NCBI RefSeq assembly: GCF_034424625.1
Contig: NZ_CP139977.1
Span: 124,001 to 188,000 of the forward strand
Source: Janthinobacterium lividum
GTDB lineage: Bacteria; Pseudomonadota; Gammaproteobacteria; Burkholderiales; Burkholderiaceae_D
Direction: 5' to 3'
Length of the DNA stretch: 64,000 bases
Below the pieces are notes generated by a model, which ran no database searches, had not been told where the DNA came from, and saw nothing but the letters and a program-made list of their open reading frames with translations. Shown here piece by piece: positions 1 through 64,000 of the stretch. Position 1 is the stretch's first letter, and each line of letters opens with the position of its first letter. The position numbers were made by a program, and so were the translations under genes.

Positions 1-1587
1 GCCATCTTTTTGGAATTGCTGATGAAACTGGCGCGTTCACGCATCATGGACAGCGTCGCCATCGGCATGGACAGCCGTCTGTCACGCGATATCTTTCAAC
101 GCCTGCTGAGCGTGCGTATCGATCAGATGCCCGGCTCGGTCGGCAGTCTGGCCGGTCAAATCCGTGGTTACGAAAATGTGCGTTCCTTCTACACCGCCAG
201 CACCTTGTTTACCTTGGTGGATTTCCCGCTGGCCCTGCTCTTCACGCTGATCATCGGCATGCTGGGCAGCCCGCTGGCGGCACTGGTGCCACTGTTGTAT
301 GGCGTCATCGCCGTGCTGAGCGGCATAGTGGCGCGGCGGCGCATCGACAAACTGGCAATGGAGGGCGCTCAAAGCGCCAATCTGAAGACGGGCCTGCTGG
401 TGGAAACCGTGGAAGGCGCGGAAACCATCAAGGCTGGCGCCGGCAGCTGGAAGATGCTGTCGCGCTGGATCAACGTCACCGCCGACAGCATCCGCAACGA
501 CGTGCGCATGCGCCATGTCACCGAAAATCTCGCCTACATAGCCGCGACGCTGCAACAATTAAGCTATGCCAGCCTGGTTGCCCTTGGCGCCTGGCTAGTG
601 ATGCGCGGCGAGATGACCATGGGTTCCGTGATTGCCATGTCGATCTTGAGCGGACGCATCATGGCACCTGTGCTGGCCCTGCCGGGCCTGATTGTGCAAC
701 ATTCCCATGCCAAGGCGGCTGAGAAATCGCTGGAACGGCTGTACGACCTGAAAGCCGACAACGATGGCATAGAGCGGCCCCTGCTTCCGCCGTACTTGCG
801 CGGCCATTTCGTGCTCGATGAGGTGCGCTTTAACTATCCTGGCAGCCCACATGGCCTGCAGATTGGCAAACTTAACATTATGCCGGGCGAACGCATCGGC
901 ATCATGGGCCAGATTGGCGCTGGCAAATCCACTTTGCTGCGCATGTTGGCCGGCTTATACACGCCCCAGGCAGGCAGTGTTTTGCTCGATGGTTTGAATC
1001 TGGCCCACATCAACCGCCAGGTTGTCACCGAGCATATCGGCTATCTGCAACAGGAGCACCGCCTGTTCATGGGCACCTTGCGCGACAACCTGCTGATCGG
1101 CCTGGCCGACCCGGGCGACGCCGCGATCCATGCGGCCATGCAGCGCAGCGGCCTGTCTAACGTGGTAGCACGCCATCCCAAGGGGCTGGACTTGCCCATC
1201 ATGGAAGGCGGCAAGGGCCTGTCGGGCGGGCAGCGCCAACTGCTGGCATTTACCCGCCTGCTGCTGGCGGCGCCCGGCATCCTGCTGCTGGACGAACCAA
1301 CCGCCTCGATGGACGCGGAGCAGGAACAGCGCTGCCTGCAGGTGCTGGGGGAAGAAATGCAGCCTGGAAAAACCCTCATCATCGTTACCCACAAGGCCTC
1401 GCTGCTGGCGCTGGTGGACCGTCTCATCATCATCACCGGCAACCAGATCGTGCTCGATGGCCCGCGCGACGCGGTACTGCAGCACCTGCGTACGCCGCCG
1501 GGCAGCCCGGCCGCGCAGCGCGTTCAGGTGCTTGCCAGCGACCAGCCGACCAATGCAGCCCACTCCACGTCCCTCGAGAAAGATTGA
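1..1587 (+). CDS. Type I secretion ABC transporter (LapB/HlyB-type), 5' end missing
   Basis: Inner-membrane ATPase/permease of a type I secretion system. It would drive export of large substrates through an HlyD adaptor and a TolC-type channel. The frame is open to the window edge, so the N-terminus (where a C39-like domain would lie in LapB-type proteins) is missing. What remains is most of the transmembrane domain and a full nucleotide-binding domain. Counting from codon 10, Walker A GQIGAGKST lies near residue 300, signature LSGGQRQ near 404, Walker B ILLLDEPTA near 425 and the H-loop THK near 459. The HlyD-type gene follows after 3 nt, so the two are co-transcribed. The likely cargo is the 4311-residue adhesin encoded convergently at 3647-16582. 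No TolC-like gene is visible in the window. Whether the missing part carries an active peptidase cannot be judged. Confidence 0.93.
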   Translation, partial: AIFLELLMKLARSRIMDSVAIGMDSRLSRDIFQRLLSVRIDQMPGSVGSLAGQIRGYENVRSFYTASTLFTLVDFPLALLFTLIIGMLGSPLAALVPLLYGVIAVLSGIVARRRIDKLAMEGAQSANLKTGLLVETVEGAETIKAGAGSWKMLSRWINVTADSIRNDVRMRHVTENLAYIAATLQQLSYASLVALGAWLVMRGEMTMGSVIAMSILSGRIMAPVLALPGLIVQHSHAKAAEKSLERLYDLKADNDGIERPLLPPYLRGHFVLDEVRFNYPGSPHGLQIGKLNIMPGERIGIMGQIGAGKSTLLRMLAGLYTPQAGSVLLDGLNLAHINRQVVTEHIGYLQQEHRLFMGTLRDNLLIGLADPGDAAIHAAMQRSGLSNVVARHPKGLDLPIMEGGKGLSGGQRQLLAFTRLLLAAPGILLLDEPTASMDAEQEQRCLQVLGEEMQPGKTLIIVTHKASLLALVDRLIIITGNQIVLDGPRDAVLQHLRTPPGSPAAQRVQVLASDQPTNAAHSTSLEKD

Positions 1588-1590
1588 TTT

Positions 1591-2766
1591 ATGTCCCCTG
1601 AAAACCACCCCCACCATGAGGCGGCGGCACCATCGCGTCAACGCTGGACCTTGCGTGTGGCCATCGTTGGCCTGCTGTGCCTGATTGCCTGGGCTTCCGT
1701 ATCAAAGATCGATCAGGTCACTCATGCCCAGGCGCAGATTATCGCCAGCGCCAAGACGCAAGTCATCCAGTCGCCGGAATTGGGCGTCATTACCCATATC
1801 CACGTCAAGGAAGGCGAGACGGTCAAGGCTGGCCAGCTGCTGGTGACGCTGGAAAAGGAAAGAGCGCAATCGGCCGTGAGCGACAGCAATGCCAAGATCG
1901 CCGCCTTGCGCATCGCACTGACGCGCCTGCATGCCGAAGTGTACGGCCGCCCGCTGGCGTTCGATGACACGCTACGCCCGTATGCGGACTATATCCGTAA
2001 CCAGACAGATCTCTACAACAAGCGTAAGCAAGCCATTGACCAGGACGTATTGTCGTTGCAAAACATGCGGGTACTGGCCGACCGGGAGTTGCAAATGAAT
2101 TTGAGCCTGGAAGCGACCGGCGACGTCGGGCACGGCGAGATACTGCGCTTGCGCCGATCGGTGGCCGACCTGAATGCGCAGATCACCAACAAGCGCAACA
2201 AATACTTCCAGGATGCACAGGCCGAAATGACCAAGGCGCAGGAAGACTTGAATACCCAGGGCGAAATGCTGCGTGACCGCAGCCAGCTGCTTGAGCATAC
2301 GGAACTGATGGCGCCGGCCGATGGCATCGTCAAAAATATCAAGATTACCACCATAGGCGCTGTGATCCGTGCGGGCGACATTGTCATGGAAATGTTGCCG
2401 CTGGGCGGAGACCTGATCGCCGAGACAAAAATTATGCCGGCCGACATAGGCTTCATCGTTAAGGGCCAGTCGGCCTCGGTCAAGCTTGATGCCTATGATT
2501 ATTCCATTTTCGGCGCGATGCAAGGCGAAGTCATTTACATCAGTGCCGACACCATCACCGAGGAAACGCAAAAAGGGCAGCTATCTTATTACCGAGTCAA
2601 TATCCGCATCCGGGAAAGCGAATTCAAGGGCAAGAAGGCCAGGCAAATCGAGGTACGCCCCGGCATGACGGCCAGTGTCGACATCAAGGCCATGGAGCGC
2701 ACGGTATTGAGCTATCTCACCAAACCCATCAGCAAGACCTTTTCCCAGTCCATGGGCGAGCGCTAA
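1591..2766 (+). CDS. HlyD-family periplasmic adaptor of type I secretion
   Basis: Membrane-fusion protein (391 aa) linking the upstream ABC transporter to an outer-membrane channel. A short cytoplasmic N-terminus is followed by one transmembrane helix (about residues 29-43). Next come a lipoyl-like half-motif (HIHVKEGETVKAGQLL), a long alpha-helical hairpin rich in Ala, Gln and Lys (about 85-230), and a second lipoyl half plus beta-barrel region (MAPADGIVKNI onward). The C-terminal RPGMTASVDIK stretch is typical of HlyD/LapC/AprE adaptors. It starts 3 nt after the transporter stop. Length and domain order are normal for the family. Partner assignment to the giant adhesin is inferred from proximity. 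Confidence 0.92.
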   Translation: MSPENHPHHEAAAPSRQRWTLRVAIVGLLCLIAWASVSKIDQVTHAQAQIIASAKTQVIQSPELGVITHIHVKEGETVKAGQLLVTLEKERAQSAVSDSNAKIAALRIALTRLHAEVYGRPLAFDDTLRPYADYIRNQTDLYNKRKQAIDQDVLSLQNMRVLADRELQMNLSLEATGDVGHGEILRLRRSVADLNAQITNKRNKYFQDAQAEMTKAQEDLNTQGEMLRDRSQLLEHTELMAPADGIVKNIKITTIGAVIRAGDIVMEMLPLGGDLIAETKIMPADIGFIVKGQSASVKLDAYDYSIFGAMQGEVIYISADTITEETQKGQLSYYRVNIRIRESEFKGKKARQIEVRPGMTASVDIKAMERTVLSYLTKPISKTFSQSMGER

Positions 2767-3063
2767 CGCGCACTGCCTCTTCCAGGCGGCACTTCCGGCC
2801 GCCTGCCCCCTCCCTCCCTTCCCGCTGCGCGGGACTTACACCTATCTGCCTCTTGAGTCCGCCGTGCCCAAGTTCCGGCGAGCTGGTATTGCCCTGGCTG
2901 GCAACGACCGTCGGGATGTGTGGTGCATCCAATCCATCCATAAGCTTGTGCGCCGCTTCAGGCATATCGACTAACCTACCCTTGGCCGATGATACGATAC
3001 AGATCGCGCTCATCGGCTGCACCAACGCCAGCGTCACGCCGAACGCCCAAAGCGTATTGTTCG

Positions 3064-3243
3064 TCATTGTCGTCTGCATCCCCTGACCAGAGCCCGCACC
3101 TCGGCAAGTTCATTCACACCGCTGTCGTCATCCTTCGTTTTGGCAATCGCGGCCGGCACTGCCGACAGGTTTTGGTTGGTCACGCCAGCGGTGCCCAGAA
3201 TTTGCAGCTGATTCCTGGTCGGTAGCGTCTTTCCGGCCGCGCC
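3064..3243 (-). pseudogene. Relic of one adhesin repeat unit
   Basis: Read on the minus strand, about 60 codons (GAAGKTLPTRNQLQILG..., VTNQNLSAVPAAIAKT, DDDSGVNELAEV) match the second repeat class of the giant adhesin (GGTPPTLAQLxxLGI, VTPANLAAVQAAIAATADD, GSGVNTLAKLQ). The reading frame then stops at TGA. Further on, to about 2930, another frame shows traces of the first repeat class (LVDMPEAAHKLMDGLDA against LIDGPAANTAAKIQSIVDG). It lies downstream of the present adhesin gene and beyond its terminator. It therefore looks like the remnant of a longer gene or of a deleted paralogue. The rest of 2767-3646 holds no other gene I can support. A perfect 9-bp inverted repeat occurs at 3487-3495/3507-3515. 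Confidence 0.7.
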
Positions 3244-3414
3244 CCTGCAACGACTAGTGTCGCATGGGAAAAAGTCGTCTATCGGATGTGACGCGTCGGC
3301 ATAGGCCAGGGCAAAGGCGCATTGCTGCCCTCATGCCCTCGCGCTGCACGTCGCTCGCCTTGTCCAGATCGCGGCCAACTTTGTACACACAGCAGTACGC
3401 CCTAGCGGGCGCAC

Positions 3415-3452
3415 CAAAAAAAAATGCCGTCCAGTCTAGGACTGGACGGCAT
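3415..3452 (-). terminator. Rho-independent terminator of the adhesin transcript
   Basis: A perfect 13-bp inverted repeat (3424-3436 with 3440-3452, 3-nt loop tag) is followed on the minus strand by an uninterrupted run of nine T residues (A-run 3416-3424 on the plus strand). It lies about 195 nt after the adhesin stop codon, in the right orientation to end that transcript. Confidence 0.85.
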
Positions 3453-3646
3453 GCATTACGGACAGTTTGATGGCGGCGCCACGCCGGCCGTTGCCCGGGA
3501 TTCCCAGGCAACGGCATTATCGCAAGCCTGGCGCTACCGGCCGTTGCCAGCGCACCCCAAGCCAGGCGAGGTACCTCTCCTTTCACAAAGGGCCTGATGC
3601 CTGCGCGTCACTCGACGCAAAAAACAGGGCGCCGGATGACAAGTGA

Positions 3647-6600
3647 CTACAATACTTGCAAGGCTACATAAGCTAACGAGGTTGGGTCCTTGTCCAACCC
3701 ATTTGACATAATGCCAGTTCCACTGTTATGGAGGTAATGCTGACCTGGTAAGGGTATTTCTGAGGACCAGTAATTTCCGCCGACCCAGTTCGGAGGCGTG
3801 CCATCAACACCTGCCACCGTGCCCTTACCGTTATACGCATCATAGATGGCATGATAATCCCAATGAGGACTGGCTTCATTACTGCCGTTGGTTTTGGGAT
3901 TGCCGCCTACCGCAGTATTGGCACTTATCGACAATTCGTTACCAACTTGGGGAAGCGCAACCCACAGCATGTCGCCTTTCGCCGTATACAAGCTACCATA
4001 GCGGAGCGATGTGGTACCTTCTCCTGTAGGGCTGCTTGCCGAGTGATCGTGGCTAAATTGGAAATATTTACTTATGTCTGCAGTAGTCATCAGATCGCCT
4101 TTACTACCGGCAATTCCGTTACCGTCACGATCCCAGAAATAGTAGACCGTTCCAGCATCAACCTCGACTGGGAATCTCAGCGTGCCTGCCGCTTTGGTAT
4201 GCTCCTTGTCAAACCAGACGTCCACGCTGTCCGGCCTTTTCATGGTGATGTCGACCTTCTGGGTGGACACGTGTCCTATCCCATCATCGGCAGTGATGTT
4301 GACAGAGAGTAAACGGTCTTTTTGCATTTCCGCCGTGTAGTACGTCTGCGTCGATTTAAGTGTCACCACGCCGCTGCTGCTGTCGATATTGAACTTGGCG
4401 TTGTCGAGACTGGTGCCGAGGGAGAAGGTAACACCGGAAGGATCGGTGGCCGCCGCATCATATACGATGGTTGATGTGCTAATGCTTCCCCCCTTGAGGG
4501 TGGCCGTGGCGCCGCTGGTAAATACCGGTGCGCTGGTATCGACCATATAGGCCTTATTATCCGCCACTGCGGTATGCGTCAACACGGCCTGATTGCCGGT
4601 GGCATCGGCTATCGTGCCGCCGTTCAAGCTCAGGCTATTGGCCCCGATGCTGATGCCGTTGGTGTCGGTTTGCCCAGCCAAGATGCTGGTAGTGAATATC
4701 AGTTGTGTTGGGTCCTTCGCGCTTGCACTTGCATCGTAGACGGCATCGACCACAGTACTGCCGACCATGATCTGCAGGCGCGGCGCCCCCGACACGACGA
4801 CATTCTCGCTCATCGTCACTTCGAGCTGCACCCCATTGCCCTCTTTCAAGGTATCGCTGCGTGTATTGCCCGAGGAACCGCTGATGCGGACCGAACTGAC
4901 GGTTGGAGCAATGACATCGACCGCATTGATGACTGCTTGCAATTCAGCGATCGTATCGACTCCGCGACCGTCATTCGATGTTTTCTCGATCGCTGCTTGC
5001 ATCGCCGGCAGCGTGGCTGCGGTAACACCGGTGATACCCAGGGCATTGAGTTGCGCCAGGGTTGGTGGCGTACCGCCGGCCGCGCCGCTTAACACCGCAT
5101 TGGCGGCGTCGACAATCCCCTGAATTTCTGCAGTCGTATCGGTCGCAGCCCTGTCGATCAACTGGGTTTTCAAGATATCGACCACAAATTCCTGGTTGCC
5201 CGACGTCACGCCCTTGACACCGGCGTTGGCATACGTGTCCAGGCTTGGCGTCGTCAGCGTGGCATCGTTGTCTTGCGCCGCATCGCTGATCGTCTTGACC
5301 GCAGCCGCCAACTGGCCAGTCTCGGCCACGCGCTGCAGTCGCGCAATCGTGTTGACGCCCGTGCCGTCGTTCGCCGTGGCGGAGATCGCAGCTTGCACCT
5401 TATCCAGGTTTTCAGGCGTCACACCGGTGATCCCCAAGGTCTTCAGTTGTTCCAAGGTTGGTGGCGTTGCGCCTGCCGCGCCGGTGAGCACAGCATTGAA
5501 GGCGTTCACAATAGCCTGGATTTCAGGCTGCGTATTGGCGGCTTCGCCATCGATAAGCCGGCTGTTCAAGGCGTCATTGACGGCCAACAGGAGGCCGTTT
5601 GTCGCCGGCAGCTGAACACCAGCGCTAGCGTACATTGCCGCTGGGACCACCCCCGCTGACGCGTTGTTAGCTTGCGCCGCATCGCTGATCGACTTGATCG
5701 CGATTGCTTTCGATACCACGTCGCGCAACTTGGGGAAGGTATTGACTGCGCTGCCGTCGTCCGCCGTGGCCTCGATCGCTGCCTGCACCACACCCAGGTT
5801 AGCTGGCCTCACACCAGGAATGCCCATTGTTTGCAGCTGCGCCAGGGTTGGTGGCGTGCCACCCGCCGCGGCGTCCATTACCGTATTGACGGCGTCTACA
5901 ATCGCCTGGATTTTTGCAGCCGTATCGGTGGCTGCGCCATTGACTGTCCCGTTCAAGACACCATTCACTGTCGCCAGGTTATCTTGCGATACCCCAGTCA
6001 CGCCAGCGGCCGTGTAGACCGCTTCGCTTACCGTTCTAGGCGACGCATTGTTGGCTTGCGCCGCATCGCTGATCGACTTGACCGCTGATGTCGCCTGGCC
6101 AGTCGCGAGCACGCCCTGCAATTTGGCAAGCGTGTTGACACCAGACCCGTCGTCCGCCGTGGCCGCGATCGCTGCCTGCAGCGCTGCCAGGTTAGCTGGC
6201 GTGACATCGGTAATGCCCAGCGTTTTCAGCTGCGCCTCGGTTGGTGGCGTGCCGCCGGCCGCTGCAGCTTTCACTACCTGCAGGTTATCGACAATCGCCT
6301 GGATTTTTGCAGCTGTATCGGTGGCTGGGCCATCGACCACGGCACCGTTCAAGACACTGTTGACTGCCTCCAGGTTATCGTTCGACACATCCTCCACGCC
6401 AGCGGCCTTGTACAGCGCCAGGCTTGCCGTCCTAGGCGACGCATTGTTGGCTTGCGCCGCATCGCTGATTGCCTTGACCGCACTGTCCACCGCTGCCGCC
6501 TGGGCAGCCGTGGCCACGCCCTGCAACTTGGCAATGGTGTTGACTTCAGTGCCATCATCCGCCGTAGCGGCGATAGCGGCCTGCACTGCTGCCAAATTCT

Positions 6601-9600
6601 CGGGCTTCATACCGTCGATACCCAAGGCATTCAGTTGCGCCAGGGTTGGCGGCGTTGTGCCAGCCGCGCTGGTTAACACAGCATTGACGGCTTGCACAAT
6701 TGCCCGGATTTTAGGCTGCGTATTAGTGGCCTCGCCATCGATAGGCAGGTTGTTCAAGGCGTCGTTGACGGCCGACAGGATGCCGTTCGTCAGCGGCAAC
6801 TGGATACCGGCGTTAGCGTACATTTCCTGGTTTACCGTTGTCGGCGACGCATTGTTGTCTTCCGCCGCATCGCTGATCGACTTGATCGCTATGGCGGTTG
6901 ATACCACGCTGAGCAATTCGGGGATGGTATCTACTGAACCGCCGTCGTTCCTCGTGGCGGCGATTGCTGCCTGCACCGCTTTCAGGTTAGCTAACGTCAC
7001 ACCGGGAATGCCCAGCGCTTGCAGTTGCTCCAGGGTTGGCGGCGCGCCGTCGGCCGCTGCGGTTTTCACTGCCTGGACGGCATCCACTATCGCCTGAATT
7101 TTTGCAGCCGTATTAGTAGCAGCGCCATTGATAGGAGTGCTATTCAAGGCGTTGTTCACTGCTGCCAGGTTGTCTTGTGTCACCCCTGTCACGCCAGCGG
7201 CGCTGTACATTGCCTGGTTCTGCATCGCCGGCACGGCGTTGTTGGACTGCGCGGCAACGCTGATCGCATTGATCGCTACCGCCATCGATACCACACCCTG
7301 CAATTCGGCGATGCGGTCAACACCAGCGCCGCTGTCTTCCGTGGCGTTGATCGCTGCCTGCACCGCTGCCAGGTTAGCGTCCGACACGCCAGTGATGCCC
7401 AACGTCTCCAGTTGCTGCCTGGTTGGTGGCGTGCCGCCAGCCGCTGCCGCTTTGACCGCGTTGACAGCATTCACAATGGTCTGAATTTTAGGCCGCGTAT
7501 CGGTGCGCTGACCATCGATAAGCGGGCTGTTCAGAGCATCGTTCACTGCATCCAGGTTATCACCCCTGACACCCGTCACGCCAGCGGCGGTATACAGCAC
7601 TTCGCCAGCCGTGCTAGGCGACGCATTGTTCGCTTGCGCCGCATCGCTAATCGCCGTGACCGCACTGACCATCGCTGTTGCCTGACCAGCCGCGACCAGG
7701 CCCTGCAACTTGGCAAGCGTGTTGACACCAGAACCATCGTTCGCAGTGGCTTCTATCGCTTTTTGCACCGCTTCCAGGTTAGCTGGCGTCACATTGGTAA
7801 TGCCCAGCGCTCTCAGCTGCGCCGCGGTCGGCGGCGTGCCGCCAGCCGCTGCCGCTTTGACTACCTGCAGGTTATCGACAATCGCCTGGATTTTTGCCAC
7901 CGTATCGGTGGCTGGGCCATCGACCACGCCACCGTTCAAGACACTGTTAATTGCCGCCAGGTTATCTCCCGACACACCTGTCACGCCGGCGGTGTCGTAC
8001 ATCGCCGCGCTTGCCGTTCTAGGCGACGCATTGTTGGCTTGCGCCGCATCGCTGATTGCCTTAACCGCATTGGCCACCGCTGCCTCCTGGCCAGCCGCGA
8101 CCGCGCCCTGCAGTTTGGCTAGGGTGTTGACGCCAGAGCCGTCATCCGCCGTGGCCGCTATCGCAGCCTGCACCGCTGCCAAGTTAGCTGGCGTCACGCC
8201 GGTAATACCCAGCGTTTTCAGCTGAGCCTCGGTTGGGGGCGTGCCGCCGTTCGCTGCCGCTTTGACTACCTGCAGGTTATCGACAATCACCTGGATTTTC
8301 GCAGCCGTATCGGTGGCTGGGCCATCGACTGCGCCGTTCAAGACATTGTTGACGGCCTCCACGTTATCGCGCGTCACACCGTTAACCCCAGCGGTGTCGT
8401 ATGTTGCTGCCGTAGGCGTACCGTTCGTCGCAGTGTTCGCTTGCGCCGCATCACTGATCGCCTTGAGCGCTTCCTTAATCGGTTGACTTTCTGGAAGATT
8501 ATCCACAATCGCCTGGATTTTTTCAGGCGTATCCGTGGCTGCGCCATCGACCGCCGCGGTGTTCAAGGCAACATTCAACGCTGCCAAGTTGTCTTTCGTC
8601 ACGCCATTGATCCCGGCCTTGGCATACGTTTCCTGACTTGGTGTTGTCGCGGTCGCATTGTCTCCTTGCGCCGCATCCTTGATCGCATTGAGGGCATCCA
8701 GAATCACCTGGGCTGCTTTAGCTGCATCCACAGCCGCCTGAGCGACGCCAGCATGCACCACCGCCTGCAATTTCTCAAGCGTGTTGACGCCAGTGCCGTC
8801 ATCCGCCGTGGCCGCTATCGCTGCCTGCAGCGCTGCCAGGTTAGCTGGCGTGACATCGGTAATGCCCAGCGTTTTCAGCTGTGCCTCGGTCGGCGGCGTG
8901 CCGCCAGCCGCTGCCGCTTTGACTACCTGCAGGGTATCAACAATCGCCTGGATTTTTGCAGCAGTATCGGTGGCTGGGCCATCGACTGCGCCGTTCAAGA
9001 CACTGTTGAGTGCCTCCAGGTTATCGCCCGACACACCCTCCACGCCAGCGGCGGCGTACAGCGCTGCGCTTGCCGTGCTAGGCGAGGCATTGTTGGCTTG
9101 CGCCGCATCGCTGATCGCCTTGATCGCATTGGCCACTGCTGCTTCCTGACCAGCCGTGGCCAGACCCTGCAATTTAGCTAGCGTGTTGACACCAGAGCCG
9201 TCGTCTGCGGTGGCCGCTATCGCAGCCTGCAACGCTGCCAGGTTCAGTGGCGTCACATCGGTAATGCCCAGTCCTTCCAGTTGCGCCAGGGTGGGCGGCG
9301 TACCGCCGGCCGCTGCCGCTTTGACTACCTGCACGTTATCCACAATCGCCTGGATTTTTGCAGCCGTATCGGTGGCTGGGCTATTGACCGCTATGGAATT
9401 CAAGACACTGTTGACTGCCTCCAGGTTATCGCCTGACACACCTGTCACGCCAGCGGCGGTGTATGTGCTCACACTTGGCGTCGTTGCCGATGCCGTGTTG
9501 TCTTGCGCCGCATCCTGAATGGCCTCGATAGCATCGGATTTTGCTTTGGCAACTACCGCGCCATCCACAAGCGCCTGGATTTTTTCAGGAGTATCGGCGG

Positions 9601-12600
9601 CGGCGCCATTGATCGCTGCACTGTTCAACAGTGCGTTCACCGCTGCCAGGTTGTCCGACGTCACACCTTTAATACCGCCGGCGGCGTACGTGTCCACGCC
9701 TGTCGTTGTCGCCGAGGCAGTGTCGTTTTGCGCAGCATTCTTAATGGCTTCGATCGCGTCGCTTTTCGCCTCGACAGCTACGATATCATTCACGATGGCT
9801 TGGATCTTTGCAGGCGTATCGGTTGCTGCGCCATCGATCACTGCGTTGTTCAACAGTGCGTTCACCGCTGCCAGGTTGGCCGATGTCACACCTACAACAC
9901 CGGCGGCAGCGTACGTGTCCTCGCTAGGCGTCGTTGGCGATGCAGTGTTGCCTTGCGCCGCATTCCGAATAGCGTCAATAGCTGTGGTAGTGATCGCACC
10001 ATCGACAAGAGCCTGGATTTTTTCGGGTGTACTGGCGGCTGCGCCATCGATCGCTGCGTTGTTCAGCAGTGCGTTCACCGCTGCCAGGTTGTCCGCTGTC
10101 ACCCCTTCAATGCCGGCGTTGGCGTAGGTGTCCACGCTTGTCGTCGTCGGCGATGCCGTGTTGTCTTGCGCCGCATTCTTAATGGCTTCGATGGCGTCAG
10201 TTTTTGCTTTGGCAGCGATCGCGCCATCCACAATAGACTGGATTTTGGCAGCCGTATTCACGGCCGGGCCGTCGATTAATGCGCTGTTCAACAGCGCGTT
10301 TACCGCTGCCAGGTTGTCCTCTGTCACGCCCTTGATACCGGCGTTGGCGTAGGTATCCACGCTTGTCGTCGTTGGCGACGCCGTGTTGCCTTGCGCGGCA
10401 TCGTTGATCGCCTTGAGTGCGTCCTTAATCGGCTGACTCTCTTTAAGACTATCCACAATCGACTGGATCTTTGCGGGCGTATCGGTGGCTGCGCCGTTGA
10501 TCGCTGTACTGTTCAAGGCTTCGTTCAACGCTGCCAGATTCGCCGACGTTACGCCTCTGACACCGGCGTTGGCATACGTTTCCAGGCTTGGTGTTGTCGC
10601 CGACGCCGTGTTGTCTTGCGCCGCATGCTGAATGGTGTCGACAGCATCGGTCTTTACTTTGGCAGCTATTGCGCCATTCACAATAGCCTGGATTTTGGCA
10701 GCCGTATTTGCGGCTGGACCATCAATAGCGGCGTTGTTCAACAGCGCGTTTACCGCTGCCAGGTTGTCCGCCGTCACGCCTTGAACACCGGCGACGGCAT
10801 ACGTGTCCACGCTTGTCGTTGATGGAGACGCCGTGTCGGCTTGTGCCGCATCGCTAATTGCCTTGAGCGCGTCTCTGATCGGCTGGCTCTCTTTAAGACT
10901 ATCCACAATCGCCTGGATTTTTTCAGGCGTATCGGCGGCTGCGCCAGTGATCGCACCACTGTTCAGGGCTTCGTTCAACGCTGCCAGATTAGCCGACGTT
11001 ACGCCATTAACACCGGCGCTGGCATACGTTTCCACGCTCGGTGTTGTCTCCGACGCTGTGTTGTCTTCCGCCGCATCATGAATGGCGTCGATAGCGTCGA
11101 CCTTTGCTTTGTCAGCGATCACGCCATCCACTATCGCCTGGATTTTTTCAGGGGTATCGGCGGCTGCGCTGTTTGTCGCTGGGCTATTCAACTGCGCGTT
11201 GACCGCTGCCAGGTTGTCCGCCGTCACGCCCTTGATACCGGCATCGGCATAGGTTTGCACGCTTGTCGTCGTTGGCGACGCCGTGTCGCCTTGCGCCGCA
11301 TGCTGAATAGCGTCAATGGCTTTGTCAGCGATCACGCCATTCACAATCACCTGGATTTTTTCAGGTGTATTGGCGGCTGTGGCATCGGTCCCTGGGCTGT
11401 TCAACTGCGCGTTGACCGCTGTCAGGTTGTCCGCTGTCACGCCCTTGATACCGGCGTCAGCGTAGGTTTGCACGCTTGTCGTCGTTGGCGATGCCGTGTC
11501 ACCTTGCGCCGCATTCTTAATGGCTTCGATGGCGTCGGTCTTTTCTTTGGCAGCGATCGCGCCATCCACAATAGCCTGGATTTTTTCAGGTGTATTCGCG
11601 GCTGAGCCATCGGTCCCTGGACTATTCAACTGCGCGTTGACCGCTGCCAGGTTGTCCGCCGTCACACCCTTGATACCGGCATCGGCATAGGTTTGCACGC
11701 TTGTCGTCGTTGGCGACGCCGTGTCGCCTTGCGCCGCATGTTGAATAACGTCAATGGCTTTGTCAGCGATCACGCCATTTACAATCGCTTGGATTTTTTC
11801 AGGGGTATCGGCGGCTGCGCTGTTTGTCTCTGGGCTATTCAACTGCGCGTTGACCGCTGCCAGGTTTTCCGCCGTCACGCCCTTGATACCGGCATCGGCA
11901 TAGGTTTGCACGCTTGTCGTCGTCGGCGACGCCGTGTCGCCTTGCGCCGCATGTTGAATAGCGTCGATAGCTTTGTGAGCGATCACGCCATTCACAATCG
12001 CCTGGATTTTTTCAGGTGTATTGGCGGCTGTGGCATCGGTCCCTGGGCTGTTCAACTGCGCGTTCACCGCTGCAAGGTTCTCCGCCGTCACGCCCTTGAT
12101 ACCGGCATCGGCAAAGGTTTGCACGCTTGTCGTCGTTGGCGACGCCGTGTCGCCTTGCGCTGCATGCTGAATAATGTCGATGGCTTTGGCCGCGATCACG
12201 CCATTCACAATCGCCTGGATTTTATCAGGCGTATTGGCGGCTGCGCCATTGGTCGCTGGGCTGTTCAGCTGCGCGTTGACCGCCGCCAGGTTGTCCGCCG
12301 TCACGCCCTTGATGCCGGCGTCGGCGTAGGTGTCCACGCTTGTCGTCGTTGGCGATGCCGTGTCACCTTGCGCCGCATTCTTAATGGCTTCGATGGCGTC
12401 GGTCTTTTCTTTGATAGCGATCGCGCCATCCACAATCGCCTGGATTTTTTCAGGTGTATTGGCGGCTGTGGCATCGGTCCCTGGGCTGTTCAACTGCGCG
12501 TTCACCGCTGCCAGGTTATCCGCCGTCACGCCCTTGATGCCGGCGTCAGCGTAGGTTTGCACGCTTGTCGTCGTTGGCGACGCCGTGTCGCCTTGCGCCG

Positions 12601-15600
12601 CATGCTGAATAGCGTCAATGGCTTTGTCAGCGAGCACGCCATTCACAATCGCCTGGATTTTTTCAGGTGTATCGGCGGCTGCGCCATTGGTCGCTGGGTC
12701 GTTCAACTGCGCGTTCACCGCTGCCAGGTTGTCTGCTGTCACACCCTTGATACCGGCATCGGCGTAGGTGTGCACGCTTGTCGTCGTTGGCGATGCCGTG
12801 TCACCTTGCGCCGCATGCTGAATAGCGGCAATAGCTTTGGCAGCGTTTACGCCATCCACAATAGCCTGGATTTTTTCAGGTGTATTGGCGGCTGTGGCAT
12901 CGGTCGCTGGGTTGTTCAACTGCGCGTTCACCGCTGCCAGGTTGTCCGCCGTCACACCCTTGATACCGGCATCGGCGTAGGTTTGCACGCTTGTCGTCGT
13001 TGGCGACGCCGTGTCGCCTTGCGCCGCATGTTGAATAACGTCAATAGCTTTGGCAGCGATCACGCCATTCACAATCGCCTGGATTTTTTCAGGTGTATCG
13101 GCGGCTGCGCCATTGGTCGCTGGGCTGTTCAACTGCGCGTTGACTGCTGCCAGGTTGTCCGCTGTCACACCCCTGATACCGGCGTCGGCGTAGGTTTGCA
13201 CGCTTGTCGTCGTTGGCGACGCCGTGTCGCCTTGCGCCGCATGCTGAATAGCGTCAATGGCTTTGTCAGCGATCACGCCATTCACAATCGCCTGGATTTT
13301 TTCAGGTGTATTGGCGGCTGTGGCATCGGTCCCTGGGCTGTTCAACTGCGCGTTGACCGCTGTCAGGTTGTCCGCTGTCACGCCCTTGATACCGGCATCG
13401 GCAAAGGTTTGCACGCTTGTCGTCGTTGGCGACGCCGTGTCGCCTTGCGCCGCATGCTGAATAATGTCGATGGCTTTGGCAGCGATCACGCCATTCACAA
13501 TCGCCTGGATTTTTTCAGGTGTATTGGCGGCTGTGGCATCGGTCCCTGGGCTGTTCAACTGCGCGTTCACCGCTGCCAGGTTGTCCGCCGTCACGCCCTT
13601 GATACCGGCGTCGGCGTAGGTGTCCACGCTTGTCGTCGTTGGCGATGCCGTGTCACCTTGCGCTGCATTTTTAATGGCTTCGATGGCATCGGTCTTTTCT
13701 TTGGCAGCGATCGCGCCATCCACAATCGCCTGGATTTTTTCAGGTGTATTGGCGGCTGTGGCATCGGTCCCTGGGCTGTTCAACTGCGCGTTGACCGCTG
13801 TCAGGTTGTCCGCTGTCACGCCCTTGATACCGGCATCGGCAAAGGTTTGCACGCTTGTCGTCGTTGGCGACGCCGTGTCGCCTTGCGCCGCATGCTGAAT
13901 AATGTCGATGGCTTTGGCAGCGATCACGCCATTCACAATCGCCTGGATTTTTTCAGGTGTATTGGCGGCTGTGGCATCGGTCCCTGGGCTGTTCAACTGC
14001 GCGTTCACCGCTGCCAGGTTGTCCGCCGTCACGCCCTTGATGCCGGCGTCGGCGTAGGTGTCCACGCTTGTCGTCGTTGGCGATGCCGTGTCACCTTGCG
14101 CCGCATTCTTAATGGCTTCGATGGCGTCGGTCTTTTCTTTGATAGCGATCGCGCCATCCACAATCGCCTGGATTTTTTCAGGTGTATTGGCGGCTGTGGC
14201 ATCGGTCCCTGGGCTGTTCAACTGCGCGTTCACCGCTGTCAGGTTGTCCGCTGTCACGCCCTTGATACCGGCATCGGCAAAGGTTTGCACGCTTGTCGTC
14301 GTTGGCGACGCCGTGTCGCCTTGCGCCGCATGCTGAATAATGTCGATGGCTTTGGCAGCGATCACGCCATTCACAATCGCCTGGATTTTTTCAGGTGTAT
14401 TGGCGGCTGTGGCATCGGTCCCTGGGCTGTTCAACTGCGCGTTCACCGCTGCCAGGTTGTCCGCCGTCACGCCCTTGATACCGGCATCAACGTAGGTGTC
14501 CACGCTTGTCGTCGTTGGCGATGCCGTGTCACCTTGCGCTGCATTTTTAATGGCTTCGATGGCATCGGTCTTTTCTTTGGCAGCGATCGCGCCATCCACA
14601 ATAGCCTGGATTTTTTCAGGTGTATTGGCGGCTGGGCCATCGGTTGCTGGGCTGTTCAACTGCGCGTTCACCGCTGCCAGGTTGTCCGCCGTCACACCCT
14701 TGATGCCGGCATCGGCGTAGGTTTGCACGCTTGTCGTCGCTGGCGACGCAGTGTCGCCCTGCGCCGCATGCTGAATAACGTCAATGGCTTTGGCCGCGAT
14801 CACGCCATTCACAACAGCCTGGATTTTTTCAGGGGTATCGGCGGCTGCGCCATTGGTCGCTGGGCTGTTCAATTGCGCGTTGACCGCTGCCAGATTGTCC
14901 GCTGTCACGCCCTTGATGCCGGCATCAACGTAGGTGTCCAGGCTTGTCGTCGTTGGCGACGCTGTGTCACCTTGCGCCGCATTCTTAATGGCTTCGATGG
15001 CGTCGGTTTTTTCTTTGATAGCGATCGCGCCATCCACAATAGCCTGGATTTTTTCAGGTGTATTGGCGGCTGGGCCATCGGTTGCTGGGCTGTTCAACTG
15101 CGCGTTCACCGCTGCCAGGTTGTCCGCCGTCACACCCTTGATGCCGGCATCGGCGTAGGTTTGCACGCTTGTCGTCGCTGGCGACGCCGTGTCGCCCTGC
15201 GCCGCATGCTGAATAACGTCAATGGCTTTGGCCGCGATCACGCCATTCACAACAGCCTGGATTTTTTCAGGGGTATCGGCGGCTGCGCCATTGGTCGCTG
15301 GGCTGTTCAACTGCGCGTTGACCGCTGCCAGATTGTCCGCTGTCACGCCCTTGATGCCGGCATCAACGTAGGTGTCCAGGCTTGTCGTCGTTGGCGACGC
15401 TGTGTCACCTTGCGCCGCATTCTTAATGGCATCGATGGCGTCGATTTTTTCTTTGATAGCGATCACGCCATTCACAATAGCCTGGATTTTTTCAGGCGTA
15501 TTGGCGGCTGGGCCATCGGTCGCTGGGCTGTTCAACTGCGCGTTCACCGCTGCCAGGTTGTCCGCCGTCACGCCCTTGATACCGGCAACAATGTACGTGT

Positions 15601-16582
15601 CGATGCTTGGCGTCGTTGGCGACGCCGTGTTGCTTTGCGCCGCAAACTGAATGGCGTCAATGGCGCCTTCTTTCGACTGTTCCTGCATTGGATCCGCCTG
15701 GACCGGTTTGGCTGCTGCGACGATGCCAGCATTCACGACTGCCTGCAATTCCTCAATCGTGTCGACACCCGTGCCGTCATCCGGCGTGGCGGCGATTGCT
15801 TTCTGTACCTCTGCCAGGTTCGCAGGAGTTACGCCCTTCACCCCCAGAGTTTCTAGTTGTGCCTCACTTACCGGCGTACCGCCGGCAGCGCCGCCTTTCA
15901 CAGCATTGACGGCGTTTACAATTGCTTGAATTTTTTCAGGCGTACCAGTGGCGGCGCCATCGGTCGCAGCGCTGTTCAACTGTGCGTTCACCGCTGCCAG
16001 ATTGTCAGCCGTCACGCCCTTGATGCCGGCGGCAGTGTACGTGTCCACGCTTGTCGTCGTTGGCGACGCTGTGTTGCCTTGCGCCGCATCGCTGATAGCC
16101 GTGATGGCTTGCACCGTTTTTTTACTCTTGCTTGACTGCATTCCTGAGGATGCTGCACCAGCCACAAGAAGTGCACCACCAATTCCTGGCAACAATGCCA
16201 TGTCCATCATTGGCAATGACAGTGCATCCGGAGTTTCTGAATACATCAGATAACCATCATCAAGTGCTTGCAAGGGCGAAGTTGACTGAGAAATACTGAT
16301 GGAGCCGTCAGCCGAGCTATTGATATCGAAAAAACTCGGATTGCCAGGACTAGCATCCCTGTAGAAGTTATTCAATTCCAGCACCAACTGATCGTCCACG
16401 GTGACATGCAAATTGTCGCCGACACGTTTGACCTTCATACCGGCTGGCGCCTTTCCCGTAGCCGGGTTTACTAATTCATAATGCATGCCAGGCCGGACGC
16501 TGAGGCGTTTCGAGAGTTTAGCAGGAACAGCGCTTTGTGTTGCCGCGCCAGAATTTGATGTTTGAATAAGATTAAGTGTCAT
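3647..16582 (-). CDS. Giant repetitive surface adhesin (Bap/LapA-like), 4311 aa
   Basis: Predicted type I-secreted cell-surface or biofilm adhesin. Residues 1-120 resemble the BapA-type prefix domain, followed by a Gly/Ala-rich hydrophobic stretch (about 122-147) before the repeats. About forty repeats of 71-75 residues follow, with the pattern A-I-x-x-I-x-x-A-A-Q, TASPTTTSVxTY, AGIKGVTADNLAAVNAQL, TPEKIQAIV; they look all-helical. Towards the C-terminus a second class (GGTPPTxxQLxxLGI, VTPANLAAVQAAIAAT) alternates with the first. The last about 420 residues are non-repetitive: an Ig-like region, a cadherin-like region (about 4020-4115), a Ca-binding-like DRDGNGIAGSKGD, and an end rich in W and G (NYWSS) resembling DUF1566/Lcl C-termini. 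No RTX nonapeptides are seen. The ATG is preceded by AAAGAGC at suitable spacing. It follows the OmpA-like gene after 57 nt. Export by the 1-2766 transporter is inferred. Confidence 0.92.
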   Translation of the reverse strand: MTLNLIQTSNSGAATQSAVPAKLSKRLSVRPGMHYELVNPATGKAPAGMKVKRVGDNLHVTVDDQLVLELNNFYRDASPGNPSFFDINSSADGSISISQSTSPLQALDDGYLMYSETPDALSLPMMDMALLPGIGGALLVAGAASSGMQSSKSKKTVQAITAISDAAQGNTASPTTTSVDTYTAAGIKGVTADNLAAVNAQLNSAATDGAATGTPEKIQAIVNAVNAVKGGAAGGTPVSEAQLETLGVKGVTPANLAEVQKAIAATPDDGTGVDTIEELQAVVNAGIVAAAKPVQADPMQEQSKEGAIDAIQFAAQSNTASPTTPSIDTYIVAGIKGVTADNLAAVNAQLNSPATDGPAANTPEKIQAIVNGVIAIKEKIDAIDAIKNAAQGDTASPTTTSLDTYVDAGIKGVTADNLAAVNAQLNSPATNGAAADTPEKIQAVVNGVIAAKAIDVIQHAAQGDTASPATTSVQTYADAGIKGVTADNLAAVNAQLNSPATDGPAANTPEKIQAIVDGAIAIKEKTDAIEAIKNAAQGDTASPTTTSLDTYVDAGIKGVTADNLAAVNAQLNSPATNGAAADTPEKIQAVVNGVIAAKAIDVIQHAAQGDTASPATTSVQTYADAGIKGVTADNLAAVNAQLNSPATDGPAANTPEKIQAIVDGAIAAKEKTDAIEAIKNAAQGDTASPTTTSVDTYVDAGIKGVTADNLAAVNAQLNSPGTDATAANTPEKIQAIVNGVIAAKAIDIIQHAAQGDTASPTTTSVQTFADAGIKGVTADNLTAVNAQLNSPGTDATAANTPEKIQAIVDGAIAIKEKTDAIEAIKNAAQGDTASPTTTSVDTYADAGIKGVTADNLAAVNAQLNSPGTDATAANTPEKIQAIVNGVIAAKAIDIIQHAAQGDTASPTTTSVQTFADAGIKGVTADNLTAVNAQLNSPGTDATAANTPEKIQAIVDGAIAAKEKTDAIEAIKNAAQGDTASPTTTSVDTYADAGIKGVTADNLAAVNAQLNSPGTDATAANTPEKIQAIVNGVIAAKAIDIIQHAAQGDTASPTTTSVQTFADAGIKGVTADNLTAVNAQLNSPGTDATAANTPEKIQAIVNGVIADKAIDAIQHAAQGDTASPTTTSVQTYADAGIRGVTADNLAAVNAQLNSPATNGAAADTPEKIQAIVNGVIAAKAIDVIQHAAQGDTASPTTTSVQTYADAGIKGVTADNLAAVNAQLNNPATDATAANTPEKIQAIVDGVNAAKAIAAIQHAAQGDTASPTTTSVHTYADAGIKGVTADNLAAVNAQLNDPATNGAAADTPEKIQAIVNGVLADKAIDAIQHAAQGDTASPTTTSVQTYADAGIKGVTADNLAAVNAQLNSPGTDATAANTPEKIQAIVDGAIAIKEKTDAIEAIKNAAQGDTASPTTTSVDTYADAGIKGVTADNLAAVNAQLNSPATNGAAANTPDKIQAIVNGVIAAKAIDIIQHAAQGDTASPTTTSVQTFADAGIKGVTAENLAAVNAQLNSPGTDATAANTPEKIQAIVNGVIAHKAIDAIQHAAQGDTASPTTTSVQTYADAGIKGVTAENLAAVNAQLNSPETNSAAADTPEKIQAIVNGVIADKAIDVIQHAAQGDTASPTTTSVQTYADAGIKGVTADNLAAVNAQLNSPGTDGSAANTPEKIQAIVDGAIAAKEKTDAIEAIKNAAQGDTASPTTTSVQTYADAGIKGVTADNLTAVNAQLNSPGTDATAANTPEKIQVIVNGVIADKAIDAIQHAAQGDTASPTTTSVQTYADAGIKGVTADNLAAVNAQLNSPATNSAAADTPEKIQAIVDGVIADKAKVDAIDAIHDAAEDNTASETTPSVETYASAGVNGVTSANLAALNEALNSGAITGAAADTPEKIQAIVDSLKESQPIRDALKAISDAAQADTASPSTTSVDTYAVAGVQGVTADNLAAVNALLNNAAIDGPAANTAAKIQAIVNGAIAAKVKTDAVDTIQHAAQDNTASATTPSLETYANAGVRGVTSANLAALNEALNSTAINGAATDTPAKIQSIVDSLKESQPIKDALKAINDAAQGNTASPTTTSVDTYANAGIKGVTEDNLAAVNALLNSALIDGPAVNTAAKIQSIVDGAIAAKAKTDAIEAIKNAAQDNTASPTTTSVDTYANAGIEGVTADNLAAVNALLNNAAIDGAAASTPEKIQALVDGAITTTAIDAIRNAAQGNTASPTTPSEDTYAAAGVVGVTSANLAAVNALLNNAVIDGAATDTPAKIQAIVNDIVAVEAKSDAIEAIKNAAQNDTASATTTGVDTYAAGGIKGVTSDNLAAVNALLNSAAINGAAADTPEKIQALVDGAVVAKAKSDAIEAIQDAAQDNTASATTPSVSTYTAAGVTGVSGDNLEAVNSVLNSIAVNSPATDTAAKIQAIVDNVQVVKAAAAGGTPPTLAQLEGLGITDVTPLNLAALQAAIAATADDGSGVNTLAKLQGLATAGQEAAVANAIKAISDAAQANNASPSTASAALYAAAGVEGVSGDNLEALNSVLNGAVDGPATDTAAKIQAIVDTLQVVKAAAAGGTPPTEAQLKTLGITDVTPANLAALQAAIAATADDGTGVNTLEKLQAVVHAGVAQAAVDAAKAAQVILDALNAIKDAAQGDNATATTPSQETYAKAGINGVTKDNLAALNVALNTAAVDGAATDTPEKIQAIVDNLPESQPIKEALKAISDAAQANTATNGTPTAATYDTAGVNGVTRDNVEAVNNVLNGAVDGPATDTAAKIQVIVDNLQVVKAAANGGTPPTEAQLKTLGITGVTPANLAAVQAAIAATADDGSGVNTLAKLQGAVAAGQEAAVANAVKAISDAAQANNASPRTASAAMYDTAGVTGVSGDNLAAINSVLNGGVVDGPATDTVAKIQAIVDNLQVVKAAAAGGTPPTAAQLRALGITNVTPANLEAVQKAIEATANDGSGVNTLAKLQGLVAAGQATAMVSAVTAISDAAQANNASPSTAGEVLYTAAGVTGVRGDNLDAVNDALNSPLIDGQRTDTRPKIQTIVNAVNAVKAAAAGGTPPTRQQLETLGITGVSDANLAAVQAAINATEDSGAGVDRIAELQGVVSMAVAINAISVAAQSNNAVPAMQNQAMYSAAGVTGVTQDNLAAVNNALNSTPINGAATNTAAKIQAIVDAVQAVKTAAADGAPPTLEQLQALGIPGVTLANLKAVQAAIAATRNDGGSVDTIPELLSVVSTAIAIKSISDAAEDNNASPTTVNQEMYANAGIQLPLTNGILSAVNDALNNLPIDGEATNTQPKIRAIVQAVNAVLTSAAGTTPPTLAQLNALGIDGMKPENLAAVQAAIAATADDGTEVNTIAKLQGVATAAQAAAVDSAVKAISDAAQANNASPRTASLALYKAAGVEDVSNDNLEAVNSVLNGAVVDGPATDTAAKIQAIVDNLQVVKAAAAGGTPPTEAQLKTLGITDVTPANLAALQAAIAATADDGSGVNTLAKLQGVLATGQATSAVKSISDAAQANNASPRTVSEAVYTAAGVTGVSQDNLATVNGVLNGTVNGAATDTAAKIQAIVDAVNTVMDAAAGGTPPTLAQLQTMGIPGVRPANLGVVQAAIEATADDGSAVNTFPKLRDVVSKAIAIKSISDAAQANNASAGVVPAAMYASAGVQLPATNGLLLAVNDALNSRLIDGEAANTQPEIQAIVNAFNAVLTGAAGATPPTLEQLKTLGITGVTPENLDKVQAAISATANDGTGVNTIARLQRVAETGQLAAAVKTISDAAQDNDATLTTPSLDTYANAGVKGVTSGNQEFVVDILKTQLIDRAATDTTAEIQGIVDAANAVLSGAAGGTPPTLAQLNALGITGVTAATLPAMQAAIEKTSNDGRGVDTIAELQAVINAVDVIAPTVSSVRISGSSGNTRSDTLKEGNGVQLEVTMSENVVVSGAPRLQIMVGSTVVDAVYDASASAKDPTQLIFTTSILAGQTDTNGISIGANSLSLNGGTIADATGNQAVLTHTAVADNKAYMVDTSAPVFTSGATATLKGGSISTSTIVYDAAATDPSGVTFSLGTSLDNAKFNIDSSSGVVTLKSTQTYYTAEMQKDRLLSVNITADDGIGHVSTQKVDITMKRPDSVDVWFDKEHTKAAGTLRFPVEVDAGTVYYFWDRDGNGIAGSKGDLMTTADISKYFQFSHDHSASSPTGEGTTSLRYGSLYTAKGDMLWVALPQVGNELSISANTAVGGNPKTNGSNEASPHWDYHAIYDAYNGKGTVAGVDGTPPNWVGGNYWSSEIPLPGQHYLHNSGTGIMSNGLDKDPTSLAYVALQVL
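11100..15660. repeat. Near-identical 219-bp tandem repeats with 438-bp higher-order period
   Basis: Inside the adhesin gene the DNA repeats every ~213-225 bp with very high identity. Two alternating unit types occur: 71 aa with QHAAQGDTASP, and 75 aa with KNAAQGDTASP plus an EKTD insertion. Together they give a 146-codon dimer. Equivalent points recur exactly 438 bp apart at 13620, 14058, 14496, 14934 and 15372. Repeats outside this core (3.7-11 kb and 15.7-16.1 kb) are more diverged. This is the pattern expected from recent unequal crossover or slippage in the N-terminal half of the protein. Confidence 0.9.
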
Positions 16583-16639
16583 AGAAAGCTCTTTTTAAAA
16601 AATATAAGAAAATACGGGGATTACTATTTACTTGGCAGA

Positions 16640-17455
16640 TCAATCCGTTTGCAGCTCGACCCGGCGATTCGGTTCCAGGCAGGCGACAACTGCGGGACTG
16701 GACCGCCCCGGGCAATTAACGATGGGGTCGGCGCTCCCCTTGCCTAGGGCAACAATACGTTCGGCCGCCACGCCACGCCGTATCAAGTAAGCGCGTACAA
16801 CATCAGCGCGCTGTTGCGACAAGACTAGATTTCGCGCCTGCGAGCCCGTACGGTCTGTATAGCCGCGCACGGTCAAGCGTGCGCTTTCTGGCTGCGCTAA
16901 CAGATTTTGTGCGGCCCGATCAAGCTCAACGCTGGCCGGAAGCAATACTGCGCTATTCGAAGCAAACAATGCTTTGCCTTTGATGATCAGGCTGACTTTA
17001 GGGGCCGACGGACGGGAATTCGACACGCTGAGCAAGGCAGCGAGATCTGGAGTGGGTCCATGGCTGGTATCAGCCATCCATAAACGCTGCTCCGCGTTAA
17101 ACCATAATGTGGCAATGAAGCGTAACCCTGCAGGAGTGGCGACCATGTATTGCATTTGTTCAGGGACTGGCTGAGCTAGCGGCTTGCCGAGCATGGAACT
17201 GACATCGAGCTCGCTCATACCCACCCGCAAACCTTGCATCATAGATAACGATACGATCGCTAGGCGCGGCGCGGCAGGATTGATGATTGCCGTCGAGTCC
17301 GGGTGCTGCAACTGCGTGCCCGTCCACAAAGAACGCCTATTTTTATATGTCAGGTCTGCTTTTGCCGGCTCAGCAGCATAGCTAGTAGAACTAAGTATGC
17401 ATCCGACACAAGATAATAAAACTAGGTATAATTTTATTTGGTCTATTTTTTTCAT
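16640..17455 (-). CDS. OmpA-family peptidoglycan-binding envelope protein
   Basis: A 271-aa envelope protein. It has a positively charged start, a hydrophobic signal segment and a plausible SYA|AEP cleavage site (an alternative lipobox-like LLSC is weaker). An unassigned middle region of about 30-150 is followed by a C-terminal OmpA-like domain (about 155-271). The domain carries GYTDRTGSQARN and LSQQRADVVRAYL, including the Asp and Arg used to bind diaminopimelate in the family. The final part (CPGRSSPAVVACLEPNRRVEL) is the usual OmpA ending with two Cys. It lies upstream of the adhesin gene on the same strand, 57 nt apart, so it probably shares its transcript and helps anchor or guide adhesin export. 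The 222-bp AT-rich gap upstream (17456-17677) is the likely promoter region; I see no unambiguous -35/-10 pair there. Confidence 0.85.
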   Translation of the reverse strand: MKKIDQIKLYLVLLSCVGCILSSTSYAAEPAKADLTYKNRRSLWTGTQLQHPDSTAIINPAAPRLAIVSLSMMQGLRVGMSELDVSSMLGKPLAQPVPEQMQYMVATPAGLRFIATLWFNAEQRLWMADTSHGPTPDLAALLSVSNSRPSAPKVSLIIKGKALFASNSAVLLPASVELDRAAQNLLAQPESARLTVRGYTDRTGSQARNLVLSQQRADVVRAYLIRRGVAAERIVALGKGSADPIVNCPGRSSPAVVACLEPNRRVELQTD

Positions 17456-17677
17456 AAATCAATCAACAAAAATAAGTACTTAAATTAAAATTGCATAATG
17501 CAAAACAATCAGGAATGCATCATATCAATTTATTCCAATTTAAAAAATTCAACATGGGAAGAGCTATTTAATTTCCTCCCAAGTTAAAGTGAGGAAAATT
17601 GCGCAGCAGATTAAAATTTTCCTCATCAATAAAATTCCATAACTAATAAAAACATGTAAAAATAATGTGATAGAAGG

Positions 17678-18361
17678 TTATTTCAAATTGCGGATCAACA
17701 CCATTCGAGCTTGCCATCTGGTTGATAGGCTTACTTCAAATACTCCTCCCGCATCCAGATTTCCAATATCCACACTCGCATCACCGCCGACCAAGTTTTG
17801 GACTATCACCGTCCTAAGGCCCCTGTTTGTCACATGTATTACTGAAACAAACGGTTCAGCCAAATGATTCCATTTCAACCTAAGGTTCTCTCCCTGCTTC
17901 CAAAAGCTTAAGCTTGCCTGGCCGACATCAGGCTTTAATGAGGTATCGTTGCTGTCTGTATCAATGAAGGGCAAAGCCTGTCCTTGCTGATCCAGCAGTT
18001 GTACGGAAGCTACCTGGCCTGGATTGCGCATACTCCCCGCAAAGTGAGCTTGATGGACTGTGGGTTGCGAAAGTGCCACTACCTGCAAAGGTAAATCGAA
18101 GGTTTGACCTGATACGGTGCGCAATCGCAAGGTGTAATCTTGCTTCCCCTGCACTTCGGACACCGGTCGCATCGTCGACGCGAGCGCGGGAGATAATTGC
18201 GCTCCGTGCACGCCTAGCGCACCCGAAAACGTCAGATAACTATCCGGTACGACATTCGATTCGGCTTCAGATGTGGTACTGGGTTGAGAGTTTCCACCAC
18301 AAGCCAGCAAGGAAAAAATCACCAGCGTCAGTGTCAGAGTATTTAAGGAATTTTTAATCAT
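17678..18361 (-). CDS. Putative lipoprotein, unknown function
   Basis: A 227-aa protein I do not recognise. The start is set at the ATG at 18361 because it opens directly into a lipoprotein signal peptide (MIKNSLNTLTLTLVIF then SLLACGG, cysteine at the lipobox), with GAGAG upstream at suitable distance. A longer in-frame start at 18412 would bury the signal. The mature part is Ser/Gln/Asp-rich at first, then looks all-beta (alternating hydrophobic strands such as YLTFSGALGV and QTFDLPLQVVAL). It sits upstream of the OmpA and adhesin genes on the same strand, 222 bp away. It may belong to the same surface programme, but this rests on position only. Confidence 0.7.
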   Translation of the reverse strand: MIKNSLNTLTLTLVIFSLLACGGNSQPSTTSEAESNVVPDSYLTFSGALGVHGAQLSPALASTMRPVSEVQGKQDYTLRLRTVSGQTFDLPLQVVALSQPTVHQAHFAGSMRNPGQVASVQLLDQQGQALPFIDTDSNDTSLKPDVGQASLSFWKQGENLRLKWNHLAEPFVSVIHVTNRGLRTVIVQNLVGGDASVDIGNLDAGGVFEVSLSTRWQARMVLIRNLK

Positions 18362-18412
18362 GAACACGGCTCTCATGGCATATGGCGCGGTTGCAATGAA
18401 GAAATAATCCAA

Positions 18413-18887
18413 AAAAAACTACGTAGGTAAACAATGCTTTTCATTCCTTAAATATGATGTGATGTGATGTTCAATCCTGGCTCATATAGGTAAATTCACC
18501 CCTATGCCGGTCAATATACAGAAAGAGATCTTCTTGAAAAATCGGACTACTCCTAAATTGCAACGCAAACAAGCAGGGGGAAGAAGGTCACTAATTGCCA
18601 CGCCTTCCGCACCGGCACGCACTGATATTGATCGCTAAAAAATGCTCATACAACAATATTCAGCTGGCAAAGTTTGTGTTGGAAAACAGGAAGAAACGAT
18701 GATCAAGGTAGATGGCGCATCCAACACCGGCAGAATTGGCGGGCATGATTGATGCGAGACCGCATCCTCGTGTGGCCGGACGCTGAAAAGCCACCTTTAC
18801 GCTAAACGCCACAAGCATTGCGGCCGTTGCCGTTATCGCCTCGCTCATAGCGCGCTCGGACGCAGAGGCGAGATGTATTTAGAGCGA
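18413..18887. other. Intergenic region, no supported gene
   Basis: AT-rich near 18413-18560, which is the likely promoter area of the lipoprotein gene. A 62-codon frame on the minus strand (18660-18848) has no recognisable domain or convincing ribosome site, and I do not call it. Confidence 0.5.
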
Positions 18888-19146
18888 TCAAAGGAAATTT
18901 TGCAGTCCCAAACGGAACACAGATTCTTTGAAAATGAAGTCGCTGCTATCATCTTTGGCTATGTCACCGTCAGATGTGGGAATGTTCCCAATGGTGCTTT
19001 CAGTAACGATTTTTGGTGAATGAATGCGTCTGGCGTCGAGTATCTTGCGTCATCCCAGATCGTTCGCCAGGTAGCGCGTCGCCACGCCGTGAAACGGCCT
19101 TAGGCATTCCCTCATGCGGCTGTGATACACATTGACGTTCTGCGCG
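18888..19146 (-). pseudogene. IS1595-family (ISXO2-like) transposase, C-terminal fragment
   Basis: The minus-strand translation gives RVQGAVHAQNVNVYHSR, then MRECLRPFHGVATRYLAN, then DLG*RKILDARRI. This is the end of ISXO2-like DDE transposases, where the stop replaces the expected Trp of LGWRR (TGG to TGA). Reading through, the frame stays open to TGA at 18888-18890. The missing N-terminal part lies about 1.6 kb away at 20745-21340 in the same orientation, so the original element appears to have been split. Confidence 0.7.
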
Positions 19147-19383
19147 TGGACTGCACCCTGCACGCGAATGTTTGCGCACAAGTGGACCATCTCATGGATG
19201 AAGAACAGCTTGCCGCCATTGCCCTCACGTGAAAAATCGTCGCGGTACTGGGCCGGCATGAAGTGCAGAGTCCGGCAGCGGGCCATAGATGGCGTTGAGC
19301 ATGCCGATGCCGCCCGCCGGCACGGCTGGGAACAGTTTCAGCTGCTGGAAGCTGTTTTCACGCGCAGCCATCACTTCGGCATG
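19147..19383 (-). pseudogene. Metallopeptidase-type effector fragment (HExxH), frameshifted
   Basis: On the minus strand, [19 protein letters not shown] and [15 protein letters not shown] continue after a frameshift as [16 protein letters not shown] and LFFIHEMVHL. The HEMVH zinc-binding motif after a 'DFS...LFIHE' lead is like the zinc-metallopeptidase domains found in polymorphic or type VI toxins. The coding sequence then runs straight into the transposase fragment, so it is truncated just after the motif. It cannot make an active enzyme as it stands. Just upstream (about 19446-19500) another frame ends DILQGFLLNPAERRLLPR*, probably the tail of a further lost gene. Confidence 0.5.
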
Positions 19384-19514
19384 CCGCAGCTGCAGGCAGC
19401 GGACGACAGCGGCATCGACTACGACGACATCGTGACGGAAGCATCAGCGCGGCAGCAAGCGGCGCTCGGCGGGGTTGAGCAGGAAGCCCTGCAGGATGTC
19501 CTGCATTTCTGTAA

Positions 19515-19706
19515 TCAAGACAGACTACGGGATTTAGTGATCGTAAAGCGCCTGGCGGCGAGCACCAGATTGGCGAAGGCGAACAGCTTAAACAGCTGTG
19601 CAGTGTTTTTGGCCAGGCCGCGATAGCGCGTTTTGCGATGCCAGAACAGGTTCTTCATGACATGAAACGGATGCCCGACCTTCGCCCGGACGCTGGCGAT
19701 TGCAGC
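19515..19706 (-). pseudogene. IS5-family transposase, C-terminal fragment
   Basis: The minus strand encodes KFAAIASVRAKVGHPFHVMK, then NLFWHRKTRYRGLAKNTAQL, then FKLFAFANLVLAARR, ending at TGA 19515-19517. This is the characteristic C-terminus of IS5-family DDE transposases (VRAKVEHPFrVIK...TRYRGLAKNTAQL). The upstream part is absent; the frame meets a stop just before KKF, next to the end of the following gene. A matching-family N-terminal fragment lies at 29470-30063. Confidence 0.8.
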
Positions 19707-19715
19707 GAATTTTTT

Positions 19716-20114
19716 TCACCACGGTGCAAACATCTTCCACACAGCCACTGCAACCTGAAAAAGACAGCCCATCATGGCCGCGAACAATAGCCCAATGTGT
19801 ATCTTTAAGAACGCATCCATTTTTTCCTGGCTCACCGCTTGCGGCATCGCTACCGTTTTAAAGCGGATACCTTGCCCTGCCAGCAGCAACAGCAAGACGG
19901 TCAGTGGAAAGGATTGCAGGAAAATTCTCTCGGGATACAGAATCCACGCCATTCCGGCGATGATGGAAAGCAATGCCAACAGATCGCAAAAAATATACAG
20001 AAATTTTCTTCGTTGAAATCCTGCTAGCGACGCGAGCAGCACGCCATTTTTCTTCTTAAATAAATGTTCCAGTACCAACCATTGTGAACCTGACTTGTCG
20101 ACGGCTATATGCAT
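19716..20114 (-). CDS. Small membrane protein, candidate immunity protein
   Basis: A 132-aa protein without a recognised family. The ATG at 20114 (MHIAVDKSGSQ) is preferred over an upstream TTG because AAGAAAG precedes it. It has a basic, soluble N-terminal quarter (LFKKKNGV, QRRKF), then three hydrophobic segments. These are about LYIFCDLLALLSIIAGMAWI, FPLTVLLLLLAGQGI and, after a polar stretch, IHIGLLFAAMMGCLFQVAVA. It lies just downstream, on the same strand, of the double-glycine peptide gene at 20273-20488. Small multi-spanning proteins in this position are usually bacteriocin immunity proteins; here that is an inference from context only. Confidence 0.6.
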   Translation of the reverse strand: MHIAVDKSGSQWLVLEHLFKKKNGVLLASLAGFQRRKFLYIFCDLLALLSIIAGMAWILYPERIFLQSFPLTVLLLLLAGQGIRFKTVAMPQAVSQEKMDAFLKIHIGLLFAAMMGCLFQVAVAVWKMFAPW

Positions 20115-20177
20115 TAAAAGTTCTTTCTTCAATTCAGTCGTATGACTTTCCCCAGGCAACAGGCGGCCGCAATACTG

Positions 20178-20276
20178 TCACAGAAATATTGCGGCCGGCG
20201 TCACTATCAGCAACAGGATAGCAAGTAGCTGGGTATGTTCAGCCCGCTTTATCGCTTGCCTTATTAGCCCGATCAA
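20178..20276 (-). CDS. 32-residue hydrophobic peptide ORF, coupled to the peptide precursor
   Basis: A TTG start overlaps the TGA stop of the precursor gene (TTGA). It encodes MIGLIRQAIKRAEHTQLLAI and ends in a single membrane-spanning stretch (LLAILLLIVTPAAIFL). The stop falls inside a hairpin (cggccgcaata 20164-20174 with tattgcggccg 20187-20197, plus ctg/cag closing pairs). It could be a small accessory peptide, a second bacteriocin component lacking a leader, or a chance frame. Evidence is limited to overlap and hydrophobicity. Confidence 0.3.
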   Translation of the reverse strand: MIGLIRQAIKRAEHTQLLAILLLIVTPAAIFL

Positions 20277-20488
20277 TATGAATTGTACGCATACAACGCG
20301 GCAGCACCAATCATGATGCTGCCGCCCAGAGCTTGTCCACCTGGCACGACAGCAATGCCCCCTCCGATGCTGGCGATGCCACCCCGGAAACCAGCCGTGC
20401 TGGAATAGTCGCTAGCTGACATGTGATCCGAGCAAAATGCGCGACCGCCCGAAATGTCTTGAATTTCAATTTCCGATAAAATTTGTAT
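20273..20488 (-). CDS. Double-glycine-leader peptide precursor, bacteriocin/microcin-like
   Basis: A 71-codon frame. A leader of the classic double-glycine type (QILSEIEIQDISGG, hydrophobic residues at regular spacing and GG before the cut) is followed by a 56-residue core. The core begins RAFCSDHMSASDYSSTAG and becomes a Gly/Ala/Ile-rich hydrophobic stretch with GG pairs and GxxxG-like spacing (GGIASIGGGIAVVPGGQALG), ending YAYNSY. Such leaders are removed by C39-peptidase ABC exporters. The expected start position is ATA at 20488, not ATG; a good Shine-Dalgarno (GAGG) lies 5 nt before it. Start may be ATA, the later ATT, or lost by an ATG-to-ATA change. It is followed by a membrane protein gene (19716-20114), a candidate immunity gene. 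No family is recognised for the core. Confidence 0.65.
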   Translation of the reverse strand: MQILSEIEIQDISGGRAFCSDHMSASDYSSTAGFRGGIASIGGGIAVVPGGQALGGSIMIGAAALYAYNSY

Positions 20489-20744
20489 TCTTACCTCATT
20501 AATTAAATGTGACTGTTCAACAGCTATTGAATTGTCTAGCTACGAAAATTTTACTCACCTTCATGAAATCAATCCATCATGACGGCTCAGTAAATTTACT
20601 GCCTTGCAACTGCTTCGCATATAGGACTGCTCTAAAAAATGTGATTTTTCAGCAGCTATCTCACCGGCAGTGAGCGGGCGTGAGCGTGGGCCATTCAAAG
20701 GCAAGAGATCCATCAGTTAATTGTATGGCATCCATCGCATAGCC
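20489..20744. promoter_or_regulatory. AT-rich upstream region of the double-glycine peptide gene
   Basis: AT-rich DNA at 20500-20640 precedes the peptide gene on the minus strand. It ends in the Shine-Dalgarno GAGGTAAG at about 20490-20497. I cannot name a specific promoter box. Beyond about 20690 the sequence merges into the decayed transposase. Confidence 0.35.
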
Positions 20745-21340
20745 ATCGGGTGTGCAAACCACCACAAACTTACAGCCTGGTGGCTGATGCCAGCGGCAAA
20801 AGCCCGGTACGCGGCATGACCATCGGTTATCAGCAGCACGTTCTGGTCGATGACGGGCAACAACAATGGTGCAGCTGCGCCTTAGTCAACGCCTCTTAGC
20901 CCCTGATGAAATTGTGCGGTCGCACACCACCAAGATGGATACTTATTCACTGGAGATGCCGCTCTGGTGGGGATGGCCACCTGGGCGGCGGGCCGCATGC
21001 CTCATCTGCTTGGCTGATTTCCCGGCTCGAGCAGATATAACTCGTCGGCCTCAACGACGCCGCGCAAGCCATGGGGCCTTTTCGTCTTCGTTTCGCTGAG
21101 AAAACAGTGGCGCCGGCGAGATGTGGCGTGGCGGTGCAGTCCTAGCTGTTGTGTGGCCTGGAGCACCGAGGCGGAACCGAACAACACTCTCGCCGCACCG
21201 CCTTGTCGTGCAAATGGGCCGGCGGGCTGCCCGTCAAAGCACTGGAAGGTACGCCCGCAGGGCACGCAGCGGTAGCGTTGCAGACCCTGCGCATGGCCAT
21301 GTCGATGCAAGTGATGCGAGTGGCAGGCGGGACAGGCCAA
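20745..21340 (-). pseudogene. IS1595-family transposase, N-terminal/central fragment
   Basis: On the minus strand, CPACHSHHLHRHGHAQGLQR then YRCVPCGRTFQCFDG is the zinc-ribbon N-terminus of ISXO2-like transposases. After frameshifts come FSETKTKRPHGLRGVVEADE (first DDE Glu/Asp region) and LPVIDQNVLLITDGHAAYRA (second catalytic Asp), ending near AGISHQAV. The expected continuation (RVxGAxHxQNVNxYHSR) is found at 18888-19146. Several frameshifts and stops make it non-functional. Confidence 0.75.
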
Positions 21341-21679
21341 TCACAGCTGCGCCACACTTTCAAGTAGTACGATGATCGCGTCGTGTGGCGCGCCGCCATG
21401 CAATAGGGCAATTCCTGCCTGCCGCTGGCGTATTCAGGTGATCAAACTGCACGATAAAGCCTATTTATTCGGCTGGCCGCATGATCTGCTCTCAGCGAGG
21501 TATGCATACAAAGTCAGACAGCATAGCCAAGGGAAGATTGCGGTACTTCCCCTACTTGCCAATGGAAGAGCCTTATCTTTCGCTCTTGCCCAGCGCGCGT
21601 TCACCCACTCTCCCCGTCTTCAAACCATGCACGCATGCGAATAGGACGGACTTGGAGTCAAAGAAGGGGCGGGCTTCAG
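21341..21679. other. Region between transposase relic and lipase foldase gene
   Basis: The first about 80 bp may still belong to the transposase N-terminus. A 90-codon plus-strand frame (21372-21644) has no recognisable features. I see no supported gene. Confidence 0.4.
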
Positions 21680-22603
21680 TTACTCATAGGCATCCAGCCT
21701 GAGCTGTTCATGGGGCAGGAATTGGGCGTCGCGCAATCGCTGCAGCGGTTCGGCAGCCTGCTCTGCAGTGTGGTCGGCGAGCAGCCACTTGCGTTCTTCC
21801 TGATACCGCCTTATCCGCTGCTGCCATTGCCCCTCTGCCCTGTCAACCTCGGCCAGGCGCGCGGCAGCTTCCGGCGAAAAGGTCGTGGCGCGCAAACGGT
21901 ACACCTCGTTCTCACCCGCCCCCGTCGCGCGCAGCGCTAGCACAGCCTCCTCCAGCTTGAGCACCTTTTGCGGCGCCTCGCGTTCAGCAAGCAAGGCGGG
22001 CGGCATCTGCCGGTCCAGGATCGCTAGTTTTTCCACCTGTTGCGCCTCACTCAGAGAAGTGTCGGACATCACCTCCATGCGGGCGACGGCGTCGTTGTCG
22101 TAACTATCTTCCGCGCCAAACAGCCCCTCGCTTTCCTTGGGTGTAAAGTAATTAGCGCGCAACTGACGCATGGCTTGCTGCCGCAAGCGCACTCCCGCAA
22201 GCATGTCAGCGCCAGACGGCAGACTCTCTTCGACGGCGACCAGGGCTTGTCTGTAATCCAGATAGGCGCCCAGCAGGCGCTTGGCTTCACGGGCATGCGC
22301 CGGCTTGAGCCGACGTTCCAGTTCTGCCTCGATCTGGCTGCGGATAGCGGCCAGGCTGGTTTCACCAAGTCTGGCCAGATAATAGTCGAACAAACGACCC
22401 AGTTCCGCGTCAACCACCAGTTGATCGCCGATATCGACGCTGACTGCGCCGTCGGGACGCGTTCCTTCCATCGAGCGTACAAAGGCAAACAGGTCCGGTT
22501 CTGTTTTTTCGTGGAGAGCGGCTGGAGGGTTCATGTGGTCCAGCATGGTATACAGTAAGATCGTCGCCACTCCAGTTCCCACAACAATTGCCCATGTACG
22601 CAT
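21680..22603 (-). CDS. Lipase-specific foldase (lipase chaperone)
   Basis: A periplasmic, membrane-anchored steric chaperone that folds the cognate secreted lipase (307 aa). The N-terminal anchor is WAIVVGTGVATILLY. The conserved family motif near residue 90 reads GRLFDYYLARLGE (family RxxFDYYLSAxGE; the Arg at the start of the motif is kept). The rest is predicted all-helical and charged, as in Lif/LifO proteins. The start at 22603 (second ATG) is chosen because GAGGAG then sits 6 nt upstream; an ATG 6 nt earlier abuts it. It lies directly after the lipase gene on the same strand (about 15 nt gap), the usual lipase-foldase operon. Confidence 0.93.
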   Translation of the reverse strand: MRTWAIVVGTGVATILLYTMLDHMNPPAALHEKTEPDLFAFVRSMEGTRPDGAVSVDIGDQLVVDAELGRLFDYYLARLGETSLAAIRSQIEAELERRLKPAHAREAKRLLGAYLDYRQALVAVEESLPSGADMLAGVRLRQQAMRQLRANYFTPKESEGLFGAEDSYDNDAVARMEVMSDTSLSEAQQVEKLAILDRQMPPALLAEREAPQKVLKLEEAVLALRATGAGENEVYRLRATTFSPEAAARLAEVDRAEGQWQQRIRRYQEERKWLLADHTAEQAAEPLQRLRDAQFLPHEQLRLDAYE

Positions 22604-22618
22604 TGCCATCTCCTCTGC

Positions 22619-23530
22619 CTACAGGCCCAAGCCCTGCAGGCGATTTGCCTGGTCGCGGAATAAGGTCACAGGATTGGGTTGCACCAGGCTGACAATACCA
22701 AAAAACTGGTTGACGCTATCCAAGTGATTCATAATGTAATCGTCGCGTATCACCTTACCCAGATGGCTCGAGCAACTGCTGACCATGCCATCGTTTTTTT
22801 CGCCGTTGAAGTACAGGGATGTCATAAACAGCAATTTGTCGCTGCTGTCCAAGATCGGGCGCGTTCGCGGCTGCGCACCGCTCCAGGAAAAGTAACGCAC
22901 TCCGTTGACTTCATGGGCGCCTTCCCCGCATGCCGTGGCTGGAAGACCGGCATTGTGGCGCATATTAAATTTAATGGAACCTAACGTGCTGAGGGATTCC
23001 AGGGCGGCCGCACCATTTTGCGGTAAGCCTCCGTTGCCGGAAAGAAAGCTGACTAGCCGCGCACCCGCGCCGACTAGAACCGCGCCGCCGACAGGCAGGT
23101 TTTTCCTGAGCGCATCGGCAACCTTCGAGCCCTTGTTGACACCCGAGACACTGGTCACGGAAGCTACCAGCTCAGGATGCACGGAGGCCACATAACGCGC
23201 GGTGGGAGCACCGTGACTATGTCCGATCAAATTGACTTTGGCGGCACCGGTCGCCGCAAGAATCTGGCGTACCTGAACCAGCAACTGCTCACCTCTTACC
23301 TCGGTTCTATTGGCAGCAGACACATTCACAATATGTACCTGGGCACCGCCGTCGCGCAAAGCTTTCGGTATGCCGTAGAAATATTCGACGGGGCCTATTC
23401 TGTCATAGCCAAGCAGGCCATGCACAAGCACGATAGGATACTTGGTCTGGGTATGACCCACAGCCGAGGCGGAGGACGACAGCAGGCAGGAGCTCCCGAT
23501 GAACAGGAACAGACAGATACGATTTCTCAT
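22619..23530 (-). CDS. Secreted triacylglycerol lipase (foldase-dependent, family I.1/I.2-like)
   Basis: An extracellular lipase of the Pseudomonas/Burkholderia type (303 aa). The ATG at 23530 is preferred (GGAG 7 nt upstream) because it opens into a signal peptide (MRNRICLFLFIGSSCLLS then SSASA). An upstream in-frame start would add 17 residues. It shows the oxyanion motif YPIVLVHGLLG, the nucleophile elbow GHSHG (Ser about 105), NDGMVSS in the catalytic-Asp/Ca region, and MNHLDSVNQ supplying the catalytic His and the Ca site. Its foldase is encoded next. Lipases of this type normally cross the outer membrane by type II secretion, so the 33-42 kb operon is a candidate route. Confidence 0.95.
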   Translation of the reverse strand: MRNRICLFLFIGSSCLLSSSASAVGHTQTKYPIVLVHGLLGYDRIGPVEYFYGIPKALRDGGAQVHIVNVSAANRTEVRGEQLLVQVRQILAATGAAKVNLIGHSHGAPTARYVASVHPELVASVTSVSGVNKGSKVADALRKNLPVGGAVLVGAGARLVSFLSGNGGLPQNGAAALESLSTLGSIKFNMRHNAGLPATACGEGAHEVNGVRYFSWSGAQPRTRPILDSSDKLLFMTSLYFNGEKNDGMVSSCSSHLGKVIRDDYIMNHLDSVNQFFGIVSLVQPNPVTLFRDQANRLQGLGL

Positions 23531-23849
23531 GACATCTCCATTGATGAATATAAGGTCGCTTGCAAAAGCAGGCGACTGCACTTTCTTCGCAAGCTCATCT
23601 GAAACACCTATCAGCTAGCGAGGCAAAAAACACCGTATGAAGATGCTAATTATTTAGTGATCACAATGACATAGGAATGGTCTGAAAAGTCCGATGGTGC
23701 TCAACTGAAAGAAAAATGCCGTGCGTGTCTGGTGCATATTCGGCCGTCCGCTCCTGTCTTGAGAGCGAGGCTTTTTAGGCGCATTCCGATTTCCCATTGA
23801 AATGGCTGTCAATATACTGGGTGCATCTCAATCCACTAGGAAAACCGCC

Positions 23850-24764
23850 ATGGGCGCCTCCGTGTACGCCACTCGATCCGTCGCGGTGAGTCAGCTATTG
23901 GCCTCGCAGCACCTCAATATGAGCGGTTCCCATCAGACTGGCTACCTGCCCATACCTGCTGCATCTGTGGCAGCATTACCCAGCGACGCAGACGTCATCC
24001 ATGCGATTACTTCAGGCGAAGGATTGCGTGTCGCCTTCCAGCCCCAGTATGTACTGCGCAGCAGACGTATGGTCAGCGCCGAAGCGTTGCTGCGCTGGCG
24101 CCATCCGCAGTACGGCGAAGTATCGCCCTCGGTGTTGGTTCCCATGGTGAGCCGGCTCGGTTTGCATTTGCCCTTGTTCAAGCTGGTGGTGACACAGGTG
24201 ATCGATATGCTGCGCCGCCTGCGCAGCATTGGCGCGGACATGCCAATTGCCGTAAACGCCTCGATCAACACTGTGTGCGAGCCTGGCATGGCCGATCAGC
24301 TTTCCGACACGATGTGGGATGCCTGCCTTCCGCCTCGGCTACTGAAAATCGATATGACCGTGGATTTGCCAGTACCCGATGAGCTCTGCCTGTCGGCCTG
24401 CCTCAACGCCCTGAGGGCGAAAGGTTTTCCCTTGTCCCTTAACGATTTTGGTGCGGGTTTTTCGACTTTGAACCTGTTAGTCAAGATGCCGTTCGATGAA
24501 GTCAAGATCGACGGCGCCTTCATCCGTGACATGACAACGAATGCACAATCGCATGCCATCGTCGCGACCATTATTTCCCTGTCACGAAAGCTCAACATGA
24601 GGCTGGTTACCGGGGGCATCGAGAATGAATCGACGATCACTGCCTTGTGTCGCATGGGCTGTCACATCGGTCAGGGCTTGATCTTGTCCCGCCCTATGGA
24701 GCGCACAGAGTTTCTAAAGCGGCACCTTGAACACAGCATGGCAACTGAATTGAAAGTATATTGA
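23850..24764 (+). CDS. Degenerate EAL-domain protein (c-di-GMP-related), copy 1
   Basis: A 304-aa protein consisting almost only of an EAL domain. The ATG at 23850 follows AGGAAAAC at good spacing; an ATG at 23802 lacks a ribosome site. Conserved: AEALLRW (EAL), VNAS (Asn), VKIDG (Lys) and GQG (Gln). Changed: the Glu of the usual ELTE is lost (LLKIDMTVD), DDFG reads NDFG, and the Glu of AEGVE is Gly (VTGGIE). With several metal-ligand positions gone, phosphodiesterase activity is unlikely, and a c-di-GMP-binding or protein-interaction role is more plausible. The gene for a small HTH protein follows immediately. A paralogous pair lies inverted at 27117-29088. Confidence 0.85.
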   Translation: MGASVYATRSVAVSQLLASQHLNMSGSHQTGYLPIPAASVAALPSDADVIHAITSGEGLRVAFQPQYVLRSRRMVSAEALLRWRHPQYGEVSPSVLVPMVSRLGLHLPLFKLVVTQVIDMLRRLRSIGADMPIAVNASINTVCEPGMADQLSDTMWDACLPPRLLKIDMTVDLPVPDELCLSACLNALRAKGFPLSLNDFGAGFSTLNLLVKMPFDEVKIDGAFIRDMTTNAQSHAIVATIISLSRKLNMRLVTGGIENESTITALCRMGCHIGQGLILSRPMERTEFLKRHLEHSMATELKVY

Positions 24765-24765
24765 A

Positions 24766-25083
24766 ATGGATCGACGTGAAATGAAAAGTGAGGAGCAGAT
24801 GGCCATGCATCCCGACAGTGCCTCAGCGGCGCGGATGGATACACGTGCCAGCCGTCATGGAGCGACTGCCCTGCTTGACTGGTTGCTCGCGTACATGGGC
24901 TTGCGCAATGATGCCTGTCTGGCGCGCGAACTGGGCGTACCGCCCTTCACTATCGGCAAACTAAGAAGCGGTCATGCAGAAATCGATGCGGACATGTTAA
25001 TCCGCATGCATGAGGCCTCCGGCCTGGCCATTGGCGAACTCAGGGCGGGAATGGGTGACCAGCGGCGGCGCTTTCATCGCTGA
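24766..25083 (+). CDS. Small helix-turn-helix protein, copy 1
   Basis: A protein of up to 105 aa. The ATG at 24766 nearly overlaps the EAL stop; an ATG at 24805 has the better ribosome site (GAGGAG 9 nt upstream). The core is LLDWLLAYMGLRNDACLARE, then LGVPPFTIGKLRSGHAEIDA, then RMHEASGLAIGELRAGMGDQ. It looks like a Cro/XRE-type HTH followed by a conserved tail ending RRRF. It is clearly paralogous to the protein at 28762-29088 (shared RMHEASGL, ELRAxMGD). Pairing with an EAL gene in both places suggests that the two proteins work together, perhaps as a c-di-GMP-responsive regulator. This is inference. Confidence 0.75.
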   Translation: MDRREMKSEEQMAMHPDSASAARMDTRASRHGATALLDWLLAYMGLRNDACLARELGVPPFTIGKLRSGHAEIDADMLIRMHEASGLAIGELRAGMGDQRRRFHR

Positions 25084-25099
25084 TACGTTCGCATGTTTT

Positions 25100-25430
25100 A
25101 ATTTTACGCCTTGGAGAGCGAGCATCCGGGCCTTGACTTGGCAGTTCCCCCAGCCGGCATACGGCGCACCTGAACGGTACGCCCTTGCCCATCGAAATCG
25201 TTGCCTTGCAAGGGCGCGTTCCCTCATTTAAATCCAGCAGTTTTGGTATGGCTGCACGATTCTATCCCGATATGGGCGTTGCAGATCCACGTCCGGTACG
25301 CCGGGAAGAAATGCATGCCCTTCGATGAAACGCCGCCCTGGCTTTCCCTCTGTCACTGAATGATTTCAGTGCTGGCATCGCCTGCTGACTTATCCACTTG
25401 ATCGTACAGGCGGCAGGCTGCGCCTTATCA
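25100..25430 (+). pseudogene. Third EAL-domain copy, decayed
   Basis: Short stretches in shifting plus-strand frames resemble the neighbouring EAL proteins. LTWQFPQPAYGAPER resembles LLRWRHPQYGEVSP. Later, ADPRPVRREEMHALR and FPLSLNDFSAGIA resemble VPDELxLSACLNALR and FPLSLNDFGAGFS. Spacing between the blocks is shortened and there are stops. The second block is convincing; the first is weaker. It lies just after the first EAL/HTH pair. Confidence 0.5.
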
Positions 25431-25539
25431 CGATGCTTACTCGTCATCGATCGTGCACGCCGTTACTGCCAGTCCCATTCCATTTAGACTAGCTGTGCTA
25501 ATGATAAATAATAGTGGAAGTAGCTGAATCGCCACGACC

Positions 25540-26043
25540 ATTTCATGCGCTCAGCGGGCCTGCACTCGCAGATCGGGTATGGCAAGCGCAAATCGAAAGG
25601 CAGCAGCTTACTATCGGTGGTGGCACCGAATCACCTGTAGCAGCAATTTGACGTGCTGGCGCCAAACCGGGTCTGGGTGACGGACTGAGCTGCATTCGAA
25701 CCCATGCAGGCTGGCTATGCCTGGCACGCCAGCCGGTCGATTCTATGATGGTTCGTCGGATCAGGGTTTGTAGTTCACCAGCAAGGACTGGCGAGATTTC
25801 TTGACGGCGCATCGGCTTGAGCCAAGGAAGAGCCGGCGTGGAAACTATCATGACAATACTGTCGCTGGAAGCTTCTTCCAACTGCTGAAGCGGGAGCGCA
25901 TCCAGCGCCAGACCTATGCAACTGGGGACGACGCCAGGCAATACTTCTTCGACTATATCGAAATGGTCTACAATCTGCAGCGCTGTCACCGATTTAATGA
26001 CTGGCTTTCGCCAGCAAAGTTTGAGCGAAAGCATTTTGAATGA
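25540..26043 (+). pseudogene. IS3-family transposase (OrfB) remnant
   Basis: Plus-strand frames give RSAGLHSQIGYGKRKSKGSS, then VVAPNHL*QQFDVLAPNRVWV (start of the integrase core), then after an internal deletion SRRGNYHDNTVAGSFFQLLK, YFFDYIEMVYNLQRCH and LSPAKFERKHFE*. This is the C-terminal half of an IS3-group DDE integrase (usual CHDNAVAESFF, with the last catalytic Glu changed to Gly here). Stops and the deletion make it inactive. The 26044-26075 sequence (ggtgtccagtagactggtga) may be the element's right end. Confidence 0.8.
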
Positions 26044-26212
26044 CTCGCGGGTGTCCAGTAGACTGGTGACAATTCAGGGCGTAATCCAATCCGCAGTACA
26101 GGATGCGCGCGCAGGGCGATCCTCCGTACTGAACGTATCCACAGACTTTGGCCTTGGGCGGCCAAACTGCATACAGTCAGTAGAAGCTCCTAAGTGCCCG
26201 CACGCCAATAGC

Positions 26213-26878
26213 TCATGCTTCTCCTATTGTCTGGCTAATCTTGAACAGCTCGTTATTCGATGTGACACCTAGTTTTCGGAAAGCGGCGGCTTTTTGCGAA
26301 CTGATGGTTTTAATACTACGCTTGAACTTTTCAGCAATTTCAGTCACCGTCATACCCGCCAGATAGCAGCGGATCACTTCCCGTTCGCGCGCTGACAACG
26401 CCGCGCCATGCAGCACATCCGCACTGGCATTTGTCGCACCGGCATCGTAGCTGGTTGTGGCTTCCGCCACCCGGTAGGACATGTCCGCACTCAGATAAAC
26501 GGCGCCCGATGCCACCCTTCGCAATGCCGTGATCAACTCGGCCATCTCTTCGCCTTTGCCCACGAAACCGCGGGCTCCGACACGCAATGCCAATGCCACT
26601 GTGGCCGGTTCGTGATGCGTGGACAATACCAAGATAGGACAATCGGGAAATTTCACCCTTAATGCACGTATTAGCGATACCCCATCGAGTTCATCTGGAC
26701 CAAGAGCGTAGTCGAGCAATAAAATGTCGGCCGGGGCGAGCAGCAATCCTGCCATCAGCTCGCGACTGGTGCCATAAGCACCCACTACTTCAATATCCTG
26801 CTCGACGGCTAATCGGTTGACAAGACCGTGCCGCACCACTGCATGATCGTCAAGCAAAGCAATACGTAAGTGTTTCAT
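26213..26878 (-). CDS. LuxR/NarL-type response regulator
   Basis: A two-component response regulator (221 aa from the ATG at 26878; an in-frame TTG lies 18 nt upstream). The receiver domain (about 1-120) has the acidic pair LLDDH, phospho-acceptor Asp in ILLLDYALG, Thr in VLSTHH and Lys in VGKGEE, so all key residues are present. The C-terminal LuxR helix-turn-helix (about 155-215) shows LSAREREVIRCYLAGMTVTE and IAEKFKRSIKTISSQKAAAF, as in RcsB/EvgA/BvgA-like regulators. No histidine kinase is encoded nearby. It lies between the two EAL/HTH modules and is divergent from the first, so it may control them. The 27116-26879 gap (238 bp) is AT-rich. Confidence 0.9.
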   Translation of the reverse strand: MKHLRIALLDDHAVVRHGLVNRLAVEQDIEVVGAYGTSRELMAGLLLAPADILLLDYALGPDELDGVSLIRALRVKFPDCPILVLSTHHEPATVALALRVGARGFVGKGEEMAELITALRRVASGAVYLSADMSYRVAEATTSYDAGATNASADVLHGAALSAREREVIRCYLAGMTVTEIAEKFKRSIKTISSQKAAAFRKLGVTSNNELFKISQTIGEA

Positions 26879-27116
26879 AGATATGTGCAGCGACAAGAAA
26901 TCAGGCAGGGAAAGTTTCTTTCTACCAATATCACTCCTATTAACGACACTACATCACACAAATATGTGGTTTATCAATAGAATTATTTCAGCAAAATGAA
27001 AATCTCTGAAAAACCACGTGATTCAATGATCGCGAGTTGTTTTTTTCATTGAAAACCAGGCAGGGTGAGTTTTTTCATCTGCCGGTTCGAACGCTCCAAT
27101 GGAGCGGTTCTCCACC

Positions 27117-28415
27117 TCAATCCTTGCCGACGCATTCAAAAAAATCTGCGAGCTCCATTGGACGCGCCAGGGCATAGCCCTGGCCGGTACGGCAGCCAAG
27201 ATTGAACAGTGCGCCGATACACGACTCATCTTCAATACCCTCGACTACCAGCCTAAGGTTCATCAATCGCACCAGTGACAAGGTGGCGCTAATCACGGCC
27301 CGTGAGGAGGCGTTCGTCTTCATATCGTGCACAAACGAACCGTCAATTTTCACTTCATCAAAGGACATCTTAGCCAACAGATTGAGAGTAGCCGAACCCT
27401 GTCCGAAATCATCCAGCGAAATCGGAAAACCTTTCGCGCGTAACGTATTGAGCGAAGCAGAAAGGCGCAGTTCGTCAACGATAGGCAAATCTCCGACTAA
27501 CTCAATCTTCAGCAGTTGCGGCGACAGGCCGGCACGTCGCATCTTCTCAGCCAATCGCTCAGGAAGACCAGGCGTGCACACGGTTTCAGAAGACGCATTC
27601 AATGCAATCGGTAACTCTATCTGGTGTTTTTTAAGCGCAAGTAGAATATCAATGACGCGCGTTTCGACAAAGCTGAACAATAGCAAATGCAAACCAAGAC
27701 GATTTACCATCGGGATCAGCACCGCTGGGGGAACTTCGCCATAGCTCGGGTGATTCCAGCGCAACAAGGCCTCCGCACCGACTATCCGCCGAGTACCTAA
27801 ATCGTATTGCGGCTGCAACATCACGCGAAGATTCTTGCCTGTTGTCAGAACCTCGATGACATCTGCCTCCGTTGGACTTTCCACAGCTCCAGCGACTACA
27901 TCTTTTTGGATTGGCCTAGCAAGCAATAGTTCGCGCAAGGCTTCAGCGAACGCTGCTTTGCTGCTACCACACAGCATCCCGACATTAATACCAGCCTGAC
28001 GCGCCAGCCGGGCATGTGCCGACAGCGCAGCGACAGATGCGCCACCTATGCGAGGCCCTGTTATGTTCTCAAAAATGGTGTTCGTTTGCGTGGGCTCGAC
28101 GCCTGCCAATGTTGGCTGACCCACCCATAAAATGTGCGGGAAGCGCACGAAATGGCTCTCCGCATCCAGCGTTTTAAGCACGCTTGGCACCATCAAACCA
28201 CCATGGTCGACATTCACAATGATCACGTCAAATTTTCCTTCGCGCAGGGGGGCGTGGGCGGCGCTCAACGAAGGAAATTTTGCCACTTCGCGAATATCGA
28301 GTGCATCGAGCATTTCACTCAACCATCGCATCCCATCCCTATCTTGATCTGACATCAAGGTCATCACGCGCAAAGCGTGGAATTCGCTATTCATGGAGGG
28401 ATTGATGGATTTCAC
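27117..28415 (-). CDS. EAL-domain protein with degenerate receiver, copy 2
   Basis: A 432-aa protein. The GTG at 28415 is chosen for AAGGA 8-9 nt upstream. The N-terminal about 130 residues look like a response-regulator receiver lacking the phospho-Asp (FDVIIVNVDHG). The C-terminal 260 residues are an EAL domain. EAL (AEALLRW), LNAS, DDFGQG, VKIDG, VVEGIE and TGQG are intact. Only the second Glu of the ELTE motif is missing (KIELVGD). It is thus closer to a working c-di-GMP phosphodiesterase than copy 1, although the missing metal ligand leaves activity in doubt. Copy 1 and copy 2 share long identical blocks (LNxLRAKGFPxSL, FDEVKIDG). The HTH-protein gene lies upstream on the same strand. 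Confidence 0.85.
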   Translation of the reverse strand: MKSINPSMNSEFHALRVMTLMSDQDRDGMRWLSEMLDALDIREVAKFPSLSAAHAPLREGKFDVIIVNVDHGGLMVPSVLKTLDAESHFVRFPHILWVGQPTLAGVEPTQTNTIFENITGPRIGGASVAALSAHARLARQAGINVGMLCGSSKAAFAEALRELLLARPIQKDVVAGAVESPTEADVIEVLTTGKNLRVMLQPQYDLGTRRIVGAEALLRWNHPSYGEVPPAVLIPMVNRLGLHLLLFSFVETRVIDILLALKKHQIELPIALNASSETVCTPGLPERLAEKMRRAGLSPQLLKIELVGDLPIVDELRLSASLNTLRAKGFPISLDDFGQGSATLNLLAKMSFDEVKIDGSFVHDMKTNASSRAVISATLSLVRLMNLRLVVEGIEDESCIGALFNLGCRTGQGYALARPMELADFFECVGKD

Positions 28416-28465
28416 GGCGTTTTTCCTTGGTTTGAGATGGAAAAATGATATCGACGACAAGCAAA

Positions 28466-28684
28466 CTAACCAATCGGAATGGGCTTAAAAATTGCTTTAT
28501 TCAGGAAAGCAATCAGTTCGTAAACAGGGAGTAGGTAGAATGTCTCTGGCAGCGCAAAAATTGCCAACCACTTCAAGCTAAAACCGGCTTCGCCAAGTGC
28601 ATCGCCGGCGTCTATAACTGAAGCATCTGATATCAGCATTTGGCAATCTGCCGCCCGCAAGCTAACAATGGCAAATGGCGGCAT
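28466..28684 (-). CDS. Small hypothetical protein between HTH and EAL genes
   Basis: A 72-codon frame (MPPFAIVSLRAADCQ..., ending FLNKAIFKPIPIG). It has a hydrophobic middle (LKWLAIFALPETFYLLPVY) and no known domain. It lies between the HTH gene and the EAL gene on the same strand, without a convincing ribosome site. It may be a small membrane peptide or a non-coding frame. Confidence 0.25.
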   Translation of the reverse strand: MPPFAIVSLRAADCQMLISDASVIDAGDALGEAGFSLKWLAIFALPETFYLLPVYELIAFLNKAIFKPIPIG

Positions 28685-28761
28685 GCAAATCGATCAGCGT
28701 GTCCGAGATGACTTGGCTACGGCAGTTCAACCACGCACGCCAAGTGGTAAGCCTGCCCCTC

Positions 28762-29088
28762 TCATTTTTCTTCCGGCTCATCCGGAATGCCAAAGCGTTT
28801 GCGATGGTCGCCCATGCAGGCCCTAAGCTCATGAATACTGAGGCCACTCGCCTCGTGCATGCGTAGCAGGATGGCTGCGCTAACAGGTAAGCCCCCGTTC
28901 CTGACTTTGGAAAGGATGGGAGGAGCCACCTGCAGTTCACGTCCCAGCGCCGCATCATTCTTTAAGCCAAGAAAATCGATAACCGCATCAAGCAAATCAG
29001 CGCTCCGGAAAGCACCACCATCACTAATGGGTGGACGATTACGTAAGCCCGTTACGCGTGGAGGATGAACCTTTATTTGTTTTGACAT
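28762..29088 (-). CDS. Small helix-turn-helix protein, copy 2
   Basis: A 108-aa protein. The ATG at 29088 (MSKQIKVHPPRVTG) is chosen because residues upstream in the longer frame show no similarity to copy 1. The core is LLDAVIDFLGLKNDAALGRE, then LQVAPPILSKVRNGGLPVSA, then LRMHEASGLSIHELRACMGD, ending HRKRFGIPDEPEEK. It matches the protein at 24766-25083 across the HTH and tail. The small gene at 28466-28684 and the EAL gene lie downstream, so the order here is HTH then EAL, the reverse of copy 1. Confidence 0.78.
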   Translation of the reverse strand: MSKQIKVHPPRVTGLRNRPPISDGGAFRSADLLDAVIDFLGLKNDAALGRELQVAPPILSKVRNGGLPVSAAILLRMHEASGLSIHELRACMGDHRKRFGIPDEPEEK

Positions 29089-29469
29089 TGTCGTTGCTTT
29101 CGAAAAGTAGATTTGCTGAGGACCAGAGTAACTTTGAGCACACCGGTGCGATGAGCAGCGGTGCAATGCTGAAGTGTAGTCACACACTTTGCTGACTGAA
29201 ATCAGAACAGTCTTAAAAATTTCCGATAAGAATTTAGGGTGAGACCGCGAGCAATCGCGCCGCACGCAAGGAAGCGCTGTGCGCTATTGCGGTACATATG
29301 AAGGTGCTGCGCCCGTACGCCACGGCCCTGATTTCAGAAAAACGATAAGCAACTGTCAAATACAGCCCGTTGTGGATACTGCAGGCTGGAATTCGCTCTC
29401 GCCATGCTGACAATCGCGCGGCATCCTCGCCATGATGCGCATTTATACAGTTGCCCTAGCGTCTGGCGG
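29089..29469. other. Intergenic region, no supported gene
   Basis: It holds the upstream region of the HTH copy 2 gene and low-complexity remnants. A plus-strand stretch near 29250-29345 (NRAARKEALCAIAVH) could be an old transposase fragment, but I cannot assign it. Confidence 0.35.
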
Positions 29470-30063
29470 CAATCTTTGACTGCACCAGGTAGGTCGCTTG
29501 TCGTTGAGACACTTCCAGCAACGAGGTCAATTCGCTGAAAGTGCAAATGATATTGGACAGATTGATGCGCTCCCAGGCCAGACGCCGCAGGATGGCTTGA
29601 TATACGCCAGGGGTACCTTCGCGCATCACCAACCCCGTCTCAGCCAGGTTCCCGTTAATCGTATCGAAGATCTGGCGTGTCAGCCGTTGACTTCCAACAG
29701 GTGACGGAATTTCAGCAAGGTTGTTGCATATGGCGCCGACTCGCCGACCAGATCGATGCCGGGAAAGGCGCGAATGGATTGGCTGTCGTAGATCGCGTCT
29801 TCGATGTCTTCGTCAGACAAGCCAAAGCATTGCTGGGCCACATACATGCGCAGCATGCGCGCCAGTCCGATCGGTGGCCGACCGGTGCCTTCAACCTTCC
29901 TATAGATTGACTCGACGGCTTGATGCAGTTTGCCCCACGGAGTCACGCTGTCGATTTCGGCCAGGAAGCGGTCGCGCCGCGTCAACTTCTGATTGGTGGC
30001 GTATTCAAGGCAAGGCCGGAAAAGCTTTTTTGCGTGCCCGATGGCGGAAAGTGGTAATGCCAC
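29470..30063 (-). pseudogene. IS5-family transposase, N-terminal part, frameshifted
   Basis: The minus strand encodes TRRDRFLAEIDSVTPWGKLH, then GTGRPPIGLARMLRMYVAQQ, then CFGLSDEDIEDAIYDSQSIR, up to KFRHLLEVNG. This is the DUF772-type N-terminus of IS5-family transposases. One base is then lost, and the next frame continues LTRQIFDTINGNLAETGLVM before losing resemblance around 29600. The frame stays open to a TAG at about 29470 without family features. The C-terminal half is absent here; a fragment of the same family lies at 19515-19706. Confidence 0.8.
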
Positions 30064-30635
30064 TATTGTCTCAGGTCAGTCTGCTGCAGGGAACGGCGTC
30101 CATTTCATCCCCTAGGACGATGAATGCCGCATCAGCGACTTTCCAGAGAAAGGCCGAGTGAAGAAAACGGCAAAAAACGACACTGATGTCATGGAATAAT
30201 CATGAATTCTTCCCCGATGCGCGAGTTGTATGCGTTCTTTGCCGCTTGCTATCTGTTATCTTGCACGCCTCCCAAAAAGCGGCGAGAAGACTTAGTGTAG
30301 ATCGCAATATTGAAAAGGTGCAACGGTGTTCGATGGGAAAACATCCGAAACACAATGTATGTTTATTCTAGGAAACTTAGTGCCGTTTGTGTAATTTTTT
30401 GAGCCGATACGCGTATAAAAACGGATGTTTCATTCAAAACATTTTTTCCATTTTCGCTCCATTTTCGCTTTTTTTTGACTTGGCCCTGCCTGGAAGAATA
30501 GTGTCGCTCCCACCGGCCCCATAAGCAAAATAAATGCCGCTTGCTACCCGCGAGAGGTGCCGGATGCCGGGATGGCCACCACACCATTGTGGCCGTTTTA
30601 TCCACTATTTTCCAACCAAAAAACATGGAGCAGAA
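30064..30635. promoter_or_regulatory. Upstream region of the M4 metallopeptidase gene
   Basis: AT-rich from 30340 to 30480. A ttgact at about 30476 followed 16-17 nt later by aatagt/atagtg is a possible weak promoter. GGAG sits 6 nt before the ATG at 30636. No gene is supported between 30064 and 30530. Confidence 0.3.
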
Positions 30636-33203
30636 ATGAAATTACGCCTGACGATACTCGCCGCATCCATCGCCATCTTGCCGCTGATGGCCAGTACTAC
30701 GGCATCGGCCACGCCGCCCCAAATGGGTGCGCCGGTCGCTGCAGCTTCTCCACAAGAGAGCGCCGCATTGGTCCAGAAACTGAAAAACGAAGCACATAGC
30801 AAGGGACTCGACGACAACCTCGGTTTCATTGTCGCTACTGAACATCCCGGTGCCGCCGGCACCCGCGTCAGCCGTGTGCAGCATACGTTCAAAGGTTTGA
30901 CTGTGTTCGGCTCCGAATCGGTCGTGGTCAGCAATAACAGCACGGGTGCCATCGTCAGTGAATCGTCTTCGGACCGTGCAGCGGGGCTGGGCAAGGGCAA
31001 TGCCGGCGCCGCCAGCGCCAGCGCCATGGCCAGTGCCAGGTCTGCGGCCCCCAGCGCCAGTGACATCGACACTACGCCTAAACTTAGCGAAGCCCAGGCC
31101 ATCGCCGCCGCCGTCAAGAACATCGGCGTGCAGGGCGTCGAGCAGACACCGCCTCGCGCTGAATTGATGATCTACCCAGTCATGAAAAGCATGCGCGTGG
31201 CCAGTGCACTAAACAAGTCGGAAGCTGCGCTCAATGCTCTGGACCTGGAGGAAGTGATTGACCGTTACGAGCTTGCCTATCTGGTCAAAACACGCATGCT
31301 CAGCGGCGGTAAACTGTATTACTACGATTCGATCGTGAACGCCAAAACCGGTGCCGTCATCAAGAATTGGAGTGCGCTGCATAACGTGGCCGGTACGGGC
31401 AACAGCCAATACAGCGGCCAGGTGCCACTCAACACCACGCTCTCGAACGGTAACTATCTTTTGAAAGATCCTAATCGTGGCAAAGGTGGCGTATTTGGCG
31501 CCATGGCGATCACCAATGCCAACCACGGCACTTCCGATGCCATCCCGGGCAATGTCTACTCCAAGACGAGCAATAGCTGGGGCGACGGCCAGCAATATAT
31601 TAAGGGCGGCAGCACGACCAATGCCAATGGCGAGACAGCGGCGGTGAATGCCATGTGGGGGCTGATGAATACCTACGACACGCACAAGAACGTGCTGGGC
31701 TGGTCTAGCCTGGACGGCAACGACACCTCTACCTACATCGCTGTTCATTTTGGTACAGAACTCGACAACGCCTTCTATTTCAATGAATGTAGATGTATGT
31801 TCATCGGCGATGGGAATATTTATAATAACCTCGGAGCCGTTGATATTATTGGCCATGAAATGGGGCACGGCATCATACATGCCACATCGGCTCTCATCTA
31901 CGCAGACGAGTCGGGTGGCTTGAATGAGTCCAGTGCGGACATCACAGGTGAAATGGTCGAAGCCTATACGCGGGCAGGCGGCACGGGCGCCACGATTCCC
32001 AATGCAGGTAATGATTGGATGATAGGCAAAGAAATGGGCAAGAATGGGAATCCCTTGCGCTGGATGTACAAGCCTAATAAAGATAACAACAGCCCGAATG
32101 CGTGGTACGGTGGTATTGGCAATTCCGATCCCCATTTGAGCAGCGGCCCAAACAATCGCATGTTCTACTTCCTGGCGCAAGGTTCCAATTCCACCACCAG
32201 CAGCGACTACTACAGCTCCTATCTGAACAAAAGCCCGCTGGCCATGACGGGCATCGGCAACGACAAGGCTTACCGCATCTGGTTCAAGGCAGCCACCACC
32301 AAGTTCACTTCGGCGACTAATTATGCGGATGCGCGCAACAAGGTGCTGGCCTCCGCTGAAGAACTGTATGGCGTAGGTAGCGTCGAAGCCATTGCCGTCA
32401 AGCGCGCGTATGCGGCCATCAACGTCGGCACCGACGTCGATGAAGTGGGTGGCGTCGGTCCCGTGAAGATCACTACCCAGCCTTCCAGCATCACTGTCGC
32501 AACGGGCACCACGGCTTCGTTCACCTTCGGCGCCACGGGCGGTAAAGCACCGTACGTCTACAAGTGGTTTCGCAATGGCGCCGTGATCAGCGGGGCCACC
32601 TCGTCCAGCTACAGCTTTACGGCACAGACGGCCGACAATGGCGCCGTCTTCAAGGCAAGCGTGACGGATTCGTCTTCGCCGGCCGTGACTGCCACGACGG
32701 GCAATGCTACCCTGACAGTAGGCGGTGGCACTGGAACCTCCACCGAGCGTATCGTCAACGGTGGCTTCGAGGCAGGCACCACTGGTTGGGGCGGCACCAA
32801 CGGCCCTATCGGCAGTCATGCCGGTCAGGTCGCCTATGAAGGCACGAAGTTCGCATGGCTCGGTGGTAACGGCAAGACCGCCGACGAATTGCTGACGCAA
32901 AGCGTAGCCATTCCCGCCGCCGCCACGTCCGCCAGCCTTAGCTTCGCGCTGCATATCGACACGGCTGAAACGGACAATACCGTGTACGACAAACTGGTCG
33001 TCACGGTGAAAAACAGCACTGGCGTCGTGCTGGGTACCCTGGCCACGTATTCGAACGTGAACAAGGCAGCCGGCTATCAGATCCGCACCTTCGACCTGAT
33101 CGGCTACAAAGGCCAGACCGTGCAGCTTTCGTTTGCCGCGACCGAAGATGCAGGTTTGCAAACCTCGTTCGTGATTGACAAAGTCAGCCTGCTCACCAGG
33201 TAA
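30636..33203 (+). CDS. Secreted M4 (thermolysin-like) metallopeptidase with C-terminal Ig-like and beta-sandwich domains
   Basis: An 855-aa extracellular zinc protease. The ATG at 30636 opens a signal peptide (MKLRLTILAASIAILPLMAS then TTASA). An upstream in-frame extension lacks one. A propeptide of FTP/PepSY type (about 30-250) precedes the M4 catalytic domain. HEMGH (about 407-411) holds two zinc ligands and the catalytic Glu, and GGLNESSADITGE (Glu about 431) holds the third ligand. The catalytic part ends near KRAYAAINVGTDV. Then come an Ig-like domain (KITTQPSSITVATG..., about 607-695) and a C-terminal beta-sandwich (IVNGGFEAGTTGW..., about 705-855) of the kind that binds substrate or carbohydrate. 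It is a plausible cargo for the type II-like operon that begins 130 bp downstream. Confidence 0.95.
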   Translation: MKLRLTILAASIAILPLMASTTASATPPQMGAPVAAASPQESAALVQKLKNEAHSKGLDDNLGFIVATEHPGAAGTRVSRVQHTFKGLTVFGSESVVVSNNSTGAIVSESSSDRAAGLGKGNAGAASASAMASARSAAPSASDIDTTPKLSEAQAIAAAVKNIGVQGVEQTPPRAELMIYPVMKSMRVASALNKSEAALNALDLEEVIDRYELAYLVKTRMLSGGKLYYYDSIVNAKTGAVIKNWSALHNVAGTGNSQYSGQVPLNTTLSNGNYLLKDPNRGKGGVFGAMAITNANHGTSDAIPGNVYSKTSNSWGDGQQYIKGGSTTNANGETAAVNAMWGLMNTYDTHKNVLGWSSLDGNDTSTYIAVHFGTELDNAFYFNECRCMFIGDGNIYNNLGAVDIIGHEMGHGIIHATSALIYADESGGLNESSADITGEMVEAYTRAGGTGATIPNAGNDWMIGKEMGKNGNPLRWMYKPNKDNNSPNAWYGGIGNSDPHLSSGPNNRMFYFLAQGSNSTTSSDYYSSYLNKSPLAMTGIGNDKAYRIWFKAATTKFTSATNYADARNKVLASAEELYGVGSVEAIAVKRAYAAINVGTDVDEVGGVGPVKITTQPSSITVATGTTASFTFGATGGKAPYVYKWFRNGAVISGATSSSYSFTAQTADNGAVFKASVTDSSSPAVTATTGNATLTVGGGTGTSTERIVNGGFEAGTTGWGGTNGPIGSHAGQVAYEGTKFAWLGGNGKTADELLTQSVAIPAAATSASLSFALHIDTAETDNTVYDKLVVTVKNSTGVVLGTLATYSNVNKAAGYQIRTFDLIGYKGQTVQLSFAATEDAGLQTSFVIDKVSLLTR

Positions 33204-33265
33204 TCCCCCCACAAAGCGCAGCGCGCAAGTGTCGGCGTGTTGCGTGCTGGATTTGCACCCACAGT

Positions 33266-33293
33266 CCCACGCAGTGGCTGTCCACTGTGTGGG
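33266..33293 (+). terminator. Hairpin after the M4 peptidase gene
   Basis: cccac (33266-33270) and cagtgg (33272-33277) pair with ccactg (33282-33287) and gtggg (33289-33293), with one G-U pair between them and a 4-nt loop. No direct T-run follows (a TTTTT comes about 15 nt later), so termination would be weak or the hairpin could serve another role. Confidence 0.4.
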
Positions 33294-33333
33294 CGCATAA
33301 AAGAATCTTGTTTTTGATTGCGACCAAACGCGA

Positions 33334-34527
33334 ATGCAATACCATCTTCTGGTACAAGGCCCAGCCGACAGGAAGTCGCTGGCCATCGACGCCGCCAGCG
33401 AGGCCGAAGCGATCCGCGCGGCCGTGCGCGGCGGCTGGCGCGTGCTGGCCGTCGACGCTGGCGCTGCGCAGGAGACGGGCGTCGCGCTGCGTCCCGGCAA
33501 ACAGGGCCTGCCTCTGCTGCAATTCAGCCAGGAGCTGCTGGCCCTGCTCGAAGCGGGCCTGAACCTGGGCGAGGCCATGGCCACCCTGCATAACAAGGAA
33601 ACGCGGCCAAGCGCAAAGGCCACGCTGGCCGCCATCGTGCTCACCTTGCAACAGGGCCTAAGCTTTTCCGACACCCTGGCCGGTTTCCCCGACATCTTCC
33701 CCGACATTTACATCGCCACCGTGCATGCGGCCGAACGCTCGGGCAACCTGCCCGAGGCGCTGGCGCGCTTCGTCGGCTACCAGCTGCAGTTCGACGCCAT
33801 CCGCAAGAAACTCATTTCCGCCGCCATCTACCCGTGCATGCTGCTCGTCGTCGGCGGCCTGGTGACCCTGTTCCTGCTCGGCTACGTGGTGCCCAAATTC
33901 AGCGTCGTCTACGAAAGCTCGGGCCGCGAGATTCCCTGGATGTCGCAAATGCTGCTCGGCTTTGGCCAGACCCTGGCCGCGCATCCGCTGCTGTGCGCCA
34001 GCGCGCTGGCCGCCGTGGTGGCCGCCGTGGTCTTCGGCATCGCCAATGCCGGCGCGCGCCAGGCCCTGGTCTTGCGCCTGCTGCGCCTGCCCGTGCTGGC
34101 GGAGAAGGCTGCCGAATTCCGCCTGGCCCGCTTCTATCGGGCTCTCAGCCTGCTGCTGCATGCCGGCATCCCCCTGCACAAGGCGCTGGCCATGGTCGCG
34201 CCCATGCTGCTGCCGGCGCAGCAGGAGCAGCTGGCGCAGGCGCGCCGCGCGGTGCAGGAAGGCATGCCGTTTTCCACCGCGCTGGAACACGCCGGCATGG
34301 CCACGCCGGTGGCGCAATCGCTGCTGAAAGTGGGCGAGAACACGGGCCGCCTGGGTGACATGCTGGAACGCTCGGCCAAATTCCACGACGAGGAATTCGC
34401 CCGCTGGGTGGACTGGGCCTCGCGCCTGCTCGAACCGCTCTTGATGACCATCATCGGCGTCGTCATCGGCGGCGTCGTGGTGCTGATGTACATGCCGATC
34501 TTTGAACTGGCCGGGAGCTTATCGTGA
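33334..34527 (+). CDS. gspF: Inner-membrane platform protein of type II secretion/type IV pilus system
   Basis: A 397-aa GspF/PilC-like protein that organises pseudopilus assembly. A small N-terminal domain is followed by two homologous T2SSF domains (about 65-190 and 265-390). The repeated pattern FSQELLALLEAGLNLGEAM... and FYRALSLLLHAGIPLHKALA is typical, as are three hydrophobic segments (about 165-190, 210-235, 370-393). It is the first gene of an 11-gene operon in which most genes overlap by 4-14 nt. The next gene (gspE) starts close to its stop. Confidence 0.93.
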   Translation: MQYHLLVQGPADRKSLAIDAASEAEAIRAAVRGGWRVLAVDAGAAQETGVALRPGKQGLPLLQFSQELLALLEAGLNLGEAMATLHNKETRPSAKATLAAIVLTLQQGLSFSDTLAGFPDIFPDIYIATVHAAERSGNLPEALARFVGYQLQFDAIRKKLISAAIYPCMLLVVGGLVTLFLLGYVVPKFSVVYESSGREIPWMSQMLLGFGQTLAAHPLLCASALAAVVAAVVFGIANAGARQALVLRLLRLPVLAEKAAEFRLARFYRALSLLLHAGIPLHKALAMVAPMLLPAQQEQLAQARRAVQEGMPFSTALEHAGMATPVAQSLLKVGENTGRLGDMLERSAKFHDEEFARWVDWASRLLEPLLMTIIGVVIGGVVVLMYMPIFELAGSLS

Positions 34528-34552
34528 CGGTTTTTACCATGTGGTGCCTGCC

Positions 34553-36250
34553 ATGAACGCGCGCGACGAAGAACGGGCCGTGCTTGATGCTGCCATGCTG
34601 CGCCGGGCCCACGCCAGCGCGCTGGAACAGGGCCGCCCGCGGATGGCCGTGCTGCAGGAAATGGCGGCCTTGCCGCCCGAAGTCTTTTTGCGCCAGCTGG
34701 CCGCCCTGTTCCGCTACCCGGCCTGGACGATGGCCGAGCTGCAAGCCGCCTTGCCCGCCTTTGCCCTGCTGCCCTACACGGATTGCGCCCAGCGCGACTG
34801 CGTGCTGCTGCAGCCGGGCGTCCCCGGCGCGCCGCCCGTGCTCGTCGTCGGCAACCCGTTTGCGGAAGACCTGCTGCAGTGGGCCGACTTCGCCCTGTCC
34901 ACGCCCTTCACGGTAGCGCTGGCGCACCCGGACGACCTGGCCGCCTATCTGCTGCAGCAGGAAAGCGTGCAGCAGGCGATGCAGGAAATGCAGCACGGAG
35001 ATGACGTGCCGGGACTCGACCAGAGTATCGAGGATATCTCGCTGATCCGCATCAGCGAGGACAGCAGCCCCGTAGTGAAACTGGTGAACTCCACCATCTA
35101 CGATGCCCTGAAATTCCAGGCCAGCGACATCCACCTCGAATGCGACGTGGCCAGCCTGGTCATCAAATACCGCGTCGACGGCGTGCTGGTACAGGCAGGC
35201 CAGGTGCAGGGACTGGCGATGGCCGAGCAGATCATCTCGCGCATCAAGGTCATGGCCGATCTCGACATCGCCGAGCGCCGCATCCCGCAGGACGGCCGCT
35301 TCAAGGTGCGCGTGAAAGGGGCGGAGATCGACTTTCGCGTCTCCATCATGCCGAATATCTTTGGCGAGGACGCCGTGCTGCGCCTGCTGGACCGGCGCGC
35401 GCTGACGGAAGCGGCGCAAGCGCTGCGCCTGGAAAGCCTGGGCCTGAACGAGGACGCCATCGAGCAGATACGCCGCCTGGCCGCCAAGCCGCACGGCATG
35501 CTGCTGGTGACCGGGCCCACGGGTTCCGGCAAGACCACCACCCTGTATGCGGCCATCACGGAAATCAATACGGGCCGCGACAAGATCGTCACCATCGAAG
35601 ACCCCGTCGAATACCGCTTGCCGCGCGTGCTGCAGATCCCCGTCAATGAAAAGAAGGGGCTGACGTTCGCGCGCGGCCTGCGCTCCATCCTGCGCCACGA
35701 TCCCGACAAGATCATGATCGGCGAAATCCGCGACGACGAGACGGCGCAGATCGCCGTGCAGGCCGCGCTCACGGGCCACCTGGTGTTTACCACCGTGCAC
35801 GCGAATAACGTCTTTGATGTGGTCGGGCGCTTCCTGCACATGGGCGTCGACGCCTACAGCTTTGCGGCGGCCCTGAACGGCATCGTGGCGCAGCGCCTGC
35901 TGCGCCTCAATTGCGCCCATTGCGCCGTCGATGCCAGCGCCGAGGTGCTGGCCGATGCGCAGCAGCTGCGCGACAGCGGCCTGGCCCTGCACCAGGTGCA
36001 GGACTGGCAATTCATGGCCGGCAAGGGCTGCGGCCACTGCCGCGGCACCGGCTACAAGGGCCGCAAGGCCGTCGCCGAAGTGCTGATGCTCAGCGACGCC
36101 ATGCGCGAAATGATCTGCACGCGCGCGCCCTTGAGCCAGATGAAGGAAGAAGCGGCGCGCAACGGCTTTCGCCTGGCGCGCGAAGCGGGCCTGGACCTGG
36201 TGCGGCGCGGCGAAACCACTTTAGCGGAGCTCAATCGTGTCACTTATTGA
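34553..36250 (+). CDS. gspE: Secretion/pilus assembly ATPase
   Basis: A 565-aa hexameric ATPase of the GspE/PilB class, powering pseudopilus extension. An N-terminal GspE-N-like domain precedes the motor domain, which has Walker A GPTGSGKTTT (about 321-330), the Asp box TIEDPVEY, Walker B MIGEIRDDETAQIA and the His box VFTTVHANN. Four cysteines (CAHC ... CGHC) form the zinc site usual in GspE. The start at ATG 34553 gives a normal length. In-frame TTG 34502 and GTG 34541 are alternatives that would overlap gspF. Confidence 0.95.
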   Translation: MNARDEERAVLDAAMLRRAHASALEQGRPRMAVLQEMAALPPEVFLRQLAALFRYPAWTMAELQAALPAFALLPYTDCAQRDCVLLQPGVPGAPPVLVVGNPFAEDLLQWADFALSTPFTVALAHPDDLAAYLLQQESVQQAMQEMQHGDDVPGLDQSIEDISLIRISEDSSPVVKLVNSTIYDALKFQASDIHLECDVASLVIKYRVDGVLVQAGQVQGLAMAEQIISRIKVMADLDIAERRIPQDGRFKVRVKGAEIDFRVSIMPNIFGEDAVLRLLDRRALTEAAQALRLESLGLNEDAIEQIRRLAAKPHGMLLVTGPTGSGKTTTLYAAITEINTGRDKIVTIEDPVEYRLPRVLQIPVNEKKGLTFARGLRSILRHDPDKIMIGEIRDDETAQIAVQAALTGHLVFTTVHANNVFDVVGRFLHMGVDAYSFAAALNGIVAQRLLRLNCAHCAVDASAEVLADAQQLRDSGLALHQVQDWQFMAGKGCGHCRGTGYKGRKAVAEVLMLSDAMREMICTRAPLSQMKEEAARNGFRLAREAGLDLVRRGETTLAELNRVTY

Positions 36251-37025
36251 ACGCCTTACCCGCGCCACCCTGTGCCTGCACCTGGCGCCGCACGGGCTGC
36301 ACGGCGTGCTGCGCCGCGCCGGCCGTCCCGTGCCCGACAGCGCCTTTCACCTGCCCATTGCGAACCCCGACGCCAGCTGGGAAGTGGCGCTGGCCGCCCT
36401 GCGCGGCTGGCTCGAACAGCACAATGAAAAAAAACTGCCGTTGGCCGTCAGCCTGGCCAGCCGCTGGTGCGCCATGCTGATGGTGCCGTGGAGCGGCGCC
36501 CTGCTCGACCGAACCAGCGCACAGCGCTTCCTGCATAGCCAGTTCGCTGCCGTCTACGGCGATGGCGCGCGCGCCTGGCGCCTGGCTGCCGACGATGCGC
36601 CCTATGGCAAGCCGCGCCTGGCCTGCGGCATCGATGCGGCCCTGCTGCACGGCGTGCAGGAGGCGGCGGCCGCGCATGGACGGCGCTGCCTGTCCCTCGA
36701 ACCCATCGTCGGGCCGGCCTGGCGCAGCATCGCCGGCGGCAAACCTGCCGCCTTCGCCCTGGTGGAAGCGGGACGGCTGCTGTTGGCAACGACGGGCGGC
36801 GGGCGCATCACGGGCCTGCATAGCCAGTCCTGCGGCGCCGCCTGGGGCGACGAACTGGATCGGGCGTGGCGGCGCTGGAACTTGCGCGCACCACAGCTGG
36901 ACGCGATCGAACACGTGGCGCTGCTCGACTTGAGCGGCATGCCGCAGGACGAGCTGCCGGCACGCTTCCAGTCCCTTCCCGTGACCGGCGCCGCCCACCT
37001 GATGCGGGAGGCAGCATGGGCCTGA
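36237..37025 (+). CDS. PilM/MshI-like pilus assembly protein
   Basis: A 262-aa cytoplasmic protein in the position of PilM/GspL in the PilM-N-O-P set. GTG start at 36237 overlaps the gspE stop by 14 nt, so translation is coupled. Parts of an actin-like ATPase fold are hinted at (LCLHLAPHGLHGVL at the start, FALVEAGRLLLATTGGG), but the usual PilM phosphate motifs are poorly conserved. The identity is inferred from gene order and length; a MshI-type protein is equally possible. Confidence 0.6.
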   Translation: MSLIERLTRATLCLHLAPHGLHGVLRRAGRPVPDSAFHLPIANPDASWEVALAALRGWLEQHNEKKLPLAVSLASRWCAMLMVPWSGALLDRTSAQRFLHSQFAAVYGDGARAWRLAADDAPYGKPRLACGIDAALLHGVQEAAAAHGRRCLSLEPIVGPAWRSIAGGKPAAFALVEAGRLLLATTGGGRITGLHSQSCGAAWGDELDRAWRRWNLRAPQLDAIEHVALLDLSGMPQDELPARFQSLPVTGAAHLMREAAWA

Positions 37026-37558
37026 GCCGCCTGGAATTGCTGGCGCCCGGCGCAGTGCAGACATTCAAGGGCTGGCGCCTGGCCCTGTGCCTGGCGGGCG
37101 GCTTGCTGCTGCTGCCGGCCGCCGGGTACTGGCTGGTGCAGGCACAGGAAACGCGGCGCCTGGAAGCGCAGCTGGCGCAGCTGCAGCCCGCGCGTCCCGT
37201 GCGCGCGCCCTTGTCCGCCAGCCAGCAGCGCGAACGCGACATCGAACTGAAACAGGTGGCCGCCGCCGTGCGCCAGCTTAACCTGCCCGTCACGCGCCTG
37301 GTCAAGACCGTGCAGGCGCCGCGCGATGTGCGCGTGGCCTTGCTGGGGCTGGACCTGAACGCGCAGCAGGGACAAGATGGCGCCAGCGTCCTGAAGATCG
37401 CCGCCGAGGCGGAAACGCCGCAGGACATGCTCAACTACCTGGCCTTCCTGAACCAGCAGCCCATGTTCAGCTCCGTGTATCTGCTCAAGCACGAGATGAA
37501 TGCGAACGCCCCCGAACACCCTTACCGTTTTCAGCTGGAGGCGCAATGGCGGCAATAA
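37016..37558 (+). CDS. PilN-like inner-membrane protein
   Basis: A 180-aa bitopic protein. The ATG at 37016 overlaps the upstream stop. There is a cytoplasmic start, one transmembrane helix (LALCLAGGLLLLPAAGYWLV, about 23-42), a short coiled coil (QETRRLEAQLAQLQ), and a periplasmic ferredoxin-like domain to the end (VALLGLDLNA...FQLEAQWRQ). This is the architecture of PilN/GspL C-terminal parts. It acts with the neighbouring PilO- and PilP-like proteins to connect the platform to the secretin. Confidence 0.7.
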   Translation: MGLSRLELLAPGAVQTFKGWRLALCLAGGLLLLPAAGYWLVQAQETRRLEAQLAQLQPARPVRAPLSASQQRERDIELKQVAAAVRQLNLPVTRLVKTVQAPRDVRVALLGLDLNAQQGQDGASVLKIAAEAETPQDMLNYLAFLNQQPMFSSVYLLKHEMNANAPEHPYRFQLEAQWRQ

Positions 37559-38166
37559 AACCCGTATTCAAAGCCAGCACGCCCGTGGCCCGCACGCGCC
37601 TGCAGCTGCGCATGCCGCCGCGCCTGGCGTGGGAAGCGCAACGTTTGTGGCGCACCCTCGGCTGGCCCAGCGCCCTCGGCGCGGCCTGCCTGGCGCTGGC
37701 CGCTTTCGCCATGCAGCAGGGCGATGCGCTGGCCGCACGCCAGCAGCAATTGGCGGCGCAACTGGCCGCTGCTGCCAGACAGTCGGCGCTGCCGCCGGCA
37801 CCCATCACGCTCGATGCCGATGCGGACAGCCTGGCCGCCTTTCACGCCTACCTGCCCGCGCATGACAGCATTCCCGACCAATTGAAGGCCTTGCTGGAAG
37901 TGGCGCAAAAGAGCGGTGTCACCCTGGCCAAGGCCGACTACAAGCCGCAGGAAGACGGCAACACGGCCTTCCTGCGCTACCAGATCACCCTGCCCGTCAA
38001 AGCCGAATACGCGCAGTTGCAGACCTTTATCGTCGATGCCCTGCAGGCGCTGCCCACCCTGACGCTCGACTCCGTGCTGTTCAAGCGCGAGCAGATCGAG
38101 GCGGGCGAGATCGACGCGCGCATCCAGTTCATCCTGCTGGTGAAAAAGCCGGAGGTGCGATCATGA
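37546..38166 (+). CDS. PilO-like inner-membrane protein
   Basis: A 206-aa bitopic protein, overlapping the previous gene by 13 nt. The transmembrane helix (ALGAACLALAAFAM, about 43-57) follows a basic N-terminus. A coiled coil (ALAARQQQLAAQLAAAARQ) and a ferredoxin-like periplasmic domain come next (ITLPVKAEYAQLQTFIVDAL, about 140-160, is the family's clearest stretch). It corresponds to PilO/GspM and is expected to dimerise with the PilN-like protein. Confidence 0.72.
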   Translation: MAAIKPVFKASTPVARTRLQLRMPPRLAWEAQRLWRTLGWPSALGAACLALAAFAMQQGDALAARQQQLAAQLAAAARQSALPPAPITLDADADSLAAFHAYLPAHDSIPDQLKALLEVAQKSGVTLAKADYKPQEDGNTAFLRYQITLPVKAEYAQLQTFIVDALQALPTLTLDSVLFKREQIEAGEIDARIQFILLVKKPEVRS

Positions 38167-38696
38167 AGAAAGTCGTGTTGGCCGGCGCGGCCGTGGCGAC
38201 CCTGCTGGCCGCCTTCTTCGCACCGGAAGACGAAGGCAGCATCGTCGGACCAGCCACCGCCACCACGCGCCAGGTGGAACGGGTACCGGCGGCGCTTGCG
38301 GTGGCCACGCCACCTGCGCCCCCGTCCGCGCTGGCCATCCATCCACGCCGCGCGCTCGACGATGAAGAGGCAGCGACCCTGTTCGCCAAGCAGAGCTGGC
38401 AGCCGGAGACGCCGAAAAAGATCATGCTCGACCAGCAGGCAGCCCAGGCTGCACTACCCGCTGTCCCCGTCGATGCGAACGCGCCGCCACCGCTGCCCTT
38501 TCAATTCCTAGGCCGCTTTGTCGACGAAGGCAAGGCGGCCTATTTCCTGCAAGCGGGCGAACGCAACGTGGTGGCGCGCCCCGGCGACACGCTTGAAGAG
38601 CGTTACCGCTTCGACGGCGTGGTGCAGGGCGCCCTGCAATTTACCTATCTGCCGCTCAACCTGAAACAGACACTCGCCGTAGGGGACCTCAATTGA
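38163..38696 (+). CDS. PilP/GspC-like linker protein
   Basis: A 177-aa protein overlapping the pilO-like gene by 4 nt (ATGA). It has a hydrophobic N-terminal anchor (VVLAGAAVATLLAAFFAP) and a Pro/Ala-rich linker (about 25-110). A compact C-terminal homology-region-like domain follows (PFQFLGRFVDEGKAAYFLQA, then RNVVARPGDTLEERYRFDGV). This matches the inner-membrane clamp proteins (PilP, GspC HR domain) that contact the secretin, whose gene comes next. Confidence 0.7.
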   Translation: MKKVVLAGAAVATLLAAFFAPEDEGSIVGPATATTRQVERVPAALAVATPPAPPSALAIHPRRALDDEEAATLFAKQSWQPETPKKIMLDQQAAQAALPAVPVDANAPPPLPFQFLGRFVDEGKAAYFLQAGERNVVARPGDTLEERYRFDGVVQGALQFTYLPLNLKQTLAVGDLN

Positions 38697-40615
38697 AACG
38701 ACGCGCCGCACGTAAGTCTCGTACTATCCTCACCCTGCTCCCGGTGCTGTCCCTGCTGGCCGCCTGCGCCGGCAACCAGGCCTATAACGATGGCCAGGCC
38801 ATGCTGGGCGCGGGCCGCACGGAACAGGGCCTGGCCCTGCTGGAACAGGCGGCACAGGCCGAACCGACCAACGCCAAGTACCGCATCGCCGTCACCAGCG
38901 GCCGGATGCGCGCGCTGAACAAGCTGAATGGCGCTGCGGAAGCGCTGCGCCGGCAGGGCAAGCTGCCCGAAGCGCAGGCGTTGTACCAGCAGGCGCTCGC
39001 GCTGGACGCCAGCAACGACGTGGCGCAGCGGGGCTTGGCCGGCGTGGTGCAGGATGAACGGCACCGCAAGCTGGTGCAGGAGGCGCAGGCCAGCTACCAG
39101 CGCGGCGGCGAAGCGAATATCGCGCAGGCGCAGGAAGCCTTGCGCCAGGTGCTGCAGGAGCGCCCCGCACAGCGCGAGGCGCTGGCCCTGAAAAACCGCA
39201 TCGGCGAGGCGCAATCCAAAAGCCTGCCGGCCGGCGGCAAGCTGGCGGCCGCCTACCGCAAACCCGTGACCCTCGAATTTCGCGACGCGTCGCTGCGCTC
39301 CGTGTTCGATCTTCTCAGCAAGGTCTCGGGCCTGAACTTCGTCTTCGACAAGGAGGTCGACCCTGCCCTGCGCGCCACCATTTCCGTGCGCGACACCAGC
39401 ATCGAAGAAGCGATTGCCATGCTGCTCGGCGCCAACCAGTTGGAACAAAGCGTCACCAGCGACAAGTCGATCACGATCTACCCGAACACGCCGCAAAAGG
39501 TGAAGGATTACCAGCAGCTCGTGGTGCGCACCTTCTTTCTCGCCAATGCCGACGTCAAGACGGTGGCGTTTTCCATCAAGACCCTGCTCAAGGCCAAGGA
39601 TGTCGTCACCGACGAGCGACTGGGCATCATCATGCTGCGCGATACGCCGGAAATGGTGCGCATGGCCGAGCGCATCATCAACGTGCAGGACCTGGCCGAC
39701 CCGGAAGTGATGCTGGAAGTCGAGGTACTGGAAGTCAAGCGCACGCGCCTGATGGAACTAGGCGTGCGCTGGCCAGACCAGGCCAGCCTGACACTGGCTG
39801 GCGTCGCAGGTAGCACGGGAGGACTCGGCGGCCTGAAGGTGGCGGACCTGCACCGCATCAATGGCGACAATATCAACCTGGGCATCGGCGGCGTCACCCT
39901 GAACGCCAACAAGACGGACAGTGACAGCAATATCCTGGCCAACCCGCGCATCCGCGTGCGCAACAAGGAAAAGGCCAAGATCCTGATCGGCGACCGGGTG
40001 CCCGTCATTACCGTCACGACGAATAACGGCGTCAGCTCCGACAGCGTCAATTACATCGACGTGGGCTTGAAGCTCGACGTCGAACCGAACGTCTACCTGG
40101 ACGACGAGGTGGCCATCAAGATCAACCTGGAAGTGTCGAACGTGGTCAAGGAAGTGATCAGCAAGACGGGCACGCAGGCTTACCAGATCGGCACGCGCAG
40201 CGCTTCCACGGTGCTGCGCCTGAAGGACGGCGAGACGCAGGTGCTGGCGGGCCTGATCAGCGACGAAGACCGGGGCACGGCCAACAAGGTGCCCGGCGTG
40301 GGCGAGCTGCCCGTGCTGAACCGCCTGTTCGGCAGCCAGAAGGATGACGCCATGCGCAGCGAGATCGTGCTGTCGATCACGCCGCGCCTGCTGCGCAGCA
40401 TCCGCCGCCCGGACCTGACGACGGCCGAATTCAATTCCGGCACCGAGGCATCCGTGGGCGGCCGCGCCAGCGTGGGCGGCACGCCGGAAGCCATCACCGC
40501 GCCCGAGCAGGCCCCACCGCGTACCGGCTCGCCCATGACGGGCGGCGACGAAGCGCCCGTCGCCGGCGACAAGGCCAGCGCCACGCCACAGGCCACGGTC
40601 AAAGGTGGCCAGTGA
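38693..40615 (+). CDS. gspD: Outer-membrane secretin
   Basis: A 640-aa outer-membrane channel. The lipoprotein-like signal ends LLAACAGNQ. A TPR-like helical region (about 30-165: YNDGQAMLGAGRTEQGLALL) replaces the usual simple N0 lead. Next come N-domains (about 185-330: VTLEFRDASLRSVFDLLSKV, then secretin-N repeats with VVRTFFLANADVKTV) and the secretin core (about 365-580: ANPRIRVRNKEKAKILIGDR and VPGVGELPVLNRLFGS, the family signature). A Pro/Ala/Gly-rich tail closes the protein. It overlaps both neighbours by 4 nt. The TPR-plus-secretin layout is also seen in MshL/PilQ-type secretins, so a pilus rather than classical type II role remains possible. Confidence 0.93.
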   Translation: MKRRAARKSRTILTLLPVLSLLAACAGNQAYNDGQAMLGAGRTEQGLALLEQAAQAEPTNAKYRIAVTSGRMRALNKLNGAAEALRRQGKLPEAQALYQQALALDASNDVAQRGLAGVVQDERHRKLVQEAQASYQRGGEANIAQAQEALRQVLQERPAQREALALKNRIGEAQSKSLPAGGKLAAAYRKPVTLEFRDASLRSVFDLLSKVSGLNFVFDKEVDPALRATISVRDTSIEEAIAMLLGANQLEQSVTSDKSITIYPNTPQKVKDYQQLVVRTFFLANADVKTVAFSIKTLLKAKDVVTDERLGIIMLRDTPEMVRMAERIINVQDLADPEVMLEVEVLEVKRTRLMELGVRWPDQASLTLAGVAGSTGGLGGLKVADLHRINGDNINLGIGGVTLNANKTDSDSNILANPRIRVRNKEKAKILIGDRVPVITVTTNNGVSSDSVNYIDVGLKLDVEPNVYLDDEVAIKINLEVSNVVKEVISKTGTQAYQIGTRSASTVLRLKDGETQVLAGLISDEDRGTANKVPGVGELPVLNRLFGSQKDDAMRSEIVLSITPRLLRSIRRPDLTTAEFNSGTEASVGGRASVGGTPEAITAPEQAPPRTGSPMTGGDEAPVAGDKASATPQATVKGGQ

Positions 40616-41082
40616 AACCACGCGGCTTTACTTTCATCGAGCTGATGATCACCCTGGCGATCATGGCGACCCTGGCCACGGTGGCCGTGCCCATGGCGCA
40701 GGTGGCCCTGCAACGGGCGAAGGAACAGCAATTGCGCAGCGCCCTGATCGAAATGCGCGAAGCGATCGATGCCTATAAGCGCGCCTCGGACAATGGCCGC
40801 ATCAAGCTGTCGCTGGGCGCTTCCGGCTACCCGAAAAAACTCGAGGAACTGGTCGAAGGGGTGCCCGACCAGCGCAGCGTCTCGAAGCAGAACATCTATT
40901 TTTTGCGCCGCCTGCCGCGCGACCCGTTCCAGCCCAGGGAAGAAGGCAGCGCCGCCGACAGCTGGAGCAAGCGCGCCTATGCCTCACCGCCCGACAATCC
41001 CAGCGAAGGCGAGGACGTGTTCGACGTCGCCTCGCGCTCGACCAAGGTGGGCCTGAACGGCGTGCCGCTCAAGGAATGGTGA
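40612..41082 (+). CDS. Type IV pilin-like/pseudopilin protein
   Basis: A 156-aa prepilin. A short basic leader ends in G, with FTFIELMITLAIMATLATVA after it, so the cleavage Gly, Phe+1 and Glu+5 of class III signal peptides are present. The C-terminal domain contains RLPRDPFQPREEG, resembling the GspG calcium-loop area, and a late WSKRAYASPPDNPSEG. GTG start overlaps gspD by 4 nt. It is likely a GspG/PilE-type subunit; no prepilin peptidase gene is in the window. Confidence 0.85.
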   Translation: MKPRGFTFIELMITLAIMATLATVAVPMAQVALQRAKEQQLRSALIEMREAIDAYKRASDNGRIKLSLGASGYPKKLEELVEGVPDQRSVSKQNIYFLRRLPRDPFQPREEGSAADSWSKRAYASPPDNPSEGEDVFDVASRSTKVGLNGVPLKEW

Positions 41083-41087
41083 ACTTG

Positions 41088-41471
41088 ATGCCCTCTTCTA
41101 TCTCACGCCGCGGCTTTACCCTGGTCGAACTGCTGGTGGTGCTGGCGATCATCTCGCTGCTGCTGACGATTGCCATTCCCCGCTATTTCGGCTCGGTGGA
41201 AAAATCCAAGGAAGTCGCGCTGAAGGAAAACCTGCAAGTGCTCAGGAGCGGCCTAGATAAATACTATGCCGACAAGGGCGAGTATCCGGCCGCGCTGGCC
41301 GACCTGGTGACCCACCATTACTTCCGCAGCGTGCCGCTGGACCCCGTCACGGAGTCCGCCACCACCTGGCAGCTGATCCCTTCGCCCAATGGCGAGATCG
41401 GCGGCGTGGCCGACGTGCGCAGCGGCGCCAAGGGCAAGACACGCGAGGGCATCCCCTTTGAGCAGCTCTAG
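41088..41471 (+). CDS. GspG-like pseudopilin
   Basis: A 127-aa prepilin (an in-frame ATG at 41076 overlaps the previous gene). The leader SSISRRG precedes FTLVELLVVLAIISLLLTIA (Phe+1, Glu+5). The globular part has LDKYYADKGEYPAALADLVT and the short C-terminus of small GspG paralogues. It has fewer Ca-loop residues than the GspG at 42070-42516. Confidence 0.85.
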   Translation: MPSSISRRGFTLVELLVVLAIISLLLTIAIPRYFGSVEKSKEVALKENLQVLRSGLDKYYADKGEYPAALADLVTHHYFRSVPLDPVTESATTWQLIPSPNGEIGGVADVRSGAKGKTREGIPFEQL

Positions 41472-42015
41472 TTTCCGGCGCCCCGCACTGGGCTTCGCGT
41501 ATATCTGGACCCTGATGCTGGTGGCCTTCATGGGCGTGGGCCTGGTGCTGGCCAGCGAGCTGTTTGCTACGGCCGCGCGGCGCGAAAAGGAGCGCGAACT
41601 GCTGTTCATCGGCCATGAATTCCGCAACGCGCTGGGCCGCTACTACGACAGCACGCCGGGCGACGGGCGGCCCCGCTATCCCTTGACCTTGCAGGAGCTG
41701 CTGCGCGACCCGCGCTACGCCAACGCCCGGCGGCATCTGCGCCGCCTGTATGCGGACCCCGTCACCGGCAAGGCGGAGTGGGGCCTGCTGCGGCAGGAGG
41801 GGCGCATCGTCGGCATCCATTCGCTGTCGCCGCAGATCCCCATCAAGCAGGACAATTATCTCGACGAAGACGCCAGCCTGCGCCGCAAGCAGCGCTACGC
41901 TGACTGGCAATTTACCTATCCGCACGACTTGATCGTCAGTACACCAGGCCAGCTTAACGAAAAAAAGATTAATAATGAAACAAGATCGGTAGCAAAGGTG
42001 CAAAGACAGAATTGA
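41458..42015 (+). CDS. Atypical pseudopilin-like protein lacking the +5 Glu
   Basis: A 185-aa protein starting at TTG 41458, inside the end of the previous gene, with GAGG 9 nt upstream. Its leader RRPALG precedes FAYIWTLMLVAFMGVGLVLA, so the prepilin pattern is present but residue +5 is Trp rather than Glu. The rest is soluble and charged (ARREKERELLFIGHEFRNAL, YYDSTPGDGRPRYPLTLQEL). Minor pseudopilins of the GspK type also lack Glu+5, so a tip or initiation role is possible. Confidence 0.72.
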   Translation: MSSSSFRRPALGFAYIWTLMLVAFMGVGLVLASELFATAARREKERELLFIGHEFRNALGRYYDSTPGDGRPRYPLTLQELLRDPRYANARRHLRRLYADPVTGKAEWGLLRQEGRIVGIHSLSPQIPIKQDNYLDEDASLRRKQRYADWQFTYPHDLIVSTPGQLNEKKINNETRSVAKVQRQN

Positions 42016-42069
42016 GACATTGCTTGGCGTGTAAAAGAGGGTGATAGTGGGTTAACAATATCGGAGAGA

Positions 42070-42516
42070 ATGATGTATAAGAAAAATAGGTATAACTTGC
42101 CGGTTCCGCGAGGCACGTGCGGCTTTACATTGCTCGAATTATTGGTCGTTATCGTGATCATCGGCCTGCTGGCAGCGTATGTCGGTCCGAAGTACTTCGC
42201 CCAGTTGGGCAAGTCGGAGGTTACAGTAGCCAGAGCGCAGATTGAGGCGTTTGAAAAATCTCTTGATACCTATCGTTTGGATGTGGGACGCTATCCCACA
42301 ACAGAAGATGGCTTGGCGGCATTGCTCCTCGCGCCACCAAGCGCAGGAACACGCTGGAACGGCCCATATTTGAAAAAGAATGTACCATTGGATCCATGGG
42401 GGCACGCCTACCAATACCGCTCGCCAGGCACCAAAGGCGAATATGACATCATCTCCATGGGCAAGGATGGCCAGCCTGGCGGAAGTGGCGAGAGCGCCGA
42501 CATTAGCTCGCAATAG
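42070..42516 (+). CDS. gspG: Major pseudopilin GspG
   Basis: A 148-aa prepilin. The leader ends RGTCG, followed by FTLLELLVVIVIIGLLAAYV. The globular domain is the standard GspG: YRLDVGRYPTTEDGLAALL, WNGPYLKKNVPLDPWGHAYQ and YDIISMGKDGQPGGSGESAD, including the calcium-site Asp residues. It follows a 54-nt AT-rich gap instead of overlapping, and its codon use is visibly more AT-rich than the rest of the operon (leucine TTA/TTG, cag/aag mix), which suggests separate acquisition or its own translation control. After the stop, imperfect hairpins at 42522-42545 and 42573-42590 may end the transcript; the gap to 42691 holds no gene. Confidence 0.93.
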   Translation: MMYKKNRYNLPVPRGTCGFTLLELLVVIVIIGLLAAYVGPKYFAQLGKSEVTVARAQIEAFEKSLDTYRLDVGRYPTTEDGLAALLLAPPSAGTRWNGPYLKKNVPLDPWGHAYQYRSPGTKGEYDIISMGKDGQPGGSGESADISSQ

Positions 42517-42691
42517 GACTGCCAGCAGGCTTTGCCTGGCGGCTTAGCATACTCCCCGTTAAGTGACCCGGCGCGGCCGTCTGGCCGCGATCCCGGTAGC
42601 GTCGCCAGCTCAGTGGGGACGCTTCTGCATCACTTCGCATTCGATAAACACATTGCCAGCTTCGGTATTACTCGGAAGCAGTACCCGCTAA

Positions 42692-43000
42692 CTACCCTTG
42701 CACGTCAGCTTCACGGGACTGCCGGCTCGGCTGTGAAGATGTCCTTAGCTGATTCACGCTGTCGCGAATCGCTGCCTCGGCAAATCCCATCAGCCAGGCA
42801 TCGCGCAGCCCAATCTGACAATTAAATAGGCGCGGCACCTGGTTATTGCCGCGCGCGTAGTCGTCATAGCCGATTTCCTCTGCGCGGAACAGTAATACGC
42901 TCATGAGTCCGTGCCGGCGATGTGCATCGTATTGCATGTCCAGCGCGCGGCAATAATCTTGATAAATCAATCTGATGGTGATACTCAGAACCTCATCCAT
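42692..43000 (-). CDS. Small hypothetical protein
   Basis: A 102-aa protein of unknown function. The ATG at 43000 is supported by AAGGAGC 6-7 nt upstream. It is soluble and Arg/Asp-rich (SITIRLIYQDYCRALDMQYD, AEEIGYDDYARGNNQVPRLF, GLRDAWLMGFAEAAIRDSVN). It follows the next gene by 11 nt on the same strand, so they probably form an operon of plasmid-type small genes. Confidence 0.6.
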   Translation of the reverse strand: MDEVLSITIRLIYQDYCRALDMQYDAHRRHGLMSVLLFRAEEIGYDDYARGNNQVPRLFNCQIGLRDAWLMGFAEAAIRDSVNQLRTSSQPSRQSREADVQG

Positions 43001-43011
43001 TTTATTGCTCC

Positions 43012-43275
43012 TTAATGCATATGCCCTGCACCGTCGTGCAGCGCCCCTCCGTGCACATAGCAAAGATCCTTTGCCGAACACAGGTGGCCCGTCGCCAGGT
43101 CGCAGAAACAAAAACACGTTCTGTTTGTCCGAATGAAATGCGCGCCATCCCGGGTCATGACGCGCGTCCCTGGAAGCAGCGCCTCTAGCTGTTCAAGTAA
43201 TGTGGCGGGCTCGCCAGCCGAACTGGCGGTGCCAAGCTCATGCTTCCCATTGAAAGGCGAAAAATGCTGTTTCAT
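43012..43275 (-). CDS. Small cysteine-containing hypothetical protein
   Basis: An 87-aa protein with a strong ribosome site (GGAGGA) before the ATG at 43275. It contains LLEQLEALLPGTRVMTRDGA and a Cys cluster (TCFCFCDLATGHLCSAKDLC) that might bind metal or form disulphides. No family is recognised. Confidence 0.6.
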   Translation of the reverse strand: MKQHFSPFNGKHELGTASSAGEPATLLEQLEALLPGTRVMTRDGAHFIRTNRTCFCFCDLATGHLCSAKDLCYVHGGALHDGAGHMH

Positions 43276-43683
43276 GTCCTCCTCCGTACTTTGGGTTGTG
43301 TGGCCGTTGCTGAATCATGAATTTCGGCCATGCGGCCGTAAGTGGTTTCCGCTCACCGCATGGTTGTGACTATGTGATATCGCGCTCCATCGCTGTGCCA
43401 TGCTCCGCGCGGGATACCTTGTCGGCAGAGCCTGGCGCCGCAGGCAACCCAGCGGCAGGCTCGGATAACGAGGCTGTTATGGATTGCTTGCCATGCGGCC
43501 GATATCTGCGGTGGCTGCATGCCACGCCTGCAGGCCGGACTTGGTCCGGCAGCATAGGCGTTAGATGTACTGGCCTTGGCACTGCACTTGCTGCAAGCAG
43601 GACAGCCTGGCGTGATGCTTTACTGCACAGGCAGAGTTGGACTGCACCGAACCGGAGAATAGCTGGTGCAGTCGTTGGGCTGA

Positions 43684-43887
43684 CTACTCCTCTCCATAGG
43701 GGAAGCAGCAACCGCAGGCGGGACAGTCAATGCTCCAATACTGGTTAATTGACCCGGAGTCGGCATTTTCCCAGTAGCGATAACGTGCCCATTCATGACC
43801 GCATCCGGGACACTCGCCTTGATAGCGTTCATCGTCCAGTTCCATGCCGCCAGGTTCGACACCGTTGCCAAATACCATGGTGCTCAT
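43684..43887 (-). CDS. Small zinc-ribbon protein
   Basis: A 67-aa protein with GGGAGG upstream of the ATG at 43887. Two Cys pairs (CPGCGHEW and CPACGCCF) about 33 residues apart form a probable zinc ribbon; in between is YRYWENADSGSINQYWSI. It starts 1 nt after the stop of the gene at 43889-44203. Confidence 0.6.
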   Translation of the reverse strand: MSTMVFGNGVEPGGMELDDERYQGECPGCGHEWARYRYWENADSGSINQYWSIDCPACGCCFPYGEE

Positions 43888-43888
43888 C

Positions 43889-44203
43889 TCAGCCTCCCTG
43901 TTTATTTGCCAGGTTGACGTATGGATGGCTGCGCGATATATGGAAAAGAAACGCGAGTGCCATGGCGTACTTGGAGAGCTTGCGCCGTGCAGGACACAGG
44001 AGCCGGCAGGTATGCGGCATCAGCGGCCAACTTGAAAGCAGACGCGCCTTGGCTAGACTCCGCTGAATGCCTATCGTCAGTGATGGGCCCCGTAGGATCG
44101 CGCTCGGACTAGCTTGCTCCTTGCATGCAGGGAGAATACCGGTACCGCCAAGAAGAATACAGATTGGACGTTCGTGATGCAGTAGATCGTATCGATGGGA
44201 CAT
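43889..44203 (-). CDS. Small hypothetical protein
   Basis: A 104-aa frame with GGAG 7 nt before the ATG at 44203. Start MSHRYDLLHHERPICILLGG, Cys-containing and basic in the second half. Its stop overlaps the ribosome site of the zinc-ribbon gene. No family is recognised; coding is supported only by the ribosome site and the tight junction. Confidence 0.35.
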   Translation of the reverse strand: MSHRYDLLHHERPICILLGGTGILPACKEQASPSAILRGPSLTIGIQRSLAKARLLSSWPLMPHTCRLLCPARRKLSKYAMALAFLFHISRSHPYVNLANKQGG

Positions 44204-44730
44204 GATGGTTCTCCAGAAAAGACGGAGTCACCCAAACCCCATACGGGGTTTTCGGGAGCCCCGCAAGTGAATGAAATGTAAGTAGACAACCAGCGTGCAT
44301 GCTGGTCGGTAATGTGGCGATACCGGCCGCCAGACAGGAGCGCCTCAGTACATGGACTTTCCAGTACATGTGGAGCTATTCATGTAAAAGACCTGGCCAA
44401 GTAGATGAATAACCAGTTCACTGTTGCAAGGGCAACGTATCGGTGCCAGAGGCACCGATGAGAGTGGCGGGTAACGACCGCTACGCCTGCCGCGACGGTG
44501 CAGCAAGATCCAGTGATAAGTCCGCGATGGACAAGGACCGGAGCAACTTGAGAGCGATTCTCAATATATGCATGTATATTTTTGCACTGGTAGCGCCGCA
44601 ATTCAAGCGGTGGAAATGGCCAAGTTCGACGAAAAGTACCCTGACGTTAGAAGTTTCCCCCTGGCGTTTGGTACGTCGAGGTAAGACTTCATCCGCCACA
44701 ACCGTACCGGCGCGGCGTCTATACAGGAAG
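44204..44730. other. Intergenic region, no supported gene
   Basis: It contains a short inverted repeat (accagc...gctggt near 44290-44308) and nothing else recognisable. It separates the DUF1173 gene from the small-gene cluster, both on the minus strand. Confidence 0.4.
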
Positions 44731-45981
44731 CTACATAGGGGACCGCGCCGAGTGTGAGCCTCTGATTGGCTCGGGTAGCGGCGGCATAGGCTGGTCAGAG
44801 GCCCATACCCATGCGCCTGGAGTCGCTTGCAGCTGCGCGGCTTTCTCGGCTTTGGCTTTTTCGTTCCAGAAGGTGCTGATGGCATGCAAAGGCACAGGCA
44901 TGGGCCCTGTATCGAGGAGTAACGCTGTGGCGAAACGTGCGGCATGCCTACTGTCATATGCCAGCGGCTTTATAAAATGCCGGCGTTCGCTGGTTAGTGC
45001 ATGTACGAGCTGCGCCTCATGGGCATCCTCAACGGGGATCCAGTTTGCGGTCGTCGTCATCATACTTGCCGCATGGATGAGAAAAGCCGCTTCAGTCTTT
45101 GGATAGATCAGTGCGCACAGGATAATGCGCAATGCTGCCTCAGGATCGGCATCCTTCAACAAAAACGTCGCCTCAAAGCTGTGTTCAATTTTCTTCCAGG
45201 ACTTTTCGTCAATGAACAGCGGCATGTCCGACATGTGTTTGATGGAGATTTTTTTACCGGTTGCCGCATCTGCGACGCCTTTGAACTCACCGACGACGAT
45301 CCCTATGCCGGTTGATCCCTCTTCAACATGACTGGTCAAGGAACCGAATTTGCAGCGGCGCCTTTCGGCGATCTCGGTTTTACGCTGTTCGTTAAATTGC
45401 TCTGGCACATATAAATGCTCCGAAAGCGGTCTACCTTTGATCCTGGTACTGTTCGCCACCTCCATAAGGTATTTATGGATGACGGCCTGGTTGCGCTTGC
45501 CTTCCATCGCCGGCAACCATCGATTGAAGCCGGCCCGGTCGAAGAGATAATGCATGAAGGCGCGCAGCGACATCTTCCTTTTTGCGACACTCACGTCGAC
45601 CGGCTCCGTCTTTTTTGCTGTGTGCCTGGCTATCCCGCAGCTCTTTTTGAGGGAAAAATTGACATAGATCTCGGTGAGCGCATCGCCGTTGTCGACTACC
45701 GCCTCACCCATTAATTCGCCCAGCCCTGAGTCGCTGTATTCCGGCTCAAACGATTTGCAGGACGGATGGTGCTTGTGGCCGGTGCCGGGCATGCGCTTGA
45801 GTAAGCAGCGATCTATCTTTGCAATGTACATGTCGACGCCGCCAGGCATACAGAGGCAACGCGGCCGCTCGGAGGTGCCGTGCAGCTCGGCCAGGACCTG
45901 CTGCAGTTCGGCGGCGCTGTCGTCCATACGCCGACCTCTGACCAGATACATGGCAGTGTCCACTCCGCCTCTGTCAGACAT
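44731..45981 (-). CDS. DUF1173-family plasmid protein
   Basis: A 416-aa protein of a family (DUF1173) of unknown function mostly found on plasmids and integrative elements. Near the start it has RCLCMPGGVDMYIAKIDRCL, then LLKRMPGTGHKHHPSCKSFE, the family's Cys/His signature. The long C-terminal part includes FKGVADAATGKKISIKHM and ends WASDQPMPPLPEPI. The ATG at 45981 overlaps the stop of the recombinase-like gene (ATGTCTGA), so the two are translationally coupled. A longer upstream frame only reads through that gene. The coupling suggests a joint role in DNA maintenance or recombination, but no activity is known to me. Confidence 0.8.
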   Translation of the reverse strand: MSDRGGVDTAMYLVRGRRMDDSAAELQQVLAELHGTSERPRCLCMPGGVDMYIAKIDRCLLKRMPGTGHKHHPSCKSFEPEYSDSGLGELMGEAVVDNGDALTEIYVNFSLKKSCGIARHTAKKTEPVDVSVAKRKMSLRAFMHYLFDRAGFNRWLPAMEGKRNQAVIHKYLMEVANSTRIKGRPLSEHLYVPEQFNEQRKTEIAERRRCKFGSLTSHVEEGSTGIGIVVGEFKGVADAATGKKISIKHMSDMPLFIDEKSWKKIEHSFEATFLLKDADPEAALRIILCALIYPKTEAAFLIHAASMMTTTANWIPVEDAHEAQLVHALTSERRHFIKPLAYDSRHAARFATALLLDTGPMPVPLHAISTFWNEKAKAEKAAQLQATPGAWVWASDQPMPPLPEPIRGSHSARSPM

Positions 45982-46918
45982 GTTGCCCAGGAGCGGTGCG
46001 ATGCCGTACGGCTGTACTGGGATTGCCCCTGCTGTTGCCCGCCGCGAGCAAGCGCTTAACGGTAGCGCGCTCGCTGACGCCCAGCAGTGTTCCGATGGCT
46101 GCGGAGCCAATGCCGCGCGTATCGAGCTTCTGTGCGATCGTTCGGCGTGCACTCATCGCTGTGATGCCGACGAAAGGCCCAAAGCTAAAAATGCGTTTAT
46201 AGGCAAGTAAGATATCGCTGCACAAGTATTGCATTCCGGTGCTGGTCTTCTTTTGTATGATACGCATGTTCTCGCCGTCCGGGCGCAGAAAAAGCTTCGA
46301 GAAAGGCGCAAGTCCGCGAAAATGCTGTGCGTCACCGATTCCCTGGAGTTTCGAGATCCTTTGGGCAAGGTACTGGTCAATAGCCATATTCACCGCATCG
46401 CAGCAAAAATACATAGGCCGCTGCGCACCATTGATGGCAACCTCCGGCCGAATGACGGATTGCGCGCGCACCGATCCATCCGGCGCAAGATAGTCACGCA
46501 CTTCCAGTCTGGCGATTTCCAAGGGCTTCGCTGCGGTGGAGAACAGGATCATCAGCAGCGCGACATCGCGCTGCGCATGTCGGCTGTGCTGCCGAATCTG
46601 CTGCGCAAGCGCATCGACTTGCTCGTCTGGTACCGCGCATTTCTTCATGCGCGAGTGGCAAGCGCGCTCCGGCGTGTAATGCGCCAGCGCCTCGAGATAG
46701 GCGTTGCGATTGTCGCGCAGCATACGCGCCGTTGGAATGGCATGATCGGGCACGTCAACCACGCCGACGATGGATTGCAGATCGCGCGCAATGAGTCGGA
46801 CGCGGTGCTGTATCGCCGTCTGCTGCAAGGCATACGCCTCGCCAACCTGCTTGTACGTCTGCCCGGACATCACGCGTTTAACCATGTCAATCGATGCGGC
46901 AACATAAGCGGCGTCCAT
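45974..46918 (-). CDS. Degenerate tyrosine-recombinase-like protein
   Basis: A 314-aa protein. The N-terminus carries an HTH-like segment (MVKRVMSGQTYKQVGEAYAL, QQTAIQHRVRLIARDL). From about 110 it follows the fold of phage integrases (DVALLMILFSTAAKPLEIARLEVRDYL). The first catalytic Arg is Lys (TAAKPLEIA instead of TGLRisE). The HxxR motif reads SARRT, and the region of the nucleophile (RATVKRLLAA) has no Tyr. It is therefore probably a DNA-binding relative, not an active recombinase. It is coupled to the DUF1173 gene downstream. Confidence 0.75.
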   Translation of the reverse strand: MDAAYVAASIDMVKRVMSGQTYKQVGEAYALQQTAIQHRVRLIARDLQSIVGVVDVPDHAIPTARMLRDNRNAYLEALAHYTPERACHSRMKKCAVPDEQVDALAQQIRQHSRHAQRDVALLMILFSTAAKPLEIARLEVRDYLAPDGSVRAQSVIRPEVAINGAQRPMYFCCDAVNMAIDQYLAQRISKLQGIGDAQHFRGLAPFSKLFLRPDGENMRIIQKKTSTGMQYLCSDILLAYKRIFSFGPFVGITAMSARRTIAQKLDTRGIGSAAIGTLLGVSERATVKRLLAAGNSRGNPSTAVRHRTAPGQHV

Positions 46919-47531
46919 GGGAATCTCCCAATCATTCAGGTGAGGGCATCATGCCCCGCAATCCCTCCCGGCAGTAACCAATAGCGTCACGTTTTTAGCG
47001 GGCTTTTAGATCAGCATCGCCGTCCGTCATAACCGCCAGCATGTGCCTTTGGCGCGATAGGAATCCAGTCGCAGCGGATATGCCGTCCTACCAAAAGCGC
47101 ACGCTTAGCGCCGCGGCCCGCGCGCGAATGCACCACGCATTGCTTGTCTGCGCTACAGTGATCATTGCGATGATGAGCGCTGCTGGACTAGCCCAGCAGC
47201 GCTCACGCCAAGGGCGCTCCGGGGCCCAACTTATTTCTCATCTCACCTCCTTAAGAGGAAAGCTGATGATGCAAATCTCTTTATCTGCCAATGCACTAGC
47301 CACGCATCACGGAATCCCTTGCGCCAGCGGTACCTTAGAGGCGGGTGCGTGCATGCCCGCCGGTAAGCCTGGTAGTCGGCGCCGGCATCCCTGCATCCTG
47401 ACGTCACCGAAGATCATAGAACCCCCTCGGCATCGACCAAACCAAGCACGAAGGTCAAGCCGGCTGCGTTCTCGCTCTTATAGCCCGCACCTGCCTGGCG
47501 ATGAAAATAGAATACAATACCTTCGTTAGTG
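46919..47531. promoter_or_regulatory. Divergent control region between two recombinase-like genes
   Basis: About 600 bp between divergently transcribed genes. It contains a perfect 13-bp inverted repeat (separate entry). A 162-codon frame (47041-47529) is Arg/Ser/Pro-rich without domains, crosses the palindrome, and is probably not coding. Confidence 0.45.
47174..47205. repeat. Perfect 13-bp inverted repeat with 6-nt spacer
   Basis: tgagcgctgctgg (47174-47186) and ccagcagcgctca (47193-47205) are exact reverse complements around actagc. No T-run follows on either strand. It may be an operator or a recombinase-binding site for one of the adjacent genes. Confidence 0.7.
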
Positions 47532-47547
47532 CAATTAACTGAGGTTA
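47532..47547. repeat. 16-bp site repeated in inverted orientation at 48111-48126
   Basis: caattaactgaggtta covers the Shine-Dalgarno (GAGG) of the recombinase gene at 47552. Its exact reverse complement lies inside that gene at 48111-48126. A 16-bp match is far beyond chance in a 1-kb interval. It could be an autoregulatory or recombination site. Confidence 0.65.
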
Positions 47548-47551
47548 ACTT

Positions 47552-48616
47552 ATGACAAGCAGATCACCGCGCTTACGCGCGGCCAACACCGTCTACAAAA
47601 GGAGACTCTTATGGGCCACCGACCCCAAAGCGGCCTTTCACCGCTGGCTTGAAAAAGACGCGTACGAGGAAGGCCACAACTTCAGCGCCAAGACCATCGC
47701 AGTCTACACATCGATGTGGGCGATCTTCATCGCCCACCTGCGGACGTTCCGCGGCAAGAGCGTCGTGCTGGCCAATGAAGAAGATATCCGTCACTTCCTG
47801 GATCAGGCCCATGTATGCAAACGCGTGGAAGCGCGTCAGCGCTATGCGCTGCTGCTGCTGCGCGCTTACGCCGCCTTGCAGCAAGCCGATCCTGATTTCG
47901 TCAATCCGACCGAGGCGACCTTTCGCCCGGCAACCCCGCCGGCCGACGAAAAGCCGATGCCTTTTCTGCTCCCAGCTGAACGGGTACGCGTGTTTGCCTT
48001 GCTGTGCGATACTAACGATCCGCTAGATAAGGATAACCTGGTACGCATCCGCGCCAAGGCGATGTGTGCGTTGATGCTGGGTGCCGGGTTTAAGCCTGGG
48101 CAAGCCAACATAACCTCAGTTAATTGTGTAGGACATGGGCGCGAGCGGTTTATCGTTGCACCGCAATGCGGCACCATGACCTCGCACCGTTCCCTGGTAC
48201 ATCCGGCCGCGTGGCCGGCGATTGACCGTTGGCTGGCACTGAGCGATAGCGAAGGCTTGATGTTTCCCGGGACGCGTTCGGAGAAGGAACATCCCGTCGA
48301 TTATGCGCGCGCGTTCGTTGGCGCGAAAAAACTTCTGGCTGACCTGGGAACGATGGCTGGCGGTGAACGGGTCAGCCCGCAAACCCTGCGCAACTCCTAC
48401 GGCGCCAGTCTACTCGAAGATGGACTGGGCCTGGAAGCGGTACGGGAATACATGGGCTACTCCAGACTGGAATTCGCCAGGCGTTTCTCGCATGCGCATG
48501 CGGCATGGTGCCGCCGTTCCGGTCTGCAGCAAAGCACGGTAGAATCGACGTCCAGCAACGATCTGAACGATGCTCCACCACCCTCTTCTGAAAGCTGCCA
48601 CGATGCCTCCGATTAA
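47552..48616 (+). CDS. Tyrosine-recombinase-like protein, catalytic residues altered
   Basis: A 354-aa protein with a ribosome site GAGG about 8 nt before the ATG. There is a SAM-like N-terminal domain (about 20-115: SAKTIAVYTSMWAIFIAHLR, then HFLDQAHVCKRVEARQRYAL) and a C-terminal integrase-like domain. The first Arg is replaced (MLGAGFKPGQAN). The HxxR box is SPQTLRNSYGASLL (Arg kept, His lost, second His is Asn). The region after EYMGYSRLEFARRFSHAH has no clear nucleophilic Tyr. Thus two of three recombinase-like genes on this replicon look inactive as recombinases. A small ORF overlaps its 3' end. Confidence 0.75.
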   Translation: MTSRSPRLRAANTVYKRRLLWATDPKAAFHRWLEKDAYEEGHNFSAKTIAVYTSMWAIFIAHLRTFRGKSVVLANEEDIRHFLDQAHVCKRVEARQRYALLLLRAYAALQQADPDFVNPTEATFRPATPPADEKPMPFLLPAERVRVFALLCDTNDPLDKDNLVRIRAKAMCALMLGAGFKPGQANITSVNCVGHGRERFIVAPQCGTMTSHRSLVHPAAWPAIDRWLALSDSEGLMFPGTRSEKEHPVDYARAFVGAKKLLADLGTMAGGERVSPQTLRNSYGASLLEDGLGLEAVREYMGYSRLEFARRFSHAHAAWCRRSGLQQSTVESTSSNDLNDAPPPSSESCHDASD

Positions 48617-48950
48617 TCCAACGGCAGAACAACGTATCGCCGAACTGGAAAGCGCCCTTGCAAAAACGGTCGACTATTTGCGGTCATTGCCATTGAATCC
48701 TTCCAACCACCACGCCGCGGCTGCTGCCGACCAGGTGCTGCGGCAACCGATAATACCGGTTCACCTGCTCTCGGGAACGGCGATGGCATCGGCCGGTGTG
48801 CCACTGTTGCGCGCCACACTGCAAGGCAATCAACTCGCGGTGCAAACTGCTGATCCAGGCACAGTGCCGGCCGCCTTCCGTGAACAGCATGCTGCGCAGC
48901 TGCGCGCGGCACTCATTCGCGGCATCACCATTGACCTGTCAGGCGCCTAG
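48603..48950 (+). CDS. Small hypothetical protein coupled to the recombinase-like gene
   Basis: A 115-aa protein whose ATG at 48603 lies inside the end of the previous gene. It begins with a short coiled coil (TAEQRIAELESALAKTVDYL) and continues Ala/Gln-rich (NHHAAAAADQVLRQP, REQHAAQLRAALIRGI). No family is recognised. The overlap suggests it partners the recombinase-like protein. Confidence 0.6.
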   Translation: MPPINPTAEQRIAELESALAKTVDYLRSLPLNPSNHHAAAAADQVLRQPIIPVHLLSGTAMASAGVPLLRATLQGNQLAVQTADPGTVPAAFREQHAAQLRAALIRGITIDLSGA

Positions 48951-49043
48951 GGCCCAAGGTATTTTCTAGTACTGGGATGCTGTCGAACATGCGGGCCAAC
49001 CAAGACAGCGAAGCTGGCGCCGCAGCAGATCCTGCACCCGCAG

Positions 49044-50393
49044 CTAGCGGGGTGCCAGGCTGAACTGCTCGACGAAGGCGGCCAGTGCCTCAATGGTTGG
49101 TTCACCCCAGAGCTCCTGGGCGTACCAGTTGGTAAACAGCGAGCGTGCCAGAACGTTCTCGACGCCGCGGTCCAAATTGACAGCCGTGTTCGTATTCTGA
49201 TCCTTGAAGCGCTCGAAAATGGCGCTGCGGTCGGCGTTATCGAGTTCGTTGTACAAGTCATACGCGTCCTGCGCCCGCGCCGCGAGGAATTTCTCCAATA
49301 CCGTCGTGCCGCTGTCTTTCTTGGCGACGCTATTTTTTGCCGCGCTGCTCTTGAGCTGCAGGTTTTTCGCGGCATCAGCCCCCTGCTTCATCGTCCAGCG
49401 GAAATACGCAGCCGGAGAATCCAATGGCGCACTGCTCTTGTGATCAATCCGCGCCTGCACAAAGGCCACGGCGCTGCGGATCTTGTCATCGCCATGCTGT
49501 GCCATCACATCTGCTGCATCGACCTGGGTCAGGCCAAATTTCATAATACTGCCCATGAGTTCCAGATCGATGACGGGCGGTGCAGCAAAGCCAAGCTGCG
49601 GCTGCTTGGTATGCTCGACGCGGAACTGCAGGCGCTCGACGCGCCGGCCCACACGGTGTTCGATCAGCTCGACCTGGATATCGGTAAGGGCATTGATCTC
49701 CGCCATCGCAGGGCGAATGACATCGCGCTTGAAATATTTATACTGCGGCGGTGGCGCATCCTCGGACACGGGATTACCAGTCAGCGCGCCATACCAATGC
49801 TCATATGTCTCGATCAGCGTGACCTTGGAGGGATTGGTGGCATAGCGGCGGCAGATTTCATACAGTGCCAGGGAAGAGCCAGAACGCAGCAAGCCCTGAT
49901 AGAAAATACTGAAGCGGGTGTAGGTTCCCGGGGCCATGACCAGCTCATGCACTTCCGGTGGAAACGCAAAGCCAAACCAGACCTGCCCGGAATGCTTTTT
50001 CAAGCCCATCGGATTGACCAGCGTGACCGAAGCGACCAGGCGCTCGGACGTCCACTGGCGGTCATTTTCCATCAGCAACTTGATGTTCTGCATCTCTTCA
50101 AGCTGGGCCTTCAGAAACTCGGTGTCCTTGCTGTCATACGCAGCATCGCGGGCCAGATCTGCCAAGCGAATCCAGAAGTATTTTTTTGACGCCGGCGTAT
50201 CGATCGGAGAATTGACGCCCGTGACCTTCAGCTGCTGGGCGTGATACATCATAACGTTGAACACCTTACGGGTGAGCAAAGACATCTTGCCTTCCCGCAC
50301 GCGCAGACCGATCGCATCATTCGTCTTGCGAAATTCCATCGATGGGGATGTTAGTTCGCCATTCTTGGCTGCCTTGGGTTTTCTCGTTGCCAC
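49044..50393 (-). CDS. Plasmid replication initiator protein (Rep_3 family)
   Basis: A 449-aa initiator that would bind the iterons upstream and start plasmid replication. GTG start at 50393, preceded by AGAGGA. The first about 270 residues follow the Rep_3 (RepB/RepA winged-helix) pattern: EFRKTNDAIGLRVREGKMSL, TRKVFNVMMYHAQQL, FWIRLADLARDAAYDSKDTE, LLRSGSSLALYEICRRYATN and YKYFKRDVIRPAMAEINALT. The C-terminal 180 residues are long for the family and Ala/Lys-rich. It reads away from the iteron field 50592-52317, and a partial iteron (gactcacc near 50475) lies in its promoter region, consistent with autorepression. Confidence 0.92.
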   Translation of the reverse strand: MATRKPKAAKNGELTSPSMEFRKTNDAIGLRVREGKMSLLTRKVFNVMMYHAQQLKVTGVNSPIDTPASKKYFWIRLADLARDAAYDSKDTEFLKAQLEEMQNIKLLMENDRQWTSERLVASVTLVNPMGLKKHSGQVWFGFAFPPEVHELVMAPGTYTRFSIFYQGLLRSGSSLALYEICRRYATNPSKVTLIETYEHWYGALTGNPVSEDAPPPQYKYFKRDVIRPAMAEINALTDIQVELIEHRVGRRVERLQFRVEHTKQPQLGFAAPPVIDLELMGSIMKFGLTQVDAADVMAQHGDDKIRSAVAFVQARIDHKSSAPLDSPAAYFRWTMKQGADAAKNLQLKSSAAKNSVAKKDSGTTVLEKFLAARAQDAYDLYNELDNADRSAIFERFKDQNTNTAVNLDRGVENVLARSLFTNWYAQELWGEPTIEALAAFVEQFSLAPR

Positions 50394-50591
50394 GCCGATC
50401 CTCTTTCATCGAGAAAGCATGGCTCCACATGCCCATACTCGCCTTTACATGGTGCGAACTATAACGCGAATTGACTCACCTTTGCATGCTCGCACATGAA
50501 ATTTCACCAAAATAAGTGATTTTTTTCTGAAAAATTTTTCACCTTAAAACAGGGTCCGCACGTTTCGAATGAGAACCATTGACTGGCAAAC

Positions 50592-52317
50592 TCCCCGTGC
50601 AAGCTCACCTGGATTCGCAACGCCAGAACCAGCAAACAACGCCAAAACCGCATGGCTGGCGGCCCAGAGTACTTTCCCAATGCCGCAACCACGGAACCTA
50701 CAAGCTGTCCATGGCATGGCCATATCGGTCACCACATGCTGCGCACTCCCTGTGTAGTCTCACCTATCGACGCAGCAGACGCTGCACAGCGCCCTCCATC
50801 ACCTGTCACCGCACCGAATTGACCTATTTCGCATAAAAATGGCACCTACTGACCATAGCACGCTAGCAACCCACCACAAATAGCCTGTACTACCAAAAAC
50901 ACTCCCTGTGGAAGCTCCCCAGAGAACCATCACCAACACCAATTGATACCTAACCTGGTGATCAGGAAAACAACTCCCCGTAAAAGCTCACCTAAGAATG
51001 AGCGACCCCACTGTCACGACCCCGGTAAACCGACACCAGCCGGATACGCCCGACGCAAGAACCACATAAACACAGCACACACCACATCAAGCTATACCGG
51101 TCACAACAGCCTGGAAAATAGTTATCCCCATCTCCATTGACGCACTGTCCCTGTATAAGCTCACCTGAAGGGTCTTCAGTCACCGTATCCCCTCCCCTCA
51201 CTACCCGTATAGCCTCACCTTAAATACATTCACTCCCTGAACCGACTCACCGAACTCCCCGTGCAGCCTCACCCCTGTCCCTGGTCAAGCTCACCGAATC
51301 CCTCGGAAAGCCGCATGAATGCTCGGTCTACGCGCGCTTAATTTGTATTTAAGGTTTTAAAAGGGTTCTTTATCAAAAAACCTCTCAAGCAAAAAAAATA
51401 TTCCACTGAAGGTTTAATGCAGAACTCAGTACCCAAAAATAAGGATATTTTAGTAAAAAAACAATATTCATCACTTACCAAAGGGTAATTACAGCATTTC
51501 ATGAAAAAGATCAGTCATGCAATCCAAGAAAACATACTAACTTTACAAGTATATCGCGAACAATATAGCGTCTTCAAAGCTAGATTACAGGATCACAACG
51601 TCGTGATACTCAACACTTTTCAGCTTCACCAATCAATCTACACCCCACCTTACTACTCGAAAAATGTTTCTTTAACAAATGATAGATCGACAGCAATCAC
51701 CTCGTTCATTGTTCCCGTAGAAGCTCACCATAGGTGAATAGCAAAAAAGAGATCACCAATAGGTTGACAAATGAGCATCGTCTCTGCAGGGATGCGCACG
51801 TTCCATTTACTAATTAAGCAATTGATTAACAAATAAACAAAAGCACGCCACATATAAACATCAGTCCCTGTAAAAGCTCCTGTTTCGTCACGTTGAATTT
51901 CCAATGCAGCATATATTCATGCATAAGGTGCATATTCTCATCGACTCGATAACGCGTACGACACACTAAAGGTGAGGGATTACAGGGAGTACACATCAAT
52001 ATTTTTTTCCAGATATTTCCTATAAGTTGCAATAGTGCAACTTATATACTGGCTAGATATTCATATCATCACGCTTCGAGCCAATTTGATGTACGTAAAC
52101 CACTTCAACAGTGACTCACACGCGTACTTTCTCATCAGATCCACACATGTTCACTCACATGATTAGAGGTCCCTGTAAAAGCTCACTCGTCAACGGCCTC
52201 AACTCCCAATGCTCCCTGTAAAAGCTCCCCCGTGTATAGGAAGATCAAGAGGCCACGCATTGAATAATTGAAATACCAACGCATCCGCTGTCGCAGGGGT
52301 CCCTGTTAAGACTCACC
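50592..52317. repeat. Replication origin: field of about 15 iterons
   Basis: An 18-bp motif close to TCCCTGTAAAAGCTCACC recurs at 50592, 50747, 50903, 50975, 51148, 51202, 51234, 51256, 51278, 51712, 51865, 52170, 52213 and 52300 (plus strand), and at 51971-51988 (reverse). A degenerate copy occurs at 51299. Spacing is irregular except for a 22-bp phased run at 51234/51256/51278. Just to the right, 51340-51500 is strongly AT-rich (possible unwinding element), and TTATCCCCA at 51122-51130 is one base from a DnaA box. With the Rep_3 gene next to it, this is the likely origin. Confidence 0.88.
51501..51737 (+). CDS. Possible small ORF within the origin
   Basis: A 78-codon frame (MKKISHAIQENILTLQVYRE...) in AT-rich DNA. 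Its last codons run through an iteron (51712-51729), and no good ribosome site precedes it. It is more likely non-coding origin sequence, but the first 50 residues are plausible protein. Confidence 0.2.
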   Translation: MKKISHAIQENILTLQVYREQYSVFKARLQDHNVVILNTFQLHQSIYTPPYYSKNVSLTNDRSTAITSFIVPVEAHHR

Positions 52318-52592
52318 TATGACCCTCCTACATCCACTCCATGTGGTTTATTAAAATTAAAGCAATGAAAATACATCCTGTGCATACAGATAGCTCCTTC
52401 ATATGCCTGGATCTGCAAATTTTGCCTTGATGCAACCCTAAAAATCACATCCGGGCTTTTGAAAGAGACTATTCCTTTTAACTTGTCGATAGACTTTATT
52501 TTCGTCAATCTCCCTTTATTTGGAAAAGTTCGATTGAAAAGTACATTGAAACCCGCTATCATCATTGAAATAATCATTACCACGGGATCCTC

Positions 52593-53639
52593 ATGCGCGC
52601 ATTTGAAGGTGTTAAACAGAAACTAGCGATGGAATTGAGCGGCTTCACTGGTACGCCAAAAACGTTTCGTACACGGTATCGTGAACAGGCAGACAACAAA
52701 CACAAGCTGTACAGTGCCGCTGAAATCCGCGCTATCCGCTTCGGACTTCTGAATATTCCTCCAGAAACCAAACGCCCTTTGACGCTACCCCCGGTGATCG
52801 ACACGCGCATGGCCAAGGGTGGCGTTGGCAAGACCACCATTTGCGGTAACGTCGCCAGCTGCATCGCCTTATCAGGCTACCGCGTACTACTGATCGATGG
52901 TGATCCACAGTCGTCGCTGACAAGCCTGTATGGCATCAACTGGCTCGACGAAGAAATTACGCATATTGGCGAGCTGATGAAGCGCACCTCGCAAGGTCAG
53001 CGCGCGCATCCAGAAAAGGCTATCCGCTCGATCTATCCTGATGGCATGCTGGATCTGATCCCAAGCGACATCACCATGGTCGATGAATCTTGGCTGATGG
53101 GTGCCATGAACCGGGAGCAAGCTTTTACACGCTTACTGGAGGCGGAGATCGAGTTTTTCAGCCAGTACGACGTCATCATCATTGATTCCGCACCAGGAAC
53201 ATCCGTCCTGGCCACGACGTTCATGGTGGCCTGCAAGACCCTGCTGACCGTGGTGACGGCCGAAGGACAGGCCATTGCTGCACTCGACGTGCTCGCATCC
53301 AACGTACAGGAAATCAATGCTGCTTTTGGGCGGCAAGGGATTCATTTGGACGTGCACATTGTGGTGAACCAGTTCAATACGTCGAAAACACCGCACCAGT
53401 ACCAGCTATCAAAACTGCTGCCGAAATTTCCTGGCAAGATCAACGACACCATCATCCGTGATTTTGTCGGCTTCCTGCGCGAGTCCGATCCGGACAACAT
53501 CAGCAGCAATGGCCCTGTTCTGGAAAAAGAGCCCAATAGCGGGGGCGCACGCGACATCATCGACTTAACCAAGTCGCTTATCAAACTATACGGTCTGCGC
53601 TTGGCTGGCACGACATTACCAGGGCAGGAAAAATTATGA
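52593..53639 (+). CDS. parA: Plasmid partition ATPase ParA
   Basis: A 348-aa type Ia partition ATPase. An N-terminal extension of about 65 residues (basic, with LYSAAEIRAIRFGLL, a likely operator-binding region) precedes the deviant Walker A KGGVGKTT (about 74-81). Then come LLIDGDPQSSLTSLYG (Walker A'), DVIIIDSAPGTSVLATTFM (Walker B) and VVNQFN. It would position plasmid copies and probably represses its own promoter. parB overlaps its last 4 nt. The upstream gap contains the last iterons. Confidence 0.95.
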   Translation: MRAFEGVKQKLAMELSGFTGTPKTFRTRYREQADNKHKLYSAAEIRAIRFGLLNIPPETKRPLTLPPVIDTRMAKGGVGKTTICGNVASCIALSGYRVLLIDGDPQSSLTSLYGINWLDEEITHIGELMKRTSQGQRAHPEKAIRSIYPDGMLDLIPSDITMVDESWLMGAMNREQAFTRLLEAEIEFFSQYDVIIIDSAPGTSVLATTFMVACKTLLTVVTAEGQAIAALDVLASNVQEINAAFGRQGIHLDVHIVVNQFNTSKTPHQYQLSKLLPKFPGKINDTIIRDFVGFLRESDPDNISSNGPVLEKEPNSGGARDIIDLTKSLIKLYGLRLAGTTLPGQEKL

Positions 53640-54637
53640 GCAGAAAACCATTAAAAGTATCCGGCCTGATCCAGTCAGGCCGCCTGGTGCCGCAAGCCGG
53701 CATCACCGCATCGACCGCATTTGATACGCCAGCCGATGCCCCAGCCGCAGAGATTGGCCAGGACCAGCCAGCTGAAATGGCCTACAACTCCCTGCCTGCC
53801 AGCACCCCAGCAGTCGTGGCGCCAGTTAATGCACTCGGCGTGGAAAAACTGATTGATCTGGATCTGCTCGATGACAGCCCATTTCAAACCCGGTTGAAGT
53901 ATGACCCGGAACGTATCGATGAAATTTCACAGTCGTTCCTGAGCGCCGGACAAAGCACGCCAATTACGGCACGCCAGATGCCTAACGGGCGCTACGAGAT
54001 CATCAAAGGACAGACCCGCAAGAAGGCCGCCATCAACATCGGCTGGAAGCAGGCGCGTGTCCTGGTCGTTTCGCGGACGGATCGTGAAGCCGAGCTGGAT
54101 GTCATGGTCGACAACACCGGTGCACCTCCGACTGAATATGAAGAAGCACTGATGTTCCGCAAGGCGATGAGCAAGGAATATGCAACCACGCAAAAAGCAG
54201 TCGCTGCGATGTTCCTGTGCTCCCAAGCCAAGGTCTCCAATGGCCTGGCGATGCTCAACTTGCCTGCCGAGGTACTCAGCCTGCTCGATGAAGAGCCTGG
54301 CTTATTTGGTGCGCATGCAGCAAAAGTGATCAATTCTCTGTGGGAGACCTATCCTACCCACCACGGCGTCATCCTGAAGGCCATTCAACGCCTCAAAGAA
54401 GGCGCTGACCAAGGATCGATACAAGTGTGGGTCACACAGCAAATTAACGCTGCCAGCCGCCCTCCCCGGGCGCAGAAGCACTTGATTCCTTCTTCGTCAG
54501 GTGCACCACGGTATTTGACGCAGGCGAAGGACCGCGACATCATCGTGCGTATTTCGGACCGCTCGATCGATGCAGCCATGGTGCATCAAAAAATTGACGA
54601 AATGCTAAGAAAAATGGCTGATGAAGTAGTGGAGTAA
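53636..54637 (+). CDS. parB: Plasmid partition protein ParB
   Basis: A 333-aa CTP-dependent centromere-binding protein. An N-terminal ParA-interacting tail is followed by the ParB/Srx-like domain (LIDLDLLDDSPFQTRLKYDP, then YEIIKGQTRKKAAINIGW, where GQTRKKAA stands for the usual GERRxRA) and a helix-turn-helix (ATTQKAVAAMFLCSQAKVSN, GLAMLNLPAEVLSLLD). The C-terminus (about 270-333) would dimerise. ATGA overlap with parA. A candidate cognate site, TATTACTAAGTAATA, lies 36 bp after the stop. Confidence 0.93.
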   Translation: MSRKPLKVSGLIQSGRLVPQAGITASTAFDTPADAPAAEIGQDQPAEMAYNSLPASTPAVVAPVNALGVEKLIDLDLLDDSPFQTRLKYDPERIDEISQSFLSAGQSTPITARQMPNGRYEIIKGQTRKKAAINIGWKQARVLVVSRTDREAELDVMVDNTGAPPTEYEEALMFRKAMSKEYATTQKAVAAMFLCSQAKVSNGLAMLNLPAEVLSLLDEEPGLFGAHAAKVINSLWETYPTHHGVILKAIQRLKEGADQGSIQVWVTQQINAASRPPRAQKHLIPSSSGAPRYLTQAKDRDIIVRISDRSIDAAMVHQKIDEMLRKMADEVVE

Positions 54638-54672
54638 TTTAATAAATTCAATTAAATCAATAACTTACAGTG

Positions 54673-54687
54673 TATTACTAAGTAATA
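54673..54687. promoter_or_regulatory. 15-bp palindrome, candidate parS (copy 1)
   Basis: tattact a agtaata is a perfect palindrome with a free central base, directly downstream of parB. The same palindrome recurs at 57959-57973 (centre c) and 58776-58790 (centre g). Plasmid parS sites are 14-16-bp palindromes near parAB; the assignment here is inferred. Confidence 0.5.
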
Positions 54688-54707
54688 ACCTGATCTGTTA
54701 TATGTCA

Positions 54708-54737
54708 AAGGCCTGGGATTTTCCAGGCCTTTTTTTC
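54708..54737 (+). terminator. Rho-independent terminator of parAB
   Basis: aaaggcctgg pairs with ccaggccttt around gatttt, and the 3' arm runs into a T-stretch (54731-54736). It is located 70 nt after the parB stop. Confidence 0.88.
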
Positions 54738-55465
54738 GAAGTTGATTGTTCATAACACGATAGTCTGGTGGAATAAAACGCTGAGAAATCATACTTGCCG
54801 CGTTTTCGATATCTACCCGTCTTTAGAGAACGGCGATAGATCTAATGCTGTTGGCGTGACTGAAGCAAAACATCCAATCGACCACTCGCTCACACATATC
54901 TTATCCAACCATGGCAACCATTGCATAAAAATGGCTCGTTGCTGCGCTATGCGAGTACCAGTTTCGCTCGATTCAACATCAACAGATTATGCAGGCAAAG
55001 CATGGCCAGTTTCAGCCGCATGGACGAGCGCTGTGGATTGTGATGCAACAACAGTGCATCCAGGATCATCTGCGGGCTCTTTTTGTCTATGTAAGAAAAC
55101 TAGCCATGACGCGAATGGTGAGGTTGAACAGGGACCACTCTCCGAGAATGGCTTTATCTTGCATCTCGTTTCATGCCGTACAACGTGCCAGCTGCGTTTC
55201 CATCACTGCACTCTTATTTTAGAAGCATTGGTTTTCATCCAAGGTGAGATGTAGCGGGGAGTCAATTCCATATCATCGCTATGCGTTACGAATACAGATT
55301 AACTAGCGGACATCATTTCATGTTCTAGTATCACTTTTTATCCTTCCTGAAACCGATGCATGTTGACCTCCAATGGCTTTCTAGGTGTATTTAGCCTTAC
55401 CTGGAGCTGTAGAGATGGTGTTACGCAGATATCTAACAAGAACCTGATCTGTTTTGTCCATTAAG

Positions 55466-55514
55466 GGGGAGCTTTATCAGGGACTATCGAAAGTAGTCCC
55501 TGATAAAGCTCCCC
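55466..55514. repeat. Perfect inverted pair of iterons
   Basis: A 21-bp sequence (55466-55486) is exactly repeated in inverse at 55494-55514 around tcgaaag. Each arm contains the iteron TCCCTGATAAAGCTCCCC. The arrangement resembles the inverted operator form of iterons that Rep dimers bind, lying 3 kb from the main field. Confidence 0.8.
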
Positions 55515-56203
55515 TAATACCAGCGTGGGTAACTTCGCAGGAAAATCGCTCTGGAGCCGTGCCGGCGATGGTTGGCTGGTATCGTTTTTTCTAAGTTCTT
55601 CACGCTGCAGCATTGATTGGCATACAAAAACGGTTTCTTGACTATTTAGGCCGTAGCCCGTATGTAGGTTTCGTGGCTGTCAGGGTATCGCCACAATATC
55701 ACCCACCGCCGGTTGAGCAGCAGTCTTCGCTGATTAGCTGGCCGCAAATACTGCAACAATCAATACCTCACGCCCCACATACGTAATGTAGACTCAGGAC
55801 ATCAATATGGCATCCTGACAAGTCGGTCAGTAGTTTGACTACCCCGCTATCTGCTGTCTGGCTAGAATAGAAGCGGCGAGACCACTAGAGTCGTTCCGAC
55901 AGTGTGCTGACAACCTGGCGTTGGACTGGGAAAGTTTCTTTGTGTTTCACCTGGCTAGACGTCAACGGCATCGTGGCTAGGATGACTTGCCCAGTCTGCT
56001 GTTACCGATCCACCATCAAGTCTTCGCATTCTCTTGTGGTTCTAGTCCACGCGGCCCAACAGAAGGCACTCAGGCCACTCGGCCCCATATGTCTTGGTGC
56101 CACGCTAAGCAGATGTTCTTTACCCTGTTGGGCTGGCTGTCCTGTTGTTTGTTCGGAGACATATCTACAGATGTACTCTCAGCTTCAAAACAGTGCTTTT
56201 TAA

Positions 56204-56221
56204 AGGGAGCTTTTACGGGGA
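56204..56221 (-). repeat. Single outlying iteron
   Basis: The reverse strand reads TCCCCGTAAAAGCTCCCT, 15 or more matches to the origin iteron consensus. It marks the right limit of the iteron family just before the IscB/omega-RNA relic. Confidence 0.7.
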
Positions 56222-56359
56222 GCTAAACTCTTGAGGCCAGAGATCGCCATGTCCTTGCATTCATGCTGCGCGATCATGTTTAATGGCTATGTCGTCCTGA
56301 GATAGGATAGAGGTGTGGAAGTGCGTCTCACAATTGCCGAAGACAACGATCTTATTCGT

Positions 56360-56625
56360 TCTCAACTACCCCACCCAGAAGGGTATAGCTTGAAAAGCGA
56401 ATACCTCGAGAGTTCAGGTTCTCCCAAGACAGTACCTGAGGGCGAAAGCCCTCAGGTACCGCGTGACATGTATGTGCAAGACCGACGCCGGGCTGCTTCA
56501 TCCAGTCCCGACCGATGCCGGCTTGCAACATTCTCAAGGAGAGCGAGGCAGTGAATCTGCTGCCTAACGCCGGTAGGCGCGTAAGCGCAAAGTGCCACGG
56601 TTTTTTTGGCGGAGCCACAAAAGAT
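56360..56625 (+). ncRNA. Candidate omega RNA (HEARO) of an IscB element
   Basis: A structured segment immediately upstream of the iscB pseudogene, where omega/HEARO RNAs lie. It has a perfect 12-bp hairpin with a GAAA tetraloop (56432-56443 with 56448-56459), then GC-rich short pairings such as gccta/taggc near 56560-56577 and gcgcgtaagcgc at about 56576-56587. Promoter and exact ends are not visible; in IscB systems the guide forms the 5' end of this RNA. Identification rests on position, orientation and fold, not on a covariance-model match. The RNA may be better preserved than the protein. Confidence 0.6.
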
Positions 56626-56630
56626 TGACC

Positions 56631-57900
56631 ATAGCTGTATTTGTTCTGGATAAGCGGCAGCGGCCCTTGATGTCGTGTACACCGAAGTGAGAAGAGAACC
56701 GCATCGCCTGCTGCCGTACGCGGATCCACAAGCTGTTTCCGTTGTGCATTCGGTTCGTCGAGCGTCTTCTCGAAACAGGCGTCTTGCAGCCCCTGCAGTT
56801 GTCACTCGACTCAGGCAGCAAAACCACCGGCCTGGCGCTTTGCCGTATCGAAGACACTGTTGACGTCAGCGGCGTGGCCCAACCATCCAGTTCCTGCTCG
56901 AGCTGGTGAAGCAGTGTTACTGCCATCCGTGATGCCCTGCACGGCCCGTGCGGCGTCGGCGCCGGGACAATCTTCGCTACGCGCACAACAGTTCAACAAC
57001 CGCAACAGACTGACGGGCTGGCTGCGGCCATCATCGATACGACCATGGCATGCGTCTCCAGGTTACGCCGCCTGGCAACGGTCGCACACCTGGCTCAGGA
57101 ATTGGTGTGCTTCGATATGCAACTGCTGCAGAATCCGTACATCAGCCGCTTCGACTATCAGCAGGTATGCTTGCCGATTATGAAGTACGCGAGTACCCGC
57201 TCGGAAAATTTGGGCAAATCTACGCCTATTGCGACACGACCGTCGTCCCGCTGCAAATAGAACACATTCATGCACGTGCCGCCGGCGGCTCGAACCATGT
57301 GAGCAACCTGACACTAGCGTACAGACTCTGCACCAGTAACAAGGCCGCGCAGAACATTCGGGGCTTCTTGGCGAATACCCCGGCGAGGCTGACACGCATC
57401 CTGCAGTAGGTGAGAACGCCGATGCGCGATGCGACCGCCGTCAAGCTACACGAGCGCTGCTGCTGACACTGTAAAAGACCGCTCTTTCGATTCAGACGGG
57501 GACCAGCGGGCGCGCGAAGTGGAACCGCAGCCGGCTCGGCCTGGTCAAGACGCATGCGCTACGCTGCCTGCGTGGGCACGGTACGCACGTGCCGATCCTG
57601 CTTGTCACCTGCACCAGGCGGTGTTCGCTCTGTAAGACCCTGCGCCACCGGTTCGGCTTCCGGGGCGCCTACCTGAGGCTGACGAAGACCGCATTTGGTT
57701 TTCGTACTGGCGACATGGGGATGGCGACGGTGCCGTCCGGTAAGGGTCAGGGCGTGCACAAAGGTCGAATCTTCATCTGTATGACGGACAATTTCAATAT
57801 TCAATCAGGCCTTGCCGATGCCGCGACTTTGTAAGGCATGGGGCACAGACATTGCCGACTGCTGCAGCGTGCCGACGGTTACGGCTCTGTGTGGGAAACG
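56631..57900 (+). pseudogene. iscB: IscB (RNA-guided HNH/RuvC nuclease) pseudogene
   Basis: Plus-strand frames together cover nearly a whole IscB. These are AVFVLDKRQRPLMSC (PLMP-type N-terminus), then LQLSLDSGSKTTGLALCRIE (RuvC-I, Asp kept), then MACVSRLRRLATVAHLAQEL, YEVREYPLGKFG, and PLQIEHIHARAAGGSNHVSN (HNH with His and Asn kept, flanking CxxC partly lost). After more shifts come MRDATAVKLHERC, TGTSGRAKWNRSRLGLVKTH and, finally, FGFRTGDMGMATVPSGKGQG and NFNIQ. The start codon is ATA in place of ATG; there are several stops and at least three frameshifts. It is a decayed IS200/IS605-associated nuclease gene that cannot make an active protein. No TnpA is nearby. Confidence 0.85.
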
Positions 57901-57958
57901 ACACTTTCGCCATAACCAGTGACTGAGGCTGTGACCCCTCAACGGCCCGTTCCTTCAA

Positions 57959-57973
57959 TATTACTCAGTAATA
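57959..57973. promoter_or_regulatory. 15-bp palindrome, candidate parS (copy 2)
   Basis: tattact c agtaata, identical arms to the palindrome after parB. It lies just after the IscB relic. Confidence 0.45.
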
Positions 57974-58775
57974 CTAGCTAACTCATTGATTTTATTGACG
58001 TTCCCAAAGAAATAGCGTAGTAGGTGATCAGGAAAGTGGTCGCGGCCAGATAGCTGCCACTGTTGAGGAACCCGCCTCTCATGAAGTGCTGCATCGGGAC
58101 AGCGGTAGGTGAAATCGCGTGATCCGATCACAAGTGTCGCAGTGTGGGTATGGACCTTTTATAAAATCAATCTCTGGTGATGCAAGCTACCTCGCGATGT
58201 GACTTTGATCGGTTGTACTCCTAACCTCTCGCCTTTCGGGACCGGGTTAAGAGTGCTGACGGCGAAGCTGTCAGGCTTGGCATGACTAGTTCCTGTCTGC
58301 GGCTGCTCGATGTGCTGCCGGAGAACGGTGGCAAAGTGTGAGGGCGACTATAGTGCGCCGTCCGAATGCATCTTACGGATCGGAAGACTCAGACGTCATT
58401 CCTTTGCGTCAATTGCGGTTACCCAAATTAGTTGGAGGCGATCCAATGTTTAGAGTGTGTGGACAGCGCTTGTTAGCTGGAGAGATGGCGTAATCAGGCC
58501 ACTCGCGGAGGCAGGGTCTCAGCGACGCAACCCGAAAATCATTGCGCAGCGCTGTAGGAATCCCAGTCCTTTAGGGGAGGATAACAACGTTCAAAGGCAC
58601 TCTGCCTTGTAGCCCAACGAAGATGCATGCTTCCTCAATATGACGCGGACGGCCATTCAATGCTGCCATGCGGGACAGTCCCGTGATCCATGTCCTACGT
58701 CCGCTTGCACTCTCTGTTCTGGCTTATCGCTACTCCATTTCGATAAAATCTTTATTAAATCAAAGAGTTAGGCGG
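57974..58775. other. Region between two palindromes, no supported gene
   Basis: Mixed-composition DNA without a convincing frame. A stretch near 58350-58490 (plus strand, IPLRQLRLPKLVGGDPMFRV) looks protein-like but is unassigned and interrupted. Confidence 0.4.
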
Positions 58776-58790
58776 TATTACTGAGTAATA
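58776..58790. promoter_or_regulatory. 15-bp palindrome, candidate parS (copy 3)
   Basis: tattact g agtaata, same arms as copies 1 and 2. It lies about 200 bp upstream of a truncated gene at 58986. Confidence 0.45.
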
Positions 58791-58985
58791 TCAGGGATGA
58801 CTGTACTTCAGCATGTCAATACGCCATTGAGCCAGTGGATGATTTTGCATGTCTTGAAAGTCCACCTGGGGAACCTCAACCGCCATCAAGGCAAACCCCA
58901 TCTATCTGGGCTGGCCGGCGGCGTCTTGAGGGACCTTGGAAGGGGAGCAGGTGCCAATCAAATATATTTTCTAGAAAGGAGTGAC

Positions 58986-59099
58986 ATGGCTAGAACAGTA
59001 GTCAAACAGGCTAAACAGCCAAGTTACACGGTTGGAGCATTCGATGTTGGCTCATCCTGCTCACACGTCAATCCTTCCGGGCAAAACAATACACGATAA
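58986..59099 (+). pseudogene. Truncated N-terminus of a possible plasmid actin-like (ParM/StbA) gene
   Basis: A strong ribosome site (AAGGAG, 5 nt) precedes an ATG opening MARTVVKQAKQPSYTVGAFD then VGSSCSHV, and the frame ends after 37 codons. 'VGAFDVGSS' recalls the first phosphate loop of actin-like segregation proteins (DVGYSxxK). No continuation is found downstream, so it may be a deletion remnant. A chance short ORF cannot be excluded, but the ribosome site is unusually good. Confidence 0.3.
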
Positions 59100-60220
59100 G
59101 CAGAAACAAACCACCTTCGTCCAGCTTCTCCCAAACGTCAGCCGTGCTTGGCACTGGCATGAGATGCTCAAAAGCGGTACGGATGGATCTTGTCTTCAGA
59201 TATGGGTTTGCAATCGACTACCTCGCTGACAAAGCTTCCACTGCAGAAGTTGTTTTAAGTTGATGTATTCCATGCGAATTGATTGCGAACTGACGACGAA
59301 CAGAATCGGATGCGATGTGAACCACATGTCACCACGCAGTCCAATCCGTAGACAACACAGTACGCTGTTGGTGATGGCGGCCAACAATCACAATGATTTC
59401 CGACGGCCTGCTTGGAGCTGGACGGAGTTTCGATCGGGCTCCCTGCCGAAAAATGGTTGAGCTGAATAGCTGCTCGGCTGGGTCATCCCGCAGGTGCACG
59501 GCTAGACATTTATCTCCTTGGCTTGTCATCATAATCATGCCGCTGGCGATTCTCCTTTCCCCAAACCACCTGGCATATTGAGCTTTACCTTGGGTATACC
59601 GGCCGCATTGGGCACCTTGCCGACGGGGCCAAATGCCAGCCGCCATTTTCCCGGAAGCTGCGTTAATCAGGCCTGAAGCGTGCCAGAGCAACATGCCATA
59701 TCTATTGACGCCCTCCCAGGGGCATCGCTATTCTTTCGATGGGAGTCGTATCGTGCAGATGCTGGTTGGCGCAGTGTGAGATAGACAAGCACCTATGGCA
59801 CAGCGCAGAGAACGGCATACAAATTTCACCATCAGGATGCCCTGAGAACGATGCTACGTGACGAGACATGAGGTTGCATTCCCTGATGCCGCCATCGCTG
59901 TTTGTACAAATCTGCTCTGTGCCAGGATAGGTACGAAGTGGCACTTGTCTTCTACGTAAAGTTCTGGCGGCGGATTGTGCGGCCATTGACGGTGATGATA
60001 CGAGCCACATCTTCGTAGCTCCTGTGTTCGCCTTAGGTATGCAGGTCACGTGATGAGCGATGCCATTGCTATATTGACTGGGTCAAGAAATTGCAGCATG
60101 GTTTGTCTGCGTGAGAATGAGCCACTGCCTATGGGAGCTGTATGCTTTCCCGCAGGCGGTAGTGCAGGGGATGTCTCGAGCGGTCCCTCAATCACATTGG
60201 TAGAAAATGCTTTTAGGAAG
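59100..60220. other. Region without supported genes
   Basis: About 1.1 kb of mixed DNA. A 121-codon minus-strand frame (59329-59694) and a 115-codon one (59702-60049) have no ribosome site or domain. It is probably decayed plasmid sequence. Confidence 0.45.
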
Positions 60221-60691
60221 TCAGGAGAAGAAGCGTGGATCGTATATCCAACGCTTGCGGGTGGTTGCCACAATCGACTTGGCATCGCCATGCTGGGGAT
60301 TAATCAATACATTGCACTCGTCGGGAACGATCACAGAAGGTACCACTAGGAGGGCGCTTGTCCCTGCAGAAATCCATCCATCACCAGTACTTCTGGCCGA
60401 CATGCCTGCTGGGATGGCATCCCAGCCGTCGGGAAGTGGGTGGAGGATTTCGCGGGTATTCCACACTGGATCTGGAATATTGATTTGTACTAGATAGCGG
60501 TTGAAAGGCAGCCCACCACCACGCAGATAATGGACGGTTTCGAGGGTAGCCAAGGCGATGCTCGATGAGCAATAGACCATGGGCGTCCCCTTGCTGTTCC
60601 AGCGCCCGCCCGTCATCTTGGCACCGGTACCGCTCAGATCATCGGCAGCGTATGCTGGTGCCTCCACCGCAATGCGCCATAGTTCTGTCAT
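60221..60691 (-). CDS. RES-domain toxin
   Basis: A 156-aa toxin of the RES family (ParT/MbcT/Res), known to degrade NAD+ or modify targets using NAD+. It has LWRIAVEAPAYAADDLSGTG (start Arg), GGRWNSKGTPMVYCSSSIAL (Arg and Tyr of the active site), ATLETVHYL (Glu) and, near the end, NVLINPQHGDA. The family's conserved R, Y and E are all present. Its ATG overlaps the antitoxin stop (ATGA). Serves plasmid maintenance. Confidence 0.93.
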   Translation of the reverse strand: MTELWRIAVEAPAYAADDLSGTGAKMTGGRWNSKGTPMVYCSSSIALATLETVHYLRGGGLPFNRYLVQINIPDPVWNTREILHPLPDGWDAIPAGMSARSTGDGWISAGTSALLVVPSVIVPDECNVLINPQHGDAKSIVATTRKRWIYDPRFFS

Positions 60692-61239
60692 GCGTATGCT
60701 CCACTCTGGTTCATGGAGAGCAATTCAGCCACCAGCTTCTGGCCTTCAAAGGTGTCCATGTAACTCGCAGGCGTTGCGCCAGCCAATGCCGGCAACGGTC
60801 TTGTCAGCCAGTCGGCCACCCAGCGAGCCGCATCGAAATCCATGGGATTGCCGGACTGCTCGACCATGCTCTGCGCCATGCCAATCAGTGTTTCGATACC
60901 AAGCACTCTTTCCGACTCATCCTTCGACAGGATGGTGGCATCTTTTTCCTTGCGGCTGATGGTGGCACGGGACAGCCCCAAGCTGGACAGCAAACTCTCT
61001 TTGCTCATACCCATGCGTGACGAGAGGCTGCTGATCGTCGACGCGGGTATGCCTTGCCGTATCACCGCGATCCGGTCCTGTGGATCAAATCCGTAGAGTG
61101 TGACTTGCACATTGATGGCGTTGTGGCGAGCTGCACGCATCTGAGGGGTAGCAGTGCCACCGGCCATTGAGCGGGCAGTCTTTACGTTGCCAGTGCGAGC
61201 TGTCAGCGCTGGCTTCAGAAGGAATTTTGACTCTGGCAT
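60688..61239 (-). CDS. Xre/MbcA/ParS-type antitoxin
   Basis: A 183-aa antitoxin. The ATG at 61239 is used because AAAGGAG lies 6 nt upstream; an ATG 6 nt earlier abuts it. An N-terminal tail with GNVKTARSMAGGTATPQMRA precedes an Xre-like HTH (IPASTISSLSSRMGMSKESL, LSSLGLSRATISRKEK) and a C-terminal DUF2384 toxin-binding domain (ESERVLGIETLIGMAQSMVE, DFDAARWVADWLTRPLPALA, FEGQKLVAELLS). It should neutralise the RES toxin and repress the operon. Confidence 0.92.
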   Translation of the reverse strand: MPESKFLLKPALTARTGNVKTARSMAGGTATPQMRAARHNAINVQVTLYGFDPQDRIAVIRQGIPASTISSLSSRMGMSKESLLSSLGLSRATISRKEKDATILSKDESERVLGIETLIGMAQSMVEQSGNPMDFDAARWVADWLTRPLPALAGATPASYMDTFEGQKLVAELLSMNQSGAYA

Positions 61240-61267
61240 GATCATCTCCTTTAAGACGTTAGTATAG

Positions 61268-61277
61268 CTCAAATGAG
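61268..61277. promoter_or_regulatory. Palindromic operator candidate of the RES/Xre operon
   Basis: ctcaaatgag is a perfect palindrome 29 nt before the antitoxin start. On the minus strand TATACT (a good -10 element) follows it closely, so a repressor bound here would block the promoter. The antitoxin is the likely ligand. Confidence 0.5.
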
Positions 61278-61557
61278 ACAGCTTGCATTTGCTGCAGGCG
61301 ACCTGGAGCCGGTGGGGAGCTGCGCATGGCATTGGCTCATGGAACGGTGAAGGGGAGGTCACCGCGCCCGCCTGCAGAAACATCGTTCACGGACTGAGCA
61401 AGGGGTGGGCGCAGGCAGTCAGCGGGCCAAGAGCGCAGTGCTTGCGTGGCGGAGGTCGTACCAGTACATGCTGAAATGACGGCCATGGGGTATTGCGAAG
61501 TGCCTGGAGAGCGTTAAATAGCTGCCCATCATTTTCAAACTGAGTTGAGATTAGTTT

Positions 61558-61583
61558 GTTTACTTAATCGCTGCTAAGTAAAC
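61558..61583. promoter_or_regulatory. Inverted repeat upstream of the kfrA-like operon
   Basis: gtttactta (61558-61566) and taagtaaac (61575-61583) are exact complements with an 8-nt spacer in an AT-rich patch about 140 nt before the first start codon. It is probably an operator, and KfrA-type proteins are known to bind such repeats. Nothing else is seen in 61384-61720. Confidence 0.5.
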
Positions 61584-61723
61584 TAAACGATATTTACAGG
61601 TATCTTTATACCGGTTAAACTACCTGTCACGCGGCGCTCTAGCGCCCGTCCTGAGTCCGCCCAATACCGACGGCGCCCGCCAGCGCTGCCGCAGCTGGCC
61701 CCCACACCTCGACGCGGGAGTGC

Positions 61724-61852
61724 ATGATGTTGTCCGATGTCCCTTTGCAGCCCTTGCCACTGGCGCACGTGGCCCGTGCGACGCCGCACAATGGCGTGCT
61801 CGCCACAGGCGCGCCGTTGCACTACCGCGCCTGGCATGGGGGCAGGCCATGA
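61724..61852 (+). CDS. 42-residue ORF coupled to kfrA
   Basis: ATG-ATG start with GGGAG just upstream; MMLSDVPLQPLPLAHVARAT to ...HYRAWHGGRP. Its TGA overlaps the ATG of the kfrA-like gene (ATGA). It has no recognised domain. The overlap and ribosome site suggest a leader or small protein at the head of a three-gene operon. Confidence 0.5.
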   Translation: MMLSDVPLQPLPLAHVARATPHNGVLATGAPLHYRAWHGGRP

Positions 61853-62649
61853 GCCGCCCGTCCTTCAGCCTGGCCGATGATGAGGCGCGCGCGTTGCTGG
61901 CCTTGCTGCCTGCCATCGTGACCCGCCACGCCAATGACCTGCGCAACCACCGTCCGTTTGTACGCGACTTTGTCGCGGCTGTGCACAGCGCCACCGGTCG
62001 CACCTATGGTCCGGATGTGTACCGGCGCCTGCTGGCGGCCTATGCTCCGGAGCGCCGGCCGTCGACCACCACCCTGGCTGCCGAAAAGACTGCGTTGGAG
62101 CAGCGCCTGGCCCTGGTCCCTGCCGTTGCCTCAGTCGCTCCACAGGCAGGGGAGCGCGGGGTACCGCTGGCCGAGCTGTTGCGCCAGGTAGTGAAGGAGG
62201 CACTGGCCGCCAGCGGGCGTGACCAGGATGGCACCGAGACGCTGCTGCAGCAGCACCGTGCGCATGCCGATTACCTGCGCGAGCGGCTGGACCGTACCGA
62301 AGCGGAGCTGGCCAGCGCGCGCGAAACGGCCGCCCGCCTGGCAGCGCAGTTACAAGTAGTGCAGAGCCAGGCTGCCTTGTACCAGGAGCAATTCGCGCTG
62401 GCCCAGGCTGCGGCCGCCAAGCAGGCGCAGGCGAACGAGCAGCTGCCCCAGGCGCTGCAGGACATGCGTCAGTTTGCTTTGCGGGCGATGGATGAGGTCC
62501 GCGGCGAGACGCGCGCGGTCAAGGAGAACAACGCCTATCTGGTGCAGCAGCTGAAGGATCAGGAGGCGACGCTGGAGACGTTCCGCCAGATCGCCTACCG
62601 GCATGGCGCGCCGATTCCCGGCCAGCGTAATGGCGGGCCCGTACGATGA
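61849..62649 (+). CDS. kfrA: KfrA-like DNA-binding, coiled-coil protein
   Basis: A 266-aa protein. The ATG at 61849 has GGGGGCAGG upstream. The N-terminal about 95 residues look like the KfrA N-terminal DNA-binding domain (SLADDEARALLALLPAIVTR, HRPFVRDFVAAVHSATGRTY, then DVYRRLLAAYAPERR). The rest is a long coiled coil rich in Ala, Gln, Glu and Arg (RLDRTEAELASARETAARLA, AQLQVVQSQAALYQEQFALA). KfrA proteins are plasmid transcription regulators that help plasmid stability. It overlaps the following recombinase gene by 4 nt. Confidence 0.85.
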   Translation: MSRPSFSLADDEARALLALLPAIVTRHANDLRNHRPFVRDFVAAVHSATGRTYGPDVYRRLLAAYAPERRPSTTTLAAEKTALEQRLALVPAVASVAPQAGERGVPLAELLRQVVKEALAASGRDQDGTETLLQQHRAHADYLRERLDRTEAELASARETAARLAAQLQVVQSQAALYQEQFALAQAAAAKQAQANEQLPQALQDMRQFALRAMDEVRGETRAVKENNAYLVQQLKDQEATLETFRQIAYRHGAPIPGQRNGGPVR

Positions 62650-63878
62650 GCGATTTGGCCAGCTATGGATCGCAGGACGCGCTGCCGCCCGCGCACCTGT
62701 TCGGTGCAGTCAGCGACGACTGGGCAGCAGCGGATATCTGGCTGGGCGAAGTGGCCGATAACAGCCGCAACAGTTCCCGTGAGACGCTGGCTACATACCG
62801 GTTTCACCTGGCCAAGCTGCGCTGGTACTGCGAACAGATCGCCCATCTTCCTCCGTCGCGCTGGACGATTCCGGACGTCAAGGCCTTCCGCGATTTTTTA
62901 AGCGCGCTGCCGGCGCGGGCCATCTCGGCACGCGGGGCGCGCGCCGGCGACAAGGGCTACACGCCGTTTCGCAAGCAGCCGTCGCCGAGCAGCCAGGCCG
63001 ATATCATGCGTTTTGCGCGCGCGATGTTCGCGGCTTTCCATGGCACCGGCTACCTGCGCGTCAACCCCATGATACTGACCCGGACACCGAAGCCGCGCCG
63101 GCTGGACACCAGCCGCTCGATTGCGCCTGACGTCTATGACCTGGTGCTGGGCGTGATGGAGCGCCAGCGGGACGAGGGGCAGGTGGCGTATCAGCGGCAT
63201 TTGCGCGACCGTTTTGTCCTGGTGTTCTTGCGCGAGACGGGGCTGCGCGCCTCTGAGCTGGTGGGCGCCAGCATGGGTGCCGTGTATGCGCTGAGCGATC
63301 CGGAAGCGGGTAAAACCTACTGGGTGGTGCGCGTCGACGAGGAGGATGCCAAAGGCGCCAATGAACGTTCGATTCCGCTTACGCGCGTGGCGATGGATGC
63401 GCTGATCGCCTACCGGCTGGGTTTCGGGCTACCGGCGCTGCCCGCTCCGAACGAAGTGCAGCCCATCGTGCTGTCGCCGCGCACCCGGCCGTTGTCGATC
63501 AACGCCCGCGCCGTCAAGGGGGCGGCCGACCGGCGCTTCTTTGGCGCCTGGGGCAGCGTCACGACGCGGCAGGGACTCTACAAGATCGTCAAGGGCCGGA
63601 TCACCGATGCCGCGCAGGTGCTGCAGCGCGACGGCCTGCATGATGCCGCCACCGAATTGCTGAAAGCCTCGCCGCACTGGCTGCGGCATACCTTCGCCAA
63701 GGCGACCCTGTTGCACGGGCATAGCGTAGTGGATGTAGCCGCGGCGCTGGGCCACGCCAGCGTCGATACCACGATGATCTACACGGAGCAGGGTGCGCTC
63801 GATCAAATCAGGGCGTGGGAGCGTCGCCGGCCGGGGATATTGGCCGAAGTCGAGCATACACTCCCCATCAATTACTAG
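62646..63878 (+). CDS. Tyrosine recombinase/integrase, intact
   Basis: A 410-aa site-specific recombinase. The core-binding domain (about 30-130: SSRETLATYRFHLAKLRWYC) precedes the catalytic domain with all key residues. These are Arg in ETGLRASEL (about 201), Lys in the beta-hairpin region (DAKGANERSIPL), HxxR as HWLRHTFA (about 344-347), LGHAS His (about 370) and the nucleophilic Tyr of TTMIYTEQ (about 379). It is encoded with the KfrA-like protein, so it probably resolves multimers or integrates or excises part of the replicon. After the stop, 63879-64000 shows no gene. Confidence 0.93.
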   Translation: MSDLASYGSQDALPPAHLFGAVSDDWAAADIWLGEVADNSRNSSRETLATYRFHLAKLRWYCEQIAHLPPSRWTIPDVKAFRDFLSALPARAISARGARAGDKGYTPFRKQPSPSSQADIMRFARAMFAAFHGTGYLRVNPMILTRTPKPRRLDTSRSIAPDVYDLVLGVMERQRDEGQVAYQRHLRDRFVLVFLRETGLRASELVGASMGAVYALSDPEAGKTYWVVRVDEEDAKGANERSIPLTRVAMDALIAYRLGFGLPALPAPNEVQPIVLSPRTRPLSINARAVKGAADRRFFGAWGSVTTRQGLYKIVKGRITDAAQVLQRDGLHDAATELLKASPHWLRHTFAKATLLHGHSVVDVAAALGHASVDTTMIYTEQGALDQIRAWERRRPGILAEVEHTLPINY

Positions 63879-64000
63879 AGGCGAAGTTCAGGCGAGTATT
63901 TGCACCTGCTGAATCCGTGGGCGGTGCGGCCGCTGTTGAAAGATCCGTTGGATGATGGGATCTACGTTTTGAGGGCTGCATTCGCAGCTAGCTAGATAAG

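What the first reader, a model, noticed from the sequence alone, without database searches (positions are those of the whole stretch)
19716..20490. Hidden double-glycine-leader peptide gene with a candidate immunity gene
Seen: a 71-codon minus-strand frame (20273-20488) reads QILSEIEIQDISGG, then a Gly/Ala-rich 56-residue core with GG pairs, one Cys and a YAYNSY end. A membrane protein gene follows downstream. Known: such leaders are the cleavage signal for C39-type ABC exporters of bacteriocins and microcins, and immunity genes usually sit next to them. Inferred: an antibacterial or signalling peptide locus of a type I cannot name, in a region otherwise full of IS wreckage. The expected start is ATA rather than ATG, with a good ribosome site in front, so it is either a rare start or a recent start-codon loss. 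The type I transporter at the left edge is cut before the point where a peptidase domain would show.
Basis: partly seen in the sequence, partly recalled or inferred. Interest (0 to 1): 0.82.

Follow-up and report, generated by a model that had tools for sequence, protein, structure and literature searches.

The report
Broken microcin gene, intact immunity gene
The window holds the wreck of a small secreted bacterial weapon gene with its probable protection gene still open beside it, and three related bacteria have likewise lost the weapon gene and kept the protection gene.

Summary
The frame is real. Unchanged, it finds 7 relatives (best E 3.5e-33), the 4 named ones all Janthinobacterium; a profile adds Pseudoduganella buxea. 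Pfam and NCBIfam have no model for it. Intact relatives are 72-75-residue precursors: a 15-residue double-glycine leader and a 57-60-residue Gly-rich core with two cysteines. In G018 the peptide gene lies 0.6 kb from a C39-peptidase exporter and adaptor pair; a roughly 95% identical pair lies on the window's own 440-kb contig, about 246 kb away. The left-edge transporter is not it. So this is a class II microcin-like family. The window copy is decayed: no start codon, a premature stop that removes the second cysteine, and two substitutions at residues invariant in relatives. The downstream membrane gene (19716-20114) is open; it accompanies the peptide in 6 of 6 peptide-bearing genomes among 392 of the family. 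Three further Janthinobacterium genomes keep it at one shared locus with the peptide gene deleted, each with different endpoints; a fourth has only a fragment of it. Antibacterial activity is inferred, not shown.

The parts
20273..20488 (-). Decayed microcin-like precursor gene (71 codons and a premature stop; no ATG/GTG/TTG start in front of the leader)
20444..20488 (-). 15-codon double-glycine leader of that frame (without a start codon)
20276..20443 (-). Gly-rich core (56 codons left), with one of the two conserved Cys; two substitutions at residues invariant in A3
19716..20114 (-). Candidate immunity gene, 132 aa, open, three hydrophobic segments
20489..20508 (-). Conserved upstream stretch with a ribosome-site-like motif (seen by eye), altered in the window
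   Evidence: alignment
19411..20771 (-). Cassette block, 95.9% identical to Janthinobacterium sp. BJB426 (L005 9718-11065)
19187..19417 (-). Mosaic of pieces of neighbouring genes of the BJB426 locus (one taken by eye for eda); in BJB426 the matching stretch lies on the other side of the block

Best explanation
A mobile two-gene cassette (microcin-like precursor and membrane immunity protein) of Janthinobacterium, whose precursor gene has decayed in this genome while the immunity ORF stays open. In intact relatives the precursor would be cut after the double glycine and exported by a CvaA/CvaB-like pair: a C39-peptidase ABC transporter and an HlyD-type adaptor, with a TolC-like outer channel assumed. 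The 57-60-residue Gly-rich core, perhaps closed by one disulphide, would then attack the inner membrane of close relatives, and the downstream membrane protein would protect the maker. In the window no leader-bearing peptide can start normally, so the strain probably does not make this peptide and at most keeps immunity. Shown by sequence: homology, leader, linkage, exporter genes, lesions, loss of the peptide gene in three relatives. Inferred: export by this pair, disulphide, antibacterial action, immunity function, mobility.
For: Homologues with normal starts. A C39 ABC transporter (C39 domain E 9.5e-36) and adaptor divergent from peptide plus immunity in G018, the adaptor 0.6 kb from the peptide gene. 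93-96% identical exporter pairs in G000, G016 and G004; 55/42% in P. buxea, about 3.4 kb from its peptides. Immunity profile in 10 of 392 family genomes, which include all 6 with the peptide. Low dN/dS between intact LM6 and BJB426/G018 peptides (0.15, 0.19). Window branch of the peptide gene: 5 non-synonymous or nonsense against 2 silent changes; BJB426 branch 0 against 1. Deletion of the peptide gene in three genomes at one locus with immunity kept.
Against: No activity, expression or secretion data. dN/dS of the closest intact pair, BJB426-G018, is 1.09, so constraint is not seen in every comparison. The window immunity branch (4 non-synonymous, 2 silent bases) fits neutrality, so that gene may be decaying too; G017 keeps only a fragment of it. 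The exporter is far from the peptide in three of the five Janthinobacterium carriers (G000, G004, G016) and only distant relatives of it (44-56%) are in G003, on other contigs than the peptide. Neither peptide nor immunity protein has a Pfam match, nor the peptide an NCBIfam one; PHROGs and PADLOC were not tried. No promoter-like site was found in front of the frame.
Confidence: 0.82

Rival explanations
1. The window gene still works through a rare ATA or ATT start codon and makes a shortened one-Cys peptide.
For: The frame is otherwise open for 71 codons and a ribosome-site-like stretch (by eye) precedes it.
Against: Four departures at positions invariant in A3 (start, residues 35 and 63, second Cys), all on the window branch.
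Confidence: 0.06
2. The intact family is a secreted double-glycine peptide that is not a weapon: a signal, a biofilm peptide or a self-lysis peptide, as in the Neisseria nap island or Synechococcus. (This concerns the intact family and could hold together with decay of the window copy.)
For: Neisseria Nap peptides have a GG motif, a C39 peptidase and an immunity-like gene but no detectable antimicrobial activity (PMC11798529, passages); GG proteins of Synechococcus serve biofilm control (PMC4997328, start of abstract in a listing).
Against: A membrane protein gene is linked in 6 of 6 peptide carriers, and it is kept in three genomes where the peptide is deleted, which suits immunity to others' peptide better than a signalling role.
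Confidence: 0.17
3. A two-peptide bacteriocin, the window and most relatives having one half. (Also about the intact family.)
For: P. buxea has two tandem paralogues before one immunity gene; GxxxG motifs occur in the cores.
Against: One match each in the five Janthinobacterium genomes with the peptide; the two P. buxea peptides are alike, not two different halves.
Confidence: 0.08
4. A chance open frame.
For: Short, no start codon, no Pfam or NCBIfam model.
Against: Homologues at E 3.5e-33 with the same leader and core.
Confidence: 0.01

Closest known systems
Class IIa microcins (microcin V type: CvaC precursor, Cvi immunity, CvaA/CvaB exporter)
   Same: Size, double-glycine leader (GG, or GA in P. 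buxea), adjacent small membrane gene, C39 ABC exporter and adaptor, two cysteines, no Gly/Ser-rich tail (features as given in PMC10233263, passages)
   Different: No Pfam or NCBIfam match; Oxalobacteraceae (genus and family placement recalled), not Enterobacteriaceae; the exporter pair is near the peptide in G018 and P. buxea but far from it in G000, G004 and G016; in the window the precursor is broken
Class IIb siderophore microcins (H47, M, E492)
   Same: P. buxea has two HlyC-family ORFs behind its peptide and immunity genes, as MchD/MceI are HlyC-like (PMC3281104, passages)
   Different: No HlyC match in the five Janthinobacterium peptide carriers (the search also matched 0 of 14 control genomes, P. 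buxea being its only positive); no Gly/Ser-rich C-terminus; the next P. buxea ORF gave no match to anything
Orphan bacteriocin immunity genes (E. coli plasmids, PMC12546727, passages and section 11; pneumococcal blp 'cheaters', PMC4517551, passages)
   Same: Immunity kept without a working toxin system
   Different: Here in Janthinobacterium, by deletion of the peptide gene at one locus and by point changes on a large second contig; the pneumococcal cheaters are described as having a broken transporter gene, not a lost peptide gene
Neisseria nap island peptides
   Same: Double-glycine peptides with a C39 peptidase and an immunity-like gene in another betaproteobacterium (class recalled)
   Different: Naps are cationic, 16-36-residue mature peptides linked to self-lysis (PMC11798529, passages); this family is longer, near neutral and comes with an ABC-C39 exporter

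Membership tests
[quoted passage not shown]
   A3, 11 rows, 10 different proteins; 15-residue leaders, cores 57-60 aa
Class II microcin (intact relatives) | Adjacent membrane immunity gene | tested here: met
   Linked membrane ORF in 6 of 6 peptide-bearing family genomes; three hydrophobic segments in 7 of 8 rows of A4, two in the other; protective function not tested
Class II microcin (intact relatives) | C39-peptidase ABC transporter and adaptor encoded close by | tested here: inconclusive
   Adaptor 0.6 kb from the peptide gene in G018 and about 3.4 kb in P. buxea; about 246 kb in G000, about 141 kb in G004 if the contig is circular, on another contig in G016. In G003 the full-length exporters are on other contigs, and a 291-aa frame with a C39 match lies about 5 kb from the peptide. 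An exporter relative (E<=1e-100) is somewhere in 5 of 5 genus carriers
Class II microcin (intact relatives) | Antibacterial activity of the exported core | not testable with these tools
   none
Class IIa | Cysteines able to form a disulphide, no siderophore tail | tested here: met
   Two Cys in 11 of 11 rows, no Gly/Ser-rich tail; the bond itself not tested
Class IIb | Gly/Ser-rich C-terminus | tested here: not met
   Tails are YAYNSYCS with 1-2 more residues in A3
Class IIb | HlyC-like and SELO-like maturation pair | tested here: not met
   HlyC in 1 of 6 peptide carriers, P. buxea only; no SELO-like partner recognised there
Functional class II microcin gene (window copy) | Translatable leader-bearing precursor | tested here: not met
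   No ATG/GTG/TTG before 20422; premature stop
TolC-type outer channel | Present in genome | not tested
   assumed

The most novel reading that the evidence does not exclude
Janthinobacterium carries an undescribed mobile microcin-immunity cassette in which the toxin is shed again and again while immunity is kept, as expected if the microcin is a live selective force in nature; and in Pseudoduganella buxea a tandem, lysine-free pair of the same peptides sits with two HlyC-type acyltransferases, pointing to a microcin modification on a residue other than lysine.
Probability: 0.3. Interest if true: 0.68.

Novelty: new member of a known kind. Interest (0 to 1): 0.46.

Why it matters
A 2022 review counts all functionally confirmed microcins as coming from Enterobacteriaceae (PMC10233263, passages). 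A family in Oxalobacteraceae with exporter and candidate immunity would extend class II. The set of relatives (intact; broken by point changes in the window; peptide gene deleted with different endpoints in three genomes; immunity ORF open in 8 of the 9 genus genomes that hold any of it, a fragment in the ninth) is a natural series for a question that PMC12546727 (section 11) calls unsettled: whether orphan immunity genes arise by toxin loss or by immunity gain. Here three look like toxin loss.

Tried and rejected
Left-edge transporter as exporter: rejected (one search covered only the part inside the window). Plasmid records: no protein match; at DNA level 164 records match, none over 80% of the query, and 14 of the 20 listed rows are IS5-family transposases. 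Library models: none for the peptide; for the immunity protein one sub-cut-off NCBIfam hit to a sugar symporter (E 0.0048, 16 bits against a cut-off of 375) that I take as membrane-protein noise. PHROGs and PADLOC were not tried. Solved structures: none for the peptide profile or the P. buxea 593-aa ORF. I took that ORF for MchC/SELO-like by eye; searches gave no support, so I do not claim it. Promoter scan: 1 promoter-like site against 1.8 expected, and it lies inside the gene. Further double-glycine peptides beside exporters of other genomes: a motif scan of 30 loci (about 1.5 kb on each side of the exporter gene) gave hits in 7, all of one look-alike kind that I take for an out-of-frame reading of the adaptor gene (not checked); none convincing. 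Association of peptide with exporter in the genus: 5 of 5 carriers against 18 of 35 others, p about 0.05 by my own arithmetic, weak. One search was a script that stopped on an empty row; it was re-run corrected. The alignment mixed strands and was not used; one search replaced it.

Papers: no paper on this peptide family was among the rows shown; some searches showed only 20 of 39, 15 of 232 and 8 of 23 papers, and that library holds open-licence PMC papers only. PMC13174018 was looked at in passages: its candidates are from Pantoea, Erwinia and Xanthomonas, and the word Janthinobacterium does not occur in it.

Full report
Observation. It begins with an Ile codon, and no ATG, GTG or TTG lies before 20422, which is already behind the leader. 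The membrane ORF follows on the same strand. Its conserved start is at 20114, giving 132 aa with three hydrophobic segments.

Real homologues. The unchanged frame finds 7 proteins at E<=1 among 15 candidates, the best 94% identical over its whole length. Four of the seven bear a source name; all four are Janthinobacterium, and one is called 'Bacteriocin' by UniProt. A profile search adds Pseudoduganella buxea and unnamed proteins: 12 proteins at E<=0.1, with 7993 candidates scored. By whole-genome search the peptide is in 5 of 40 genomes of the genus and 6 of 392 of the family, the window's own included. Pfam and NCBIfam have no model for it.

Anatomy of intact relatives. In alignment A3 (11 rows, 10 different proteins; I left out the window copy, P0008, which has an internal deletion, and P0014-P0018) all have a normal start and a 15-residue leader ending GG or GA. 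The core is 57-60 residues, 16-25% Gly, near neutral, with exactly two Cys and an invariant YAYNSYC motif near the C-terminus.

Machinery. In G018 the peptide gene lies 0.6 kb from a divergent adaptor gene (HlyD family), which is followed by a 711-aa ABC transporter with a strong C39 peptidase domain. The window's own genome has that pair at about 95% identity on the same 440-kb contig (C2:390084-393566), about 246 kb from the cassette, with another double-glycine frame beside it. BJB426 (G016) and LM6 (G004) have it at 93-96%, far from their peptides. In the genus an exporter relative (E<=1e-100, a limit I chose) is in 23 of 40 genomes, the 5 peptide carriers included; in G003 these are only 44-56% identical. 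The left-edge transporter belongs beside the 4311-aa repetitive ORF; a six-frame search of the whole genome for the C39 domain does not find it.

State of the window copy. Against BJB426 with G018 as outgroup, the window branch of the peptide gene carries five non-synonymous or nonsense changes and two silent ones; the BJB426 branch carries one silent change. Four of the five hit positions invariant in A3: the start, residues 35 and 63, and the second cysteine, lost to a premature stop. Relatives are therefore intact and this copy is a recent wreck. Elsewhere intact peptides show dN/dS of 0.15-0.19 (LM6 against BJB426 and G018) but 1.09 for BJB426 against G018, which may be fast core divergence or small numbers.

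Immunity. The 132-aa protein has relatives in 10 of 392 family genomes: all 6 with the peptide, three full-length ones without it (G029, G032, G036) and one fragment (G017). The three orphans sit at the same locus as the intact LM6 cassette, with the peptide gene deleted. The endpoints differ in all three, and G032 keeps a 33-base remnant of the peptide's 3' end. In the immunity tree, drawn without support values, LM6 and G032 are sisters, with G029 and then G036 outside, so three separate losses are the simplest account. P0008 and P0018 look like two more damaged peptide alleles; I could not see their neighbourhoods. Against a tidy story: G017 has lost nearly all of the immunity gene too, and selection on the kept gene is mixed. 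Branch counts, non-synonymous:silent, are G032 3:10 (p 0.0009 against neutral), G029 11:8 (p 0.18), G036 20:12 (p 0.24), LM6 5:8 (p 0.02), window 4:2 (p 0.54). Only G032 among the toxin-less shows constraint, and the window's immunity gene could also be decaying.

How it came here. The block 19411-20771 matches BJB426 at 95.9%. There it lies behind a gene that I take by eye for eda, and 200-base direct repeats (87.5%) lie on its two sides. In the window the stretch that lies before the block in BJB426 lies after it, as expected from a circular or tandem intermediate. The main contig of the window's genome has that eda-like stretch (95%) without the cassette. I infer a move from such a site to the 440-kb contig; the mechanism is not shown.

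A variant. P. buxea has two tandem peptides, then the immunity gene, then two HlyC-family ORFs (E 3e-13 and 2e-8), and an exporter pair at 55/42% about 3.4 kb away. HlyC was not found in the other five carriers (0 of 14 control genomes matched either). HlyC enzymes classically acylate lysine (recalled), yet neither P. buxea peptide has a lysine. HlyC-like MceI/MchD act in class IIb microcin maturation (PMC3281104, passages). This is a lead, not a result.

Verdict. A new, apparently uncharacterised class II microcin-like family, of which the window holds a decayed member with an open immunity gene. The kind is known; the family and its repeated toxin loss are the news.

Noticed in passing
L005 8525-11185 (BJB426) and window 19187-19417: Short pieces (82-200 bases) of neighbouring genes are duplicated around the cassette in BJB426, and the window shows the order permuted.
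   Followed up: partly
L008 10707-11210 and 11259-11753 (P. buxea): Two HlyC-family acyltransferase ORFs behind a tandem, lysine-free microcin-like peptide pair and its immunity gene.
   Followed up: partly
L037 6023-6286 (+) (C2:389023-389286): Another double-glycine-leader frame beside the window genome's own C39 exporter, a possible working cargo; no Pfam match.
   Followed up: partly
L038 10478-10711 (-) and 11607-11801 (-): Two further different double-glycine-leader frames beside the exporter of G016 (BJB426); the exporter may serve changing cargo.
   Followed up: no
L037 1523-4504: TauD-family dioxygenase, thioesterase and phosphopantetheinyl transferase genes about 2.6 kb before the exporter on C2, suggesting a nonribosomal product cluster next door.
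   Followed up: no
window 3647-16582 (-), with 1-2766 (+): A 4311-aa highly repetitive ORF with an ABC transporter and an HlyD-type adaptor beside it: a giant secreted adhesin by its look.
   Followed up: no
window 21680-23581 (-): An alpha/beta-hydrolase gene with a lipase chaperone gene next to it, probably a secreted lipase pair.
   Followed up: no
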